DNA from: Laccaria trichodermophora
Taxonomy: Eukaryota; Basidiomycota; Agaricomycetes; Agaricales; Hydnangiaceae
NCBI GenBank assembly: GCA_018417955.1
Contig: JACTVC010000028.1
Span: 372,001-436,000, forward strand
Reading direction: 5' to 3'
DNA length: 64,000 nt
Both the position numbers and the translations under genes were made by a program. Position 1 is the first letter of the stretch. Every line of letters begins with the position of its first letter. Below are positions 1-64,000 of this stretch, in pieces. The notes under the pieces were generated by a model, which had not been told where the DNA came from, did no database searches, and saw nothing but the letters and a program-made list of their open reading frames with translations.

Positions 1-612
1 CGTTGTGTTGGGCAAGGACCCAGAGTCGACCACACGAGCAATCCTCGTCAGGCTCGATGGGTGGCATCTTACTAGATCCCAGCTGGACTTGTTTCTAGAT
101 CCTCAGCAGGCCCATGACAGACGAGGAAGCTACTGGACATTCGATGGAACTGGCTACGTAAATTTTGTTCGCTCTCTTCGCGCGGAACTAGAGCCCGACG
201 CGCCAATAATCACCGCACCATCTTTTGACCACGCAGTGAAGGATCCAACCCCAGACGCAGTCTCGATATACCCCTACCATCGGATAGTCATTATCGAAGG
301 ACTATATACCTTCCTTTCAATCGAACCATGGAGCGCCGGTGGTCTTCTTCTTGACGAGCGGTGGTTCCTCGACGTGGATATCGAGGCAGCCAGGAGGAGG
401 ATTGTGAAGCGTCATGTCGTGAGCGGAGTTGCGAAGGATTTGGAACAGGCTTCGTGGAGGGCGGATGAGAATGATATGCCAAGTACGCATGACATCCACA
501 CGTATACTTGATTCTCAATGGTTTTCTAGATGGCAGATTTATTATTGCGAACATGCTGGAACCAACTCGGGTGATCCAGAATCAGGATGATCCCGCCCTG
601 ATCTTACCTTGA
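1..612 (+). CDS. YFH7-like P-loop kinase/ATPase, 3' part
   Basis: This is the 3' end of a uridine-kinase/phosphoribulokinase-like P-loop protein of the fungal YFH7 type. The start and Walker A region lie left of the window. The readable frame begins at base 2 or 5. Exon 1 ends at 482, a 47-nt GT-AG intron covers 483-529, and exon 2 runs 530-612 to TGA. Supporting motifs are the kinase-like 'VRLDGWHLTRSQLD' block near the left end, 'YWTFDGTGYVNFVR', the strand 'HRIVIIEGLYTFL', 'DVDIEAARRRIVKRHV', and after splicing the family ending 'NDMPNGRFIIAN' with a terminal DD. The ORF without splicing stops early at 511, so the intron is needed. The reaction is not established for this family; a nucleoside or related small-molecule kinase is inferred from the fold. 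Confidence 0.8.
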
Positions 613-1763
613 CCTGTTCGCCTGCTGGTTCCTATCTGCTATTACTCCGCCTTGTCTATGTGTTCGGGTGTTCTCGGGCCTTCGGATTGCCGTTCTAAAT
701 TGCGATCCCCCCATACGGGGCAGGCGATTGTTGTCTTACGCAAGAAAAGGGCGTACAAACCGTCGGTCTGGAGAAACACATGCTCATTCTATGGGATGCT
801 TTGCGAAGCTATTGTACGTCCTCGGCGGCTGTGGCAAGCCAGATAAAGATGATGGATGGTGATTGCTGGGAAAACATCTCATCCACAAATTCTTGCATTG
901 ACTACGGAAAGTCGCAATGAACCGGTGCTTTAAGAAAAGAAATATCCTCAACTGTTTGCCTCAAGGTCGTTTTCAAACATTCCCCAGCGTGCAGGCTTAA
1001 CACACATCTGTTAAAACAGAAGTGTCTGGATTCCCTAGATCCCCCTATTCCACTTCATTGATGCCCGCATTTCATGAAGCCCCTACATAATTGCCGCAGG
1101 GCATCAACACATGGCCACGGTTTTTCGTTCTATGCTTCTCCCATTATATGGAGCCAGGACTCGAGGCGGCAGAACTAACGGTCGGCGGCCCGCAATCAAA
1201 TCTCCATTTTGTTGAGATCCTCATGAATATCTGGACGATTGGCACTGAGAGGTAATTTCATAGCTGCTTCTCCTCTAGAAAAAACTCCTCCCTTCAACAA
1301 AGCGGGCCAGCGATCTGCGACAACCTAAGACCCACAACTTGGCATTGATAAACCCCAATCCGACCCCTTGATAGATCTTGCGAAATGGACGGCAAATCCG
1401 TTTTGATAGTGTTCGTTCATGAACTAGTTGGGTTTCAGGAGCGCTCTACGCGAGACTAGGTTGCATGCAAGTAACTGGACGATTCTCTGCTCTTCCACTC
1501 AGATTGAGAGAAAATTGAATCACTATAACAACTACTTCTAGCAGCTGCAGACGCCGCGTTCTCAGCGCGTGATGGAACTGAACAATTTTTGTCGGAGTCT
1601 GGGCGCAGAGCGCCTAAAGATGAGTTCCCATAATTTCTACACAGACATGGAGGAATTTGGGCGATTCTCCGATACAATACACGAATAATTTACGTCTGTC
1701 ACACCCAATGATCTTTAACACAACAGCCCTGCGGAAGAGAAAAAAGGAACTGAGACCATAACT
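613..1763. other. Intergenic region, no gene supported
   Basis: About 1.15 kb between the kinase and the caleosin stop codons. The open frames here are short, lack recognisable domains and cannot be joined by plausible introns. It should contain the 3' ends of both convergent transcripts. Confidence 0.5.
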
Positions 1764-2695
1764 TTACTGACGAGGTACTTCTCTTCCAGAAATGTGATAG
1801 AAGATTGAGCCCTGTGGGTAGAATTTTTTTTAATCAACTCGTTGATACTTATCAGTAGAAAAACGAGGCATACATTGTACACCGCCTTAACATCGTCCCT
1901 CCTCATCTTTCCGTCGGGCGGAGCTATCAAAAGGTAAGTTGCAAACCACTCGAATGCCGATGCCACCCATCCGAACTGCCAATTGGAACGGAATCAGTTA
2001 ATCGACAAAATGGAGCAAAAATAACGGTGCTCTCAGAAAATGCGATAGAAGAAACGTACAAAATCGTAAGGGTTCATATTTCCATGTAACATTCGTACTC
2101 CTTCCATGAAAGTCATTTCCTTGTGCGGAGGAGCCGAATACATATCAAAAATTTTGTTGAACCGGTCCTCGTCGAACTCGCCAACAGTGGTGTACGCCCC
2201 ACTGTCTGAGCCATGTTTTCCCTAAATGAGAGCATCATACGGTCAGAAGTAAACGCGATAAGCAAGATTATGATTCACTCTGTGGGCCCATTTGATGTTG
2301 AGACGGAAGAAAGGGTCGGGCACAACACCGTCCCAAAGGACGTACCTGTAAAGATTTCGAAAACTCTCGATTCATAACGTTGCTTTTTTTAAAGATCTTA
2401 AAAGAAAACGCACGACAAGCCGCCATGGACGAAGATTGCGGCTAGTATGCAGAAAAAAATGCTAAACTTGAGTGCGCGAAAGCCCAAAAATCTGGCGGTA
2501 ACAAAGAGAAAGAATAGATAATCAGATTCTTCCGTCAAGTTTCATATAGAGCTCAACGAACGTATCGAGCGGCCAAATGACCCCATCCCCATCTCGGTCA
2601 AAGAAAGCGACGTGGCTCTGAAGGGCGGTGTTTTTCTTGTGGGGGTCAAAACCTTTACCGGGTGCAGGATATGTAGCGTCAACTGGAACTACCAT
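1764..2695 (-). CDS. Caleosin / peroxygenase
   Basis: Six exons on the minus strand: 2695-2562, 2491-2414, 2345-2279, 2221-2060, 1975-1874, 1811-1764. They give 196 residues and all phases agree. The protein has the caleosin order: an N-terminal 'LQSHVAFFDRDGDGVIWP' block (haem-ligand His28 and a single EF-hand, residues about 28-41), a hydrophobic segment 'SIFFCILAAIFVHGG', then 'PDPFFRLNIKWAHRGKHG' with the second conserved His, and a C-terminal 'FEWFATYLLIAPPDGKMR' block. Caleosins bind Ca2+ and haem, sit on lipid droplets or the ER, and act as peroxygenases on fatty-acid hydroperoxides. At under 200 residues it is near the usual fungal length. The start at 2695 is the first ATG upstream of the conserved block; a further upstream exon is possible but not seen. 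The gene is convergent with the kinase and divergent from the Nudix gene, with only about 140 bp between the two start codons. Confidence 0.93.
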
Positions 2696-2836
2696 TTTGT
2701 GTTGGAATTAGATTGAAAAGTCAGAAAGGGGTAACCTTACTGGAACTGTGACGTCATTTATTTGCATCTGCTAGCTTCTAATGGATTCGGTATTGAGGTG
2801 CCGACCCGTGACTCGATCACAACTTGATCACCAACC
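2696..2836. promoter_or_regulatory. Short divergent promoter between caleosin and Nudix genes
   Basis: Only 141 bp separate the two ATGs, so both promoters must share or overlap this space. No clear TATA box is visible. Inferred from geometry only. Confidence 0.4.
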
Positions 2837-3899
2837 ATGAACGATATACTCGCGCCAAAGATACCCACAGAAATTCTTGGATTACTATCCGAAGAGCCGA
2901 GGGCATGTGTCCAACGCCTAATAGACTTTTTTTGCTCCTCAAATCGGCCACCAGCAGATCTGTCCGTTCGTCATTCGTAGCTGTGACTAATTTGGTCGAA
3001 CTTTTGACTCCCTCTCTTCTTTGTAGCTCATCATACCCAAAATCAAAGCTGGGAGCAGTGCTTGTACTGTTATATGAAGACTCCGGGAAACTTAGGGTTT
3101 TGTTAACGACAAGGGCAAAGACCTTGCGTTTTCAAGGTGGACAGACCGCCCTGCCAGGAGGGATGTTTGAAGAGAGCGACAAGAACCTCGTGGACACGGC
3201 GGTAAGTAATATTACTGTATAACGTATCAGTATGTTGAAAGGCTTTATGCTAGTATCGTGAGGCGTATGAAGAAGTGAATCTCCCGTTAGCCTGCCCACA
3301 TATACATACCCTTGGTATTTTGGAACCCCACGCATTCCACAGCCTTGCTGTCACGCCAGTGGTCGCTCTTCTCACTAATTCTCAAGTTTTAAACTCTCTT
3401 AAGAATGAGAAAAGGGAGGTCGATCACATCTTCACCCATCCATTGAAAGCGATCATCGATCCTACACTCGCCGCCGTCGAACCACTTGTCGTACATGGAA
3501 GTGACTATTGGACATTTGATACTAAATATCATGTATGTTTTACTCTATGGCGTTTTAAACAGTCGTGACAATTTTTTGTTTTTACTACAGAACCATCAAG
3601 ATTATGTTGCCCAAAAATTAGGCGGCCTGATATATCGGATGCATTGCTTCCAAACATCAGCATCCCCGATAAGGGGCCTTACCTCCGATATCCTCGTGCG
3701 TCTACTGTGCTTGGTGTTGGTTGAGCGATGTTGAACGATTTTTTTGCTGCAGATTCAGACCGCCAAAGTTGCTTACGCGGAGAACACAACTTACGAGCGG
3801 TTTGCAAAATATCAACTGAAGACATTTCCGGAAATGGACGCTTATTTGAAAGCAAGGGTAGCGAAGGGAACGCAAACCGATTCGGAGCAGGCATCCTGA
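2837..3899 (+). CDS. Nudix hydrolase, coenzyme A diphosphatase (PCD1) type
   Basis: Five exons: 2837-2976, 3027-3201, 3254-3532, 3591-3695, 3753-3899. They give 281 residues with consistent phases. The core reads 'LGAVLVLLYED' then 'VLLTTRAKTLRFQGGQ', 'LPGGMFEESDKNLVDTA' and 'YREAYEEVNLP'. This is the Nudix box with the REXXEE catalytic glutamates, preceded by the upstream motif of CoA-type Nudix enzymes. The C-terminal half contains 'YRMHCFQTSASPIRGLTSDIL', typical of fungal PCD1-like proteins. The expected reaction is hydrolysis of CoA or oxidised CoA to 3',5'-ADP and 4'-phosphopantetheine; PCD1 is peroxisomal in yeast, but the C-terminus here is not an SKL-like signal. The first Nudix-box glutamate position carries K/D, as is common in this subfamily. 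The start at 2837 is the first ATG in frame. Confidence 0.92.
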
Positions 3900-5300
3900 A
3901 CGGGTGGCAATACCTCTTCATAATGCTATACAAGGACACTTTCTTTTCAGCGCTTGAAGCTTATTGTTAGACGTCGAGACTTTTGTGCGAGACCAATGCC
4001 CGTCCGGATCTCCCAGCCCGCGAGCCAATGTGCTGCCAAAACAATTCCTTTTTGAGCGCCTGACATGATAATTATGCCATTCTTTGAGTTTCAAATTTCA
4101 ACGTTTCAACACTTACTCCGCAGACGGATATAACAACTGTGACGATACCACAGCACACCTGGATAACGTGAACATCAGCTCATGATCAAAACCCAACATA
4201 GATCAAACACAGATATGCACACACTGCGCACGTATTATGATTCGGTGCACACAACGCGGGAGAGTACGGCCCCTTCCGCCGAATTGAGTACGTTGGGCAC
4301 GACATGGATGGACTAGTCATCACTACTCCGACTCGGAACTTGCTCCTCGAAAAAGAAAACGAATTATGTCAATTTCAGGCGAATGGTAACAAATCCTGGG
4401 CTTTAGATATGGGATCGTCGGAACGTACGACTTAAAATGACGGTTGAAGTAAACCGATATTCATCGATGTCCACCCTCCAACCTCTCCAAGTCGAGTTCC
4501 CCATCTGGCAACACAAGATGCCAGTGGTTGTTGAATATGATCGACTTCGATAAACATAATCTCTGCCACCCTCTGACACGAGCAGTCAGTGCTTTAAGCC
4601 CTGTGGGGAATTTTTGGGAAAGGCTAACTATGGGCATTTTTGGAATTCGGAAGATCTACCATCTCCGAAGAATACATCTCTAGATATCATATAATCGGGG
4701 GTTCTCAAGCCATGCAGCTTCGCAAAACTTGTTGTCGGCTGGCTATCTGGAAAATATATTGGGAACATTCGAGGGTCGATTGAGGAACGACAAGTTAAAC
4801 CGCAGCAACAGAATAAAGAAATGTTTATCGGAGCAGCCTGCAGTGTGTTTGATATGTCGCGTTTGGTGGCTTGGGATTTCAGATCTATCACTGCCAGGGA
4901 CTTGAGGGCCATAAAAGCCTGGCCAGTGAGCAATCGACGGCCTCATGGCGCTCTCCAAGGGAATGGCGCGCGTACACGATCGGCTGAGCGTCAGCAATAG
5001 AATGACTAAATGTAGGAGGTGGGCGCTGGTGATCGGGATGGAGTATGGAACAACCAGTCATGAGAAATGGCGCTCAAGAGAACAGCTAAAACCTTAGATT
5101 GAACTTGACACCGAGCAATGCCAATGATATCGATCTTACAACCGGTTTATCAAATTTGATCCTGTATCTAATCGTCATAATTGCAGATTGAGAAAATACT
5201 ATATTGCAGATGCCAGAAAGATACAGATGCGATCGAGAAAACATACAGTCCGCGCCCAACCCAACAGAACAAAGAGTACAGAGAGTACAAGAGATAACGG
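3900..5300. other. Intergenic region, no gene supported
   Basis: About 1.4 kb between the convergent Nudix and FKBP genes. Overlapping minus-strand frames at 4628-4997 (84-101 codons) have no recognisable motif and no convincing splice partners, so they are not called. Confidence 0.4.
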
Positions 5301-5899
5301 CTACTTGGAGATCTTCATGAGTTCGACCTCAAATCTGAGGACTGAATTTGGCGGTATCACAGGTGGAAAGCCGCGAGGACCATAAGCCTACAGACCGGTT
5401 AGAACAAGACGCCAGCAGGGGTGAATAATAACACGGACGAAATCAGGGGAAGCGGTGAGAATGGCCTTCTGGCCCAGTGATAGTTGAGGTACGCCTAATC
5501 TCGTCGGCAATTAAGCGTGCAGCGTTGGGAGATAGGCAACCTACCCTCGTCCCAGCCCTTGATCACTTTACCAACACCTATCTCTGTTTCAAATGGAATT
5601 CCTCTGACAAAGTAAACATTTGTTCAGATATCCTTGATGGTTTTTATGTAGGGATGCTTACCGTTCCCGACTCGAGTCGAAGACGCTTCCATCTTGAAGA
5701 GTTCCGATGTAGTGAATCGTCACCCTGTCTGAAAAAGAATGCGAACGTCTGAGTGGATGTTCATCGTGCAGGAGATGGTAATGACGCACCGCCCTTCTTG
5801 GGGAACGTTTTGCCGTCGCCAGGAGACAGTGTTTCTATCGTGACACCCTGTAGAGGAGAAATATGAGTGGAAGATGCGAAACGGATGTATACCCACCAT
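5301..5899 (-). CDS. FKBP12 peptidyl-prolyl cis-trans isomerase
   Basis: Six exons on the minus strand: 5899-5897 (ATG only), 5847-5790, 5728-5662, 5603-5545, 5494-5439, 5387-5301. They give 109 residues, the normal length of cytosolic FKBP12. The protein shows 'GVTIETLSPGDGKTFPKKGD', 'VTIHYIGTLQDGSVFDSS', 'GIPFETEIGVGKVIKGWDEG', 'LGQKAILTASPDFAYG' and 'GFPPVIPPNS'. The active-site residues Tyr (HYIG), Asp/Phe (FDSS), the Val-Ile-Lys-Gly-Trp pocket and the AYGPRG loop are all present. It should catalyse prolyl isomerisation and be the receptor for FK506 and rapamycin. Six exons in a 330-nt coding sequence, one holding only the start codon, is intron-dense but typical for basidiomycetes. No N-terminal signal is present, consistent with a cytosolic protein. 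Confidence 0.95.
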
Positions 5900-7637
5900 G
5901 TCGTACAGTGGTAATGAAGGATTCAACAGAAGGCGCAGAAGTGCAGAACAGATTGTAGCAGTTCAGACATTTATACGTAGGAAACGGGGCGGATCCTGGC
6001 CAGTACACGCGTTCCATTTCTTGTTATCGATATCGATGCAATTACGAGACACGGCGTTAGTAGCTTCTCATTCCTTCCGATTCAGCTTTTACAACTCCAT
6101 GATCGACTACGCCGGGAAAGGCGCAACCCGTTTTGGCTCTAGTGTCAGCCCCTAGGATAGAACCTGTCAATCGGGACCCTGCTGTGTATTCGTTGTTTCC
6201 TGAAGGCTCGTAGAAAAGGAAAGATAAAGTTTTAACAGCACTGGCGGCGTGTTCAGGGATAACGAGCCTTGTTTCTGTCACAAAGATCCGCGGAAACATC
6301 CATATTGAATGTGGGGGGGAAGGGGGATCAAGGTTTAAGATCAAGGTTGGAATGGTTTGCAAAGCTCAGACCAGGTTTTTGTCAATCGCAAGTGTAGCCC
6401 AAGAAGACGGCCCAGGATCGATGATCACCAAAGGTCGACTATACAGATCGTAGTATGGCGCCCCTTTGAATAAATCGTTCGCTGGCCATGGCATCGTGGT
6501 TGGGGAATGAGGGTAAGGAGGTGTACATAAATGGAAACTCAAAGACCATAAAGATGTTTGCAAAAGTCGGGGAAAGGCACAGATCAAATCCTCCGGAACG
6601 ATCGGTCTTGCACGTGTGGAAATCACGAGAACAACTTCCAGCGATAGCGATGGCCCAAAGAACGTGCACGGTTAGAGACTTTGTCTAAATAAGCTAGAAG
6701 AGCATGCTGCATGGTAGGAGGGAAAAGGATTAAGATCAAAGTACTCAATCATGAATGCGTGGGGCATTACCCTCAGATCGGACATAGTAGTAGATCTAAT
6801 TGAAGGTGACCCAGGTGTATTTCATATCCAGAGGGCCTCTCAAAAAAATGATGTTGTGATGGTGTGATACTGCTTAGGCTTGCAATTGTCTTCACTGGAT
6901 CCCCACTAGAAGTTTCGCCGAGGTTTGATACACAGATTAACAACACTCAGAACAGCGTAGATATGTATGAGAGGTTTGACGCACAGAATCTCAAGGCATG
7001 ACCCAAAGAGGTGGGATGGTGGCGAAACCGAGAAGTTGAACTTTTTAGGTTGAGGAAGCTAGGTAGACTGTTCATTGCCTGAGGTGGGATCGCACTGGAA
7101 CAGAACGCAAAGCCGTCCGTAGGCTCGGAGACATGGCACAGAGACAGGAAAAAGTCCACTCAGCGAGAGCGTATAGAAGCGCATACCTTGTTTAAAAGGA
7201 GTGAAAAGAGCCCTCTGCCCAGACTGAAGCCTAAAGACTCTCACCACGTGACATCAAGCAACGCGTCGCTTTCTATATGATATTATACATAGTAGTATAT
7301 GAACGTACAGAAAAAGAAGAGCAATAAATTATACGCAACCTCAGAGTGTCAGCAATTATGGACTTTATATGCCCCCCCGCGCTTCCAGCTACGTCGTGTT
7401 GAGCCTGGCTGCATTTAGCGATCTTCCAAATTGAAAGAAAACCAAAGGAATCTCAAAGGAATGTTGTAGCTTGCTGAAACTCAAGACTCGTTTCTCATCA
7501 TGGATGGACATATGTATGACTTAGAGATGCGCCTAGAAGCACAGAAAGGAGAATCCCACGAAATTTGATGCAAGATGGTAGATACATCGTACGCGAGGAT
7601 AATCTCCAGATCCGCTGTATCACATTACACTTGAGAC
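5900..7637. other. Unresolved region with weak minus-strand ORFs
   Basis: I could not build a gene here. Minus-strand open stretches at 6057-6362, 6366-6669 and 7059-7247 contain peptide-like segments ('VTETRLVIPEHAASAVKTL', 'SRPLVIIDPGPSSWATLAI'), but I found no set of introns that joins them in phase and no recognised domain. A small intron-rich gene upstream of FKBP12 is possible. Most of the rest reads as noncoding. Confidence 0.3.
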
Positions 7638-7682
7638 TTAGTTACCCTCCTACGACTCAATAAGTTTTCGATATAAGATAAA

Positions 7683-8827
7683 TTAGAGCGAACTGACCTC
7701 AGTAGGTTGCTCTTGCTGGGCCTTGCGACCTCGGCCACGACGTCCGCCGCCGCCACCGCCGCCACCACGTCGACGTCGGCCACCTCCACCACCGCCTCGG
7801 CCACGAGCAATGAGCTCCTCGATCTCCTCAATCTGGCGGGCTTCGAGTTCTGGATCAAACTCGCGAGTGGCTACCTCAGCGGGAGGAGCTTCAGCGGGCG
7901 CAGCCTCTGCTGCAGGAGCAGCTGCTTTCCTGCCACCCCTGTGTTTTCGACCGCGGCCGTGACGACCTTTTCTGCCATGCTAGAGAACACTTGTGAGCTC
8001 AGCGCTACGAAATACCGAAGAAAAAAGTACCCTGCCGCGAGCCTCGAGCTCCTCATCGACATCACGCTCTTCGATGAACTCGCGAGTGGCTACCTCAGCG
8101 GGAGGAGCTTCAGCGGGTGCGGCCTCCGCTGCAGGGGCAGCTGCTTTCCTGTGTTTTCGACCGCGGCCGTGACGACCTTTTCTGCCATGCTAGAGAATAC
8201 TTGTGAGCCCCGAGCAACAAAATGCCGAATGTAAAAGTAAATACCCTGCCGCGAGCCTCAAGCTCTTCAATGAACTCGCGAGTGGCTACCTCAGCGGGAG
8301 GAGCTTCAGCGGGTGCGGCCTCCGCTGCAGGAGCAGCTGCTTTCCTGCCACCCCTGTGTTTTCGACCACGGCCGTGACGGCCTTTTCTGCCATGCTAGAG
8401 AATACTTGTGAGCTCCGAGCTACGAAATGCAGAAGGAAAAAGTAAATACCCTGCCGCGAGCCTCGAGCTCCTCATCGACATCACGCTCTTCGATAGACTG
8501 CGCATTGAAGTTGTTAGATTATTTTATAGCAGCAACCGGAAGCGATTTACCGAATCGAGTTCACGGGTGGTGAGTTCGCTCTCGATTTCGCGGGCTTCCA
8601 GGTCAAGATCGAAGTCCCGAGCGTCGAGATCAAAATCGAGTTCTCGAACCTCCAGATCGGTATCGAAGTCGCGAGCTTCAAGGGAGGTGATATCGTATTC
8701 CTATCCAGCGAATCGTTATATCGATGTAACGTCGTCATAGCCCAGACCTCAAGCTTACCTGGGCCAGAACGCTGCTACCTCCGAAGGCGACGGCAGCGAT
8801 TAGAGCAATGCTAGTTGAGAAACGCAT
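7683..8827 (-). CDS. Secreted protein of exon-encoded basic and Pro/Ala repeats
   Basis: Six exons: 8827-8759, 8700-8551, 8497-8450, 8394-8245, 8189-8031, 7979-7683; 290 residues, all phases consistent. Exon 1 is a clean signal peptide (MRFSTSIALIAAVAFGGSS, then VLAQ). Exon 2 encodes acidic 'LEARDF'-like repeats, each a short D/E-rich stretch ending in Arg. Three downstream exons repeat one module: a basic block 'HGRKGRHGRGRKHR', then 'AAAPAAEAAPAEAPPAEV', then 'ATREF' and 'ELEARGR'. The tail is Gly/Arg-rich. Basic clusters (RK, KHRK, GRRRR) could be Kex2-type processing sites, so a processed peptide precursor is possible; that is inference. No enzymatic domain is present. An alternative 3' end uses an intron at 7685-7683 and stops at 7638. 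Function unknown. Confidence 0.8.
7979..8497 (-). repeat. Tandem exon-plus-intron duplication inside the secreted repeat gene
   Basis: Exons 4, 5 and 6 begin with nearly identical sequence (starts at 8394, 8189 and 7979). The introns before them (8395-8449, 8190-8244, 7980-8030) are also nearly identical, each starting GTATTT or GTACTT and ending in the same CTCTAG. The unit length is about 205-210 bp. Exon 5 lacks the GGR tripeptide present in the other two, and exon 4 lacks the RDVDEE insertion. Conservation of the introns shows the duplication is recent and was at DNA level. Confidence 0.85.
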
Positions 8828-9075
8828 GGTATTTATGAACGAGCTAGAATATGGGCTAGCGGTCATTGATCTGTTTTTTTTTTTCTAAGAAAAATAAACG
8901 ACCCACAGCTGAAGGGTGTGTTTTGAATAAAAAAAAGTGTAAGACGTAGGACCAGCCTAGGATCTGAAAAATGGAGGATGAGTGTGATATGAGAGGGGAT
9001 AGTAGGCGAAATACCTGAGATGTGATGATATGGGAATGCACCGGGCACTGAAGAATGAAGGACGCCCATTCATCG

Positions 9076-9083
9076 TTTATATA
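9076..9083 (-). promoter_or_regulatory. TATA box candidate of the secreted repeat gene
   Basis: TATATAAA on the minus strand, about 250 bp upstream of the ATG at 8827. Position and match are good; function is inferred. Confidence 0.45.
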
Positions 9084-9142
9084 GAGATTGGCCTTCAGGG
9101 GTGACAGACGGCATGTCTAACCAAGCTTTCGGCGTATCCTGG

Positions 9143-9835
9143 GAGTTCGGAGGACCCCGGGCAATAGCAGAAAAGGCCTGATCCCGAAAATTGGGTTTTT
9201 GTCCGGACGCCTCTGCGCCAAATTTGTCCGGACGGGACCTGGCCTCCCCTCCAATTTCAAAAATTTGTCCGGACCCCCAGATCAGGGCATTTTTTCGCCC
9301 AGCAATGTCCGGATTGGCGGATCTGGCCTCAGCACTGGCTCAAACAACGTCAAGAGCCTCCCAGGGAGTAGAAAATGGGTATGCAACAAGAAAAATGTAT
9401 ATTTTAACACTAAATAGCGCTATTAGTACTCTAATCATCAGACTCCACCACATCTTTTCGAGAGTTTCAGGGCTGCTGTGAGTTCTTTTTGTGTTTTGCT
9501 AAGCTTTATAACACAGTGTGCAAAAGAATACAGAATATTACACAAAAATTACTATGGCTGAATTGCATTACCTTAGGTTCGATCGCGCAGCTCGACGACT
9601 TGGCTCATCATCGTTACATGCATATTAGACCGCTCAGCCACGACAGTTGTGTCCGGATACCCGCCTTAGGGCATTTTTCATCTTGTCGATGTTGTCCGGA
9701 CTCTAAGCTCTGGGCAACTTCGAATTTTGTCGCTTTTTGTCCGGATTGGCCCCCAGCTCTTGGACCTAAAATCCACTTTTTTTGTCCGGATCGGGACCAG
9801 GGATTTTCTGCTATTGCCCGGGGTCCTGAGTTCGG
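9143..9835. mobile_element. Non-autonomous hAT-like element (MITE) with 24-bp TIRs and 8-bp TSD
   Basis: The element is 9151-9827 (677 bp). Its ends are perfect 24-bp inverted repeats (9151-9174, starting AGGACCCCGGGC, and 9804-9827). Both sides are flanked by the identical 8-mer GAGTTCGG (9143-9150 and 9828-9835), the target duplication. An 8-bp duplication is the hallmark of hAT (and a few related) superfamilies. Internally the motif TGTCCGGA recurs eight times, four in each half (near 9200, 9224, 9267, 9306, 9649, 9692, 9739, 9783), as expected for subterminal transposase-binding repeats. It encodes no transposase; open frames at 9191-9481 and 9489-9941 are incidental. Confidence 0.88.
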
Positions 9836-11594
9836 ATGTCTGGATGACAGTTTCGTCCCTACTATCCGAGGCAGTGCTCCCTTGACGGGAAACATACAAG
9901 TGTCAGGTTGTCTTGGCAAGCTATGTAACTCAAGAAGGTAGGTGTCAACCAGGAGTTAACCACAGATTTCTACGCAAATATACGGGGGACCTTGGGGGGA
10001 GCTAGAATTGATATAGAGTCAGCGCCAGGACTCCATGATAATCAAGTAGCGAAAAACAGGTTGCAGACTCACAAGACCTCGTTGGCTTTACACGAAGAGT
10101 CATCCGGTGACATTCTCTGTCCGTGGGGCCGGACAATTAAAGTTTCATCCATTCTGAATCGGCAGGATGATGATGTAGACAGTAGAATTGGGTGCAAGTT
10201 TCGCTTTAGGCAGGAGACATGATCGTTTTCTTTCCGAAAGCAGTTGATCCAAAATTAAACCATTGAGCAAAATTCACAACAGTGCACAACGCATCGCCTT
10301 GGAAAGTTCTGTCAGCTCAACCCAAGCTCTACCTTTGGCTACTTGCGCAGCACGTTGTAGCAACGCGTTCCATCAAGATGGACGCAAACCTGAATGCGAA
10401 AACCCGAATTTTTTGACATCTGCCATAAGCTTTGCCCAGCTGCCGGGCCTCTCCTTACAGTTACCCACCGAATATGGCGTTTTCGGGCGTGTCAGCCCCC
10501 TGTTTGCATACAGAAACGGTAAGTACTTTCTCTGCACTTTATCAAGAAAACGGATATCACAATCAGCAGGGCTGCATTTGTTACGGCTCCGAGGTGGACT
10601 GATGAACGCCCACAGGATCTAAATGTCAATCAACTGCGCAACCGTGACATACCAAGTCGTGGTACATGCATAAGTACGTATTTTGGTCAGGGGGCTTTGA
10701 GGGGGCTCACGTCCGTTTCGGGCTGCGAGACCATGAGAATTTTAAGCCCTTAGAAATTGTGAAAGTAACTTGCCTGATCTGCGGCATCGCCATCTGTATT
10801 GGAACAGGTTACAGAGTCCAGACAGAACGAATCCATACCAACTGAGATTGGCGCCGACTGGTTGGCTTCATTTGCCCTAGAACAGCTCTAAAAGCTCCAG
10901 GCTCCGGATTCAACCAGACTCTCCTCCAGAATTCGGTGAACTTTACGGAAAAAATTGCACATAGATCGATTGTGTTTCGCTGTTCTTCCCATGTTGGCTG
11001 AAATGTAGAATGACGGAGTACAAATGCTCATTTATCGTAGCACTACAAGAGGTTGACAAGAGGGGGGATTAGAAGAGAGTTGAGAGTCGAGTTAAGTAAG
11101 GCGTGACGTTAGGTCACATCAAGGGCATGAGCCGATACCGCCGGTGAGGATTCTGCCAACAAGTGCCGTTGACAACGATCAGAAGCTTCGCATCCACTGG
11201 GGTAGACCGTTCTACGTAGACTGATGGTGGACTCCAGTGACTGACATGCCCTCACAACGACAGAGATAGAGTCGCCTTCAGCGAAGAAAAGTCCGGATGC
11301 TTGGTCGAAGCGCCCGGGTCCCATGTATGTGCATTCCGAGGGCCTTCTCGGCTGGGCGATCGGAGACACGTCCTTGTCGTTCGACTCCCAAATCCTATAG
11401 TACCCAGCGCCCGACATCGAGTTGAAGATTGGACAATGCAGGTTTAAACTAACGCGCGAGGCCTTTTCGGACATGAAGATAATCACCGCTCGCATCGCTC
11501 ACACCGCATGGATTTATTTATGACCAACAACAAAGCGTATTGTGATGCTGCGAGCTTCTGAATGAAACTCTCTCAAACCCCTCCAGAGGTCATC
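9836..11594. other. Intergenic region with one weak minus-strand ORF
   Basis: No supported gene. A single-exon 128-codon frame on the minus strand (11495-11109) is the only sizeable candidate. It contains 'YYRIWESNDKDVSP' and a plausible composition but no recognised domain. A 119-codon plus frame (10263-10622) is weaker still. Confidence 0.35.
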
Positions 11595-12240
11595 ATGGCC
11601 ATGGATCAACTCGCTTCTCTTGCTGGCCTCTTTGCTGTAGCCTTTCTTCGACTCCTTTACATCCAGTTCCATCATCGCCAACACCGGGTCTCTTCACCTG
11701 ATAAGCATCCCATTCCCCAGCAGGATGAGGAGTTACAGCCTCTCATTGCACCTCCTCACGTTGCTCAAGTGTCTCTGACGTCATGGCGAAAACTCATATG
11801 CATTCTGGCGGCCACTGCATACATTGCGATGACAATCTTCGGTAAGTTCGGAATAAAGGATCTTGTCGTTTTTGACGCTGACCGTCGACCATGAAGTTGC
11901 CATCGTTACCATAAAAGAATATGGAGGCCTAGTCCTCAAAGATAGTAGATTCGTTTTCGGGAGGGGAGGGATGATCACAGTCGCTGTAAAGCCCTTCAAT
12001 CCTTTTGCGACATCTTTGCTAACACCCAATTCTGCCTAGCTGATCGTGTTGGCGAGAACTTTGTTCTACCATTCCCCCGCCCTCCTTCTAAAACTCCGGG
12101 CGGACGCAGTGGTACTTATTGCCATTCCTTATATCATGGAGATTTTTGGGGCGCCGGTCGCTGATTTCCCTGAGAGACGTCTCGTGGACTTCTCCATCTC
12201 TGCACTTGGAACCGCTTGTTTTTTAGTAGCTAAAGAATGA
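11595..12240 (+). CDS. Small multi-pass membrane protein, paralogue A
   Basis: Three exons: 11595-11841, 11897-11985, 12040-12240; 178 residues. I do not recognise the family. It has about four hydrophobic stretches: 'LAGLFAVAFLRLLYI' at the N-terminus, 'LICILAATAYIAMTIF' before the first intron, 'MITVALIVLARTLFY' across the second, and 'ADAVVLIAIPYIMEIF', with a Pro/Gln-rich polar segment in between. The gene model is supported by its paralogue at 24633-25293, which has the same three exons, same phases and about two-thirds identical residues, including 'VLKDSRFVFGRGGM' and 'FPERRLVDF'. The start could equally be the ATG at 11601, which matches the paralogue's MDQLASLAG. Confidence 0.75.
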
Positions 12241-12564
12241 TTTGGATTAATTTACAAGTCGTTGCCAATGCCGAGTCCCGCTAGCCACCATGCAGCACTG
12301 GCGATCGTATATTATCATTTTAGGCACTCACAATCTCTCCTTGATCTGTTTCCTTTTGGATTTTGCCAGCTCTCGCCGTCGCCTTTGCAACAGGCGAAAT
12401 TTGGCGAGCCAGAATTGCCAGCATCGCCACGTTGTGGTATTGTTTGAAAAGTTCACGACAGTCACTGCCGTCGTTGAGCGAGAAGAAAAAAAGAGAACAT
12501 ATATCCAAGATCCGGCGGCCTGAGGCCTGAGGACAAGTGACTAAAATACAGGAGAGTAGAAGTG

Positions 12565-13351
12565 CTACAGAATTTGAAAAATGAAGGTGAAAACAAGGTG
12601 GCACAGAACTGTCAAGGCTACGATTATTCCAGCAAAAATAAGCATGAAGTTGGCAGCATGAAAGTTTATCATATCCCCGAAAGCCTTCAGGTTGTCCGAT
12701 GTTGAGTAATTGGAAATATACCCCACAATAAAGTCGGGTGTGCCACTTTGCAGAAGGCTGGCATAAGCCTGGGCGGCCGAAGCTTGCAACGACTTTATGA
12801 TAAAGTAAAGGGCTGCGATCCAGGGAATAAGGTCTAGGAGGGCTCCTTGCAGTTTTTCGAGCACAGTTTTAGAAATAAGAACGTTCCAAATTGAGGTGAA
12901 ATTTTTTTCTAATGAAAGATTCGGGTTAAGCAACTTGAAAAAGTTCCTGTTGTTCACTGACTCGCGGGAGGGAGCCAGATAATGATTTGAAGTCTGTCCA
13001 TGGAAGGTTGTAACTCCCAAAGCTCCGAGATTTGTGTCCACGCCTCCAGTCTATTGAATTTGTCAACTTCATCTTCTACCACATGGCTGTTGAGAGATTG
13101 GGTATCCGTGTCGTTCAAGTCTATGTCTACCTTCAAAATGTTTTTGTCAAGGAGCTTGTAAACCGACTGATTAGCCCACTCACTATCGACAGCGCCAGAG
13201 CCCTAGCATCGACATGTTTCAATGTACACAGATTCTCTTCCCGGATTTTGACCTTCAGGTCTCCAACAACTTTATGATTCTCTATCTTGATCGGAAAAAC
13301 ACTATTGAGGTCCTCGCCGAGGATCCAGCACAAGAGTGAAATCTCTGGCAT
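12565..13351 (-). CDS. Crinkler-type N-terminal domain protein with two C-terminal membrane helices
   Basis: Three exons: 13351-13184, 13130-12962, 12908-12565; 226 residues with matching phases. Residues 1-110 fit the Crinkler N-terminal (ubiquitin-like) domain: 'ISLLCWILGEDLNSVFPIKI', 'VVGDLKVKIREE', 'VDARALALSI', then 'VDIDLND' and 'ELWELQPSMDRLQIIIWLPP'. In the usual Crinkler architecture a nuclease, NTPase or kinase domain follows. Here the C-terminal half instead has two hydrophobic segments, 'LLDLIPWIAALYFIIKSL' and 'FMLIFAGIIVALTVLCHLVF', so it is probably anchored in a membrane. Crinklers are known from oomycetes and several fungi; effector activity should not be assumed. Intron 2 has a canonical branch site (CTTAAC). 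Confidence 0.78.
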
Positions 13352-14264
13352 TGATGAAGGGTCGGGTCAAAGGGCTTTAGCAATGATGGTATTGAGGTGA
13401 GAGATGTCGACAGAGAGGTAATGTAGACGTCGGCTTGACTAATGGTAACAATACGATAAGCAAGCACAGGGAACGAAATGGAGGGAGACGTACAGGCGGA
13501 AAGAACTTGAAGAAACAAAGCTCTAGATCAGTAACTTCAAAGTAGCGCCGGCATGGTGGCGTTTCAATGGGAACATTCGGATGCTTTGCTGCTTGACAGG
13601 ACGTCGTGCTTCACATCCGACAGACGCTCGTGCGCAATCAGATAGAATGAATTGGAGTGGACCTGCACAGCACAAAATTATTTCAGCTACCTTCGGCATG
13701 GCTACTTTGTTTCTCACTTCGCCGTTCTTCTGTTGAGAAACTTACTGACGCGTCCCTTTGCAGGAACCGCCTTGCAGCAATCTTTGTACTGATAACATCT
13801 TCACCAAAGTACAAGTCGCTGTCCAGATTGAAAATATTTGGAAAATATCTATCTCGGTTTTTCAGGTTAATATTACCCTTGGTAAAAATACGGAGAGACG
13901 AACTACGTTTGGCGAAGGGCCTTTGCCTATTTTTTTTAGCGTCAACGACGTCCTGATTGAATTTGACTTGAACGTTCAAGGTACCGACGTTAGAGGAGTC
14001 AAGAGCGTACAAACACTACCAAACACTTACTCATCCTTCGGTAACAGGGTTTGTCATCGTGCTCCGTAGAGTACAAAAGCCCTCCATCGAACCGGCAGGC
14101 TATCATAAGCCCCCGAAATTGTGAGTACCCTTGCCCCTACGCCGTTTGGATGCATTGTGAAGGTGCTGGAAACGCTGGATTGTGATTTTGAAGGGTGGAT
14201 GGAGATGGAATGGGATGGATGACGTTTTGTGCAAGTTTGCTGACTGTTTTCTTTAGAGATAAAA
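13352..14264. other. Intergenic region and RPL10 leader
   Basis: No gene called. A minus-strand frame at 13683-14012 (109 codons) lacks motifs. A likely 5' UTR intron of RPL10 starts at the GTGAGT near 14120 and ends with CTTTAG near 14255, just before the ATG. Confidence 0.4.
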
Positions 14265-15075
14265 ATGGGTCGTCGTCCCGCTCGCTGCTACCGCTACTGC
14301 AAGAACAAGCCTTACCCCAAGTCAAGGTATAACCGTGGTGTTCCCGATCCCAAGGTATGTGCATATCTGTTTTCAGCAGTTTTACATCCCTAACTTTTTG
14401 TAGATTCGCATTTTCGATCTTGGAAGGAAACGTGCCTCGGTCGACGAATTCCCCTTCTGCTGCCATCTGGTTTCCGACGAATACGAGCAGCTCTCCTCTG
14501 AAGCACTTGAAGCTGCCCGTATCTGCGCCAACAAATATGTTACCAAGACTTCCGGCAAGGACTCCTTCCACATGCGCGTGAGGGTGCATCCGTTCCACGT
14601 TATCAGGATCAACAAGATGTTGAGTTGTGCTGGAGCTGATCGGTGCGGTTTCCCCCTATCTGAGTTGGCATTGCGGCTGATTGTAAACCTTGGATTAGAC
14701 TGCAAACTGGTATGCGTGGAGCTTGGGGCAAGCCATACGGAACCGTTGCGCGTGTCAACATTGGCCAGGTCATCCTTTCCATCCGTTGCAAGGACGCCAA
14801 CGCACCTGTTATCATGGAAGCCCTCCGCCGCGCTCGTTACAAGTTCCCCGGAAGACAGAAGATCATTGTTTCGAAGAAGTGGGGTTTCACAAATGTTGCT
14901 AAGGGTGACTACTTGAAACTCAAGGAGGAGAAGAAGGTGCTACAGTGAGTATCGTGACCCTTCTACGATCTGAGAGTGGGGGACTAATGGGATTTGTAGG
15001 GACGGAGCATACGTACAGTTCATCAGGCCGAAGGGCCCTCTGGAGCAGAACTTGCGCAACCAGCTCCGCGCTTGA
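14265..15075 (+). CDS. RPL10: 60S ribosomal protein L10 (uL16)
   Basis: Four exons: 14265-14354, 14404-14642, 14699-14944, 15000-15075; 216 residues, close to the usual 214-221. The sequence is unmistakable: '[20 protein letters not shown]', '[16 protein letters not shown]', '[20 protein letters not shown]', '[20 protein letters not shown]', '[15 protein letters not shown]' and '[15 protein letters not shown]'. uL16 binds near the peptidyl-transferase centre of the large subunit and is loaded in the last cytoplasmic maturation step. The loop '[17 protein letters not shown]' that contacts the P site is intact. A pyrimidine-rich stretch and a probable leader intron precede the ATG, common in ribosomal protein genes. 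Confidence 0.97.
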
Positions 15076-15506
15076 GATTTTTTCGTCCTCTCAAGTGCCT
15101 TAGTTGTGTGCTCCTGTGTATATGTCGGTACTTGATTGGAATGTTGAACTTCTTTCTCTCGGATTTTTGACCCGCTATGGTGGCGGTTAAGGAGCTCCGC
15201 AGACGCCCTTGCCATTATCTATCAGATGGAGCTCTTTCTACAACGAAACCGTTTGCCGCCGAACCAGCCGTCAATACATCAAGGCTTCGGCGGAGATAAA
15301 TGGTAGGTTGAAGAGAAACTACGAGTCTCTGATCAGCTCTAGGCGGAATGCCGTCGGTTGCTTCTTTCTAGCATGGCGTTAACGTGAAGGAGTTGTACTT
15401 ACACTAAAGGTTGCACAATGAAGGCAGTAGCTTGGCGATACCAGTTGTAGGCTTCGCAATACCGCACAAAGACATCATCATGCTGTAATTACGCAATATA
15501 GACCGT
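15076..15506. other. RPL10-CAND1 intergenic region
   Basis: About 430 bp with no gene; it holds the RPL10 3' UTR and the distal CAND1 promoter. Confidence 0.5.
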
Positions 15507-15525
15507 CACGTGTCCATATATATAT
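15507..15525 (+). promoter_or_regulatory. E-box and TATA-like element upstream of CAND1
   Basis: A palindromic CACGTG (15507-15512) is followed closely by TATATATAT (15517-15525), about 100 bp before the CAND1 ATG. Placement fits a core promoter; function inferred. Confidence 0.4.
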
Positions 15526-15620
15526 TGCCTTGAGGCCCAAATTGGGCCCAAATTCCGCGCGCCCCTCTTCGCCATTGCCTCCTCCACCATTTTATCTGTT
15601 ATCAAAGATCGACGTTCACG

Positions 15621-18600
15621 ATGACGAAGGGATATCTAATGAACAATCTCATCGAGAAGGTAGGCTCCTATCCGACGATTGTGCACGCTATGATTCTGAC
15701 CTTTGGGTGGCGTTAACAGATGCAGTCGCCAGACCAGGACTTTCGGTGTGCAGAGAGCCACGCGTTCTTGCCACACTTTCTGACAGGGCTGTCTTTTGTG
15801 TGCCAGGTTCATGGGATTGAACGACTTGATGACAGAGATCAAGCAAGATCCGACGTCCTTTCAGGGAGATGAGACCGTCGAGAACAAAGTGCTAAACCAG
15901 GTTCTGGCACTCGTAGAGGACAAGATATCTGAAGTCAAGAATCAAGCTGTGAAATGGTCTGTTCAGCGACGTGTATCATTGGCGTTCAGTTGACATCATG
16001 TAGTCTCGGCCAATTGATCAAAATCTTGCGCCAGCATCAAATGGAAAATGTGGTGGACAAGTTGATTGATTTTTCTGGAGGCAAAGATGAAGAACTTCGC
16101 GACATTTCGGGACTAGGTAAGGTTGTCTATCGATACAAAGCAGTTTTCAAAACCAACCTGTGGCGCAGCTTTGAAGACCATTACAGCGGAGCTGCCTCCA
16201 GATGGCAAGATCGCAGCGACTGCTTGTGCTAAACTGACCCCCAAGTTACTCGGACAAATTACGAGCGTAAGCAATCTCTTGTTTCTTTCTGACTTTTGTT
16301 TATCTTTGCGATCCTGCAGCCAACTACGCCCCCAGAAGCTCTCGTTGAAACTCTGTCAATTCTTTCGATTCTCATCAGCCGTTTCCCTAACAATCTCGCA
16401 AATGCAACTTTCTCGCCGCCACCTCTAACAGCTCTGGCACCTCTCCTTGATCACCAGCGTCCTGTTGTCAGAAAGCGCGCGATCATCACCCTCTCCCAGT
16501 TCATCCCCATTTCGCAACCTGCTTTATTCACAGAACTACTGAAGACAAAAGTTCTACCGAACTTGGCACCCTCTGCAAGCCTTGAGAAGCAGAGAACCAC
16601 CGTCCAGTTAATCGCAGCTGTTGCGCGTCATTCGCCAACCCAAATCGCCCCCGTCCTGAGCGACATTGTGCCTGGCATTTTGAAAGCTATCCAGAAGGAT
16701 GACGAGGAGTTGAGGGAAGGTTCACTCCAAGCGCTGGAGGCCCTTTTGCTCAGATGTCCGACCGAAATTACGCCTTATTTGAGCTCGATTATCCAGGCTG
16801 GTAACCAATTCATTAAGTACGACCCGGTATGTGTCATTCCACCTGAGCTTTCGTTTTTTGACCTCAATTTGATTATACAGAACTATGCTGGCGGAGACGA
16901 CGAAGATGAAGAAATGGCGGACGCTGATGAAGATGACGACGACGAAGAGGCAGACGAGTTAGACCCACTCTTTTTCTTCTGGCTCTCCATAGTTCTGATC
17001 GTAACGTTTGAAAGGTACTCCGACGATGAAGACACTTCATACAAAGTTCGCCGCTCTGCGACCAAATTGCTTGCGGCGCTGGTGGGCACGCGCCCTGAGC
17101 TCCTCACCTCCATTTACAAAGATGTATCTCCGGTACTCATCTCTCGCTTTGGAGATCGCGAGGAAACGGTTCGTCTTGAAGTGTGGGCGACATACGTTAT
17201 CCTTCTCAACCAAACTGGGGTTTACGGAGGTTTCCCTCAAAACAAAGACGATGGCACCCCTCGCGGAAAGCGAAAGCGTGACACCGAGCAGGCCATGGAC
17301 CTGGAAGAAACTCCTTATACCCTACTCAAATCTCAGGTCCCAGCTTTGTCAAAATCTCTCCTTAATCAGTTAAAGTCCTCCAAGACCTCTCCTGCAACGC
17401 TGCAGGCTGGGTTCAGCCTCCTACATGCTCTTTTATCTGTACTCCCTGGGTCTTTGCCGACCCAAGTTCTCTTGATTTTTTCGACGTCCAAGACCATTCT
17501 CGCTCAACCACCAACGACCTCTACGTCAACCCTTCATTTGACTACTCTTTCTTTCCTGGCATTATTCTTTTCCACTCATGCATCTTCTACATTTGCTTCA
17601 TCCTTACCAACTCTCACTCCTGTCCTCCTCCAGTCCTTAGGCGAAAGGCACCCGAGAATCGCTTCAGAATCTTTCAAGGTCTTTTCGGCTCTGTTGACGG
17701 CGTTGAAGCCCGTTAAGCCTGCTGACTGGGTGGATCGTGTTTATGATCAAGCGTTGGTTAGGTTGAGCAACCACGACACTGATGCTGAAGTAAGAGCGTG
17801 CGCGGAAGATTGTATTGGCGATTTGTGGATCTGCGCCACGGACACTGTTCAAGGCAAAGGCAGGAAAGAGTGGGAGTTTATCTGTAGGAGCTCTGGGAAA
17901 ACTGGAGGCGCGGTTAAAGTCATTACTGAAGTTGCGAGGGAAGTGCGGGTTGGAGATGATTGGGTGAATGGGTGTGTTGAATGGCTCATGGGTTTGTTGA
18001 AGAAGAGCGGCAGGCTTGGAAAAGCAGAAGTTTTCGGTGCTTTGGATGTTTTGTTGAACAGGTGGGCTTTCTTGCCGTCATCAAATTTAGTTACCTGCTG
18101 ACTAGGATCTTGGCTAGTTACTCGGCCGGCATCCCAGCATCATTGCCAGCCGTTCTCGTTCCACAAGTCAAAGCCTACATCGCCACCTCCGATATCTCAC
18201 TCCTCTCCCAAGCCCTTATCATCCTCGCCATTCTCCTCGAAGTATCACCCCAAACCACATTCCCAGAAATCGAGCACGATCTCTTGAATGAGATCTACGC
18301 AGTTTCTCACTCCCCCCTTGTGTCGGGTGCAGCCTTGGACTCTCTCTTCCGGTTCTTTGCTTCTTTAGTGTTAGCCGACAACCAGATCGCCACGCACCTC
18401 GTTCCAAACTTGGCCATTTCTTCGGAGAAGGCGCCCAAGGCCGAAAACAGCCCAGCGAATGTGGCGAAGTGCATTGCTCAGGTGGTCAAGTATTCTCAAG
18501 GTGTCGCGGCTGGTACTATTGCAGAGTATTCGAAGAACTTGAGGGTTTGTTTACGTTTCTCTCCTGTCCCTATTTGAGGCTGATTTTTGACATAGAAAGA

Positions 18601-20101
18601 GAGCAAGGCCAAAGCTTCCCTCGTTGTTCTGAGTCTTTTGATAATCGGAGAACTTGGTCGTGTCATGTAAGACCCTTCTCGTAGAGTCTACGTTGTCTGA
18701 CGTGCGATTCCAGAGATATGTCGCCGCAAAGGGATATATTCTCTAACGTTATCGACCACTTCGCCTCTGATCAGGAAGAGATGCGTTCAGCGGCTGCGTT
18801 TGCTGCTGGCAAGCACCCTTTCAGCTTTTTTATTTCTGCCAACCAACCAACCTTCTTTCAGGCAACATCGCGATTGGTAACTTGCAACAATACCTTCCCG
18901 CGATCATCAAGATGGTAGAAAGCGATCCGAAGAAACGTTTGCTGGCGTTACATGCTTCCAAGGAGGTAAGGAGGTGCTGTCCTGGTCAAGACATGTTACC
19001 CACCGAGCCTTTGTAACCTAGGTCGTTACGCACTGTCCGCAAGGCCAACTCGAAGGTGTTGCGGACCTTTTATGGGTGCCCCTCTTTGAGAACTCTCAGA
19101 ACGCCGAGGAGACAACGAGGAATGTGGCTGCTGCATGTCTTGGGAAACTTGCAACTACTCATCCCTCCAGGTACCTGCCACAGCTCCACGTGCGTCTTTT
19201 CTTTTCTTTTCTAGTGTCGCTACTTTTGTGCTGAACTGCGCTGGTAGGCCCGTATCCGAGATAGCAATCCCTCGACTAGAGCCACTGTTGTGTCTGCCAT
19301 CCGCTACACCTTTGCTGATGCGTCACAATCGTACGACGAACTCCTTGCCCCTCTGCTCGTGGACTTCCTTTCTTCGATGGTGGATGAAGATTTGGTCAGT
19401 TTTATCGTATCTTCGCTAGTGGTTTTAGTTTCTGAGCTTCCTTTGGTAGACCGTCCGTCGGCTTGCTTTGTCCTCGCTCAACTCTGCAGCTCGCAGTAAA
19501 CCTCATCTCGTCCGAGATCATCTCACAGCCCTCCTTCCGAACCTATACAAGGAGACATACGTCAATCCTAATTTGGTCAGGACTGTGCAGATGGGCCCGT
19601 GGACGCACAAGGTGGACGATGGTCTGGAGACGAGGAAGACCGCTTATGAAACCATGTACACCCTGGTTCGTGTCCTTTCCCCTCAAATTGTAATGTGTCT
19701 GACGTCATTGAGTTTAGCTCGATACATGTCTCAATAAGCTCGACCTCCACGAATTCTTGGGGCGCGTGTTGCCTGGCTTATCTGACGACTCGGACGAGAT
19801 CAAGGTTATCTCCCACATGATGCTTTTCCGCCTATCGCAAGTAGCCCCTGCGGCCGTCTCCCAGAGGCTTGACGAGGCTACCCCGCAGCTTGAGAAGACG
19901 ATGAAGGGTGCTACTGTGACGAAGGATACTGTCAAGCAAGATCTTGAGAGAGCGGCTGAGCTGCAGAGGAGTGCGCTGAGGGCTGTGGCTGCCCTCAGTA
20001 AAATTGGTGCTGGTGTCAGTCCCAAGTTTGACGCGTTTGTTGAGGAAATCACCAGGAACCCCAGTTGGGGGAATGAGTTTAGGGAACTTGTTGGGCAGTA
20101 G
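15621..20101 (+). CDS. CAND1: CAND1 / TIP120, cullin-associated NEDD8-dissociated protein
   Basis: Sixteen exons, all in phase: 15621-15659, 15720-15745, 15807-15956, 16004-16116, 16169-16266, 16320-16826, 16881-16957, 17015-18061, 18106-18544, 18596-18666, 18714-18808, 18862-18965, 19022-19189, 19248-19394, 19450-19665, 19718-20101. The product is 1226 residues, matching the usual CAND1 length. HEAT repeats run throughout. Diagnostic segments are 'RFMGLNDLMTEIKQD', 'GLALKTITAELPPDGK', 'VRKRAIITLSQF', 'DDDELREGSLQALEALLLRC'-like, an acidic linker rich in D/E (about residues 320-345), 'DTSYKVRRSATKLLAALV', and the TIP120 C-terminal block 'PNLVRTVQMGPWTHKVDDGL'. CAND1 is the exchange factor for substrate receptors of cullin-RING ligases. 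Two oddities: intron 7 (16958-17014) is 57 nt without a stop, so unspliced RNA stays open, and intron 11 (18809-18861) uses a GC donor. Confidence 0.95.
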
Positions 20102-20437
20102 TTTATCTTGTTGGTTGGTGGTTATGGGGAGGTGTGACTTTGGCTGTCGGACGTACTCGCAGATATAGTTTGCCTCTTTTCCTACGCCTGTCGATTTATC
20201 ATGCCTAAAAAATGCATATACGACCAATATACGACCAATCATTTACGAAATGTAACACAGCACAATGGCAAATAGGTTATTGAGGAAAAGGTCCATAGTA
20301 AGAAACGATGAAAGTTCAATGAAAGAACGATTCAGATCCACTACCTTGGTTCGAGTGCTCTTAATGCAATGACCTACGAACGATGGAGATAATCGCTGAA
20401 CTAGAAGGTGATTGTTAATGAGCTCGTATTCAACAGC
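20102..20437. other. CAND1 3' flank
   Basis: Nothing further identified besides the CAND1 3' end. A minus-strand frame 20515-20243 crosses this stretch but has no recognised motif and partly encodes a tandem duplication. Confidence 0.4.
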
Positions 20438-20533
20438 AAGTAGGAATTTTACGGCTTCACGCGACACAAAAGTTGGTTGGCAACTAAGTAGGAATCTTAC
20501 TTCTTCACGCGACACAGAAGTTGGTTGGCAACT
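20438..20533. repeat. 48-bp tandem duplication
   Basis: Two direct copies (20438-20485 and 20486-20533) of a 48-bp unit starting AAGTAGGAAT and ending TTGGTTGGCAACT, differing at a few bases. Confidence 0.8.
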
Positions 20534-21425
20534 GCTTCCCCCTTCTCCAGGCCCGAAGCTGCACTACAGGGTGTAGAGTAAGTTGAAAGAAGCTATCTAG
20601 TGTATAGTGAAGGACTCACAAATGCACGAGACAAGAAGTTATTGTACATTGCGTTGAAATCATTGTCACTGGAAATCCTGCATTCAGACCGTTCTTCTTG
20701 AACAGACTTTCTGAAAAGCTCACTTTGGGTCACCCGAACCCTTGCTCCTCAAAAAGCTGTTGAGTTCGTTCCTATATGGTGCTTGGTTTACTTGTTAGTC
20801 GGCAAGAAATCGACATAATAAAAAATCAACAAACCTTGAGTGAAATGTGCGTTTTGACCTGCACCACCATTTAAGGCTGAAATAACGTCGCCGGTGACGG
20901 GCTTTGTACCAGCAGCGATCGACGCGAAACCCGCCCTGTCGCAATTTTTAATGACGCCATTGCAACAGAGAGCTTCAAGCACGAGAGCAATCTATGACAA
21001 GAATAGAGTTAGGAGATCTAGGACGGGAGTTTGATACATACCGTACCACAAATAGCTGCGATGCCACAGGGCGCCCTTGAAGACCAGACCGTAGTAGGGT
21101 TCGGCTATGTAATGTCTTTCAGCAGCATCTTGGACCAGTCAGAAGAAGATACTTACGGGTTTGGCTACGACAGCGATGCATGCTGCCATAGGTACTTGGC
21201 AATACAAGTAGCACGTTCTTCGTAGTAACGATATGTCAGGCTGGTCTCTGTAGCCCTTGGGAGGTATTCGGCGTAATGGCTGGCAGGACTCGCAGCGACC
21301 AGTTCCCTGCGTTTGAGGTCCCCGTTCGTGGTAGGGGCTTCCCAGTTGCACACGTCGACAACGACAGGATTCGCCTTTGCGAAAGAGGTGGTAAGAGCTG
21401 CTGTGAGGATCTGGAGGACAAGCAT
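20530..21425 (-). pseudogene. Small secreted protein, copy 1, probably frameshifted
   Basis: Copy 1 of a tandem pair; the intact relative is at 22892-23806. It starts at 21425 with a signal peptide (MLVLQILTAALTTSFAKA). The first exon then matches copy 2 until about 21205, where 19 bp present in copy 2 are missing; this shifts the frame and leads to a stop at 21165. The downstream exons are preserved with splice sites: one with 'CGIAAICGT' (about 21078-21019) and one with 'LCCNGVIKNCD' and 'GFASIAAGTKPV' (from about 20992). An extra segment 'GQNAHFTQ' and a later 'SSDNDFNAMYNNFL' exon are also readable. Use of a different splice pattern cannot be excluded, so the pseudogene call is moderate. 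Function unknown. Confidence 0.55.
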
Positions 21426-21911
21426 CGAGTTCTTGGCCTCGTTCTTAAGCTTTGCCGCCTTCTATAGGCCCAAGGGATGTGTAACAGACATGGGGATATT
21501 CTTCATCGTCCCTAAATGAGTTTAGCAGCACTTCGTAGCTGATTATCATTGCAGCTGATTTGACGAAAAGTTGTCGGGGCGCTTTGATCTTCAATCAAAC
21601 CGTGCAAAGTATTGGAAATGGAAAGGACGCGTCCACGCGGAATCGGGGTTGAAGTGATTTCGCAGGCAGCTGACCAATGGCCAAGGCTGAACAAAAAACA
21701 GACTTGATGTCAGCTACGCGGAGCGAAGGGTTGCGCGCATATGCATTGCGTTCAGACCTCTGCAAACATTTTAGCCATATATGCGCTATATTCCCGCTTA
21801 CGAATATTTGCATTAATAGTCTAGACGTATGACATTGACAGATGTAACAAACGAGCGATTGCCATATTATCGCGTACTATGACCAGCGTACTGTCAATTC
21901 CAACATATGTT

Positions 21912-22799
21912 TCAAGGTGAGAGAAAGTCTTGATAGTTTCCGAAAACAACCTCCTCTTCCCCTTGGTCCCTGTCCCAGCGGATGCCGAAACAGGTTCCAA
22001 TCGTAAGACCAAACTCATTTGGTTCTTGTGCAGCAACTACTACACCTGGTTGCTGCTCCTGGATGATGCGGATGATGAGATTCCGTAAGATGCGTGAGTG
22101 CAAAAAGCAGTTCTTGTATAGCGCGTTGTACTGCTCCCGCGGGTACGAAAACAAAACTGCGTCGAGCAAAATACCAACTTCAATCAGGGTCATGTTGAAT
22201 GCGTAATCGTCACGGTCAGGGTCTGGCATGCGCCATACAACTGGACGACCAAAGGTTCCTTGGATTCGTTGTATGCTGGGTACCGCAGGAAACAGAGAAC
22301 AGTCAACGCGATCGATAGCAAGCTTTGGGGATAAAAAGAATGGTTTGGAGTGTGTTGAGTCTATGTTTCTATCAACGGCGATGAGAAAGTCTGGTTCAGC
22401 CGGATGTGGATGCTGTGCGGGGGGTTTGTGGTGGACTAGGAAGACGAAACCCTCGTGCTGAATGAGAAGACGCCGCTTCAATACAACTATCTCCGTTATC
22501 TGGTATTCGGAGGGACTGAAGCGAAGGCGAGGGCGCATAGCATTAGGAGGGGCATGCTGGTGCAGGCGAATCTTGTCAATTAGGTGCCTTGTGGTGTGGC
22601 ATGTGGATAATTCGGCAAAGAACGTTTGGGCGGGAGCGCCTTCAGCCATGCTTGGATGAGCAAGAAAAGTGCCAACCGCCTCAACACCATCCTCTTTTAT
22701 GGGGGGCGGCAGCTCTCCCCAAAGGGTCATTTCAACATATGTTGACATCTGCAAGGCTACACGATCAGCGCTGTCAATCGCAATAGCAACAACAATCAT
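21912..22799 (-). CDS. Hypothetical basidiomycete protein, 295 residues, single exon
   Basis: An uninterrupted 295-codon frame. I do not recognise a named domain. Visible features are an N-terminal segment 'MIVVAIAIDSADRVALQM', a middle part rich in His/Pro ('HHKPPAQHPHPAEPDFLI'), and a C-terminal 'YNALYKNCFLHSRILRNLI' followed by 'GTCFGIRW'. The 'Y-N-x(4)-NC' motif with following helix resembles a pattern seen in LRAT/NlpC-like families, but His and fold evidence are too thin to assign it. Its reality is supported by a broken inverted copy at 25540-26216 that keeps the same reading frame over most of its length. It lies between the two copies of the small secreted protein gene, on the same strand. 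Confidence 0.7.
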   Translation of the reverse strand: MIVVAIAIDSADRVALQMSTYVEMTLWGELPPPIKEDGVEAVGTFLAHPSMAEGAPAQTFFAELSTCHTTRHLIDKIRLHQHAPPNAMRPRLRFSPSEYQITEIVVLKRRLLIQHEGFVFLVHHKPPAQHPHPAEPDFLIAVDRNIDSTHSKPFFLSPKLAIDRVDCSLFPAVPSIQRIQGTFGRPVVWRMPDPDRDDYAFNMTLIEVGILLDAVLFSYPREQYNALYKNCFLHSRILRNLIIRIIQEQQPGVVVAAQEPNEFGLTIGTCFGIRWDRDQGEEEVVFGNYQDFLSP

Positions 22800-22891
22800 G
22801 GTACATTACTTCTCAGCTTGGTGGGTAGGGTAAGGTTGCTTCAAGACTGTCTGAGACACCATGCGCGAGTGGGTTGTGACGGTAAATCGCA

Positions 22892-23806
22892 TTACTCAAA
22901 CATTGAAACAATGTCACACCGGGATCCCATAAAAACTTGAGAGCCCCCAAAAATCTGCTGATCAATATCGATCAATTCCGTCTTGACTGAAGTGACTACT
23001 ACGACAGGGAACAGAAGCGCAACTTGATCCGCGTTAGGATTAATATTTGCGTTGAAATCATTGTCACTGGAAATTCTGCATTCAGACCGTTCTTCCTGAA
23101 CAGACTTTCTAAAAAGCTCACTTTGGGACATCGGAACCCTTGCTCCTCAAAAAGCTGTTGAGTTCGTTTCTATGTGATGCTTGGTTCACTTGTTAGTTGG
23201 TAAGAAATCGACATGACTAAAAGATTAACGAACCCCACCACCATTCAATGCCGACATAACGTCACCCATGACGGGCTTTGTACCAGCAGCGATCGACGCG
23301 AAACCCATGTTGTCGCAGTTTTTAATGACGCCGTTGCAACAAAGAGCTCCAAGCACGAGAGCAACCTATGACAAGAATAGAGTTAAGGGATCTAGGAAGG
23401 CAGTTTGATACATACCGTGCCACAGATAGCTGCGATGCCACAAGGCACCCAAGCCCAGACCGTGGCAGGGTTCGGCTAAGTATGTAACGTCTTTCAGCGG
23501 TGTCTTGGACCAGTCAGAAGAAGATACAGGTTTGGCTACGACAGTGATGCATGCTGCCATGGGTACTTGGCAATACCACGCAAATTGGTCAAGGCAAGTA
23601 GCACGTTCTTGGTAATGACGATAAGTCAGGCTGGTCTCGGTGCCCCTTGGGGTGTATTCGCTAGCAGGACTCGCAGGGACCACTTCCCCGCGTTTGAAGT
23701 TCCCGTCCGTGGTAGGGGCTTCCCAGTTGCGCACGTCGACGACGACAGGGTCCGCCTTTGCGAAGGAGATGGTAAGAGCTGCCGTGAGGATCTGGAGGAC
23801 AAGCAC
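22892..23806 (-). CDS. Small secreted cysteine-containing protein, copy 2
   Basis: Exon 1 is 23806-23528, exon 2 23475-23416, exon 3 23365-23234; a further 3' exon in the 23170-22892 interval is likely but its frame is uncertain, because the alternative frames 'SSDNDFNANINPNADQV' and 'LFEEQGFRCPKV' are both open. The N-terminus is a signal peptide (MLVLQILTAALTISFAKA). The mature part has 'ERATCLDQFAWYCQVPMAAC', 'VWAWVPCGIAAICGT' and 'LGALCCNGVIKNCD', with at least eight cysteines and a hydrophobic stretch between them. This suggests a disulfide-bonded secreted protein, but no family is recognised. Copy 1 at 20530-21425 is about 80 percent similar. Both have GT-AG introns at identical places. 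Confidence 0.6.
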
Positions 23807-24632
23807 CGGACTCTTGGCCTCGTTCTTGAGCTTTACCGCCTTTTATATGCCGGAGGGATGTGTAACAGGCATGGGGATATTCTTCATCGTTCCAAAAGAG
23901 TTTAGCAGCATTTAGTCGTTGATTATTATGCGGCCACCCGAAATCCCCAATGAAGGACATGTAGCATTGATGTAGCGTTTGAAGGAGAAGGCCCAACTTT
24001 AAGATGTAGGACAGATGGGGTAAAAGTGACTTCGCAGAGCCGAAAAGGCATTCGACTAGAACTGGAATCTCACCGGTTACTAGAGGAAGTTGAGGTTAGG
24101 ACAGAAGGCCAATTCGGCGAGATACAACTTACATACACATTAAAACAGACGTCTCAGGATCCTTACGCAATGTATTAAGCTCCATCGAACCATTGGCCAA
24201 GTTCCATGAGATCTTCGTTGTGGCTGGAGGAGTCTCGTTCTGGTGAGTTTGGACGTTTCTTGTTAAATATGACAGGTAGGTTGGTCCTTTTGAAATCCGC
24301 TGAGATGGAGATTCGACGTTGAGAGCAAGTTTGATGAGTGGATATGTGAAAGCCAAGTTTGAACGGCCCGGCCAAAGCGGAGGCTCACCTCAGGTTGCTA
24401 AAAAGTTAAAAACCATCATACAGCTGAGATGCTTTTTCCATTCCTCAGCATCAACAAATTCTAGTGCGCCACTACGGAAACGGATTATCAAGAAGAAGGC
24501 TGATATAAATCTCCGGGTCCTTGCGTTCCCTAATTGGACCACTCACAGCCGAAGCACGGTGCTGAGCGCGTGGTCATTCGAGTCATTCACGGGCTTTTCA
24601 TAACTTGCCCGTTTACACTCCTCCACAGTGAA
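23807..24632. other. Intergenic region with one weak minus-strand ORF
   Basis: A minus-strand open stretch around 24375-24129 contains 'TYPLIKLALNVESPSQRISK' and 'TTKISWNLANGSMELNTLRK'. It may be an exon of a small gene, followed by a possible intron and a stop near 24077. No domain recognised, so it is not called. Confidence 0.3.
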
Positions 24633-25293
24633 ATGGACCAACTAGCCTCTCTGGCAGGCGTCCTGTTCGTAGCTTTGCTTCGTCTGCTCTATATACGACT
24701 CCGCCGTAGACAAGACAGCCTCCCCTCACCTCCCAAGCGTCCAGCTCTCCAAGAGGATGAGGAGTCTCGACCACTCATTGCACCTCCTCGTGCTGCTCAA
24801 GAATCTCTAACTTGCCGAAGAAAGTTGATCTGTAACCTGGCCACCGTAGCTTACATCGCAGTTGCAGTCTTCGGTACGTCGCTTCACCACTATGAATTCG
24901 AGGAAAGAGTCTAATGTACATCGCTGGATAATGAAGTTGCAGCCGCTACTGTCAAGGAATATGGAGGTCCAGTGCTTAAAGACAGCAGATTCGTTTTCGG
25001 GAGGGGAGGGATGGTCACAGTCGCCGTAAGTTATGGGGTTTCTATTCCCCTTTACAGATTATGTATAGCTAACAAAATTTCGTGTCCAGCTGATCGTATT
25101 GGCTAGAACTTTGTTCTACAAGTCATCCGATATTCTTCAAGAGCTCCAGGCAGACGCAGTGGCGCTCATCGCCATTCCGTACGTTATGGAAGTTATTGGA
25201 ACGCCGGTCGCCCAGTTCCCTGAGAGGCGTCTCGTTGATTTCCTGGTCGCACCAGCACTTGGAGCGATCTGTTTCCTATCGGCCAAAGATTGA
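24633..25293 (+). CDS. Small multi-pass membrane protein, paralogue B
   Basis: Three exons: 24633-24873, 24937-25025, 25090-25293; 177 residues. It is the paralogue of 11595-12240 with identical exon phases. Shared blocks include 'MDQLASLAG', 'PLIAPP', 'VLKDSRFVFGRGGM', 'LIVLARTLFY' and 'FPERRLVDF'. Hydrophobic stretches are in the same places. The nucleotide sequence of exon 2 (about 24975-25020) is almost unchanged between copies, whereas introns differ, so the duplication is older than the secreted-protein pair. Function unknown; a membrane location is inferred from hydrophobicity. Confidence 0.75.
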
Positions 25294-25539
25294 TTTGTTT
25301 TTAGGATTTCGTTTCTCTGTATGCTTTTTATGAATGCACGTAACTTCGATTATTTATGGCGGGGAGAATAGATTCTACAAGTGTAACATGGGACTTCTAA
25401 AATCTCTTCTTTGACAATAATGATCTGTTGGGGTCTTCAGGTGGTCATGCAAAGTGACTCCTGAGGCCTGAGTGCTCACGCATGATGTCTCAGACAGTCT
25501 TAACGCAACCTTACCCACCAAGCTGAGAAGTAATGTACT
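25294..25539. other. Intergenic; left arm of inverted duplication begins near 25479
   Basis: No gene. From about 25490 the sequence matches, in inverse orientation, the 5' flank of the gene at 22799 (shared 'AGCTGAGAAGTAATGTAC'). Confidence 0.6.
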
Positions 25540-26216
25540 ATGATTGTTGTTGCTATTGCGATTGACAGCGCTGATCGTGTAGCCTTGCAGATGTCAACGA
25601 CTCAACATACGTTGAAGTTACCCTTTGGGGAGGGCTGCCGCCCCCCATAAAAGAGGATGGTGTTGAGGCGGTTGGCACTTTTCTTGCTCATCCAAGCATG
25701 GCTGAAGGCGCTCCCGCCCAAACGTTCTTTGCCGAATTATCCACATGCCACACCACAAGGAACCTAATAGACAAGATTCGCGTGCACCAGCATATCCCTC
25801 CTAATGCTATGTGCCCTCGCCTTTGCTTCAATCCCTCCGAATACAAGATAACGGAGATAGTTGTATTGAAGCGGTGTCTTCTCATTCAGCACGAGGGTTT
25901 CGTCTTCCTAGTCCACCACGAACCCCCCGCACAGCATCCACATCCGGCTGAACCAGACTTTCTCATTGCCGTTGATAGAAACATAGACTCAACACACTCC
26001 AAACCGTTCTCTTCATCTCCAAAGCTTGCTATTGATCACGTTGACTGTTCTCTGTTTCCTGCGGTACCCGGTGTACAACGAATTCAAGGAACCTTTGGTC
26101 GTCCAGTCGTATGGTGCATGCCAGACCCTCACCGTGACGACTCTTACACATTCAACATGACCCTGATTGAAGTTGATATTTTGCTCGATGCGGTTTTGTT
26201 TTCGTACCCGCAGGAG
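25540..26216 (+). pseudogene. Broken inverted copy of the 295-residue hypothetical gene
   Basis: This is the inverted duplicate of 22799-21912. It begins with the same ATG (MIVVAIAIDSADRVALQM). An 8-bp insertion (GACTCAAC, near 25597) then shifts the frame to an early stop. Beyond it the old frame is intact from 'MAEGAPAQTFFAELSTCHTT' to 'LLDAVLFSYPQE'. Homology stops at 26216-26218, before the codons for the 'YNALYKNC' motif, where the KDZ transposon begins. So both a frameshift and a truncation disable it. Confidence 0.85.
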
Positions 26217-26330
26217 CACACCTCAGGCCTGACACCTCTACGTGCTTCTGGGCCCTTAGAGGCCGATTCTTTGTCTGGAGGTAATTGGCCTGAGAGGGGG
26301 GTGTTCCTGAGCACTGATGGCAGTGATGGC

Positions 26331-26340
26331 TATAAATATA
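26331..26340 (+). promoter_or_regulatory. TATA box candidate of the KDZ transposase
   Basis: TATAAATATA within the near-palindrome GGCTATAAATATAGCC, about 200 bp before the ATG at 26538. Confidence 0.4.
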
Positions 26341-26537
26341 GCCGCCTCGGATCATCAATTTTCTCCGGTAGCTCTCAAAGTGCTCGACGAACGAGCTGGT
26401 CGCACTCTGGCCTCTTCTGGCGGTCCTTGCGGTGGGGACTTAGATATTTCATCTGCTCATCTAGAATACGCGACAATGATAACACGTGCAGTTTTTCTTT
26501 TCTATCTTATCTTTCTTGCTGCAGACCTTCCCCGACG

Positions 26538-29500
26538 ATGCGACTCAGCAAATCGCGTGCCCAACAGCCTGCCACCAAGGGCTTTGGGCGAGTCTTCCGT
26601 AGTCCAAAAAAGCGACGCGACAGTCGTAAAAGCTCAACGCAGGTCACGTATCTTGGACAAGCAGACAAACTTCGTCGCGCGCAGGAAGTTTTGGCCAGAC
26701 TTCTGGCAGAGGCTGGAGCAGAGGAAGTCGATGAGGGGGAAGAGGGGGGAGATGACTGTGAGGGGAGCACGGAGCTGTCAGGAGATCCGGACAACTCAGA
26801 GACGGGCTTCACTGGAGGGGAAGGGGAAGGGGACGGGTACTCCACGCCAGATCTCAGGATGGACGTGGACTTATGTCCTAATACCCCCAACAAATCCGAT
26901 CACATTCTGCCGTCTACACCCCTTCCTGCCAAAGTACGACGCATCGGCCCAGATGAGGAGGCCAACCTCTTATACCAGCAGTGGCGGGCTCTCATTCCCC
27001 GCCTCATGTCCCCCTTCCTCTCCTTTGTCTCTGCTACCCACGCGCAAAAGACATTCCCGCTCGACAGGGTCAGTTCCACCTGTCTCAAACCCGACGTATG
27101 CGTAGCGAAAACCAAAAAAGTTCTCTGTCTTTTCTTTGATCGTACGTGCCTCATCTTTTTGTCAACGGCCCAATCTTATACATCCTTTTGGCAGATTTTG
27201 ACACTCTCGAGGTCAATAGTTGTGCATGTCAGGACCTCATAGAAACGCTCATCGTTCACGGTCTCTTTCCAACATCGCCCACCCAACCGCGTATGGCTGT
27301 ATCATTCATCGTCATACAACATTACAACGCTCTTTTTGAACGCGCATGTGATGCTGTACACGCGTATTCTAATGCCCTGAACCTAGTTTATGGACGCCGA
27401 GGATTCGTTCACCGGAACTATCAGGTTCGCGTTCCAATGTTTATCAGCCACATGATTTTTTACCAACTCTCCATTTCAGGGGGAAACCGTCCAAGACGCC
27501 TTCCGTCGAGGCCTAGGTCATGCCATTCAGTGGTATGACAACTTGCAAGTTCGGATTGAACAAGAGCTTGAAGCTGCTACTGTGGCTGGTGATGCTGCCA
27601 CTCGTTGCTCCCAGGAGACGATCCCAACCTTGACGACTGCTGCCACGCCCACCCCTGAGGCACCAATACCTGAACAGTTGACCCCTGATGACATTCCACC
27701 AGACCCTCCTGTCCCGCTCGTCGAGTGTGCGAGGGTTTTACAGCAACGCTGTCCAGCTTGCTTCGGTTTGCGGACATTTGGGCGTTCAGGAGCCACGTAA
27801 GTACCCTTACTACCACGTCGCAGGAGCAACGCTCACCTAGACGTTCCCAGAGGGGCTGATTTCATTGTTGCCACTGATGGCAATTTCAGCCAACGCCACA
27901 GGAAAGATGCGGGAGATTGTCCCGAGTTCTACAGTCCAGAGTACTTTCTCACCAAGGAGTATGTCGACAACGTTGGCAAACGTATCGCGGCGGCGAGGGG
28001 CCGGCCTCCCAAAGCTCGTAAACCTGCCAAAGTACCTGATGAAGCAGTGGACGAATGCGAGGACGGGCACGACTCCGGCAGTGGATTGACCGTCAAAACG
28101 AACATGGATCACTATGACGATGGAGGAGTGATGGCTCTCGTTTGTCGCCACGATGTCCCCCTCTTTCTCGCCAACATCGACACTCCTGGTGAGCAACAAA
28201 AATATGCCGTTTCCCTCATAGAACATCTCTTTTCCCTCCTACCTTCCACGGGCACTGTGACCGTCCTTTATGATGTTGCGTGTGTTCTCGATCGAAGTCT
28301 CAACTTAGTAAGTGTCCCGTTTCGTTCACGCCTCTCTTTCCTCACCACGTCCTAGTTCGACATCCTTCCTGAAAGTATCACGAGTCGCCTCGACTTTGGC
28401 ACCAGTGCCATGCATGCCTACGTTCATCAGTGGTCCTGCCAAATCATCTACAACCCACGCATTCGAGAAGGACCTGGCCTTTCTGACGGGGAGGGGGTGG
28501 AGCGGTTTTGGTCGCGTTTACGGAAAATGATTGGTGTAACTCGGGTTTCAGCGGTACGCCATCTACAGTGCATACATTCCTGTTTATTGACCTCTCCACA
28601 GCGACGTCGACGCATCTGGATGCTTGATCGACAGGCCCGTTCCATAGGGGCTGAGCTACGGGATGACCTTGGTGATTGGATCCGGCGCAGACTCAAGACC
28701 ATCGCAACTGAAGAAAGCGAGTCGCACAAGATTTTGAGTAGATGTGGTGTACCAATGGGCGAGTTACGGACTCAGTGGCGGTTGCAGAAAGCTGCTCAGC
28801 TCTCTATCTGTGCCCGTTAGTTCTGCGCTTTTTCAATCTCTCTGTATTTCTAACTGCAAAGCACCAGATGCTCCAGCACGTCTTAAGAAAGAACTCGATG
28901 CCGTTCTCAAGCTCCAAACCACCATTGACACCACCGATGATGCAATCTCTCGCCTGGCCGATCGATTCTCGAAATCCACACTGGACAGCCTAGCCAGAAC
29001 TCAAGACCGTTTGAAGGAGAAGGTGGAACAGCTTTACGCATCGCTAAACATCCAGGAGTCATTTCCGGAACTCGAGGATATTGACCTGGATTTCGTCAAG
29101 CTATTGGTTTTAGCACGCGACCTCAAAATCAACATCCGCAAACGGGCCATCGGGAGTTTTTTCGAATGGGATCGGTTAGATCAAGCCGCTGGGGGACGTC
29201 AACAGGCCATAGGTTTGTGCTGGTGTGTTGAATTTATGTATTCTTTCTAATATGACATGAAAGGAACGAAAATCCACCAAAACACACGAAACGCGATTGC
29301 CAAACGCAAACCAGCTCTTCTCAGGGCGATTCGGAAATTTAACACATACTGCGAACAATTAGCTGCGATGTACCGACCCGAATGGGAGCTACCGCTCCCA
29401 GATGCTCTCCCTGTCAAACTCGATGACTTGCGCAACAACCCGTTGCTCATGGAGGACGTGTGGATCACTCGTACCGCGCCGGAGGTTCCACGATGGCTAG

Positions 29501-30973
29501 AGGAAGTTGAGGTTCGGGTCGGCATACGAGCCATGTTGAAGCTCGATCATTGCTTGGAGGAACGCCGTCGATTAGGTGTTGAGGCCGACAATTTATGCCG
29601 CTGGTTCGGACGGGAGCTCTTAGCCCTTGAGACAGCTGTCTTTTCACCCTCTAGTGAGTCATTCCTCTGCGACATGAGAATTCCCAATTTAATCTTTCTT
29701 AGACCAAACCATTCAGATGCTTCTCAAGAGCCGTCGAGATCATTTGATCTCACTGAAGTCTCGTTGGAGTAACATGCTCGCTTCTGGCCCTCGATTCGAC
29801 ACGCATGTTGAAGCCGCCCTGAAATTACGAAACCAGCGTCCTAACACCAGTGGCATGACCCCCCGTTCACCCGAACCGTTAACCACGACATGGCTACAAC
29901 CACTGACACAAAACATCGGCCAACTACCGCTTGCTGATCCGGCGTATGACACCTTCGATTTCATAAACCTGGACAACATGCAGACGGACACAGGGGAAGT
30001 CCTCTTTGGCGACATGATAGATGCCGAAGTTGATGAAGAGGATGAAGCGCCACCCCCTCCAACCAATGAGCCATTGACTCTTCAAGATATACCCGCACAC
30101 GCTGTAGAGCTGCAGTGGAAATTACCCGTAAGTTTGACTCAGTGTCTTAAATTGCCTGTCTTACCGATAACCACTTCTTTAGTCATCCCTTGTTCAGGAT
30201 AGGACCATCATTGATTCCCTGTGTTTCCAAACATTCGCGCCACTATCTACTCACAAAACGCGCCGCCGAGTACCCAACGGGAAACCCAACCGATTCATTT
30301 TTGATACGGAGGATATTGTACGCCTTGAAACCCCAGGGTCTCGGCTTAACGATGTTTGCATAAACAGTACGGCCGCTCTCCTTCAACATTTGTGGTCCCG
30401 CCCCAGCGATATACACGAAACAGACAGCAAACGCTGTGCCATCTTTTCAACATTCGACCTTCACATGGCACGCTATAATTGTCCACTCTCTGAAATCTGG
30501 CGTCGTACGCATCATCTGGAATATTGGCGTAAAGATGTGTGGCTTCTGCCCATCCATCGAACACGCCCGTCTGGCCATTGGGTTCTCGCTGTCATCTTGG
30601 TGTCCACAGGTACCATTTTTCTCTTTGACAGCCTCGCCGACAGGGCTCCGTGGAAACATGAGATACGTGTCAGTGAATGAGTTTCCACTGTAGTATTTTA
30701 CTTATTCTTTTCTAGGAAATAATGCTTCTGATTACTCGACTGGTTCTCGCATCCAACCGCGAGGGACAACCGCTGCACATAATCACGGAAGAAGGGTGGA
30801 CGGCGCAACCTCTACTTTTGGATGCCGTTCAGACCGATGCCTTCAGCTGTGGATTATGGGTCCTCGCCGGCATCGCCGCCGTCTTAAGAGGGTGCCATGT
30901 TACCGGCTTGAAGGAGGGGGAACTCGAGACATTTCGACAGGCGTTAGTTAGACACGTATATGCTCTCCCATGA
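26538..30973 (+). CDS. CxC1-type KDZ transposase fused to a Ulp1-like cysteine protease
   Basis: Eleven exons: 26538-27141, 27195-27424, 27480-27796, 27851-28307, 28356-28553, 28602-28815, 28868-29212, 29264-29653, 29703-30127, 30183-30666, 30716-30973; about 1300 residues. The N-terminus is basic (KKRRDSRK). 'CPACFG' (about residue 368) is the CxC1 cluster. The KDZ core follows: 'ATDGNFS' (about 389), 'LYDVACVLDRS' (about 522), 'HAYVHQWSCQIIYNPR' and 'GEGVERFWSRLRK' (about 580), holding the acidic catalytic residues. Then come coiled-coil-like segments and a C48 protease: His in 'GHWVLAVI' (about 1191), Asp in 'FDSLADR', Gln in 'AVQTDAFSCGLWVL' and its Cys (about 1263). The last splice junction does not keep phase with any GT donor I can see, so exon 11 may be out of frame by one base, either a lesion or an unusual splice site. 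Confidence 0.82.
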
Positions 30974-31027
30974 TGTATTTTTTGACAATCCAACCGTTTG
31001 ACGAACATCATCTATATTTTGCTGAAG

Positions 31028-31759
31028 CTATGACATCTGATAGGCATAACCATTGGCTAAGTATGCGGCTTGGAACACCAAAGTCCCCAGCAATGCGTCA
31101 CACAACAATTGCTCAAGCCAATGAATTGTCTCCCCAACCTCCAAAGTCATGTCGTGCACTTCTCGCCAACTCTCGCTAACTCCTTCAAGCTGTATTAGCT
31201 CGTCCTCGTAACGCGTGAAGTGACTGCGGAATTCTTCAAGAACAGTGATTCGGTTTGAAAGTGATTCGGTCTTGGTAGTTCTTAAATACTCCCGAGCAGC
31301 GGCCTCGACAAATGATTTGCGGCATCCCTCAGTGTGGATGCGGAATTTCGTGTGGCGAGAATCTGCCTGCGATGTCCAGTACTCCGGGTCTGACGAGCTA
31401 CCAATGTACTGGTGTCAGCGCGTCACCGGAAGAATATGGGAATAAACATACGTTCGGCGCCGTCGAATGGAAGAGCGGCTCGATGGCGAATTGGAGGACC
31501 CACCTGAAGCATCAGTGGTGGTGAGACCAAGAGAGAGACTGAAAACAGTGTGAGCGTATGATGATGGAGCCAATGGGTTGACTTACTTTTGTCTTTTCTT
31601 CCGCCGGCGTGCCAGAATTTCAGACTTATGGCTTGTGTCCAATGAGTTATTAGAAGTCGTATACAGTAAAGTGTCTCACCTTTGGTAGCTGCGGGTGCTC
31701 TTGGCTCTGTTGGCGTCACGTTTGGCATCGGCTGTGTGATATAACCGTGGTTGAGCCAT
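31028..31759 (-). CDS. Basic NRAKS-type protein of unknown function
   Basis: Four exons: 31759-31680, 31631-31587, 31538-31448, 31408-31028; 198 residues, phases consistent. The N-terminus 'MAQPRLYHTADAKRDANRAK' and 'STRSYQSHKSEILARRRKKR' forms a strongly basic, probably helical region that resembles the basic region of bZIP proteins, without a following leucine zipper. A Ser-rich linker ('SGGSSNSPSSRSS') leads to a second half with 'SDPEYWTSQADSRHTKFRIH' and a long acidic/amphipathic helix. DNA or RNA binding is inferred from composition only. It lies tail-to-tail with the KDZ transposase, 54 bp apart, and divergent from the gene at 32364. A TATATATA stretch near 31862 is a possible promoter element. 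Confidence 0.65.
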
Positions 31760-32245
31760 CGAGAGAGAGTGAAAGGTAAGTATCAGTAGGGAAACTCACA
31801 ACAAACCTGGTGTATGGTCTGACCTTTACTTTTTTTTTTTTCTAGCCTGTGAATGCTTGAAATATATATACAGGGGTCATCCAGCGTTGTTATAGATCCA
31901 TTCTGCCCAGTTTTTCAGGCGGCAAACGGACTGTGGAATATTCTATGGTAACTTTTATGTCGCATAAAGCCGTTTGTTTACCGGCTACTTCTCGGGCCGC
32001 GTTTATCCGGCAGATATCTCCGCAAACATGGAGATAAGTTCCGCAGATTGGTTCCGCAGATTAGTTCCGATCATACAGCCAAGACCATCTCTGAAAACAT
32101 TTTATCAAGTCCTTTCAGTGGAACACTGCGCTGTTCCCTCATCTAACGTCTGGTATGCGGAACTCAGCACCCTGCCTTATAGAAATATATTTTTGGGTGC
32201 TGACGGTGGCTTACGGCCATTACTGAACAACTGTACAGTTGATCA

Positions 32246-32253
32246 TATATAAA
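32246..32253 (+). promoter_or_regulatory. TATA box candidate
   Basis: TATATAAA about 115 bp upstream of the ATG at 32364. Confidence 0.5.
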
Positions 32254-32363
32254 GCCAACCAACCCTGATTTCGCCCCTTAACCCCCTTCCGCATCAATCC
32301 CCCACTCTAACTTTGTTCTGTTCTTGTCAATCATCTTCATCACCGCCTCTCGTCACCCCTCCG

Positions 32364-33124
32364 ATGTGTCTTGGTGAGTCCACTTCGCTGTTCCATTATC
32401 TCTTCGAATCCCGTTACTCATGAACATTCCAGACAACCTCCCGACAAGCTCTTTGAGCGCCGCGGCTGCCCCTCATAGCGCTATGAATGGCAAGTAGAAT
32501 TTCATTCTCACATGCCTGTCCACTGACGCCTGCTTCAGATGACATGCTGGCCAATGTGCCAAGCATTGTTATGGGATATCCTGATAATGGCAAGTGCCTG
32601 TCTGTCAACTGTGTATGCATGAAGTTAATCAAGACTATATCTACTTTAGCTACAAGCCGCGGCAGCTCCAGCCGCATGGTCATCGAAGGTAGCGCCATTT
32701 GCCCTTGCTTCGGTTCGGTAGCTGATCATCTTTTAGTGCCAGACTCTCCGACGTCCTCTGAACAAGAGCTTGCTCCCGCCAATCTTCCACCTCCCGTGGA
32801 TGGCACCCTCCTCAGTGGAGGCACCGGTGCCAATGACGACCTTCTGGTTATCGCTTGTGGGCATTGTTACGCCCGCAACCTGGTCGAAACATCAAAAGAT
32901 TACTACTATGTGGTGTTCAAAGGCAGGGGCGCTGTCGGTGTCTATCGGAGTCTGGTAAGTGCGTTGTTGGCCTTACAGTGTTGATGTGACGTTGTGTTCA
33001 GGAAGCAACCGACCCTCTTTGCGTGGGTGTTCCCAATGCTTTGCGCAAGCGATACACAACCAGAAGTGCCGCATTCGAAGCTTTCGCCCATGCGGAGCGC
33101 ACCAATGGCATTGCGTGGCTCTAG
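32364..33124 (+). CDS. Protein with RNase H1 N-terminal / viroplasmin-like domain
   Basis: Six exons: 32364-32373, 32433-32489, 32539-32589, 32650-32688, 32737-32954, 33002-33124; 165 residues, phases consistent. The C-terminal domain 'YYYVVFKGRGAVGVYRSLEA', then 'CVGVPNALRKRYTTRSAAFE', matches the small RNA/DNA-hybrid-binding fold shared by the N-terminus of eukaryotic RNase H1 and caulimovirus viroplasmin. No RNase H catalytic domain follows. A Cys pair ('ACGHCYARN') lies just before the domain. Two introns (32490-32538 and 32590-32649) use the rare GC donor, both with the exon-intron string ATGGCAAGT. If the GC introns are not used, the model shortens at the N-terminus only. Role unknown; nucleic-acid binding is inferred. 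Confidence 0.75.
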
Positions 33125-34617
33125 GGTGGCTGTCTTCCTCACACCCGTCGCCGCTCGCTTCAACTATTTGCACGTTCTTATACCCTATCTAAGTGCTCTT
33201 CCCTCCAACTTCTTGTACTCATCGATCAACGTCCTCGCTCTGTTATCGTATCTGACCCTATTTAAAAGTGCTCTCCCCTCCACGCTTCTTGGACTCCATT
33301 CCCATTCCCTCTCTTTGCATTTTTGGGTCTCGTTGACACGCACATCTCTCCTGTCTGACCAGTCTTGTATCACACCCTTGTACGCTTTTTTGGACTTGAC
33401 GCTTCACCATTTTTTGTACTCCTTATGTCATATACCATCCCCTGATTAGACTGCATTCCCCGCCCTCTTCTTGTTAGATGTACCCACGAGTTGTATTGAA
33501 CTATATGATATAGTGAATTGAATTTGTGCTAGGTTTACTATGTGACGGTGTGTGACGAGCCCAACTTGACTCCTGATTGCCTTGTGTTGCTCAAGCGCTC
33601 ATCGCCCTGGCCGACTACGTGTCCATGATGTACGTGCCCCAGTATCGTTGAGGGAGTACCAGCACCTTCCAGCGCATCCGCCAAGGCACCGTCCCTGTTT
33701 GCTCGTTGTTTGACGCCGCAGTTTGATGCGGAGAGCGCTGATCGCTGTCCATCCTGTCAATTTGTTGCACTTGAGGTCAGTGTGAATCATTCGCTTCTCT
33801 CCCCCCTTCCTCGGATTCTGCTCATCCATGAACTTTTAGTGCCCCCCTCCCCCCCTCCCCCTGCTTCACTGGGTGTTAGTGGCCGCAATTCGTTAGGTTT
33901 GCAGAGCGTCATTCCGTGTGCCAGGAATTTCAGTGCGCTTTCTGGTGATTCGGGAGGCGTTCCCCAACACCCTATTCCCCCTCGGAGCACCTCCATCACA
34001 GAAGACGCGCATCACGCAGTAACGAACGCTTCTGACATCTGTCACCCATCGATTTCACACTGTTGACTGTTTCTACGCTCCTATGCCGTGGTTTGCAAAG
34101 GTGAAGCCAATCGTTTTTCCTCTTGACCGCCTTGACTTATGTTGCATAACAGCTGCTAGGACGTACAGTGTGCTCAGTCCTTGAAATGTGGGAACACTCA
34201 ACCTAGGATTGCCATGTCAATGTTGCCAAGGGGGAGGGGTGGTCGCTGATCACTGTCACATCAGTTAGCTGGCGCGTCGCTTCTCATCCTTTACATGCTT
34301 CTGAGCCTGCCAGCCGTGCTGTCAGTTTTTTTTTTTCATACTTGCCATCTACTTTCCCACCGTGACCTCCCAAACGTACTGCCATCCTCACTTGCTCTTT
34401 GCCGTTCACTTTGTGCTCTCTACGGGCTTGACGCCTATCATTCTCATCGGTGTGTAGTCGTTTTCAGCTCATTTTCAATCACATACTGACTTTGGATTTC
34501 AGCAATGGCAGAGAACCGTTATTAGACTTGCTAACCAGTCGTTCTGAGGTGTTTGCCACTTGTTGTGGCTTTGTTGTGGGGTCAAACATCAGGCGGACTG
34601 CGAAAAATAAGAACACC
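33125..34617. other. Gene-poor region left of the retrotransposon
   Basis: About 1.5 kb, T- and C-rich on the plus strand, with no supported gene. A fragment near 33735-33775 ('DRCPSCQFVALE') is followed by an acceptor-like tract, perhaps a decayed relative of the preceding gene. The last bases before 34618 are the left target flank of the LTR element. Confidence 0.4.
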
Positions 34618-34984
34618 TGTGATACCGTACTAGTACTTACATGACATAGGATCATCTTGTTGGCACCTGTTTGTTACTTGTTATATTGTGTTAGACTACG
34701 CTTTCTTGTAAGTTACCTTTTACCATGATTATACATAATACGTGGATTGGGTCGCGGATACGATTTACGGTTAGGCGACCCATCGTCTCCCCTCCGGGAT
34801 ACAAGAGCCCTGCGCCGGGTGACAGCGCCCCGAGTCCGGGGTCACAGGACTTCATAGGCGCGCAACCGCCACACGGAACCGCGCCACCAACACAAGACAA
34901 CTACGTAGTCCCTCCTACGACCGACACTCTCGCCTCACACTCACGGCTTCGTCAAGAAGACCACCACGACCGTCAGGTTTCACA
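34618..34984 (+). repeat. 5' LTR
   Basis: 367 bp with TG...CA-type ends (TGTGATACCG ... GGTTTCACA). It contains no obvious long ORF of its own, although the gag frame is open back into it from 34725. Confidence 0.95.
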
Positions 34985-34985
34985 A

Positions 34986-35022
34986 TGGTGGGGGCACCGC
35001 GGACTTCATCAAGATGAAGTCC
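34986..35022 (+). promoter_or_regulatory. Candidate primer-binding site and leader hairpin
   Basis: One base after the 5' LTR lies TGGTGGGGGCACC (34986-34998), whose TGGT would pair with a tRNA CCA end; I cannot name the tRNA. Immediately after it is a perfect 10-bp inverted repeat, GGACTTCATC (35001-35010), AA, GATGAAGTCC (35013-35022). Confidence 0.55.
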
Positions 35023-35654
35023 GTGAGTGCAGAGGCGCGGAGAAATCACAAATAGTAAGTCCGCTTGACACAATCTGTCAACTAACCACTGCTTCTAGCC
35101 TACCTACCTTATCATCAGCAACCGAGCTAGGCTCCTCGAAGGACGAAGAGGCTCTGACGAAATCCTTGCAGATCTCGCCAGCGCGTTCACCCGCTGCAGG
35201 CAAGATTCCCCTACGCGAGGATTCCATTGACTCAACTTCGTCGATCGACTCACTCGTAGACGATGAAACGCTGTTCGAAACTTCCCTATTCTCGATAGCG
35301 CGTTCATTCGCAGCTTTCGAGGATCATTCTCCTGAAGACTCAGTCGATCAGACATCGTCCTCCATCACCCTTATAGCTTCCTCATTAGATCTATCCCTAG
35401 CGCGATCTCTCGCTGCTATCGAAAGCTACGACCTAATCAGGAAGCCAACGTCTCTCCCAACCAACTCGAGCTATGCCCGCTGCCACTGCGCGAGTGCCCT
35501 CCCCGCTTGGGACCCTACCGACAAGCATTCCCTGACCCCCTCAACCCTGTTGATCGTTACTCCAGGGCAGCTTGTACCCTGTCTACGCCCAGACCATCAG
35601 ACACCTCCATTTAAACCTGGAGGTTGCCAGCGAGCTCATTCTTTATTCCGTCTC

Positions 35655-38600
35655 ATGAGTTCGACGATCCCCTCCGCTGGAGAAGTCAACCCCAAGAATA
35701 AGTCCCGCAGCACCAATAATTCTGCCAGCCGAGACCTCGTTACCCCGTTAACCACCAGGAAGAAAGGAAAAAGCGTGTCCATGACGGAAGAACCTGATTC
35801 CGAAGCTGTATCTCCTTCGAATCGCAGTCCGTTGCCCTCCTCGGGACCGGTCCTCACAGGACCCCACGCGCCTGACAGCTTAGCCAAGGCTGGATCCTCT
35901 TCGAACCCCGCCGCTCCTTCGAGCGCGAGTCGATTACCGACCTTGGGTATATCTACCTCCAACCCTCCCGCTGCTCCCAGGAGCGCGAATGATACTCGAC
36001 AAAGTGCTCCGAATAGAGGAGCGCGTAAGTCTTCAACTACTGGCGCGAACCGACCCGCTGCCTTGACCCAAGAAGGACCTTCTCAATCCGATTCCGTCTT
36101 CGTAAAAGATTTGTTGAACCTACATACTGCCATGCAGATTACGCCAAATAAGGACGGAACCCAGACCTCCACGTCTAGCCAGACAGAGGAAGACGAGAAT
36201 GAGGACACACCAGTAGACCACGGAAGCGCTTCCGAGTTCAATACTATCTTCTGGGATATTGAACCCTACAAGAATCTACAGATCTGGGCCGAACCTATCA
36301 CGCGTTCGGCTGTTCGAATATTCGGAGTATTCGACCCAGCTGCCGATGAAGACGTCCTAGTTCCCTTAGGAGCCATAGACGGAATACTTCCTAACCGAGA
36401 GAAGGACGAGTGCGAAGAGCTAAGATGTGCCCTCGAACTAGTATATAAGACTCCCAAGGACTGTCGGTGGGATGACCTGGGCGCGGCTATCCGTAAATTC
36501 GCCTCTTATGAAATTAGCAAGAAAGATCTTCTAAGATATACGGGCTATGAAGTTGTTCATGGAGTTGAAAGATCGTTACTGCTTGAAGCTTCCCAGGTAG
36601 TTGTAACGGTGGATCAGATCTTACAAGTTCTGGCCAATTTCTTCAATAAGCGGGATAGAGATCGATTCGTACTTGACTACGACTTCCTCTTCCTTAGGAT
36701 GCTGGCATCCCACACGAGTCGAACAGAATTATTAGCTACGTATCGTGTTCTGCAACATCGGACAACCGTTGCCGCTAAGCACATTGCCCAGGAAATCAAT
36801 GCCCTTACACGAATGTATGGATCGGAGGACCAAATGTCGGTCAGCTCCTATGAATCTACTAAAGGATCGCTACGCTCCATCTTTGGTAATGGATCCGCCA
36901 GAAGTAAGGCCGGACAATTACTGGCTAGATCGGAATACTACAATAAGATGCCAGAGGATTTGACCGAAATTGCTGCATATTTGCGCAGACGAGCCTACAA
37001 GGATAGCCAGATCCCCAAGGAACCTACTATACACCGCCCAAAGGGATTTCAAGGAATCTACCGGGCGGAATCTCACACTACCAGGAATTCCTCCGTGACT
37101 CCTACTACCAGACACGACTTAGCGCGACATCCCGCTGCTACTGAAGGTCAAAACGTTAGGTTCGCTTCAGAACCCACAGTACCGGGTTCCATATCCGTAC
37201 TGTTATCTAAACGTCACGCTGTATCTAGGCTGCCTGGATTAGGAGCGGTGGGAGTATCCGCAGTAGGCGCTCCCTCCGTCAAGGCGTTAACGACGAATAA
37301 TAACCGTGAAACGGTCGCCTCCAGTAATAATCACACTCATCACCAGGCAGCTGCTGCGTTTAGTTCGCGCATACCCAGCCCTAAATCTTGGACTAGTTAT
37401 ACTTTTAAGTATAAGAACGGTCAAAACGAAGCAAGACCGGGTCAGCCGTCCAACGGTAATGGGAACCCTACTTCAGGAGGTAACCCCTTACCCCACCGCC
37501 AAGGCCCACCGTCTGGGGGATCCACCTCTTCCGGTGATAGTGGGAACGCTAGGAGAGGGGGTAACTCTGGCGGACCCAATGGACCGACCCCTCCAGACTC
37601 CTGGTACAATCCTCCTAGGAACAATGGAGGAGGTGGCGGAGCAGGGGGCGGCGGCGGAGGAGGAGGCGGCGGCGGTGGAGGAGGAGGCAATCATGTTGAT
37701 TCAGGCCTGCCAGACGCCAATGTTCCTCCCTGGTGGCGAATCCCTGAAGAATGGCAATTAAATCGAAAGCTTAATAGTACCGTGCTACCCGAATGGAATG
37801 GAGCCGGTGAAACTGCCATCGAATACCTGAGCAGCATGGGATTCCTCGCTGGACTAAGCCCAAAAATGAAGGAAGGAATTGCCCAATTAGCTCCCTTCAA
37901 ATGGACTTCCTACGCTCAGAGCTGGTGGGAAACCTTACCAGCGCCAGATCGAGAATATTTCTCTAATAATTGGGACAACATGATGGTAGGGATCCAAGCT
38001 CATTTCCTGGATGAAGAATGGGTGCGGGATCGAACCTTCGAGTTCGACGAGATGACCTTCCGGGACAAAGGTCACGAACAAGAAAGTCCACTGGAATATG
38101 TCCAACGACGTATTCGATATCATCATTTCCTACATCCAGACGAAGTCGATGGACCCACCGCGGTGGCGCGTATACTACGCCGACAACCAGTGGAATGGTC
38201 GCACTATCTTAGCGAAGTCATCAGTCCTACAATACTCTCCGTCCAATCAGTAGCGAAGCGAATGAAGAATAGCCTTGTTACTTCCTGGCAGCAGGCCGAA
38301 CGCCACAAGCGGCCTGCGCCGTTCTATAGGAATCATCGTCCGCGCGCAGCACACGCAGCGGAGGCTGAACCAATCAGTCAAGGAATACAGCTCGAATCTT
38401 ATTCTTCCGATGAGGAAGGAGAGTTAGAACGTGACATCAACTTCGCTTCTAATAACAACCGTAGACCGCCGCCACGAACTGGGGGGCGTAAGCCCGCGCC
38501 GGCTAAGCAGGAGTTTCCTCATGGGAAGACGGTCAACGGAGTAACCTTCGAAAGAGATGACACCAAGGTCAGCCCGCGGGAACCCAACGGAGACTGCTAC

Positions 38601-41600
38601 ATTTGTACTAGTCCCAAGCATTTCCATAGGGACTGCCCTCACTATGGTAAATGGAACGCCCTCCGTAATGCCCATAAAATTCATATTGTATGGGATGAAG
38701 AGGAAGAAGCAGATAGGGAGTACATAGTCATGTTGGTTGAAACTAAGACCGTTATTTCTGCTTATGAGAGTGAGGAAAGGCTCAAGACATACGCTCGGGA
38801 AATTCACTCTTCTCAAGGAATCAATAAGGAATCGCACGCAGCTATAAAGCGCGTTGGACTCACAGCTAAAGAGCGCGACGAGTACTCGAATAAACCTCAA
38901 GTAGAATCCAGCTACCATAGGGTTTACCCCAAGCATCGTAACGCACATAAGGCTAAAGGTTTCAGTAAAGGAAAAAACAAGGAATCGAGCACGAATCCAC
39001 CCGCTGCTACCTCAACTAAGAGTGAAAAGGCAAGGTGTATATTCGAGCCCGGACGAGTATTTCCGGCAGAAAAAGGTCGTTCACTGCCTGACGGAATGGG
39101 ATCGCTTGGGACGAAGGCCTTACATATGCGAGCAAAGGTCGGTAGCCTCGAGTCGGACTCTATACGAGCTCGACTGGACTCCGGCGCGGACATCACGCTC
39201 ATCTCAGAAGAATATTGGAAATCTATGATTGATGCTCCCCGTCTCCGGGAAGGAATGAGAATGAGGCTGTATCACCTTACTGGAGATGCTAAAGTTCTAG
39301 GGTACATCAAGACGGAACTGTTCGTCCTTGCTCGCGACGAATCTATAATCAGCTTTGAACTGGAGGCTTACGTGGTCCGAAACATGAATGTGTCTATCCT
39401 CTTAGGAGAAGACTTTCAGACGACATACGAACTTGGTATAACGCGATACGCCTCGGGACACTGCGAAGTGGCGGTAGGGCGATCTGGGCGCGTCATATCC
39501 GCAGCCTCCACACATAACATCGACCTCGGATTCGAAATTCGAGCAGCGTTCACCTCTCAATCGTTCATTAGAAGAAAGGCCGTAACTCGCGCTAAGCGGA
39601 AAGGAAGCGCGGACAAATCGATGGAAGTGATAGCGCTAGACGATACACTCATCCAGCCATACAGTGTGTGTAATGTGGCCGTTCACTCAGCCTTTGAAGG
39701 AAGAGAAGACTGGATAGTGGAAAAAGTCATCATTGGGACAGATGATCAGAATATCATGGCTGCTCCCACTACCTGGATAAACTCCTCCTGCCCCTTCATA
39801 CCGATTGCGAACCCTAGTCCTCACCCACGTTATCTTCGAGCTGGAGAAGTTGTAGGATATCTATTGGATCCTGAGACGGCGATGGATAAGCCCAAGGATG
39901 AAGAGCATCTGAACAGGATGGCAGCGTCAGCTGAAGCCCTCAGAACTACAATATTGGGAACCTTGAAGGCTCAAGACTTAGCGACCGCTACTAATGCGAC
40001 TGCCGACTCCCCCGGACATGATGATCGATTCGAAGAGAATGAACCATGGGGACCTAAAACTTCGGCCGTACCAGAGGACCCTGTCAGCGGAGACGTAGAC
40101 AAACTGGTCAATCTCGGACCGGATATACCTGAGGAATACCGAGAGCGACTATCGGAAGTCTTGCGCAGAAATGCTGCAGCTTTCGGCGTGGACGGTCGTT
40201 TAGGGCAAATTAAAGCGCGAGTACAAATCCCGCTGCTACCCGACACTCAACCGATCTCGGAACCTATGTACGGAGCTTCCCCAGCAAAAAGGGAGGTGAT
40301 CGATCAACAGCTCAAGACCTGGTTCGAGGCCGGAGTCATAGAACCGTCAGTTAGTCCTTGGGGATTCCCTGCGGTGGTAGTGTATCGAAATGGTAAACCT
40401 CGATTGGTTATAGACTACCGAAAGCTGAATGCGAAGACGATTCCGGACGAATTCCCCATACCGCGGCAGTCCGAAATCATCCAAGCCCTTTCAGGGGCTC
40501 AGGTGTTGTCGTCGTTCGATGCCTTAGCCGGCTTCACTCAACTGGAAATGGCTGATGACGCCAAGGAGAAAACCGCCTTTCGGTGCCACCTCGGACTGTG
40601 GCAGTTCCGAAGAATGCCCTTCGGACTTAGGAATGGACCGTCCATTTTCCAAAGAATTATGCAAGGAGTACTCGCTCCATTTCTATGGTTATTCGCCCTG
40701 GTTTACATCGATGACATTGTCGTATATTCTAAAAATTGGGAAGATCATCTTGACCACTTAAATCGAGTTTTAGGAGCTATAGCCGCTTCCGGGATAACCT
40801 TATCGCCGGTTAAATGTTTCGTGGGATACTCTTCTATACTACTATTGGGGCAAAAGGTTTCTCGTCTAGGCCTATCCACTCATAAGGAGAAAGTGCAAGC
40901 CATAATGGACCTTGCTCGCCCTACTTCCGTATCCGACTTACAAAAGTTCCTTGGAATGGTCGTCTATTTTTCCTCTTACATACCCTTCTATTCTATGATC
41001 GCTGCCCCACTATTTGATCTCCTGAAAAAAGGAGCCAAATGGCAATGGCGCGCGGAACAAGAAGTCGCTTATCGACAAGCCAAGGAAGCGTTGGCGAATG
41101 CCCCGGTTCTAGGTCATCCAATAGCTAAACAAGCTTATAGACTCTATACAGACGCATCGGACATCGCGTTGGGAGCAAGTTTGCAACAAGTACAAACTAT
41201 CCAAGTCAAGGACCTCCAGGGTACTCCCTGTTACGAAAGGCTGGAGGCAGCCTGGAAGGCTGGTAAGGAAGTGCCTCCGCTAGTCGCTAAATTGCACAAG
41301 GATCAACACGAAGTCAAACAGCTCGACGAATGGGGGGCCACTCTGGACGAGACCGTGGTTCACGTCGAACGCGTTATTGCCTATTGGAGTCGAACCTTCA
41401 AATCCGCTGAGCGCAACTATAGCGCCACGGAGCGAGAGGCTTTAGCTGCCAAGGAAGCTCTGGTCAAGTTCCAACCTTTCATAGAAGGAGAGAACGTCAC
41501 CTTAATCACGGATCACGCTGCCCTCGTTTGGGCGCGAGTATACGAGAATGCCAACAGGAGATTAGCTGCCTGGGGGGCTGTATTCGCTGCTTACCCAGGC

Positions 41601-42242
41601 CTTAGAATCGTGCATCGAGCTGGGCGAGTTCACTCCAACGTAGACCCTTTATCCCGTCTCATACGAATCCCGCCACATGACTCTCCGCTCAATGATGAGA
41701 ACGTATCCATAGAGCAAGATGCAGTCAAACGCAATATAGCGCAAAGGGCAGAGGATAGGATATTCAGAGCTGCGGCTCCCAAGGCCGCGTTTTACGTAAC
41801 GCGATGGGACGATGTCGTGGATAAAACGTCAGCCATCGCGCGAACCAGACGACAACTCGCTGCTGATAAAAAGCGCGAATCCGTTGGAACTGAGTCTAAA
41901 ACAATGGACGAAATCGAGACCTTACCACCTACTTTCTCTAATTCGAACCCAGACAGCGATGAACAAGGGGATGTATTGCCCTTCACGAGGGCTGAACATT
42001 GGACCTATCCTCCTGGCATCAAGCCTACGGAAAACTCCCCCGACGAAGGATGGAAGGAGCGAACACAACTCTTAATCTCTGTGGATCCTCAGATATGTAA
42101 GGAATTTGCGGAGGGTTATGAGACAGACGCATTCTTCGCCCCGCGCTACATCAAAGTGCAACCTAACGAAAACACCATAATCTCAGCTACTCATTTTCAA
42201 AGAGGACGGGATGACCTGTTATATTTCACGGATGCTAACTGA
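35655..42242 (+). CDS. Gag-Pol polyprotein (gag, protease, RT, RNase H) of the gypsy element
   Basis: The frame is open from 34725, but the likely start is the ATG at 35655 (MSSTIPSAGEVNPKNK); 2195 codons. Gag spans about residues 1-1000, with a Gly-rich linker (37630-37690), the capsid-like block 'LSPKMKEGIAQLAPFKWTSY' and a CCHC zinc knuckle (CYICTSPKHFHRDC, about 981-996). The aspartic protease has LDSGAD at about 1174. Reverse transcriptase shows 'YRKLNAKTIPDEFPIPR', 'FDALAGFTQLEM' and the YIDD catalytic box at 40705 (about 1684). RNase H begins 'YTDASDIALGA' (about 1832) and includes 'LITDHAALVW'. The frame ends at a TGA at 42240, just before the integrase frame, which is offset. A 44-nt candidate intron with a CTAAC branch site lies upstream at 35055-35098. 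Confidence 0.92.
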   Translation: MSSTIPSAGEVNPKNKSRSTNNSASRDLVTPLTTRKKGKSVSMTEEPDSEAVSPSNRSPLPSSGPVLTGPHAPDSLAKAGSSSNPAAPSSASRLPTLGISTSNPPAAPRSANDTRQSAPNRGARKSSTTGANRPAALTQEGPSQSDSVFVKDLLNLHTAMQITPNKDGTQTSTSSQTEEDENEDTPVDHGSASEFNTIFWDIEPYKNLQIWAEPITRSAVRIFGVFDPAADEDVLVPLGAIDGILPNREKDECEELRCALELVYKTPKDCRWDDLGAAIRKFASYEISKKDLLRYTGYEVVHGVERSLLLEASQVVVTVDQILQVLANFFNKRDRDRFVLDYDFLFLRMLASHTSRTELLATYRVLQHRTTVAAKHIAQEINALTRMYGSEDQMSVSSYESTKGSLRSIFGNGSARSKAGQLLARSEYYNKMPEDLTEIAAYLRRRAYKDSQIPKEPTIHRPKGFQGIYRAESHTTRNSSVTPTTRHDLARHPAATEGQNVRFASEPTVPGSISVLLSKRHAVSRLPGLGAVGVSAVGAPSVKALTTNNNRETVASSNNHTHHQAAAAFSSRIPSPKSWTSYTFKYKNGQNEARPGQPSNGNGNPTSGGNPLPHRQGPPSGGSTSSGDSGNARRGGNSGGPNGPTPPDSWYNPPRNNGGGGGAGGGGGGGGGGGGGGGNHVDSGLPDANVPPWWRIPEEWQLNRKLNSTVLPEWNGAGETAIEYLSSMGFLAGLSPKMKEGIAQLAPFKWTSYAQSWWETLPAPDREYFSNNWDNMMVGIQAHFLDEEWVRDRTFEFDEMTFRDKGHEQESPLEYVQRRIRYHHFLHPDEVDGPTAVARILRRQPVEWSHYLSEVISPTILSVQSVAKRMKNSLVTSWQQAERHKRPAPFYRNHRPRAAHAAEAEPISQGIQLESYSSDEEGELERDINFASNNNRRPPPRTGGRKPAPAKQEFPHGKTVNGVTFERDDTKVSPREPNGDCYICTSPKHFHRDCPHYGKWNALRNAHKIHIVWDEEEEADREYIVMLVETKTVISAYESEERLKTYAREIHSSQGINKESHAAIKRVGLTAKERDEYSNKPQVESSYHRVYPKHRNAHKAKGFSKGKNKESSTNPPAATSTKSEKARCIFEPGRVFPAEKGRSLPDGMGSLGTKALHMRAKVGSLESDSIRARLDSGADITLISEEYWKSMIDAPRLREGMRMRLYHLTGDAKVLGYIKTELFVLARDESIISFELEAYVVRNMNVSILLGEDFQTTYELGITRYASGHCEVAVGRSGRVISAASTHNIDLGFEIRAAFTSQSFIRRKAVTRAKRKGSADKSMEVIALDDTLIQPYSVCNVAVHSAFEGREDWIVEKVIIGTDDQNIMAAPTTWINSSCPFIPIANPSPHPRYLRAGEVVGYLLDPETAMDKPKDEEHLNRMAASAEALRTTILGTLKAQDLATATNATADSPGHDDRFEENEPWGPKTSAVPEDPVSGDVDKLVNLGPDIPEEYRERLSEVLRRNAAAFGVDGRLGQIKARVQIPLLPDTQPISEPMYGASPAKREVIDQQLKTWFEAGVIEPSVSPWGFPAVVVYRNGKPRLVIDYRKLNAKTIPDEFPIPRQSEIIQALSGAQVLSSFDALAGFTQLEMADDAKEKTAFRCHLGLWQFRRMPFGLRNGPSIFQRIMQGVLAPFLWLFALVYIDDIVVYSKNWEDHLDHLNRVLGAIAASGITLSPVKCFVGYSSILLLGQKVSRLGLSTHKEKVQAIMDLARPTSVSDLQKFLGMVVYFSSYIPFYSMIAAPLFDLLKKGAKWQWRAEQEVAYRQAKEALANAPVLGHPIAKQAYRLYTDASDIALGASLQQVQTIQVKDLQGTPCYERLEAAWKAGKEVPPLVAKLHKDQHEVKQLDEWGATLDETVVHVERVIAYWSRTFKSAERNYSATEREALAAKEALVKFQPFIEGENVTLITDHAALVWARVYENANRRLAAWGAVFAAYPGLRIVHRAGRVHSNVDPLSRLIRIPPHDSPLNDENVSIEQDAVKRNIAQRAEDRIFRAAAPKAAFYVTRWDDVVDKTSAIARTRRQLAADKKRESVGTESKTMDEIETLPPTFSNSNPDSDEQGDVLPFTRAEHWTYPPGIKPTENSPDEGWKERTQLLISVDPQICKEFAEGYETDAFFAPRYIKVQPNENTIISATHFQRGRDDLLYFTDAN

Positions 42243-42282
42243 AGACTCGACTCTGCGTACCCAAGTCCAAAGTAAATTATGT

Positions 42283-43606
42283 GTTGCGATGGATACACGA
42301 GTCTCCGTACGAGAGCGCTCACGCTGGTCCCCGCCGCTTTCTAGCGCGATTACAGGAGCTATTCTACTGGCCAACGATGAGCAAGGACGCGGAGGCGTAT
42401 GCTACTACGTGTGACGTATGTCAGAAAATCAAAACGGATCATCGTGCCAAGATGGGCGCGCTAAGGCCCGCGCATATACCATCAAGGCCATTCTCCACGG
42501 TATCAATGGATTTAATTACCGGTTTGCCGCCCTCGGGAGAGCAGGGGTACACCGCAATATTGGTAATAGTAGACAAACTTACGAAGTTTGCGATTATCAT
42601 ACCCACGCATATGACCTTGACGCAAGAAGGATTCGCAGAACTGTTCGTGGAAAGGGTTGTTAACATCTATGGCATGCCTGAGGTTATAATATCGGATAGA
42701 GATAGGAGGTGGGCCACGGTGTTCTGGAAGTCAGTGGTTGCAAATTATGGAAGCGTCATGGCTCTATCCTCAGCTCACCACCCCCAAACTGACGGGCAAA
42801 CCGAAATCCTCAACGCCATGATTGAGCAGATGCTTCGCGCTTATGTCTCTTCGGACAAGGAAAGTTGGTCGAGATGGCTCAGCGTCTTGGCCTATTCCTA
42901 CAATAGCAGCGTGCACTCTTCCACTAAATATTCTCCAAACTTTCTATTGATGGGCTATAACCCCCGTATTTCCATGGGGGCAATTGTACCGGAAGTGGAC
43001 CCTTCCAGACGTCCCTTTCTCCCCAGTCAATCGGCAGAGGACTTTGTGGAAGCCTTGGAAATCCATCGGACTTTTGCTAAAGACGCCATAGCTTTAGCCC
43101 AGGACCGGCAGGCCAAAGCTTACGATAAACAACGCAGACCCGTACAAGAATTGAAAATCGGGGATTACGCCCTGGTCAATCCTCATTCTTTAGAGCTAGT
43201 AGACGTCAAGGGCACGGGCAAGAAATTGGTACAAAGAATGATCGGCCCATTCGAAGTTGTGGAGAAGATAAATCCTCAAGTCTATAGGCTAAGACTACCC
43301 GACACTTACTCCATGCACCCAGTGTTCAACATAAGTCATTTGAAAAAATACATACACTCCCCGACTACACTAGGCGAGCGCTCCGAACTACCATCTACAA
43401 GAGACCTGAAGGCTTCCGAGGAATACGAAGTCGAGGCCATTCTTGGGCACCGCATGACCGGTAAAAGGAAAGCGAACCGCCGAATGTTTCTAGTCAGATG
43501 GAAAGGTTATGGTCCTGCAGATGATACATGGGTTACGGACTACGACTTACGAAACGCCGCTCGACTCAAAAGAGATTACCTCGAATCGACGGGCCTACGC
43601 GTGTAG
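42283..43606 (+). CDS. Integrase with C-terminal chromodomain
   Basis: The frame continues Pol in another phase and is open from before 42283 to 43606 (about 441 codons). An HHCC zinc-binding region includes 'CDVCQKIK'. The DDE core has 'MDLITGLPPSGEQGYTAIL', 'IISDRDRRWATVFW' and 'SSAHHPQTDGQTEILNAMIE'. A GPF/Y-like module precedes the end ('MIGPFEVVEKINPQVYRLRL'). The last 60 residues form a chromodomain ('YEVEAILGHRM', 'FLVRWKGYGPADDTWV'), which in chromoviruses targets integration to methylated-histone heterochromatin. The first in-frame ATG at 42281-42285 is probably not a real start; a frameshift from Gag-Pol or a sequence lesion near 42240 is implied. Confidence 0.9.
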
Positions 43607-43770
43607 CGGGAATTCCCTAATTCCATCAATTTCATTACTTAATACTATACAGCTAGATTTAAAACTCCGTAGATTTTCGAACGTGTTTATTCTTTTTATC
43701 CTTATTTTTCACTCTGAACACCAGCGTCCCGCAGCTTTCGAGCGCGATCGCGGACAGAGTCGTCGAAGCT

Positions 43771-46700
43771 ATGGCCGGACGACCCTCTCACGTGTTCGGA
43801 GCTGGTCACAACGACACTAGGCGCTACAATCCCAGGAGGATCCCCAGCTTCGCAGGTTACGACGCCATTCCCTTATTACCACCACCACCTGCCTATGAAC
43901 TACCTGCCCCGGTCCATGGCAGATACGTACAAAAGGGTAATAAGCTCTGGGAAATAACGTCCCCGAATTCGTTACTCAATGCTTTTTGCCCGGGTATAAG
44001 GCCCAGCAATCTGAATTTACGAGTGGACCATTTCAAGGAGGAACACAGACGCTACGACGGGCACGCGGGCCCGTTTGACCCCACAAGAAACGCCCAACTC
44101 TGGTTCCCTGGCAAGGAATGGAGGGCTCTCATCATCTCGCCCGCTGCGGCTAGCCCGCGCGACAGTCCCGAGTATGAATCCCTGCGCAACTGCTGGAAAA
44201 GCGACGGAGTACCTGCCTTCGACACTGGGTCACTCAGTAACACTTACATCGACAAATTAATTGGAATCAATCAGGAGACGGAAAAACGGATGACGGCCCT
44301 ACATCTAGTTCACAATAACTATCATTCCTTCGAATCGAATCATCGAGCCCTATGGAGCGCGGAAATCCGACCATCAGTACCCTCCTCTGAGTACCTAGAC
44401 ACGTTACGACGAATCAACCGCTTTCCCGTCGCGGTCGACCTTGTCACGGAAGCTCAGAGAGGAATAAAGGATAAAAGAGCCTTTATTGACTATGTATCGC
44501 GACTACAGGCCTCTCGATCCTGGAGACCGGACCCGAACGCTCAAACTAAAATGGCTGATGAACGTTATGTAGGAGTTTGGCTCAATGGGATGGAAGAAGA
44601 ACAAGCCCGATGGTACCTGAAGGAAGGGATACCATGCTTCGTCGTACGAGAACTTGAACGTCATGAGCGCGGACAGCTCGCTGCTTACGACTTCAGGATC
44701 GACTTCGCAGCTGGCTCCAGCGCGGCCCCGATCCATTGGAGCGTTAATGAGTACGACGCTGCGGCAATAACACAAGGCGATTTGACCCTGTCCGACACCA
44801 AGCGAGTGCACGACCCCGGTTGGATCTGGCCCACTTCCTTATCGAAAGGAAAGAAGTCCAAAAAAGGCAAATCAACTGAGGAAGTAGCAACGGACTACGA
44901 GCCTCCTCCTCCTGTCACGATGGTTATTGCCAAGGACAGAGTGCCGTGGATCAAACCTCCTGCCGTGAAGAAAGCAGAAGCCTCTCGACCTGGAGCTCCT
45001 CCACATGAACGGAAAATTTGGCTGAAATACTTGGAACAATACCATCCAGAAGGAACGTTCAGGGAAATCGGCTCGAAGGCCACAGTCGATCGCAGAACTC
45101 ACTCCATGTTCGATCGGGATAAGCGTTGGCAGATCCTATTCTTACGAAGTCCCAAAGCTCCCGTGGGGTGCGTATCAGATACCAGCATTTACGGTCAGCC
45201 GTGTCCCATGGGAATCTACACCGATTTACGTGGTATCAGGCGTCAACGACCCTCTTGGATCTACAGTGATCAGGAACCTCGCGCCGGGCATGCAGGAAAG
45301 ATAGCCCCCACTCCTAGACCAGATGAGCTCCCTCGATTAGGAGGACCTTCCCCTTTAGCCCCGGACGATGACGATGACAGTGATGATGACTACTACCCTC
45401 AGTTCAAGGACAAAGGCGAACCCCCCAAGGAATCAGAAGAAGTGCAGGAGACGTCAACAAAGAGCGCGACAACGTTGCCCGCTGCTCCCGTTCCTGAGTC
45501 TAGACCCGCTGCCGCTGGCGCGACAATGACTTTTGGAACCATTCCTCCAGAAATTGAACCGCTGCTCCCATCATCAATTCCGAGGCAGGATAGTCACGAA
45601 GAAGAGGACGATGTGGTATCGCTGGGAGACGAAGACTGGAATGGAGAAGCCATGGGGCCCCAAATACCAACGGTACAAGATACGAGAGTGGTGGCTGCCG
45701 AACCAGTCGCGGAAGACCCTTTGGAATTCGCCTCGTCATATCTGATGCTGTACGGAGTGCCCCTGTCCGAGGACTTTACCTCGATTCAGACCTTGGTAGT
45801 GGATACGGCCGCTCGGCTCCAATTAACAGTGAGACGCATATTCAGAACCGTCGTCGGCCAAAGACAGAGTTTTTGGCTGGAGACTGGAAACGTGGATCAC
45901 GCCCGACAGCTCCGACTCTACCTGCATCATCGAAGAGAAAATGGACTGGAGCTACTGGTCTCATTCGCCAACTATGAGGATTACATTGGAGCATTAGTAC
46001 GCTCCACTCATACTTGGTCTTCCAACTCTGCCCCTGCCCCCGTTCCTTCTGCAGTCCTTCCCTTGGAAGCCGTCGCCGTGTCCCACCAACCCACCCCACC
46101 AATGGCCAGCTCATCAGTACTCGGGACAAGAAGTCGTGGGCGTTCCCCTGGTAGTGCTAGGCGGATTTCGCCCTCACCAGAACGGTATCGACCGAGTAGA
46201 CGGTCCCCAATTAGGTCCCGTTGTCATTCGCCTATGCGACCTGTTCATCAGCGGCGTCGATATCAACGCTCACCCTCGCCGTACTTTAGACACCGGTCGT
46301 CCCCCCGACGCTCTGTTTCTCCTATGCGTCGATCGCGTGCCTCCCCTCGCCCGTCTTCACGCAGTCGACCCTTTTTACCTAGTGAGCGTGTTCAAGTCGC
46401 TGGCTCTGTGGCCCCTGTTGAATCAGTACAAATTCCTCCCCTTCCTTCACTGTTGAGTGCCCCCGCCGTGATAGGATTATCCCCTGAAGCCCCGCTGCCC
46501 TTTGGCGCGAATTTAGCCTTCATGTGGTCTCCTACTGGCAATACCTTGAGCCCTGTGTTGATACAAGGTAACGCTACGGTCATTCCCTATGCCTTGCCTC
46601 CGTCTATGCCAACCCCCAGCGCATTGCTCCCTTGGCCAGTCGCGGCGTCCTTGCCTTACCCGTCGGCGGGGAGTCCCCCTATAACGTCTGCAATGGCAGT

Positions 46701-47211
46701 GGACAATGCCCCTTCGACGCTGGCTGCACGCATCACGGATAGCCGGGAACTCCCTCGTTCGCCTTCTCCGACCATCGTCCGGCAACCCACGCTCATGTCT
46801 CGAATGACAGCCAATCTCGCAGCACGGTTGAGCGATCCGGGCGTTGCTTCTCTGTCGTCTCGGCTGTCAGACCCAAATCGTCCATCTTTGGAAGATAGGT
46901 TGGAAATGGGTGATCGAATGTCGATAGACCACCCTCCTCCTATGGACACCTTGACCCCAGACAACCTCAACTTGGCTGCCGTGAGTGAACGAATGGCCTC
47001 CGCCGGCCCGCTTATCCTTGATCCTGTCGCATATGACAACCCGTGGCGGCCACAAGGCGAACGAGATGACGCGGAAGAGGAGAGTTCTGCAGAAGAGGTT
47101 GCGTACAAAAAGACGAAGAGAGGCAGGCGCTCGGGACAAAAAATTCAAGGTTATCGAAGGAGGGACGAGGAACGCGAGGACCGACGTCGCCGTAACCAGC
47201 GCCGCCGCTAG
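43771..47211 (+). CDS. Additional ORF in the env position: 1146-residue SR-rich protein
   Basis: A single uninterrupted frame of 1146 codons between integrase and 3' LTR, on the coding strand. It is not an envelope protein: no signal peptide, no transmembrane helix. Visible parts are a Pro-rich N-terminus ('LLPPPPAYELPAPV'), a globular region to about residue 400 with 'VWLNGMEEEQARWYLKEGIP', then 'CFVVRELERHE' (about 286-300), an acidic linker ('DDDDDSDDDYYP', about 530), a possible RRM-like segment (about 650-750, 'LMLYGVPLSEDFTSIQTLVV'), an Arg/Ser-rich region (about 786-872, many RSP/SPR repeats), and a Ser/Pro-rich tail ending in basic residues. A role in RNA binding or nuclear trafficking of element RNA is a guess from composition. 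The 165-nt spacer after integrase holds acceptor-like sites (TATACAG near 43650), so a spliced mRNA is conceivable. Confidence 0.85.
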   Translation: MAGRPSHVFGAGHNDTRRYNPRRIPSFAGYDAIPLLPPPPAYELPAPVHGRYVQKGNKLWEITSPNSLLNAFCPGIRPSNLNLRVDHFKEEHRRYDGHAGPFDPTRNAQLWFPGKEWRALIISPAAASPRDSPEYESLRNCWKSDGVPAFDTGSLSNTYIDKLIGINQETEKRMTALHLVHNNYHSFESNHRALWSAEIRPSVPSSEYLDTLRRINRFPVAVDLVTEAQRGIKDKRAFIDYVSRLQASRSWRPDPNAQTKMADERYVGVWLNGMEEEQARWYLKEGIPCFVVRELERHERGQLAAYDFRIDFAAGSSAAPIHWSVNEYDAAAITQGDLTLSDTKRVHDPGWIWPTSLSKGKKSKKGKSTEEVATDYEPPPPVTMVIAKDRVPWIKPPAVKKAEASRPGAPPHERKIWLKYLEQYHPEGTFREIGSKATVDRRTHSMFDRDKRWQILFLRSPKAPVGCVSDTSIYGQPCPMGIYTDLRGIRRQRPSWIYSDQEPRAGHAGKIAPTPRPDELPRLGGPSPLAPDDDDDSDDDYYPQFKDKGEPPKESEEVQETSTKSATTLPAAPVPESRPAAAGATMTFGTIPPEIEPLLPSSIPRQDSHEEEDDVVSLGDEDWNGEAMGPQIPTVQDTRVVAAEPVAEDPLEFASSYLMLYGVPLSEDFTSIQTLVVDTAARLQLTVRRIFRTVVGQRQSFWLETGNVDHARQLRLYLHHRRENGLELLVSFANYEDYIGALVRSTHTWSSNSAPAPVPSAVLPLEAVAVSHQPTPPMASSSVLGTRSRGRSPGSARRISPSPERYRPSRRSPIRSRCHSPMRPVHQRRRYQRSPSPYFRHRSSPRRSVSPMRRSRASPRPSSRSRPFLPSERVQVAGSVAPVESVQIPPLPSLLSAPAVIGLSPEAPLPFGANLAFMWSPTGNTLSPVLIQGNATVIPYALPPSMPTPSALLPWPVAASLPYPSAGSPPITSAMAVDNAPSTLAARITDSRELPRSPSPTIVRQPTLMSRMTANLAARLSDPGVASLSSRLSDPNRPSLEDRLEMGDRMSIDHPPPMDTLTPDNLNLAAVSERMASAGPLILDPVAYDNPWRPQGERDDAEEESSAEEVAYKKTKRGRRSGQKIQGYRRRDEEREDRRRRNQRRR

Positions 47212-47249
47212 ACAATTGCTAACCCTATTATTCGATGCTCCAATCTCAT

Positions 47250-47259
47250 GGGGGGGCTT
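47250..47259 (+). promoter_or_regulatory. Polypurine tract candidate
   Basis: A run of seven G (47250-47256) directly before the 3' LTR, at the expected position of the plus-strand primer. Confidence 0.55.
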
Positions 47260-47626
47260 TGTGATACCGTACTAGTACTTACATGACATAGGATCATCTT
47301 GTTGGCACCTGTTTGTTACTTGTTATATTGTGTTAGACTACGCTTTCTTGTAAGTTACCTTTTACCATGATTATACATAATACGTGGATTGGGTCGCGGA
47401 TACGATTTACGGTTAGGCGACCCATCGTCTCCCCTCCGGGATACAAGAGCCCTGCGCCGGGTGACAGCGCCCCGAGTCCGGGGTCACAGGACTTCATAGG
47501 CGCGCAACCGCCACACGGAACCGCGCCACCAACACAAGACAACTACGTAGTCCCTCCTACGACCGACACTCTCGCCTCACACTCACGGCTTCGTCGAGAA
47601 GACCACCACGACCGTCAGGTTTCACA
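47260..47626 (+). repeat. 3' LTR
   Basis: 367 bp, identical to the 5' LTR except one transition. Its last bases supply the stop codon of the interrupted minus-strand gene. Confidence 0.95.
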
Positions 47627-50600
47627 AACGGCCGCACTTTTCTTTCCCAGCGGGATCTGCACGTTTTTTCCCCAGTGCTTTGGTACTAGCAACAGGTCGT
47701 GCATGGGGACTTTGGCTTCCTCCATCCTCGTCTGATCCGTCACTGTCTCCCGAAGGCCTCTGTGGAGGTGGCTTACTTTCCACCAAACGACGTAAAATTC
47801 GCGTAAACTCCGTGCCGGGATCGCCTGACTTGTCATTGCCTGCTGAAGGTCTTTGTGCAGGACGTGTGCCCTTCACCAAACGACGTCGAACCTGATGAAT
47901 CCTCTCCTCCCTGGATCCGTCACCCAGTGGTGAAACCTTTTTCGAAGCCTTTTTGCTCTTGATTCGATGACGGTCATCCTGCTTATCGGCTTCCTTCATT
48001 ATCCTTTCGTCATCAGCCTCCTCCTCCTCAGTGTTCATCTTGTCGTGTCCAAGTCCCTGATTCTTTTGTGCATGTTCACGTAGCTCTAATTTTGCCTTCG
48101 TGGTCTGACTATAGTCACTGGGCGTCAATGTAGATGCTGTCCTGTACCCCGAACGATGGTGGTCCGTCTGCAAGTCGGCCTCTGAGTCTGGTTCTTCGTC
48201 TGGTATGCACTGCGCCTGAGGGTGTTGATTGCCATGGATGATGCAGGGAGGCAGGCCTCTCCGCTGGCTCGACTCTGTAACCTGGTCTTCTACTTCGAGC
48301 CCTGCCTCTGTTTCGGGTGCTTCGTCGGCTGTCTCTGCTTCGTCGCCCAACTTGCCAAACTCTGCTTCGTTGCCTGACCCTGCTTCATCACCCAACTCTG
48401 CTTCGTCTACTGATGCTGCATCGCACCCTGACTGTGGTTGGTCCTTAGACTCTGCATACTTTGCTGCCGAGCGTTTTGCCGCCAAGCGTTTAGCCCGATG
48501 CCTGGCGATTATCTCCGCTTCCTCCCACCATACCTCCACCTCTCCAAGACGGTTCGTCGCAGGAGGGGGATCGGTGGTGTAGCCTTCCGGGAGAGACTCC
48601 CATCGTTCACTCGCCCGATTGTGCCAGGAAGTAAACCGGGTATACGGATGGGCAGGGCGAGCATCTGTGGCTATCCAAATTCTCGAACGATGTCCAATGT
48701 AACCCATCCCTTCCATGACTCTGCCAATACGGCAGAAGTAAACGGTTACTGGATGCGGAAGAGATGACGGGGAAGGGAGGGGCAGCCCATCATCTGATGG
48801 CATCGTCGAATCGAAATCTTCATCACTGGACGCCGGGTCAGGGGTCTTGGGTTCACGATAGGCCAATGTAGGATCAATAAGAAGTAAGGAAGGTATGTCG
48901 GGCCTATTGCGTAACGTGTAGAGGCCACGCGAACGAGGCTCAGCCTGAGTGGGGCCGGGAATGGGTGAAGAGGGAAAGACACCAGATGATTCATTTCTGT
49001 AGCGTAGTCAAAAACCACTCTTACTCTAAATAATCCAAGATACGTACGTCGGAATGAGAGTTGATCTGATGGAAAATGTGGCCTCCACTGGCGGAGAAAC
49101 TCTGGCAGAAGCAGCACTACAAGTCATGGTAAGCCAGATAGGAACAATCATGATAAGTGACTCACGTCAACCTGGCCTGGACAGACAACGGAAGGCCGAA
49201 CCCAATCAAACCAGACATTCCCCTGAGGCATAAGATCAATACGGTCTTCGTCAGAGCTCCTTTTCAGCACTTACCTGCCCCCCGTATTGTCTGCGCGACG
49301 TGCAGGCGGGGAGTTCTCCAAGTATGATGGGCGGTTCTTCGGATCTTTGTTAAAGTACAAGTCATCAGCAGCTACGGTCAAATTGTCCATGACTCTGCAG
49401 AGTTACAGTCAGTCGTACACCCAATCAATGTAGATGTCTAGGCAACCAACCGATTGGTGTGGGATATAAGTTCCTGGGTGGGAGTTGCGTCTGGATCAGC
49501 AATATTATGCACCCTGTAAAGTTGTTAGAGAAATTTTGAACAAGGGGAAGCAGCGAACAAGGAGTTAACGCTGGTGAAACCCGAGTGAAATGACATGGAG
49601 TCAAATTTCACTCAGGTGAGGACTCGCCGCGACAAGGAGTCAAACGGAGAGCCCTGAAAAAGGCAGACGTACGCACACTTGCTTGAGGCCGTACATGCGG
49701 AAAGACTTCGTCAGACTGAGCTTGACGTGAGCCGAGTGGGAGCCAGTCCCAGACGCCGCACCACTCCCTCCAGGGACCGCATCGGTGAAGACATTGTCGA
49801 CGATGGGGTTTGACCCGTCACCAACGTTCAGCTTCAGTGGATCGGAATCCAGCAGCTGATTAGCCCTCAGTTTGAAGGCGGAGATGGGCACCACCTCCAT
49901 TGAACGTCCCAGAGTCTCACAGGGTTCAGTGTCGACAATGGCGTCGTTCCCATCTTGGTTGTCCATGAACCTAAAGTTCACGATCAGACTCGCACCACCC
50001 CGGATGAATCGCTAACGAGACCTCACCTGATGTTGTCCGCCATTGGGGTAGACTTTTCGGGTTCAGAATCACTTGGTAGAATTTTTGTTTCTGCCTTGGA
50101 TTTGTTTCTGCACCCAAACATTACTTCGTTGATTTCCCTTGAGAGGCAAACACATACTTTTTGGCCCGACTGGGCCTGGAAGCCACCGGAGTAGGAGCGT
50201 CGTCAACGGCGGTGTTGACTACAGCCTCCGACTTTTCGGGTTCTGACTGACTCTGTAGATTCTTCTCTACAGGCTTGGCTTTATTTCTGCAATAAAACAT
50301 TAGTTCATTGTTTTCCCTTAAGCCGCAAACCTACTTTTTGGCCCGACCACGTTGAGCAGCAGCCGGTGTAGGAGCCTCGTCAACGGTGGTGTTGACTACA
50401 GCAGCAGCGACCTTCCTGACTCGAGTACGAGGGCCTGTGGCCTGAGTGGGCGCGGTCTTCCCGACGACGTCGCCGCCAGTCTCAGCATCTGTTACACTGA
50501 AATACGTTGAGGTGGAAGTTATCGCTACCAAGGGTAAGACCATACCTATCGTCGTGTGTACTTTGTGCCGCCTTCACCGCTCCCTTCTGCAAAAATATTT

Positions 50601-50721
50601 TAACGACGTGGCAAACGGTGGCAGAGGAGTCTCTAACCTTGGGGGAAGCATTGCCTCTACCCACCACAAGGGGTGGAACGACAACAGGCTTACGAGAGCG
50701 AAGTTGACGAGGTTCTGACAT
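47622..50721 (-). CDS. Unknown multi-exon protein, 3' end replaced by the LTR
   Basis: Eleven exons: 50721-50638, 50586-50546, 50496-50335, 50286-50158, 50107-50027, 49970-49677, 49513-49451, 49394-49275, 49222-49166, 49116-49048, 48996-47622; 824 codons, all phases agree. I do not recognise the family. It starts basic ('MSEPRQLRSRKPVVVPP'). Three exons carry a repeated module around 'SEPEKSEAVVNTAVDDAPTP' and 'SRAKK'. The middle reads 'KLNVGDGSNPIVDNVF' and 'HVKLSLTKSFRMYGLKQ'. The C-terminal part has 'YFCRIGRVMEGMGYIGHRSR', 'WWEEAEIIARHRAKRLAAKR' and long acidic/Gln-rich low-complexity stretches. The final TGA lies inside the LTR, so the natural C-terminus is lost. Intron 6 is one of the long triple-hairpin introns. 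Confidence 0.75.
49514..49676 (-). repeat. Triple-hairpin intron I (163 nt)
   Basis: Coding intron of the minus gene, donor GTGCGT at 49676. Hairpins on plus coordinates: 49552-49572 (stem AGCG/CGCT), 49582-49614 (9-bp stem GAGTGAAAT/ATTTCACTC), 49627-49647. Read on the sense strand their 13-nt cores are TTAACTCCTTGTT, TTGACTCCATGTC and TTGACTCCTTGTC. The first has inner stem AAC/GTT instead of GAC/GTC, a compensated change. Confidence 0.85.
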
Positions 50722-51379
50722 TATAGTTGTTAGTTTTGGTATTGGCTTTTTTGTTCGAAATTCGAGGGCTTTTTTGTGAATGGGAAAGGTCAGAGAGGCG
50801 TCCACGGGGTTTCTAATATATATTCATCTTTTTACTTACGTCAGGACAAAACCAAGCTAACCCGAAGGGATTTGTTGTTGCATGTTATGCGTGTAATGTT
50901 GCACTACAGTTGGAATTCATTGTAATGACGAGGCGCAAGTCCCTAATCTCGGGGTCAGCTCATAGCAATAATCGGGCGGATTGGACATAGACAATAGCTT
51001 ACACGATGGATCTGTATAACTGACCAGCCATAATGAAGAACTTAGCTGGTGCCTTAAATTAGGCATTGGCATTCAAATTCTGAAATAGATATATCCGCGA
51101 TGAGCGCATCTACGTAGGTCGTCGAGGCCAACTTACCCTGCCAAAAGAGAGAGGGACGGAGGTGCCTAAACAAGGCCAAGGAACAACATCGCTGCATAGC
51201 GTCCGGGCTATTGTTGGGTTGAATTAGACGGCCAGCCACGAGTGGGTGCAGGGTTGACAATAGCATTGCCGGGCGAGCTTCTATAGCACTAGGTAAAGTC
51301 GGCAGGTTTCATACGTGTTGTGATCAAGAAGGTGGATCGGAGTGTGCGCAAGCGATAGAGGTCCCATGATAACCAGCTC
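50722..51379. other. 5' flank of the minus gene, no ORF supported
   Basis: Probably leader and intron sequence of the minus transcript. No coding exon recognised. Confidence 0.35.
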
Positions 51380-51431
51380 GAACGGCGGGCAGCACTGGTC
51401 TGAAAGATATAGCGCGAGAACTGCCTCCGAT

Positions 51432-51610
51432 CTGTGTGAAAACAATTAGCATTGACTTCAAGCTGGCCCTTTGAGAAAATAGCGGCGACAACGAGTCAAA
51501 CCGCCAGAATGAAAAGCCGACAAGGAGTCAAAGCCTTGGCCACGAGGACGACAAAGAGTCAAATCCATGTGCGCCAGAAGGGGACAAAGCAAGTCAATCG
51601 AAGTACTCAC
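51432..51610 (-). repeat. Triple-hairpin intron II (179 nt)
   Basis: Donor GTGAGT at 51610, acceptor CACACAG ending at 51432, branch-like GCTAAT. Hairpins at 51482-51504, 51512-51537 and 51541-51571. Sense-strand cores: TTGACTCTTTGTC, TTGACTCCTTGTC, TTGACTCGTTGTC, each closed by a U.G pair. Confidence 0.8.
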
Positions 51611-51855
51611 ATTTCAAGAAAGTGAAACCATCCGCCCAGAAGAAAGGACGCGGTGAAGAAAGGACCTTGAAGGAAACAAGAGAAACGTCGGACAAACAGG
51701 GAACAAGGGAAGGGGGATGCGTCGGAGAAAGAAGGCGGGAGAGTGGCTTTCAACAGCGATCAATCACATTTGAAAGAGGCGGCGATGTAAGGAGCGTGAA
51801 CGGCGGGCAAGAATTGGCCCGACAAGTTAGAATGGCCTAGCACAGAAACACCGAT

Positions 51856-52035
51856 CTAATTGAAAACAATGAGCATCGTCTTCAATCCGGCGATTTGAGA
51901 GAAAAGCGGCGACAAAGAGTCAAACCGCCAGAGTGAAAGGCCGACAATGAGTCAAGGCCTTCGCAACAAGGACGACAATGAGTCAAATCCTTGTGCGCTA
52001 GAAGGGAGACAAAGTGAGCGAATGGGAGTACTCAC
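51856..52035 (-). repeat. Triple-hairpin intron III (180 nt)
   Basis: Donor GTGAGT at 52035, acceptor ATTAG ending at 51856. Hairpins at 51906-51928, 51937-51961 (perfect AAGGCC/GGCCTT stem) and 51966-51994 (ACAAGGA/TCCTTGT). Two of the three cores have loop TCATT. It is the duplicate of intron II with stems changed but still paired. Confidence 0.8.
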
Positions 52036-52305
52036 ATTTCAAGAAAAAACCATCCACCCAGAAGAAAGGACGCGGTGAATAAAGGACCTTGAAGGATACA
52101 AGAGAAGCGTCGGACAAACAGGGAACAAGGGAAGCGGGATGCGTCGGAGAAAGAGGGCGGGAGATCTAGAGTGGCTGTCAACGGTGATCAAAAGTTCGGA
52201 GATCAAGATCAGAGTTTGATAAGATAATACTGTACATGTAAGAAACCTTACCTGTGCTCTTTCAAGTTACTCTCGTCGTCCACTGCCTCGCAGACGAACT
52301 ATACG
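52036..52305. promoter_or_regulatory. Bidirectional promoter / first-exon zone
   Basis: The hairpins face left up to 52035 and right from 52306, so both transcripts should start in this interval. No clear TATA pair seen. Inferred from intron orientation. Confidence 0.45.
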
Positions 52306-52467
52306 GTGAGTAATGCCCAATACATCTCTGTGGCCATGAAGGGCCGGGATTGGACTCTTTGTCGTCCCGTGTAGGCAGACCTTGACAGACCTTGACTCCT
52401 TGTCAGTCTGAGTTCGATCGAGTTGGACTCTTTGTCGCTCGCATCGTTGGTTAGCTTATTCACGTAG
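52306..52467 (+). repeat. Triple-hairpin intron IV (162 nt)
   Basis: Donor GTGAGT at 52306, acceptor CACGTAG ending at 52467, upstream of the ATG at 52625. Hairpins: 52345-52369 (CGGGA/TCCCG), 52386-52410 (CAGAC/GTCTG), 52419-52441 (CGAG/CTCG). Cores: TGGACTCTTTGTC, TTGACTCCTTGTC, TGGACTCTTTGTC. Confidence 0.85.
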
Positions 52468-52624
52468 GGTACTGGCGCTGACATGTTAATTTTGGTAGGG
52501 TGGTCCGCTCCTTGCGCCAAGGTTACATCCCGCGAACCAAGGCTCTGGCTCACGTTGGCCTCGGATTTGACGACGTAATCGCCTCTTTTGAACCTCGCTA
52601 GGTCGCTTCAATTCCTGTAGTCCG

Positions 52625-53309
52625 ATGGGTGACCTTTGGATGACGGTGGACTTCGCGATAGGTGAGTTTTTAAAAACGGTATAGTTCCCTGGCTAACTAT
52701 CCGTGTACTAGGCTTCCTGAAATTGCTATTTAGTTGATGGTGCTGCCATTTCCCCTCCATCGCTCGCTCACCCCTTGAGCACTGGTGAGCTGTCCTCCGA
52801 TGGCATGGCCTCTGGCAGACATAGCCGTGGGAGCGGATCGCACTCACCACCACCCACCATTCCCTATCCCGCGCCCGTTCCCAGGTCGCATCGCTTCAAC
52901 CCGATCGTCGCACCCACGTCTCGGGCCAGTGTTAGGGCACACAAACGGAGATCAAGCAGGACAAACGACGACAGTGATGAAGAGGACGACGACTTCCAGC
53001 CAGCCAACCTCTCAGCTGGAGGTGCCGATTCGTAGGTTTAATTTGGACTAATTCTTACCCATTATCTTCTTAGGCACTGCGAGACCATAGACGCCAAAGG
53101 AAGTGCGGAGAGGGATTATCTTGTAGGGAAAAATGGATCGTGTGGGCTAACACCTACGCGGTGTCCTGAAGAGCGTTGTGAAGAGCTGGCGGCTCATATC
53201 AGGTGCTGTTGCTCAAATATGTTGGCTTCTTCACAGCTAACATCCCTGCCTCTGCCTTCTACTCAGAAACTCGCGGCAGATAGTGAAAAACGACTCCAAT
53301 TCAAAATAG
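52625..53309 (+). CDS. Unknown small protein with cysteine motif
   Basis: Four exons: 52625-52661, 52734-53031, 53074-53202, 53267-53309; 168 residues with consistent phases. No family recognised. The N-terminal two thirds are low-complexity: Ser/Pro/Gly/His-rich ('GSGSHSPPPTIPYPAPVPRS'), then a basic patch ('VRAHKRRSSRTN') and an acidic patch ('DDSDEEDDDF'). The C-terminal 60 residues look folded, with 'KNGSCGLTPTRCPEERCEEL' and 'AAHIRNSRQIVK'; three or four cysteines could bind a metal. Its 5' leader carries triple-hairpin intron IV. It lies between the divergent minus gene and the larger plus gene at 54302. Confidence 0.65.
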
Positions 53310-53704
53310 TAGCAATGAGGGCTCGAACATCGGAGTGAACATCGGAGGACGGTTATTTAGAGGGTGGCACGCGAAGTTAAATGGAGGACACTGGCGAATT
53401 TGGGGGTGACCGTGTTTCGGAGACAACAGGATCGCTCAGGTGGTAGGTAAACATAACAATGCGCACTTTCCTACATTACAACGAAGCGCAAGAATGCGTT
53501 GTGGTCAGTTCGTCCTCATGGCGCGTATTACTATCAAGTCCAAATATTGACGCGTCTGATGTTCACGTGATACCGCTGATCCACGTGATTGGATTTTTGG
53601 GTGTTGATCAATGATCAACAGCGGTCCTACTTACCCGTTCCTTCTCAAGTCTCCTCATTGTTCCTCGAACTCCACAATAACTGGCGCCCAGCGGGACTCA
53701 AACA
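53310..53704 (+). other. Intergenic and promoter of the 54302 gene
   Basis: No ORF. Leader exon sequence of the next gene appears to end at 53704 (ACTCAAACA before the donor). Confidence 0.45.
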
Positions 53705-53891
53705 GTGAGTATTGCGTTTCGCCCCATTATCTTTCCCTCTCTTTCTGGAACTCGACTCCTTGTCGTTCCTTGGGATTGTGTGGATCTTGACTCCTTGTCG
53801 ATCCACCTTCCCTCCTTCCTGGGTTAGACTCCTTGTCGCTCAGTTTCGTTTCGCTTGGCCCCAGACCTACATACTGATCCGTCGTTCGTAG
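53705..53891 (+). repeat. Triple-hairpin intron V (187 nt)
   Basis: Donor GTGAGT at 53705, acceptor TTCGTAG ending at 53891. Hairpins: 53747-53769 (GGAAC/GTTCC), 53780-53806 (GTGGATC/GATCCAC), 53819-53843 (CTGGG/CTCAG with a wobble). Cores: TCGACTCCTTGTC, TTGACTCCTTGTC, TAGACTCCTTGTC. It is followed by a 55-nt leader exon and a normal 59-nt intron (53947-54005). Confidence 0.85.
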
Positions 53892-54118
53892 GTGTTCGCA
53901 AGCATCCTTCATTGTTTGCCCTTTGCCGAACAATACTTCGTTGATTGGTGAGTATTTCTTGTTGGCATGTATTCTCTTACTGATCAGCCGTTCCCTCAAA
54001 CTGCAGCCTCATTTCTCATTGCTTGAATCTTCCGAGCCGCACGTCTCTGGGGCTTCTACCGCCTCTCTCTCGCTTCCGGCTACCTACTCTAGTGCTCTAT
54101 CGACTGGTTTCTGATTGG

Positions 54119-54299
54119 TGAGTGGTCGTCCACTGGATTCGGCCCTGTTCGATCGCGGAATTGGACTCCTTGTCGTTCCGTTGGAGGATATATATCTTGA
54201 CTCCTTGTCGATATATGTCCTCTCCTCGTGTTTGACTCTTTGTCGCACGAGGTTCTTTCAACAATTCTGACTATGATTCAATTCTGACTGTATTACTAG
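54119..54299 (+). repeat. Triple-hairpin intron VI (181 nt)
   Basis: Donor GTGAGT at 54119, acceptor ACTAG ending at 54299, three bases before the ATG at 54302. Hairpins: 54156-54180 (CGGAA/TTCCG), 54186-54220 (11-bp stem GGATATATATC/GATATATGTCC), 54224-54252 (CCTCGTG/CACGAGG). Cores: TGGACTCCTTGTC, TTGACTCCTTGTC, TTGACTCTTTGTC. Confidence 0.88.
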
Positions 54300-54301
54300 C
54301 C

Positions 54302-56884
54302 ATGGCCGATACTACAATTCAAGATTCGAAACCTTATTACAAAGAATACACGCGTGATTCGGACCGGGATTTCCTCGCGACGGATGCCTACTGTTGGGAT
54401 GTTATCGATCGCAAGGTTCGGACGAGGGAGGTTGGGAGTGAGGCGGGGATCAACACTTTTATCGAACATCTGGACAAGCTCGACCCCGCCTCCTGGTGGG
54501 TTATCACTACTCCGAATGCGGGTTACATCCCGACAGCTCCAATTGGCATTCGACGTATCCAAGCAAAGGCAGATGGCCGCTTTGGATTAGACGATCGCAC
54601 CCTCCACCCCCAGATGTACGTCCAAGGTTTTGAGTACATCTGCTGCATCCCCCAACGCGATCAGTCTCGCCACATGTTGTGGTGGACACCCACCCTCGCT
54701 GATTGCCCCATGATTCCCAATTCACCGTTCTCCATCACCATTCGCGTACTCAAGCCAGAACTCCTGAAGGGGTACAAGGATCTTCGTGACAAGTATGTTG
54801 GTTTAATCGCAAAACGAGAGGGACGCGACCGCTCCCCTCTTGCGGGTCTTTTGGTTACCACAATGTGTCAAGCCCTTGATAGGCTTCAATCGTTTGGGAT
54901 GACTTACAAGGAAATCCTACTCGGCGTAGCAGAATTCCAGAGGGCTGTCCTTGACATCCACGCGTGGATCGATTTCGTAGACGTTTATCAACCTCGTCTG
55001 TTTCCTGGACCCAATGGCGTGGTGAAGTACGATGCCAATCAGGCTCTGATGGGGGCTTTCACGGAAAAGGTTCAGGTCGCTCAACAACTGCAGGCGATGG
55101 GGATCCCTGTATGGCTGATCCGCCCCTCATTTCGAATCCTCCCCACCATGAATGTCAACATCCCTTCTTTCCAGCAACATTGCAAGATGATCGTTCTTGA
55201 GCATTTCAAGGATCATGAGGGCACTTTAGACCCATACCCTGTTCTGGTGACTGGTCCGCCCTCGTCCGAACTTTACAGGTGGACCCAACGTATAGGCTGC
55301 GCAATCATGGACCTTCAAAATGTCACTGCAATCGGTCGACAAGACTTTATTGAGGGGAAAGCTAGTATTGGGGCAGTTCGAGACGAATGTAAGTTTTCAG
55401 CTTGTAATGATGCAACCCACTTCACATACCTCAATGAAGATTCTATTCCTGTGCCGTCCGCATCCGCGTTGTCGTCTGCGGGGAAAGTTGGCCCATCTGG
55501 TTGGTTCTTTCGTATTTCTTTCTATGTAACCTTGGAGACTAATTTCTGCCTTTCTCTCAGCTTACCTGTTACCATCCAGCAGTGTCGGACAACAACCCTC
55601 AGCTTCCAGAAGTGTCGGACAACAACCCGCACCATCCTCGAAAGGTGGGTCTCACCATTCTAAGCTTAACATATGTAGTAATTGAGAATTCTGGCAGTTC
55701 TGCTTTCTGTGGCCTCTCAGCAGCTGTCCCGACGCTCCTCGGTACCATCCATCCCACCGGTCATGCCCAACCCAACACGTCATGGTGGTCCAGGACCTTC
55801 GAAGCGCCCTCGCATAGCTGAGGCGAACGCGGCTGATGTCAACTCTCCTTTCATGCCTGTCCCCGTTCCCACGTGGGCCAACGCTTTACAAAACTTGGAT
55901 ACCGATCGTCGTCGTTTGAGACGTCAGCCAGGGGATGTGAACATCGGGTACAAATACCCGAAACCAGAGATTTTCTTGAACTCCAAGAATCGGGCTTTGT
56001 ACACTGCTACTTGGCTTGCTATCCGGGCTCATCATGCTTACACACTGGCAACGGCAACCGAGCTACCGCCACCTATCACTGCCCAGCAATGGCGGAATTT
56101 CCTCTTGCGAATCATACCCTTCTTGGATGCTGATGACATCGATTATACAGCGGATGTTGAAGATACCACCGCCGTACCGTTGCCTCCGCAGCCTGCCACG
56201 AAAGGGAAACAGAAAAAAGTTGGTGCCTCGTCCCGAAAGAAACATGTCAAGAAATCGAACTCGTACCTGGAGGAGATCCCCTTGGGAAACACCTTGATCG
56301 ATCGGGTGGTCTTTTATGATACAACCATCCAGTTGGGCACAACACAGGAGCTTGAGCGGGCGTTGACGCCAGAGGTCACTCAGGAGATTCTCTGGGAACT
56401 CTGCCACATGAGTTTCCGGATTGAACTCTTGAGCCTAGATGCTCTCCTTGCCGACACATTGTACCATGGCTGGTGGGGTGTTACAGATGCAGAAGCGGCG
56501 AGGTCTCGCTCAGAGCAACTTCTCAGGGTATTTCCCTTGTCGGGTGATGTGCTCGGATCTTTTATGATCAACGAAATCCCCAATCGCGACTTGGGTTTGA
56601 CATCGTTTGATCTGGAAGAACGGAACCGTCATCTTGTGGAGCTTGGGAGGTTGATGTGTCCATGGAAGGGTTGCCCGGATTCAATTAAGGATGCTAGCCA
56701 CCTACCGATAGAGGCGCATGTTCAGGCACTGGAAGAAGCATGTACAAGCTTCTACTGCCAGTCTTTCTTTGACAACTTTGGTCGTGCACCCATCATCCCT
56801 TGTCGCCTTCCTCGTCGTTCTCTTGCACGCCCAGAGCCAGTTAGCTTTGCAGATTCAGTGACGTCCGCCCTGCCCTCTTCGTAA
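54302..56884 (+). CDS. Unknown 805-residue protein
   Basis: Four exons: 54302-55388, 55440-55499, 55561-55644, 55698-56884; phases consistent. No named family recognised. Exon 1 is globular: 'DAYCWDVIDRKVRTREVG', 'WWVITTPNAGYIPTAPIGIR', 'DDRTLHPQMYVQGFEYICC', 'ITIRVLKPELLKGYKDLRDK' and 'QLQAMGIPVWLIRPSF' (about 262-277). A Ser-rich linker contains a short direct repeat (SVGQQPSAS/SVGQQPAPS). Exon 4 encodes a second globular part with a basic stretch ('GKQKKVGASSRKKHVKK') and 'HLVELGRLMCPWKGCPDS'. The 'GIPVWLIRP' segment resembles 'GIPCFVVREL' in the extra ORF of the neighbouring retrotransposon. No membrane segments. Leader introns V and VI have triple hairpins, so expression may depend on their structure. 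Confidence 0.75.
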
Positions 56885-57086
56885 TTTTGTACAGTCATAC
56901 CATGTTTCTCGGACTTTTTTGTCATGTCGGCCTCATTATTGTTCTTGCCATCGCCACATGACCCATAATTTGATCTTCCTCGTGTTTGCGGTTGCACCCG
57001 GTTCTTTGAGGGGTTAGTTGTGTACGTGGGTAAGATTTTCTTTCCTTTTTTCCCTCACATCCTTGCTTGTTGTGCTTGTGAATTCT

Positions 57087-60000
57087 ATGGCTTTCAACAA
57101 GAGCCGTTACTTGGGCAAGGCTGGGATTGCTATTGGATCTCCGTCATTGAAGAAGAAGTCCTCAGGTCATACTTGGGCTTCTACTAGTGACTCTACTGTG
57201 TCCCGTCGTCCTTATGGGTTGCCAGGCATTCAGATCTTACCTAGGCAAGACTTGACCACTCCTCTGGGGTCATTTAATCAGATTTCAATGCCCACTGGGG
57301 CTGATTTGCATGATGCTGCTGCTGCTGCTGCTGCTGAGGATGATTTATCTGACTCCTCAGGTGGTGACTCTGAAGATTCTGTTGAAGATTCTGCTAGTGA
57401 TGTCCTTCACCCTTTGGTGTTTCCTGCAGAGCAAGTTTCCCCAAAGAAGAGATTAGACAAAAAGTTGGCCTTGTGGAGGAACTGGGCTTTGAAACTGATC
57501 CCTGAACTTTTGGATCCTTATCTGGGCTTGTTGAGGGAGTCTGAGAATTTGAGGAACATAGATAGGAGATTACCTCATTGTTCTTGCAATGGGACTGGGC
57601 ATAAAATGAATGTTATTGCTGTGTTCTTTGAAAGTGAGTTGCTTTATTGTTAAAATATCAACTTGTAATAATTTACATCCATCTAAGAACTTGTTTCTGT
57701 GGAAGTCTGTTCTTGCTCTGCAGCTTTTCAGCTCTTGGCCATGGGTTTGTTTCCAGCCTCACCCCTTCGACCAATGTTAGCTGTGGATTTGAATATGCTT
57801 GACTTTGTAAATGAGCTTTTTGTTCGTTCACCTCCGAACACTACTGCATGGTGTGACTCAGTTGAGGCATTTCTGGGTTCTCGCACTTATAAGCTTGAGA
57901 GTAAAGATGCCATAAGGCGTCGCTTTGGAAATGCACTACAGTGGTATGGAAATCTCATTTCCCAGAAAGATCTTTTGATATCTGGGGTTATAAATGAGGG
58001 TCGTCTAAATTGGCTCAAGGAGGCTGGGTCTCCACTTGAATCAGATAATATAGACACAGTAGACCAAAACTATGAACCTCCACCTTCTTCTAGTCCTACT
58101 TCAGTGGCAGATAATGCTAGTGATGATTCTCATGAGAGTCAGAATACTACAAACTCTGATTCTGATATTCCTCGTCCAAGTGAGTACTTGCGGAAGCGAT
58201 GCCCTCTCTGTTTTGGTGGGGATAATCCACATGACCCAAATTTTATGTAAGTGATTTTTTAAATTGGGTCAAAAATAGATTCTGATGACTGGTACATTTC
58301 AAGGGTGGATGTCATTGTATGCATTGATGCTTGTTTTACTCACAAAAGAAGAAACCCTGCAAAAGGTGGGGCAAAGGGACCTGAAAATCTGCATCCTGAT
58401 ACAGTATTTGTGCCTGAGAAATATGTAATGGAGATGAAGGCTTTAGTTGAAACAGTTCGACCAGAGAAGTCCAAAGGAAAAGAAAAGGCTAATTTATCAT
58501 CTGATGAACAACCTGCTGAAGACTCATATGAACCTGGCATGAAGGTCCCTGTCTCAGCTTTGGAGGGATGCCTGGCTTCCTTTATTGCAGCAGATGAGAG
58601 AAGAACTAAAGCCAGCACACAGTTCTTTGCAGATACAGGTCTTATGGCCATGCTGTGTCGTCATGACCATGTTCTCTGGCTAGTAAACATGACTACTGCT
58701 GGAGAACACCAATACTATGCTCTGGTATTGATAAAAATGCTGTTTATGAATTTGCCTTTATCAATGACAGTTGGAATTTTGTATGACATTGGATGCCAGT
58801 TGGAGAGAAGTTGCCAAATTTGGGGGTTTCTGGAGGAATTCATGGCAAGAATCCTTTTTGCACTTGCAGTTTTCCATGCATATGGACACCAGTGGCCCTG
58901 CCAACTTGTTTATCACCCTCGTAAATGTGAAGGTTTTGGCCTCTCTGATGGTGAGGGTTGTGAACGTTTCTGGAGTGCTATCAAGTTATTAATTCCTTCA
59001 ATGCGTGTGGCAGGGGTAAGTGTCTATCTCATGTATATGTGAAATTAAGCTGATAACTGAGCCAAATAGTTTTATCATCAGCTGTTTACCATTGATACTC
59101 AGGTCAAGCATCTGGATAAAAAGTCTTTTGATATGATGGGTAAATGGCTTCAACGCAAATGGTTGTCTTGCATGGAAAGAAAAATTGAGGCTGAATTGAT
59201 TCTCAATGAACTGGGGTTGGAAATTTCTTTGCTTGAAAATGAATGGAAGCAGCAAGTGGCGGCACAGACCAAGCCCTTGGCACGACAATCAAAGAATATT
59301 GCAAATGTTGCAATTAAGGAAATTTTGGCTTTATATACTGCAAAGAAAATTTTTGCAACAGAGTTGGGAGGGCTTGATGACCAGCTAATTTCTGGGGTCT
59401 ATGGGGATGATATGTCAGTGGAGGATGTTTTGGCTGCACGTAAAGCAATCATGAAGAAGCAAGGTGTGATTGAGGCAAATATAAAGACAAAGAAGAAAAG
59501 GCTGGGGGTTAAAGATAAGGAAGATTTGAAAAGTTTGATGGGCAATAAGTTTCTTCAATTGAAACTTAATGCCAGGGCTCTTAAACAAAGACTCAGAGAT
59601 CGTTTAAGAAATCGGAAATTTGAATTGGAAAGGTTAGAGAGAGCATATCGACAAACAACTTCCAATGGTAAGGAGTTTATCTAACACAGACCACTCACTC
59701 TTTGTTGACTTCTATTTTAATAGAGACTAAATTACATTCACATGTCCAGAAACAAGTCAATAGGCAGCAACCAACAATTGCTAGATTGGCAAAGAAGTAC
59801 AATGACATGTGCTATGATATGACAAAGCAAATCCAGCAGGGAAAGGCCCCTGGCAATTCTATAGCCCCTGTGCCAATCAATCAGGAGCATTTATTTGCTC
59901 TAGATGTGGATGATGACATCTGGCAGGATGTTGGATTAGATGAGAATGAAAGTGAGGTTATACCTGGCTGGCTTGGGGATGAGAAGATTCGTGAAGGAAT

Positions 60001-60604
60001 CAAAGGAATGCTGACAACCAAGAGATGTGCAGAAGAGATGGCTAGAATCAAACGAGAGCGAACAGCCCTGCAGGAGTGGTCAAGGGAAGAGTGGGAAGCT
60101 ATCAATATGGCCATTCTTATGTGTGGTAAGCTTGTTTGAATTGCTATTTGAGTGTATCTAACAGTACTGTTCTTTATTACAGAGGATGAAGACATTGAGC
60201 ATCAGTTGGTTATCAGAAAGTCAAGACATCTGAGTTTGTGTGCACAGTGGAGGCAACAGGTGTCTCTGATTCCTGGCACATATCCAATGTTGAAAGGATG
60301 GGGACCTGATGTCAAAGATTTGGAGACTGCATTGAAGGAGTTGTCACAAGAAAATGTTGATGAAGAGGAAAGTGATGATGAACAGTTGAATTGCACATAT
60401 AATGTTGAAGAAGCAGACAACAACAATGTTATTGAAGAGACAGAATCCATGGCAGTGTCAGATGCATTCAGGGTAGCAGATAATGGGCTGGCCTTTGGGA
60501 GATGGGAGAGTGAGGATTTGTGGGAGGATCTGGAAGATGATGAAGAAGATGACTTGGATGTTGGAACATCTCGTAAGAGGTCAAGGCAGAAGTATTATAG
60601 GTAG
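57087..60604 (+). CDS. CxC1-type KDZ transposase, AT-rich copy
   Basis: Six exons: 57087-57633, 57688-58246, 58304-59015, 59103-59667, 59724-60125, 60183-60604; 1068 residues, all phases consistent, no internal stop. The start at 57087 (MAFNKSRYLGKAGIAIG) is chosen over an upstream hydrophobic extension. Order: 'CPLCFGG' (about 353), 'DVIVCIDACFTHKRRN', 'LMAMLCRHDHVLWLVNM', 'LYDIGCQLERSC' (about 527), 'VFHAYGHQWPCQLVYHPRK', 'GEGCERFWSAIK' (about 584), then long charged coiled-coil regions and an acidic C-terminus. These match the 26538-30973 transposase block by block, but there is no Ulp1 protease domain and far fewer introns. Codons are strongly A/T-ending. The intact frame suggests recent activity. 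Confidence 0.88.
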
Positions 60605-60805
60605 GTTTGGTGGGAAAAAAGTTGGAATGAAATTGTCATGAGATGATACAATTTGAAGCTTGGTAAGGTTTGGAAATATCAATAACAATCAAAGAGCTGC
60701 CTGGTAGGAAATGATAAGTACAGTTAGTAGTTAGTTCATAGAATTGTAGAATGGTACAATTATGAATGGATATACTAGTTGACAGGAAGGTTTAAGTTAG
60801 AGATT

Positions 60806-61316
60806 GCAATACCATGGTATGGTATGAAAGTGCAATACCATGGTATGGTATGAGAGTGCAATACCATGGTATGGTATGAGATTGCAATACCATGGTATGA
60901 TATGAGAGTGCAATACCATGGTATGGTATGAAAGTGCAATACCATGGTATGGTATGAGAGTGCAATACCATGGTATGATATGAGAGTGCAATACCATGGT
61001 ATGGTATGAAAGTGCAATACCATGGTATGGTATGAAAGTGCAATACCATGGTATGGTATGAGAGTGCAATACCATGGTATGGTATGAGAGTGCAATACCA
61101 TGGTATGGTATGAAAGTGCAATACCATGGTATGGTATGAGAGTGCAATACCATGGTATGGTATGAGAGTGCAATACCATGGTATGGTATGAGAGTGCAAT
61201 ACCATGGTATGGTATGAGAGTGCAATACCATGGTATGATATGAGAGTGCAATACCATGGTATGGTATGAAAGTGCAATACCATGGTATGGTATGAGAGTG
61301 CAATACCATAGTATAA
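60806..61316. repeat. 26-bp minisatellite with a palindrome in every unit
   Basis: About 19-20 copies of GCAATACCATGGTATGGTAT+GAGAGT, with few substitutions (GAGAGT/GAAAGT, GGTATGG/GATATGA). Each unit contains the perfect 12-bp palindrome ATACCATGGTAT. A degenerate patch of the same words (GGTATGGTAT) lies at about 61775-61920. Confidence 0.95.
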
Positions 61317-62104
61317 TATTTTGATAATGAAGACTCTCAGAACACAAGACTTGATCCCATTTACAATTAACAAGACTTTGGGATTGGATAGATTCACTCA
61401 GCTTTGATAAAATTGGACCAAATATTATGACAAAAGGCCAAACATTTAGGACAACAATACTTCATTCCATGATTGCAGTGTTTAAGAAAATTGAGATTGT
61501 ATGATGGTGTTGTTGGCAAGACTATATGTGTATTCTAATGGATAGGACAGGGAGATATATGTATCATCTGACAGCTTTGATGCATGGGAAAGCTAGGATA
61601 ATCCCCATTTGAACTGACTGGCTTGGACTATCTGGCCTCAATTTGTAGCCTAATATCTCAGAAAAAACCTGGAGAACCACCCCACAAAATATGGCACCCA
61701 ATGGACCACTATTGCAGCCTACAGAAATAATTTATATATTTTGAAAAAAGGACCCCAGACACCCTGTGACAGCTTTGGTATGATGGTATGAAGTGACATC
61801 ATACCATATGGTATGGTATAACATGACATGGTATGGTATGGTAACTTGGTATTGGTATGAGTGGGATATGGTATGAGTTTTCCATTCCATGGTACCATGG
61901 TATTGGTATGGTGCTCACATACCACTCTGGAATGGGTACCATTGAGGTACCCTTAAATCAAAGAATTCATATACCTCATAGGTACCCAAAAATGGGTGAC
62001 TGAAGTGTTCAGATGAGGAAGAAGCTTCTGAGTAAGTAGTGTTATGATTTTCTTTCTTTTCTTTTTGATGTGTTTGGAGTGTAAATGAAAGAAGAAATAC
62101 TGAT
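61317..62104. other. AT-rich spacer between two KDZ genes
   Basis: No gene. It contains degenerate GGTATGG repeats around 61775-61920. It may hold the ends of one or both KDZ elements; I could not define TIRs. Confidence 0.4.
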
Positions 62105-64000
62105 TTGTACAATAGTTCTAGTTTCCTTTTCAGATTTACTTTTCTGCTCTTGTCATCAGCTATATCACTTGTATCCCAGCACTGGATTTTAGTCTGGCTC
62201 TTGATCTGGTCAAATCTAGTTTCATTGGCATCTGCTACCTCTTCAGGGCAACGTCCTTTTCCAAATATTCCATTCAGCATATTTAGTGATGCAATCCAGA
62301 CAATCTTTGGCTCTAATATTTCTTTGGCAACTGTTCTCACAATCTCATTCACACTATTTGAGAATCCCGATTTATTAAATCTTCATTTTCGTCAACAACA
62401 ATGGATTTGTGGTGATGAAAACAAAGTGCAGATTTCAGGATGGATAATTGCATTGAGCAATGCACTGGTAAACAAACTTGGAAAGAAGAGGGTTGAAACT
62501 TTATTCTCTGAAAATGAACTTGCACGAGAGCCAGATGAAAAGGCAAAAGTTGATCTTCTTGCTGGAAAGCTTGACAAGCTGGCTGGCTGCTTGAAACTAT
62601 CAACATTTGATGAGAAGGGGGGTTATAAAGGAAAATTACTCCCTCTATCACACAGCAAGATAGAACCAGCTTATGTCATTTGCCCCCCTTCATTTGCATG
62701 TGAAACTCAGAGTTGTAGTCCAAGATCATTGCGTCAATCTACCAAAAGTAGTGACATACCATTGGTTACCTTGATCAAAGAGCAGAGAGTATACCAAGAT
62801 GTCCCTGTGCTTACAGGAAAGTGCCCAAACTGTAAAACATTATACACAGCCGATCATGAAAGATTTGAAGATACATCAACTATTCAAAATACTTTGAAAC
62901 GAGTCTATCTTAACTCAGCCAAATATTTAAAAATTGGCCAATCAATCTGGACTGATTGTGGATTTGCAATGGCAGCTATAAATGCTATGTATAACTTTCA
63001 TGCTTCAGCATCTGCTTTCTCAGAGTACTGGAATAATACATATGGAACAAAAGAAATTTCAATTTCACGAGCTCATGTCTGGCAAGCATTTGTTCAACAA
63101 TCTGTTCGCACAATTGCTGAAGAATCTGGAATTGATGCTGAATTTGATGATGGATTGAATATCAAAGAAGTTACTACTCAGGCATTTTCACTCTTGGGGG
63201 AAGATGGAGTCATCAGAGCTTCAGAAGGACATGCATGTGATGAATGTACTCAAAAACGCAAAGATACAAGTGATGTGGTTTTCAATAATCCAGCAGCAGT
63301 TGTTGGTGTTGATGCCACAGATGATGATATTCCTGCTTTGGCAGCAGCTCCTGAAGAAATGGAAGTTGATGCACCTCAGGTCACTTCAGATAATGAGATG
63401 GATACTGATGATATCCCAAACATAAAAATGGTTGTTCTTGATGGTATAGTTATGGGTCCTCAGGTAAATGACTTTTACATTTTGTTCATGGAGTTTGTTT
63501 GTTCACAATGATTTTTTCTAGCACTGTGCATATGAGAATTGCACTAATGACCTCTCTAACTCTCGTGGTGGATCTCTATGTGATATACATCACATAATGC
63601 TTGCTACTCAATGCTTGGTCTGTGACTGTAATAACCGAAGAGTAGAAAGAACACTTGCATGTGAACAGCACCAACCACAGTGGCGTAAACATACAAAGAA
63701 CAGCAAACGCCACAACCAGGCTGGAGTTCGCTGGATGTTACAACGCCCTGGGGAGAATAATCCTTGGGAGCCCCGTCGCAGAGGACCAAATCCCCAACAA
63801 CATGATGAACCAAATGAAGAACCACAGCCACCTCCCAATTACTTTCGTGCTGCTAGATTCTACTGTGTTGAAACTATTTGTGCACCTTGTGGTGTTGTTA
63901 TTGCATGGGCCAAGTTTCCAAAATCAGAATCACCAACCAATATTTTGAACTTTCTAGCAAAGGTTTATCCAACAGAAGAATCAAGGCCTGATTATATCTG
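62105..64000 (+). CDS. CxC5/CxC6-type KDZ transposase, 5' part
   Basis: Exon 1 is open from about 62105 to 63463 and exon 2 from 63522 to the window edge; intron 63464-63521. The true start is uncertain. The protein has 'LTGKCPNCKTLYTADHERF' (CxC5 cluster), 'DGFAM/WTDCGFAMAAINAMY'-type helical region, 'HACDECTQKR', then 'CAYENCTNDLS', 'LCDIH' and 'CLVCDCNN' (CxC6-type cluster), and 'FYCVETICAPCGVVIAWAKF', which leads into the KDZ catalytic domain beyond 64000. CxC5 and CxC6 clusters are known companions of a KDZ transposase lineage distinct from CxC1. Together with 57087-60604, this means two different KDZ lineages lie within 7 kb. Codon use is as A/T-rich as in its neighbour. Confidence 0.85.

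Follow-up and report, generated by a model that had tools for sequence, protein, structure and literature searches.

What would place a row of hairpins with a near-invariant core in each of six introns at a single mushroom locus? In the 64,000-nucleotide stretch of Laccaria trichodermophora DNA analysed here (the window), a preliminary description had counted 18 such hairpins, and all of them exist. The introns are part of a KDZ transposon, a large mobile DNA element of the mushroom.

Hairpin core and fold

Sixteen of the hairpins contain the exact core GACTCNTTGTC, against 0.16 copies expected in the window, and all sixteen fall within 49631-54244. A common core had been ascribed to all 18; the remaining two are variants, AACTCCTTGTT at 49556, with a compensated pair, and GACTCCATGTC at 49592. 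Each hairpin has an outer stem that varies, then a Y-R pair, U·G in most cases, followed by a 2-nt bulge that is mostly UU, a stem of GAC with GUC and a loop of 5 nt; in the hairpin at 52394 a C/A mismatch adjoins the bulge. Across 82 distinct hairpins of this type (type 1, loop TCNTT), the bulge is TC, TG or TA in 19; these break YTRAY, and a role as branch-point decoy for the TTGAC of the core, which fits that pattern, was rejected on this ground. Cores are spaced 31-41 nt apart, the range first described, and start 35-50 nt past the donor in the five of six introns measured; every hairpin in the window is, also as described, sense to its intron.

Minimum-energy folds of three whole introns, the first and last of them entered one base short at the donor, produced six of nine hairpins as drawn and one partly, while two were absent, one in the first and one in the second intron folded; the same three introns were more stable than shuffles (z of -4.5, -3.3 and -2.3). 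No described Rfam family matched the hairpins in window 47500-57000, where an sR30 snoRNA (15 bits vs a cut-off of 38), the single match at an E of 5 or below, lies outside the arrays.

The six introns and their genes

On the reverse strand, gene A, which is truncated in the window (47627-50724; start codon at 50724 assigned by eye), has a coding intron of 163 nt (49514-49676; cores at 49556-49566 (AAC..GTT), 49592-49602 and 49631-49641). Its proximal leader intron spans 179 nt (51432-51610; cores at 51487-51497, 51519-51529 and 51550-51560) and its distal leader intron 180 nt (51856-52035, ends by eye; cores at 51911-51921, 51943-51953 and 51974-51984). The distal leader unit is a duplicate of the proximal one, the two matching at 85-88% in a comparison between copies, so the outer stems, at first called unrelated throughout, are related in this pair.

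On the forward strand, the "B" leader intron (52306-52498; cores at 52353-52363, 52394-52404 and 52426-52436) had been given 162 nt, which puts its acceptor at the AG at 52467. No branch-like YTRAY precedes that AG; a conserved CTGAC precedes the AG at 52498, which by eye suggests the latter as the acceptor and a length of 193 nt. Downstream of this intron, four copies compared by eye share no open frame; we therefore set gene B aside as a protein gene, and the three divergent genes of the preliminary description are better read as two. Gene C, the KDZ partner gene (54302-56884, forward strand), follows leader introns of 187 nt (53705-53891; cores at 53754-53764, 53789-53799 and 53827-53837), the length first reported, and 182 nt (54118-54299; cores at 54164-54174, 54199-54209 and 54234-54244), first reported as 181 nt. 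The second of these, intron C2, stops 2 nt ahead of the start codon at 54302. The two open blocks of gene C, 54302-55663 and 55682-56884, probably form one spliced gene, and the first block has 60 matches in the genome. Homologues of gene C also occur in Laccaria, Hypsizygus and Tephrocybe.

That the arrays sit in introns is well supported by sequence comparison, because splice signals are kept in most diverged copies and a Laccaria bicolor protein model skips the coding intron. Specifically, donors, branch sites and acceptors are kept in most, not all, of these copies, the donor of C2 varies from GTGAGT to GTATGT with the splice signal kept, and the L. bicolor homologue P0026 skips the gene A coding intron at the same place. 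In four of five introns inspected, the array is followed by a branch-like site close to the AG, the exception being B at its nearer AG. Read-through from gene A into its coding intron runs into a stop; ATGs are present in C2, B and the proximal A intron and absent from C1, and the gene A leader exons carry ATGs of their own.

As to the products, the C-terminal part of protein A in the full-length copy C31 is RG-rich. No RNA-binding domain was recognised in the A or C pieces (Pfam, nothing above cut-off), and a KH hint in that search (E 0.18) was set aside. Structure models of gene C reached mean pLDDT values of 69.8 and 54.8; neither had a PDB match at E <= 0.001, the first had no viral structure match, and its middling similarity to helical bundles (best Z 6.8) was not taken as a relation.

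The host element is a KDZ transposon

Comparison with other copies, including C31 (19.11 kb), identifies window positions 47627-62008 (forward strand) as the part of a KDZ DNA transposon that runs from element position 4714 to the right end, the left end being missing from this copy. The right terminal inverted repeat (TIR; ~368 bp, 61641-62007) terminates in GGGTGACTGAAGTG and has its inverted partner at the opposite end in C31, C22, C30 and C34b. Target duplications, judged by eye from the flanks, are 7 bp in C31 and C30 and 6 of 7 in C34b, with none recognisable in C22; in C19, C34a and the window copy the stretch examined takes in one end. The element thereby shows the discrete ends and target-site duplication of the KDZ superfamily, and a KDZ transposase domain (PF18758) lies at 58305-59039 (E 1.5e-56, 191.9 bits vs a cut-off of 26.6), within a transposase gene region (57018-60604, forward strand) whose putative extent follows the open frames. 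No hairpin array turned up in this region in a scan of the window, or in the terminal repeats of any copy scanned. Copy C34a (30 kb examined) is likewise without one, and its match starts at window 54323, downstream of all arrays.

The element shares a KDZ transposase, a 7-bp target duplication and ends of the 5'-CA..TG-3' type, here CACTTCAG..CTGAAGTG, with the Kyakuja lineage of Laccaria bicolor, as that lineage is presented in PMC12730594. There, Kyakuja-1_LB and Kyakuja-2_LB are described without TIRs, and because TIRs of ~368 bp are present here, we do not file the element as Kyakuja. KDZ1 of Cryptococcus, described in PMC12810828, resembles it in having a KDZ transposase and TIRs of some hundred bp (241 bp in KDZ1) and differs in its target duplications of 8 bp rather than 7 bp. 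The words "hairpin" and "stem-loop" are absent from the main text of PMC12730594, as "hairpin" is from that of PMC12810828.

Genome-wide, we found 142 paired type-1 cores against 0 for the reversed control pattern, and a KDZ domain lies within 16 kb of 98 of 100 paired cores among the matches listed (of 142). None of 19 checked cores outside arrays folds. To this extent, a genome search for hairpins outside introns or in both orientations, which the preliminary description had named as a possible refutation, left it standing. Arrays occupy the same positions across the compared copies of the transposon, and no spread to other genes was found, with 98 of the 100 listed cores near KDZ domains and the 19 checked non-array cores failing to fold. 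Five loci with a paired core on viral contigs were set aside; none of their cores forms more than 5 of the 8 outer pairs.

Selection acts on the RNA

The stems are kept by covariation and the hairpins are under selection. In the 18 window hairpins, 87.9% of cells are paired, compared with 64.2% when shuffled, 9 of 11 pairs are altered on both sides, and the covariation score is 0.692 vs 0.209. On the sense strand, G·U outnumbers A·C by 71:7 in the 82 type-1 hairpins, by 21:5 once the first pair is left out, and by 17:3 in 20 type-2 hairpins (below), counts that include related copies and hence are not independent. Given this excess of G·U over A·C on the sense strand, selection acts on the RNA form of the hairpins. 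Further, most array blocks are more conserved than neighbouring non-coding stretches, the proximal gene A intron being conserved no more than its surroundings. The covariation and the conservation of most blocks together support a structured regulatory intron, one of the two readings first offered.

A second KDZ subfamily with its own loop

A second KDZ subfamily in the same genome has arrays with the loop TTYGC in place of TCNTT. Its cores (type 2) number 52, against 1 in the control, and 48 of the 52 lie no more than 13 kb upstream of a homologue of gene C; the partner gene of this subfamily is 25-29% identical to gene C. The covariation evidence extends to these hairpins, 8 of 22 of which are without the first outer pair, the second or both. 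No exact type-2 core occurs at the type-1 loci in the full list. Two gene A exons had no match at type-2 loci, as would be expected of a co-diverging partner. Looking in the TTGAC..GTC frame for a further loop type gave 5 pairs, none of which, by eye, falls at a gene C homologue. In a separate scan, by our own count, the 76 places listed out of 85 comprised 31 of type 2, 41 of a TTGACGTGTCGTC-like tandem repeat, which were excluded by eye, and 4 others. The difference in loop between the two families suggests that an element family regulates its genes by an RNA signal of its own. Neither this subfamily nor the host transposon figured in the preliminary description.

A feedback model and its alternatives

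Our best explanation, to which we give about an even chance, is that a protein binds the intronic arrays and controls the splicing of accessory genes A and C as feedback. The array would form in the nascent pre-mRNA shortly past the donor, and a protein specific for that family's loop would bind it, probably engaging three or four hairpins together. The putative binder is most likely encoded by the element itself, with gene A as a candidate; the presence in one genome of two loops, each specific to a family, favours such a source. Binding would then decide the splicing of the leader or coding introns: an unbound array would yield productive mRNA, and a bound one a retained intron, which in some leaders would add upstream ATGs and in gene A would truncate the protein. 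The upstream-ATG argument is weakened because C1 lacks an ATG and the gene A leader exons have their own. Also counting against the model are the lack of a recognised RNA-binding domain in the A and C pieces, the two hairpins missing from the whole-intron folds, the type-2 hairpins with missing outer pairs, the proximal gene A intron that is conserved no more than its surroundings, and the array-free 30 kb of copy C34a. The element could thereby tune accessory-protein dosage to copy number. More tentatively, and somewhat short of probable in our judgment, KDZ transposons may carry a family-specific RNA code, in which an element-encoded RNA-binding protein and its hairpin arrays co-evolve and related transposons sense their own copy number via splicing without cross-talk.

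One alternative to feedback by a loop-specific protein is that the hairpins aid the splicing of long introns, by compaction that brings the donor near the branch point or by binding a general host splicing factor. The placement of arrays ahead of a branch-like site in four of the five introns inspected and the stability of the three folded introns would fit, but for compaction the bulge, stem and loop need not be nearly invariant, one host factor would leave two loops in one genome unexplained, and the transposase gene region in the window has no array; we regard this as unlikely. Similarly unlikely is that the arrays govern another fate of the RNA, by exporting or retaining the element's unspliced RNA in a Rev/RRE-like manner, or by supplying an intron-derived cofactor RNA to a transposition complex. 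The evidence for RNA and for family specificity fits this equally well, the multimeric arrays and an RG-rich stretch in gene A are in its favour, and no observation separates it from splicing control; the arrays are, however, spread over several introns and two transcription units rather than gathered on one transcript. It is decidedly improbable that the motif is a DNA site, bound by the transposase or a regulator or forming a cruciform, and in introns by chance: the core does form an imperfect palindrome, with copies clustered between divergent genes, but the G·U : A·C ratios of 71:7 and 17:3 fit RNA rather than a strand-symmetric DNA site, motif orientation follows the intron throughout the window, and in the copies scanned the terminal repeats carry no array. 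Tandem hairpins within introns might also recall miRNA-like precursors of small RNAs acting for or against the element, an idea we consider very improbable, as the stems are mostly short and conservation lies in the bulge, inner stem and loop, not the arms. Least credible is the introner-like family of newly spreading introns, the other reading first offered, introners being the subject of PMC9860276 and PMC4457414: these introns are, like introners, repeated within one genome, with similar lengths and shared features, and one intron-exon unit is locally duplicated in tandem, but where introners are similar introns in many unrelated genes, these travel with one transposon, at identical positions in its compared copies, 98 of the 100 listed cores lie near KDZ domains, and the checked non-array cores do not fold.

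Relation to known systems

Two described systems bear on loop-specific splicing feedback. In yeast autoregulation, an RPL22B intron stem-loop region is needed for the inhibition of splicing by Rpl22p, as given in PMC4838235; there, as in the arrays here, the region is wholly intronic, and in both a conserved structured RNA appears to lie within an intron. RPL22B, a host ribosomal-protein gene, has a single such structure, in contrast to the transposon, several of whose introns hold 3-4 short hairpins in tandem, all built on a near-invariant core. Retention of the third intron of the Drosophila P element, also a DNA transposon, changes the product, as is proposed here, and limits transposition; host PSI and hrp48 bind an exonic silencer beside that intron, according to PMC7776569. 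The KDZ arrays, unlike that silencer, lie inside accessory-gene introns; the transposase gene showed none, and the arrays vary from one element family to another. The main text of PMC5640933, on 15 fungal RNA motifs, contains neither "basidiomyc" nor "transpos". Among the literature matches listed, the titles and abstract openings describe no hairpin arrays in KDZ introns, with subscription literature mostly outside their scope.

To our knowledge, the self-limitation of large mushroom DNA transposons is an open question. The conserved RNA signal in their introns can be counted and exists in two natural specificities within one genome, which opens the question directly to tests with reporters and pull-downs, and the hairpins serve as markers for KDZ elements as well as for the leader introns of these elements. 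If the element does encode a binder, the protein and its short tandem-array site would be a new RNA-protein pair, one for which nature provides a second specificity.

Results

The preliminary description attributed a common 13-nt core (a 2-nt bulge, GAC, the loop TCNTT and GTC) to 18 hairpins; all 18 are present within 49.5-54.3 kb of the window, 16 with the exact core and two with a near core. In their alignment, 9 of 11 pairs change on both sides, and the covariation score is 0.692, versus 0.209 ± 0.034 when shuffled, a signal lost once the partner is slid by 1-3 columns. The bulge-adjacent pair is U·G in 11 hairpins, C-G in four, U-A in one and G-C in one, and is unpaired in one. A covariance-model search of the kind that the same description proposed covered 302 kb of loci picked for carrying the host element, and the model of the 18 hairpins gave 118 matches there at E <= 1. 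Within the window it gave 15 matches, none outside the six introns (overlapping hairpins, three in all, received no separate report).

Judged from sequence, the array blocks are predicted introns: three (coding, proximal and distal) in gene A, one (B) in a leader without a shared open frame, and two (C1 and C2) in gene C. In a four-copy alignment profiled in 100-base steps, the distal A, B and C blocks rise to 0.63-0.92 identity to the element copy C30 and 0.55-0.84 to copy C34b, versus 0.16-0.62 and 0.25-0.54 in the stretch separating the B and C arrays (52500-53600). This contrast is uneven: in C30 the exon between introns C1 and C2 itself reaches 0.73-0.78, and identity in the proximal A intron is no higher than in its surroundings (0.42-0.45, 0.22-0.38), a poorly aligned region with differing numbers of duplicated units. 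When each array is aligned separately, most donors, branch-like sites and acceptors are retained. Exceptions occur in two copies: within the aligned stretch, C34b shows no acceptor for the coding or the proximal A intron, and the copy on contig C1 shows none for intron C1. The latter also lacks a clear donor for introns C2 and B. Read by eye at the protein level, a Laccaria model continues across the homologous junction with the coding intron absent. The gene A leader contains a duplicated intron-exon unit (51427-51763 and 51851-52191; 85-88% between units of different copies), and the copy at C19:545-550k has three gene A leader arrays.

The window lies on contig 21 of a 59-Mb genome. Window 54250-57250 has 39 genome matches, and comparison of the window copy with six others delimits one element at 47627-62008, the full copy C31 measuring 19.11 kb. 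The element ends in ~368-bp inverted repeats; target duplications, read by eye, are 7 bp at C31 and C30, carry one mismatch at C34b and are not recognisable at C22. Its coding content comprises a KDZ transposase; gene C, which has homologues in Laccaria, Hypsizygus and Tephrocybe; and gene A, which is transcribed divergently and has a Laccaria homologue. Because identity to the window is 98.4-99.6% over the long blocks of C31, C19 and C22, our results suggest that the element moved recently. Within it, near the right end, lies a tandem repeat of ~26-bp units with CCATGG (60800-61314), and related repeats (~70%) occur near the opposite end of C31. Just beyond the right end, an open frame with the KDZ-transposase-associated CxC5 cysteine cluster (62105-63511) apparently belongs to another KDZ element; 34725-43606 holds Ty3/Gypsy-type retrotransposon pieces (reverse transcriptase, RNase H, integrase parts and chromodomain).

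Genome-wide, the lone type-1 core occurs 439 times versus 135 for the reversed control, so it is often due to chance. Hairpins equally common outside introns and in both orientations, the pattern that the intronic reading had been staked against, did not emerge as far as the search extended. Pairs of cores at array spacing number 142 versus 0 in the reversed control, and for 98 of 100 listed pairs a KDZ domain is no more than 16 kb away. The exceptions are C14:522693, whose contig has gene A and gene C fragments, and C3:1101473, where both cores form 3 of 6 outer pairs. None of 19 cores outside arrays, from 18 short stretches on C1, C2 and C3 (one of which, L059, sits within a type-1 element), reached 5 or 6 of 6 outer pairs, and three more cores close to the start of C1 fold and resemble gene A arrays. 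Type-1 arrays with near-identical internal spacing lie at G000:C1:2832-7527, C6:1207-3789 and C10:461890-466456, two of these sites being no more than a few kb from the beginning of a contig, and C63 and C77 carry gene C copies of equal identity to the query; together these possibly represent subtelomeric duplication.

Of 139 core-like sites in the loci compared, 130 form 4 or more of the 6 outer pairs, and these reduce to 82 distinct hairpins, mutually related and not independent. On the sense strand, their outer pairs 1-5 include 71 G·U and 7 A·C, or 21 and 5 with the first pair omitted. In the comparison of copies, 6 stem pairs are broken for C30, 9 for C34b and 19 for C1, versus 22.8, 26.4 and 53.7 expected from random substitution, with hairpins matched between copies by similarity, without checked synteny; in 500 trials per copy the observed low was never reached. 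Pairing-preserving changes on both sides number 2, 4 and 18, respectively. Three of the six introns were folded whole, two of them entered one base short; these folds were better than shuffles and gave 6 of 9 hairpins as drawn, one partially and two not at all.

Gene C has 60 genome matches, the lower ones 23-35% identical, and several of these adjoin other KDZ domains. In the two such leaders examined by eye, on C10 and C1, four tandem hairpins each, bounded by GTATGT and TTATCTTAG, share the bulge and GAC/GTC stem of type 1, with U·G in most, but unlike type 1 have the loop TTTGC and variants. With the loop left free except that C was barred from its second position, the pair pattern occurs at 85 places versus 2 in the control; among the 76 of these that were listed, we count 31 of this second type, 41 of a tandem repeat and 4 others. 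The type-2 13-mer TTGACTTYGCGTC occurs 52 times versus 1. Of these sites, 48 precede a type-2 gene C match by no more than the 13-kb limit, 38 on the gene C strand and 10 opposite, as with gene A in type 1. For the 22 type-2 hairpins listed with both arms, 20 of them distinct, pairing holds in 113 of 140 outer cells, versus 82.5 ± 3.9 shuffled (0 of 2000 as high); the first two outer pairs are frequently broken.

In the full list, exact type-2 cores are absent from all type-1 loci, and the type-1 core was absent from type-2 elements on C1 and C2 among the matches listed, through part of C10. Matches to two gene A exons fall at type-1 loci and at a few further places (C5, C38, C47:0.4-2.3k and others), and neither exon matched any type-2 locus in the genome search. 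Elsewhere, ~25% identical gene C homologues showed no such hairpin pairs among the matches listed. A dispersed tandem repeat, TTGACGTGTCGTC(GTC)n, picked up by the general hairpin pattern (G000:C1:870081, C16:806192, C34:1275296, C38:175361 and others) resembles a minisatellite rather than a hairpin array. G000:C43:45469-45569 is a tandem repeat where the pattern matched four times, with overlap and a period of 22 bp.

Discussion

Two loops occur in one nucleus, each tied to one element family, which points to a recogniser that the element brings with it. The intronic location would confine its action to pre-mRNA, in the nucleus. The cores start 35-50 nt after the donor, and a protein bound there could hinder or help donor recognition; intron retention would truncate protein A and, in some leaders but not all, add upstream ATGs. 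From the family-specific loops, the intronic position, the distance from the donor and the effects of retention, we favour feedback control of accessory-gene splicing, at roughly even confidence; an action in RNA transport or as an RNA cofactor is a less probable alternative.

For such feedback control, proteins A and C are candidate binders. Against the C10 and C18 families, gene A shows 55-57% identity and gene C 74-76%, and gene A in C31 has an RG-rich stretch; a domain search recognised no RNA-binding domain in either protein, and structure comparison gave no help on the question.

No Rfam family matches the arrays, and nothing like them is described among the literature matches listed. 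Intronic autoregulation is known for RPL22B (PMC4838235) and splicing control of a DNA transposon for the P element (PMC7776569), although in these cases the binding site and the binder are of a different kind. In our view the arrays are a new structured RNA element, carried by transposons, with precedents for its probable mode of action.
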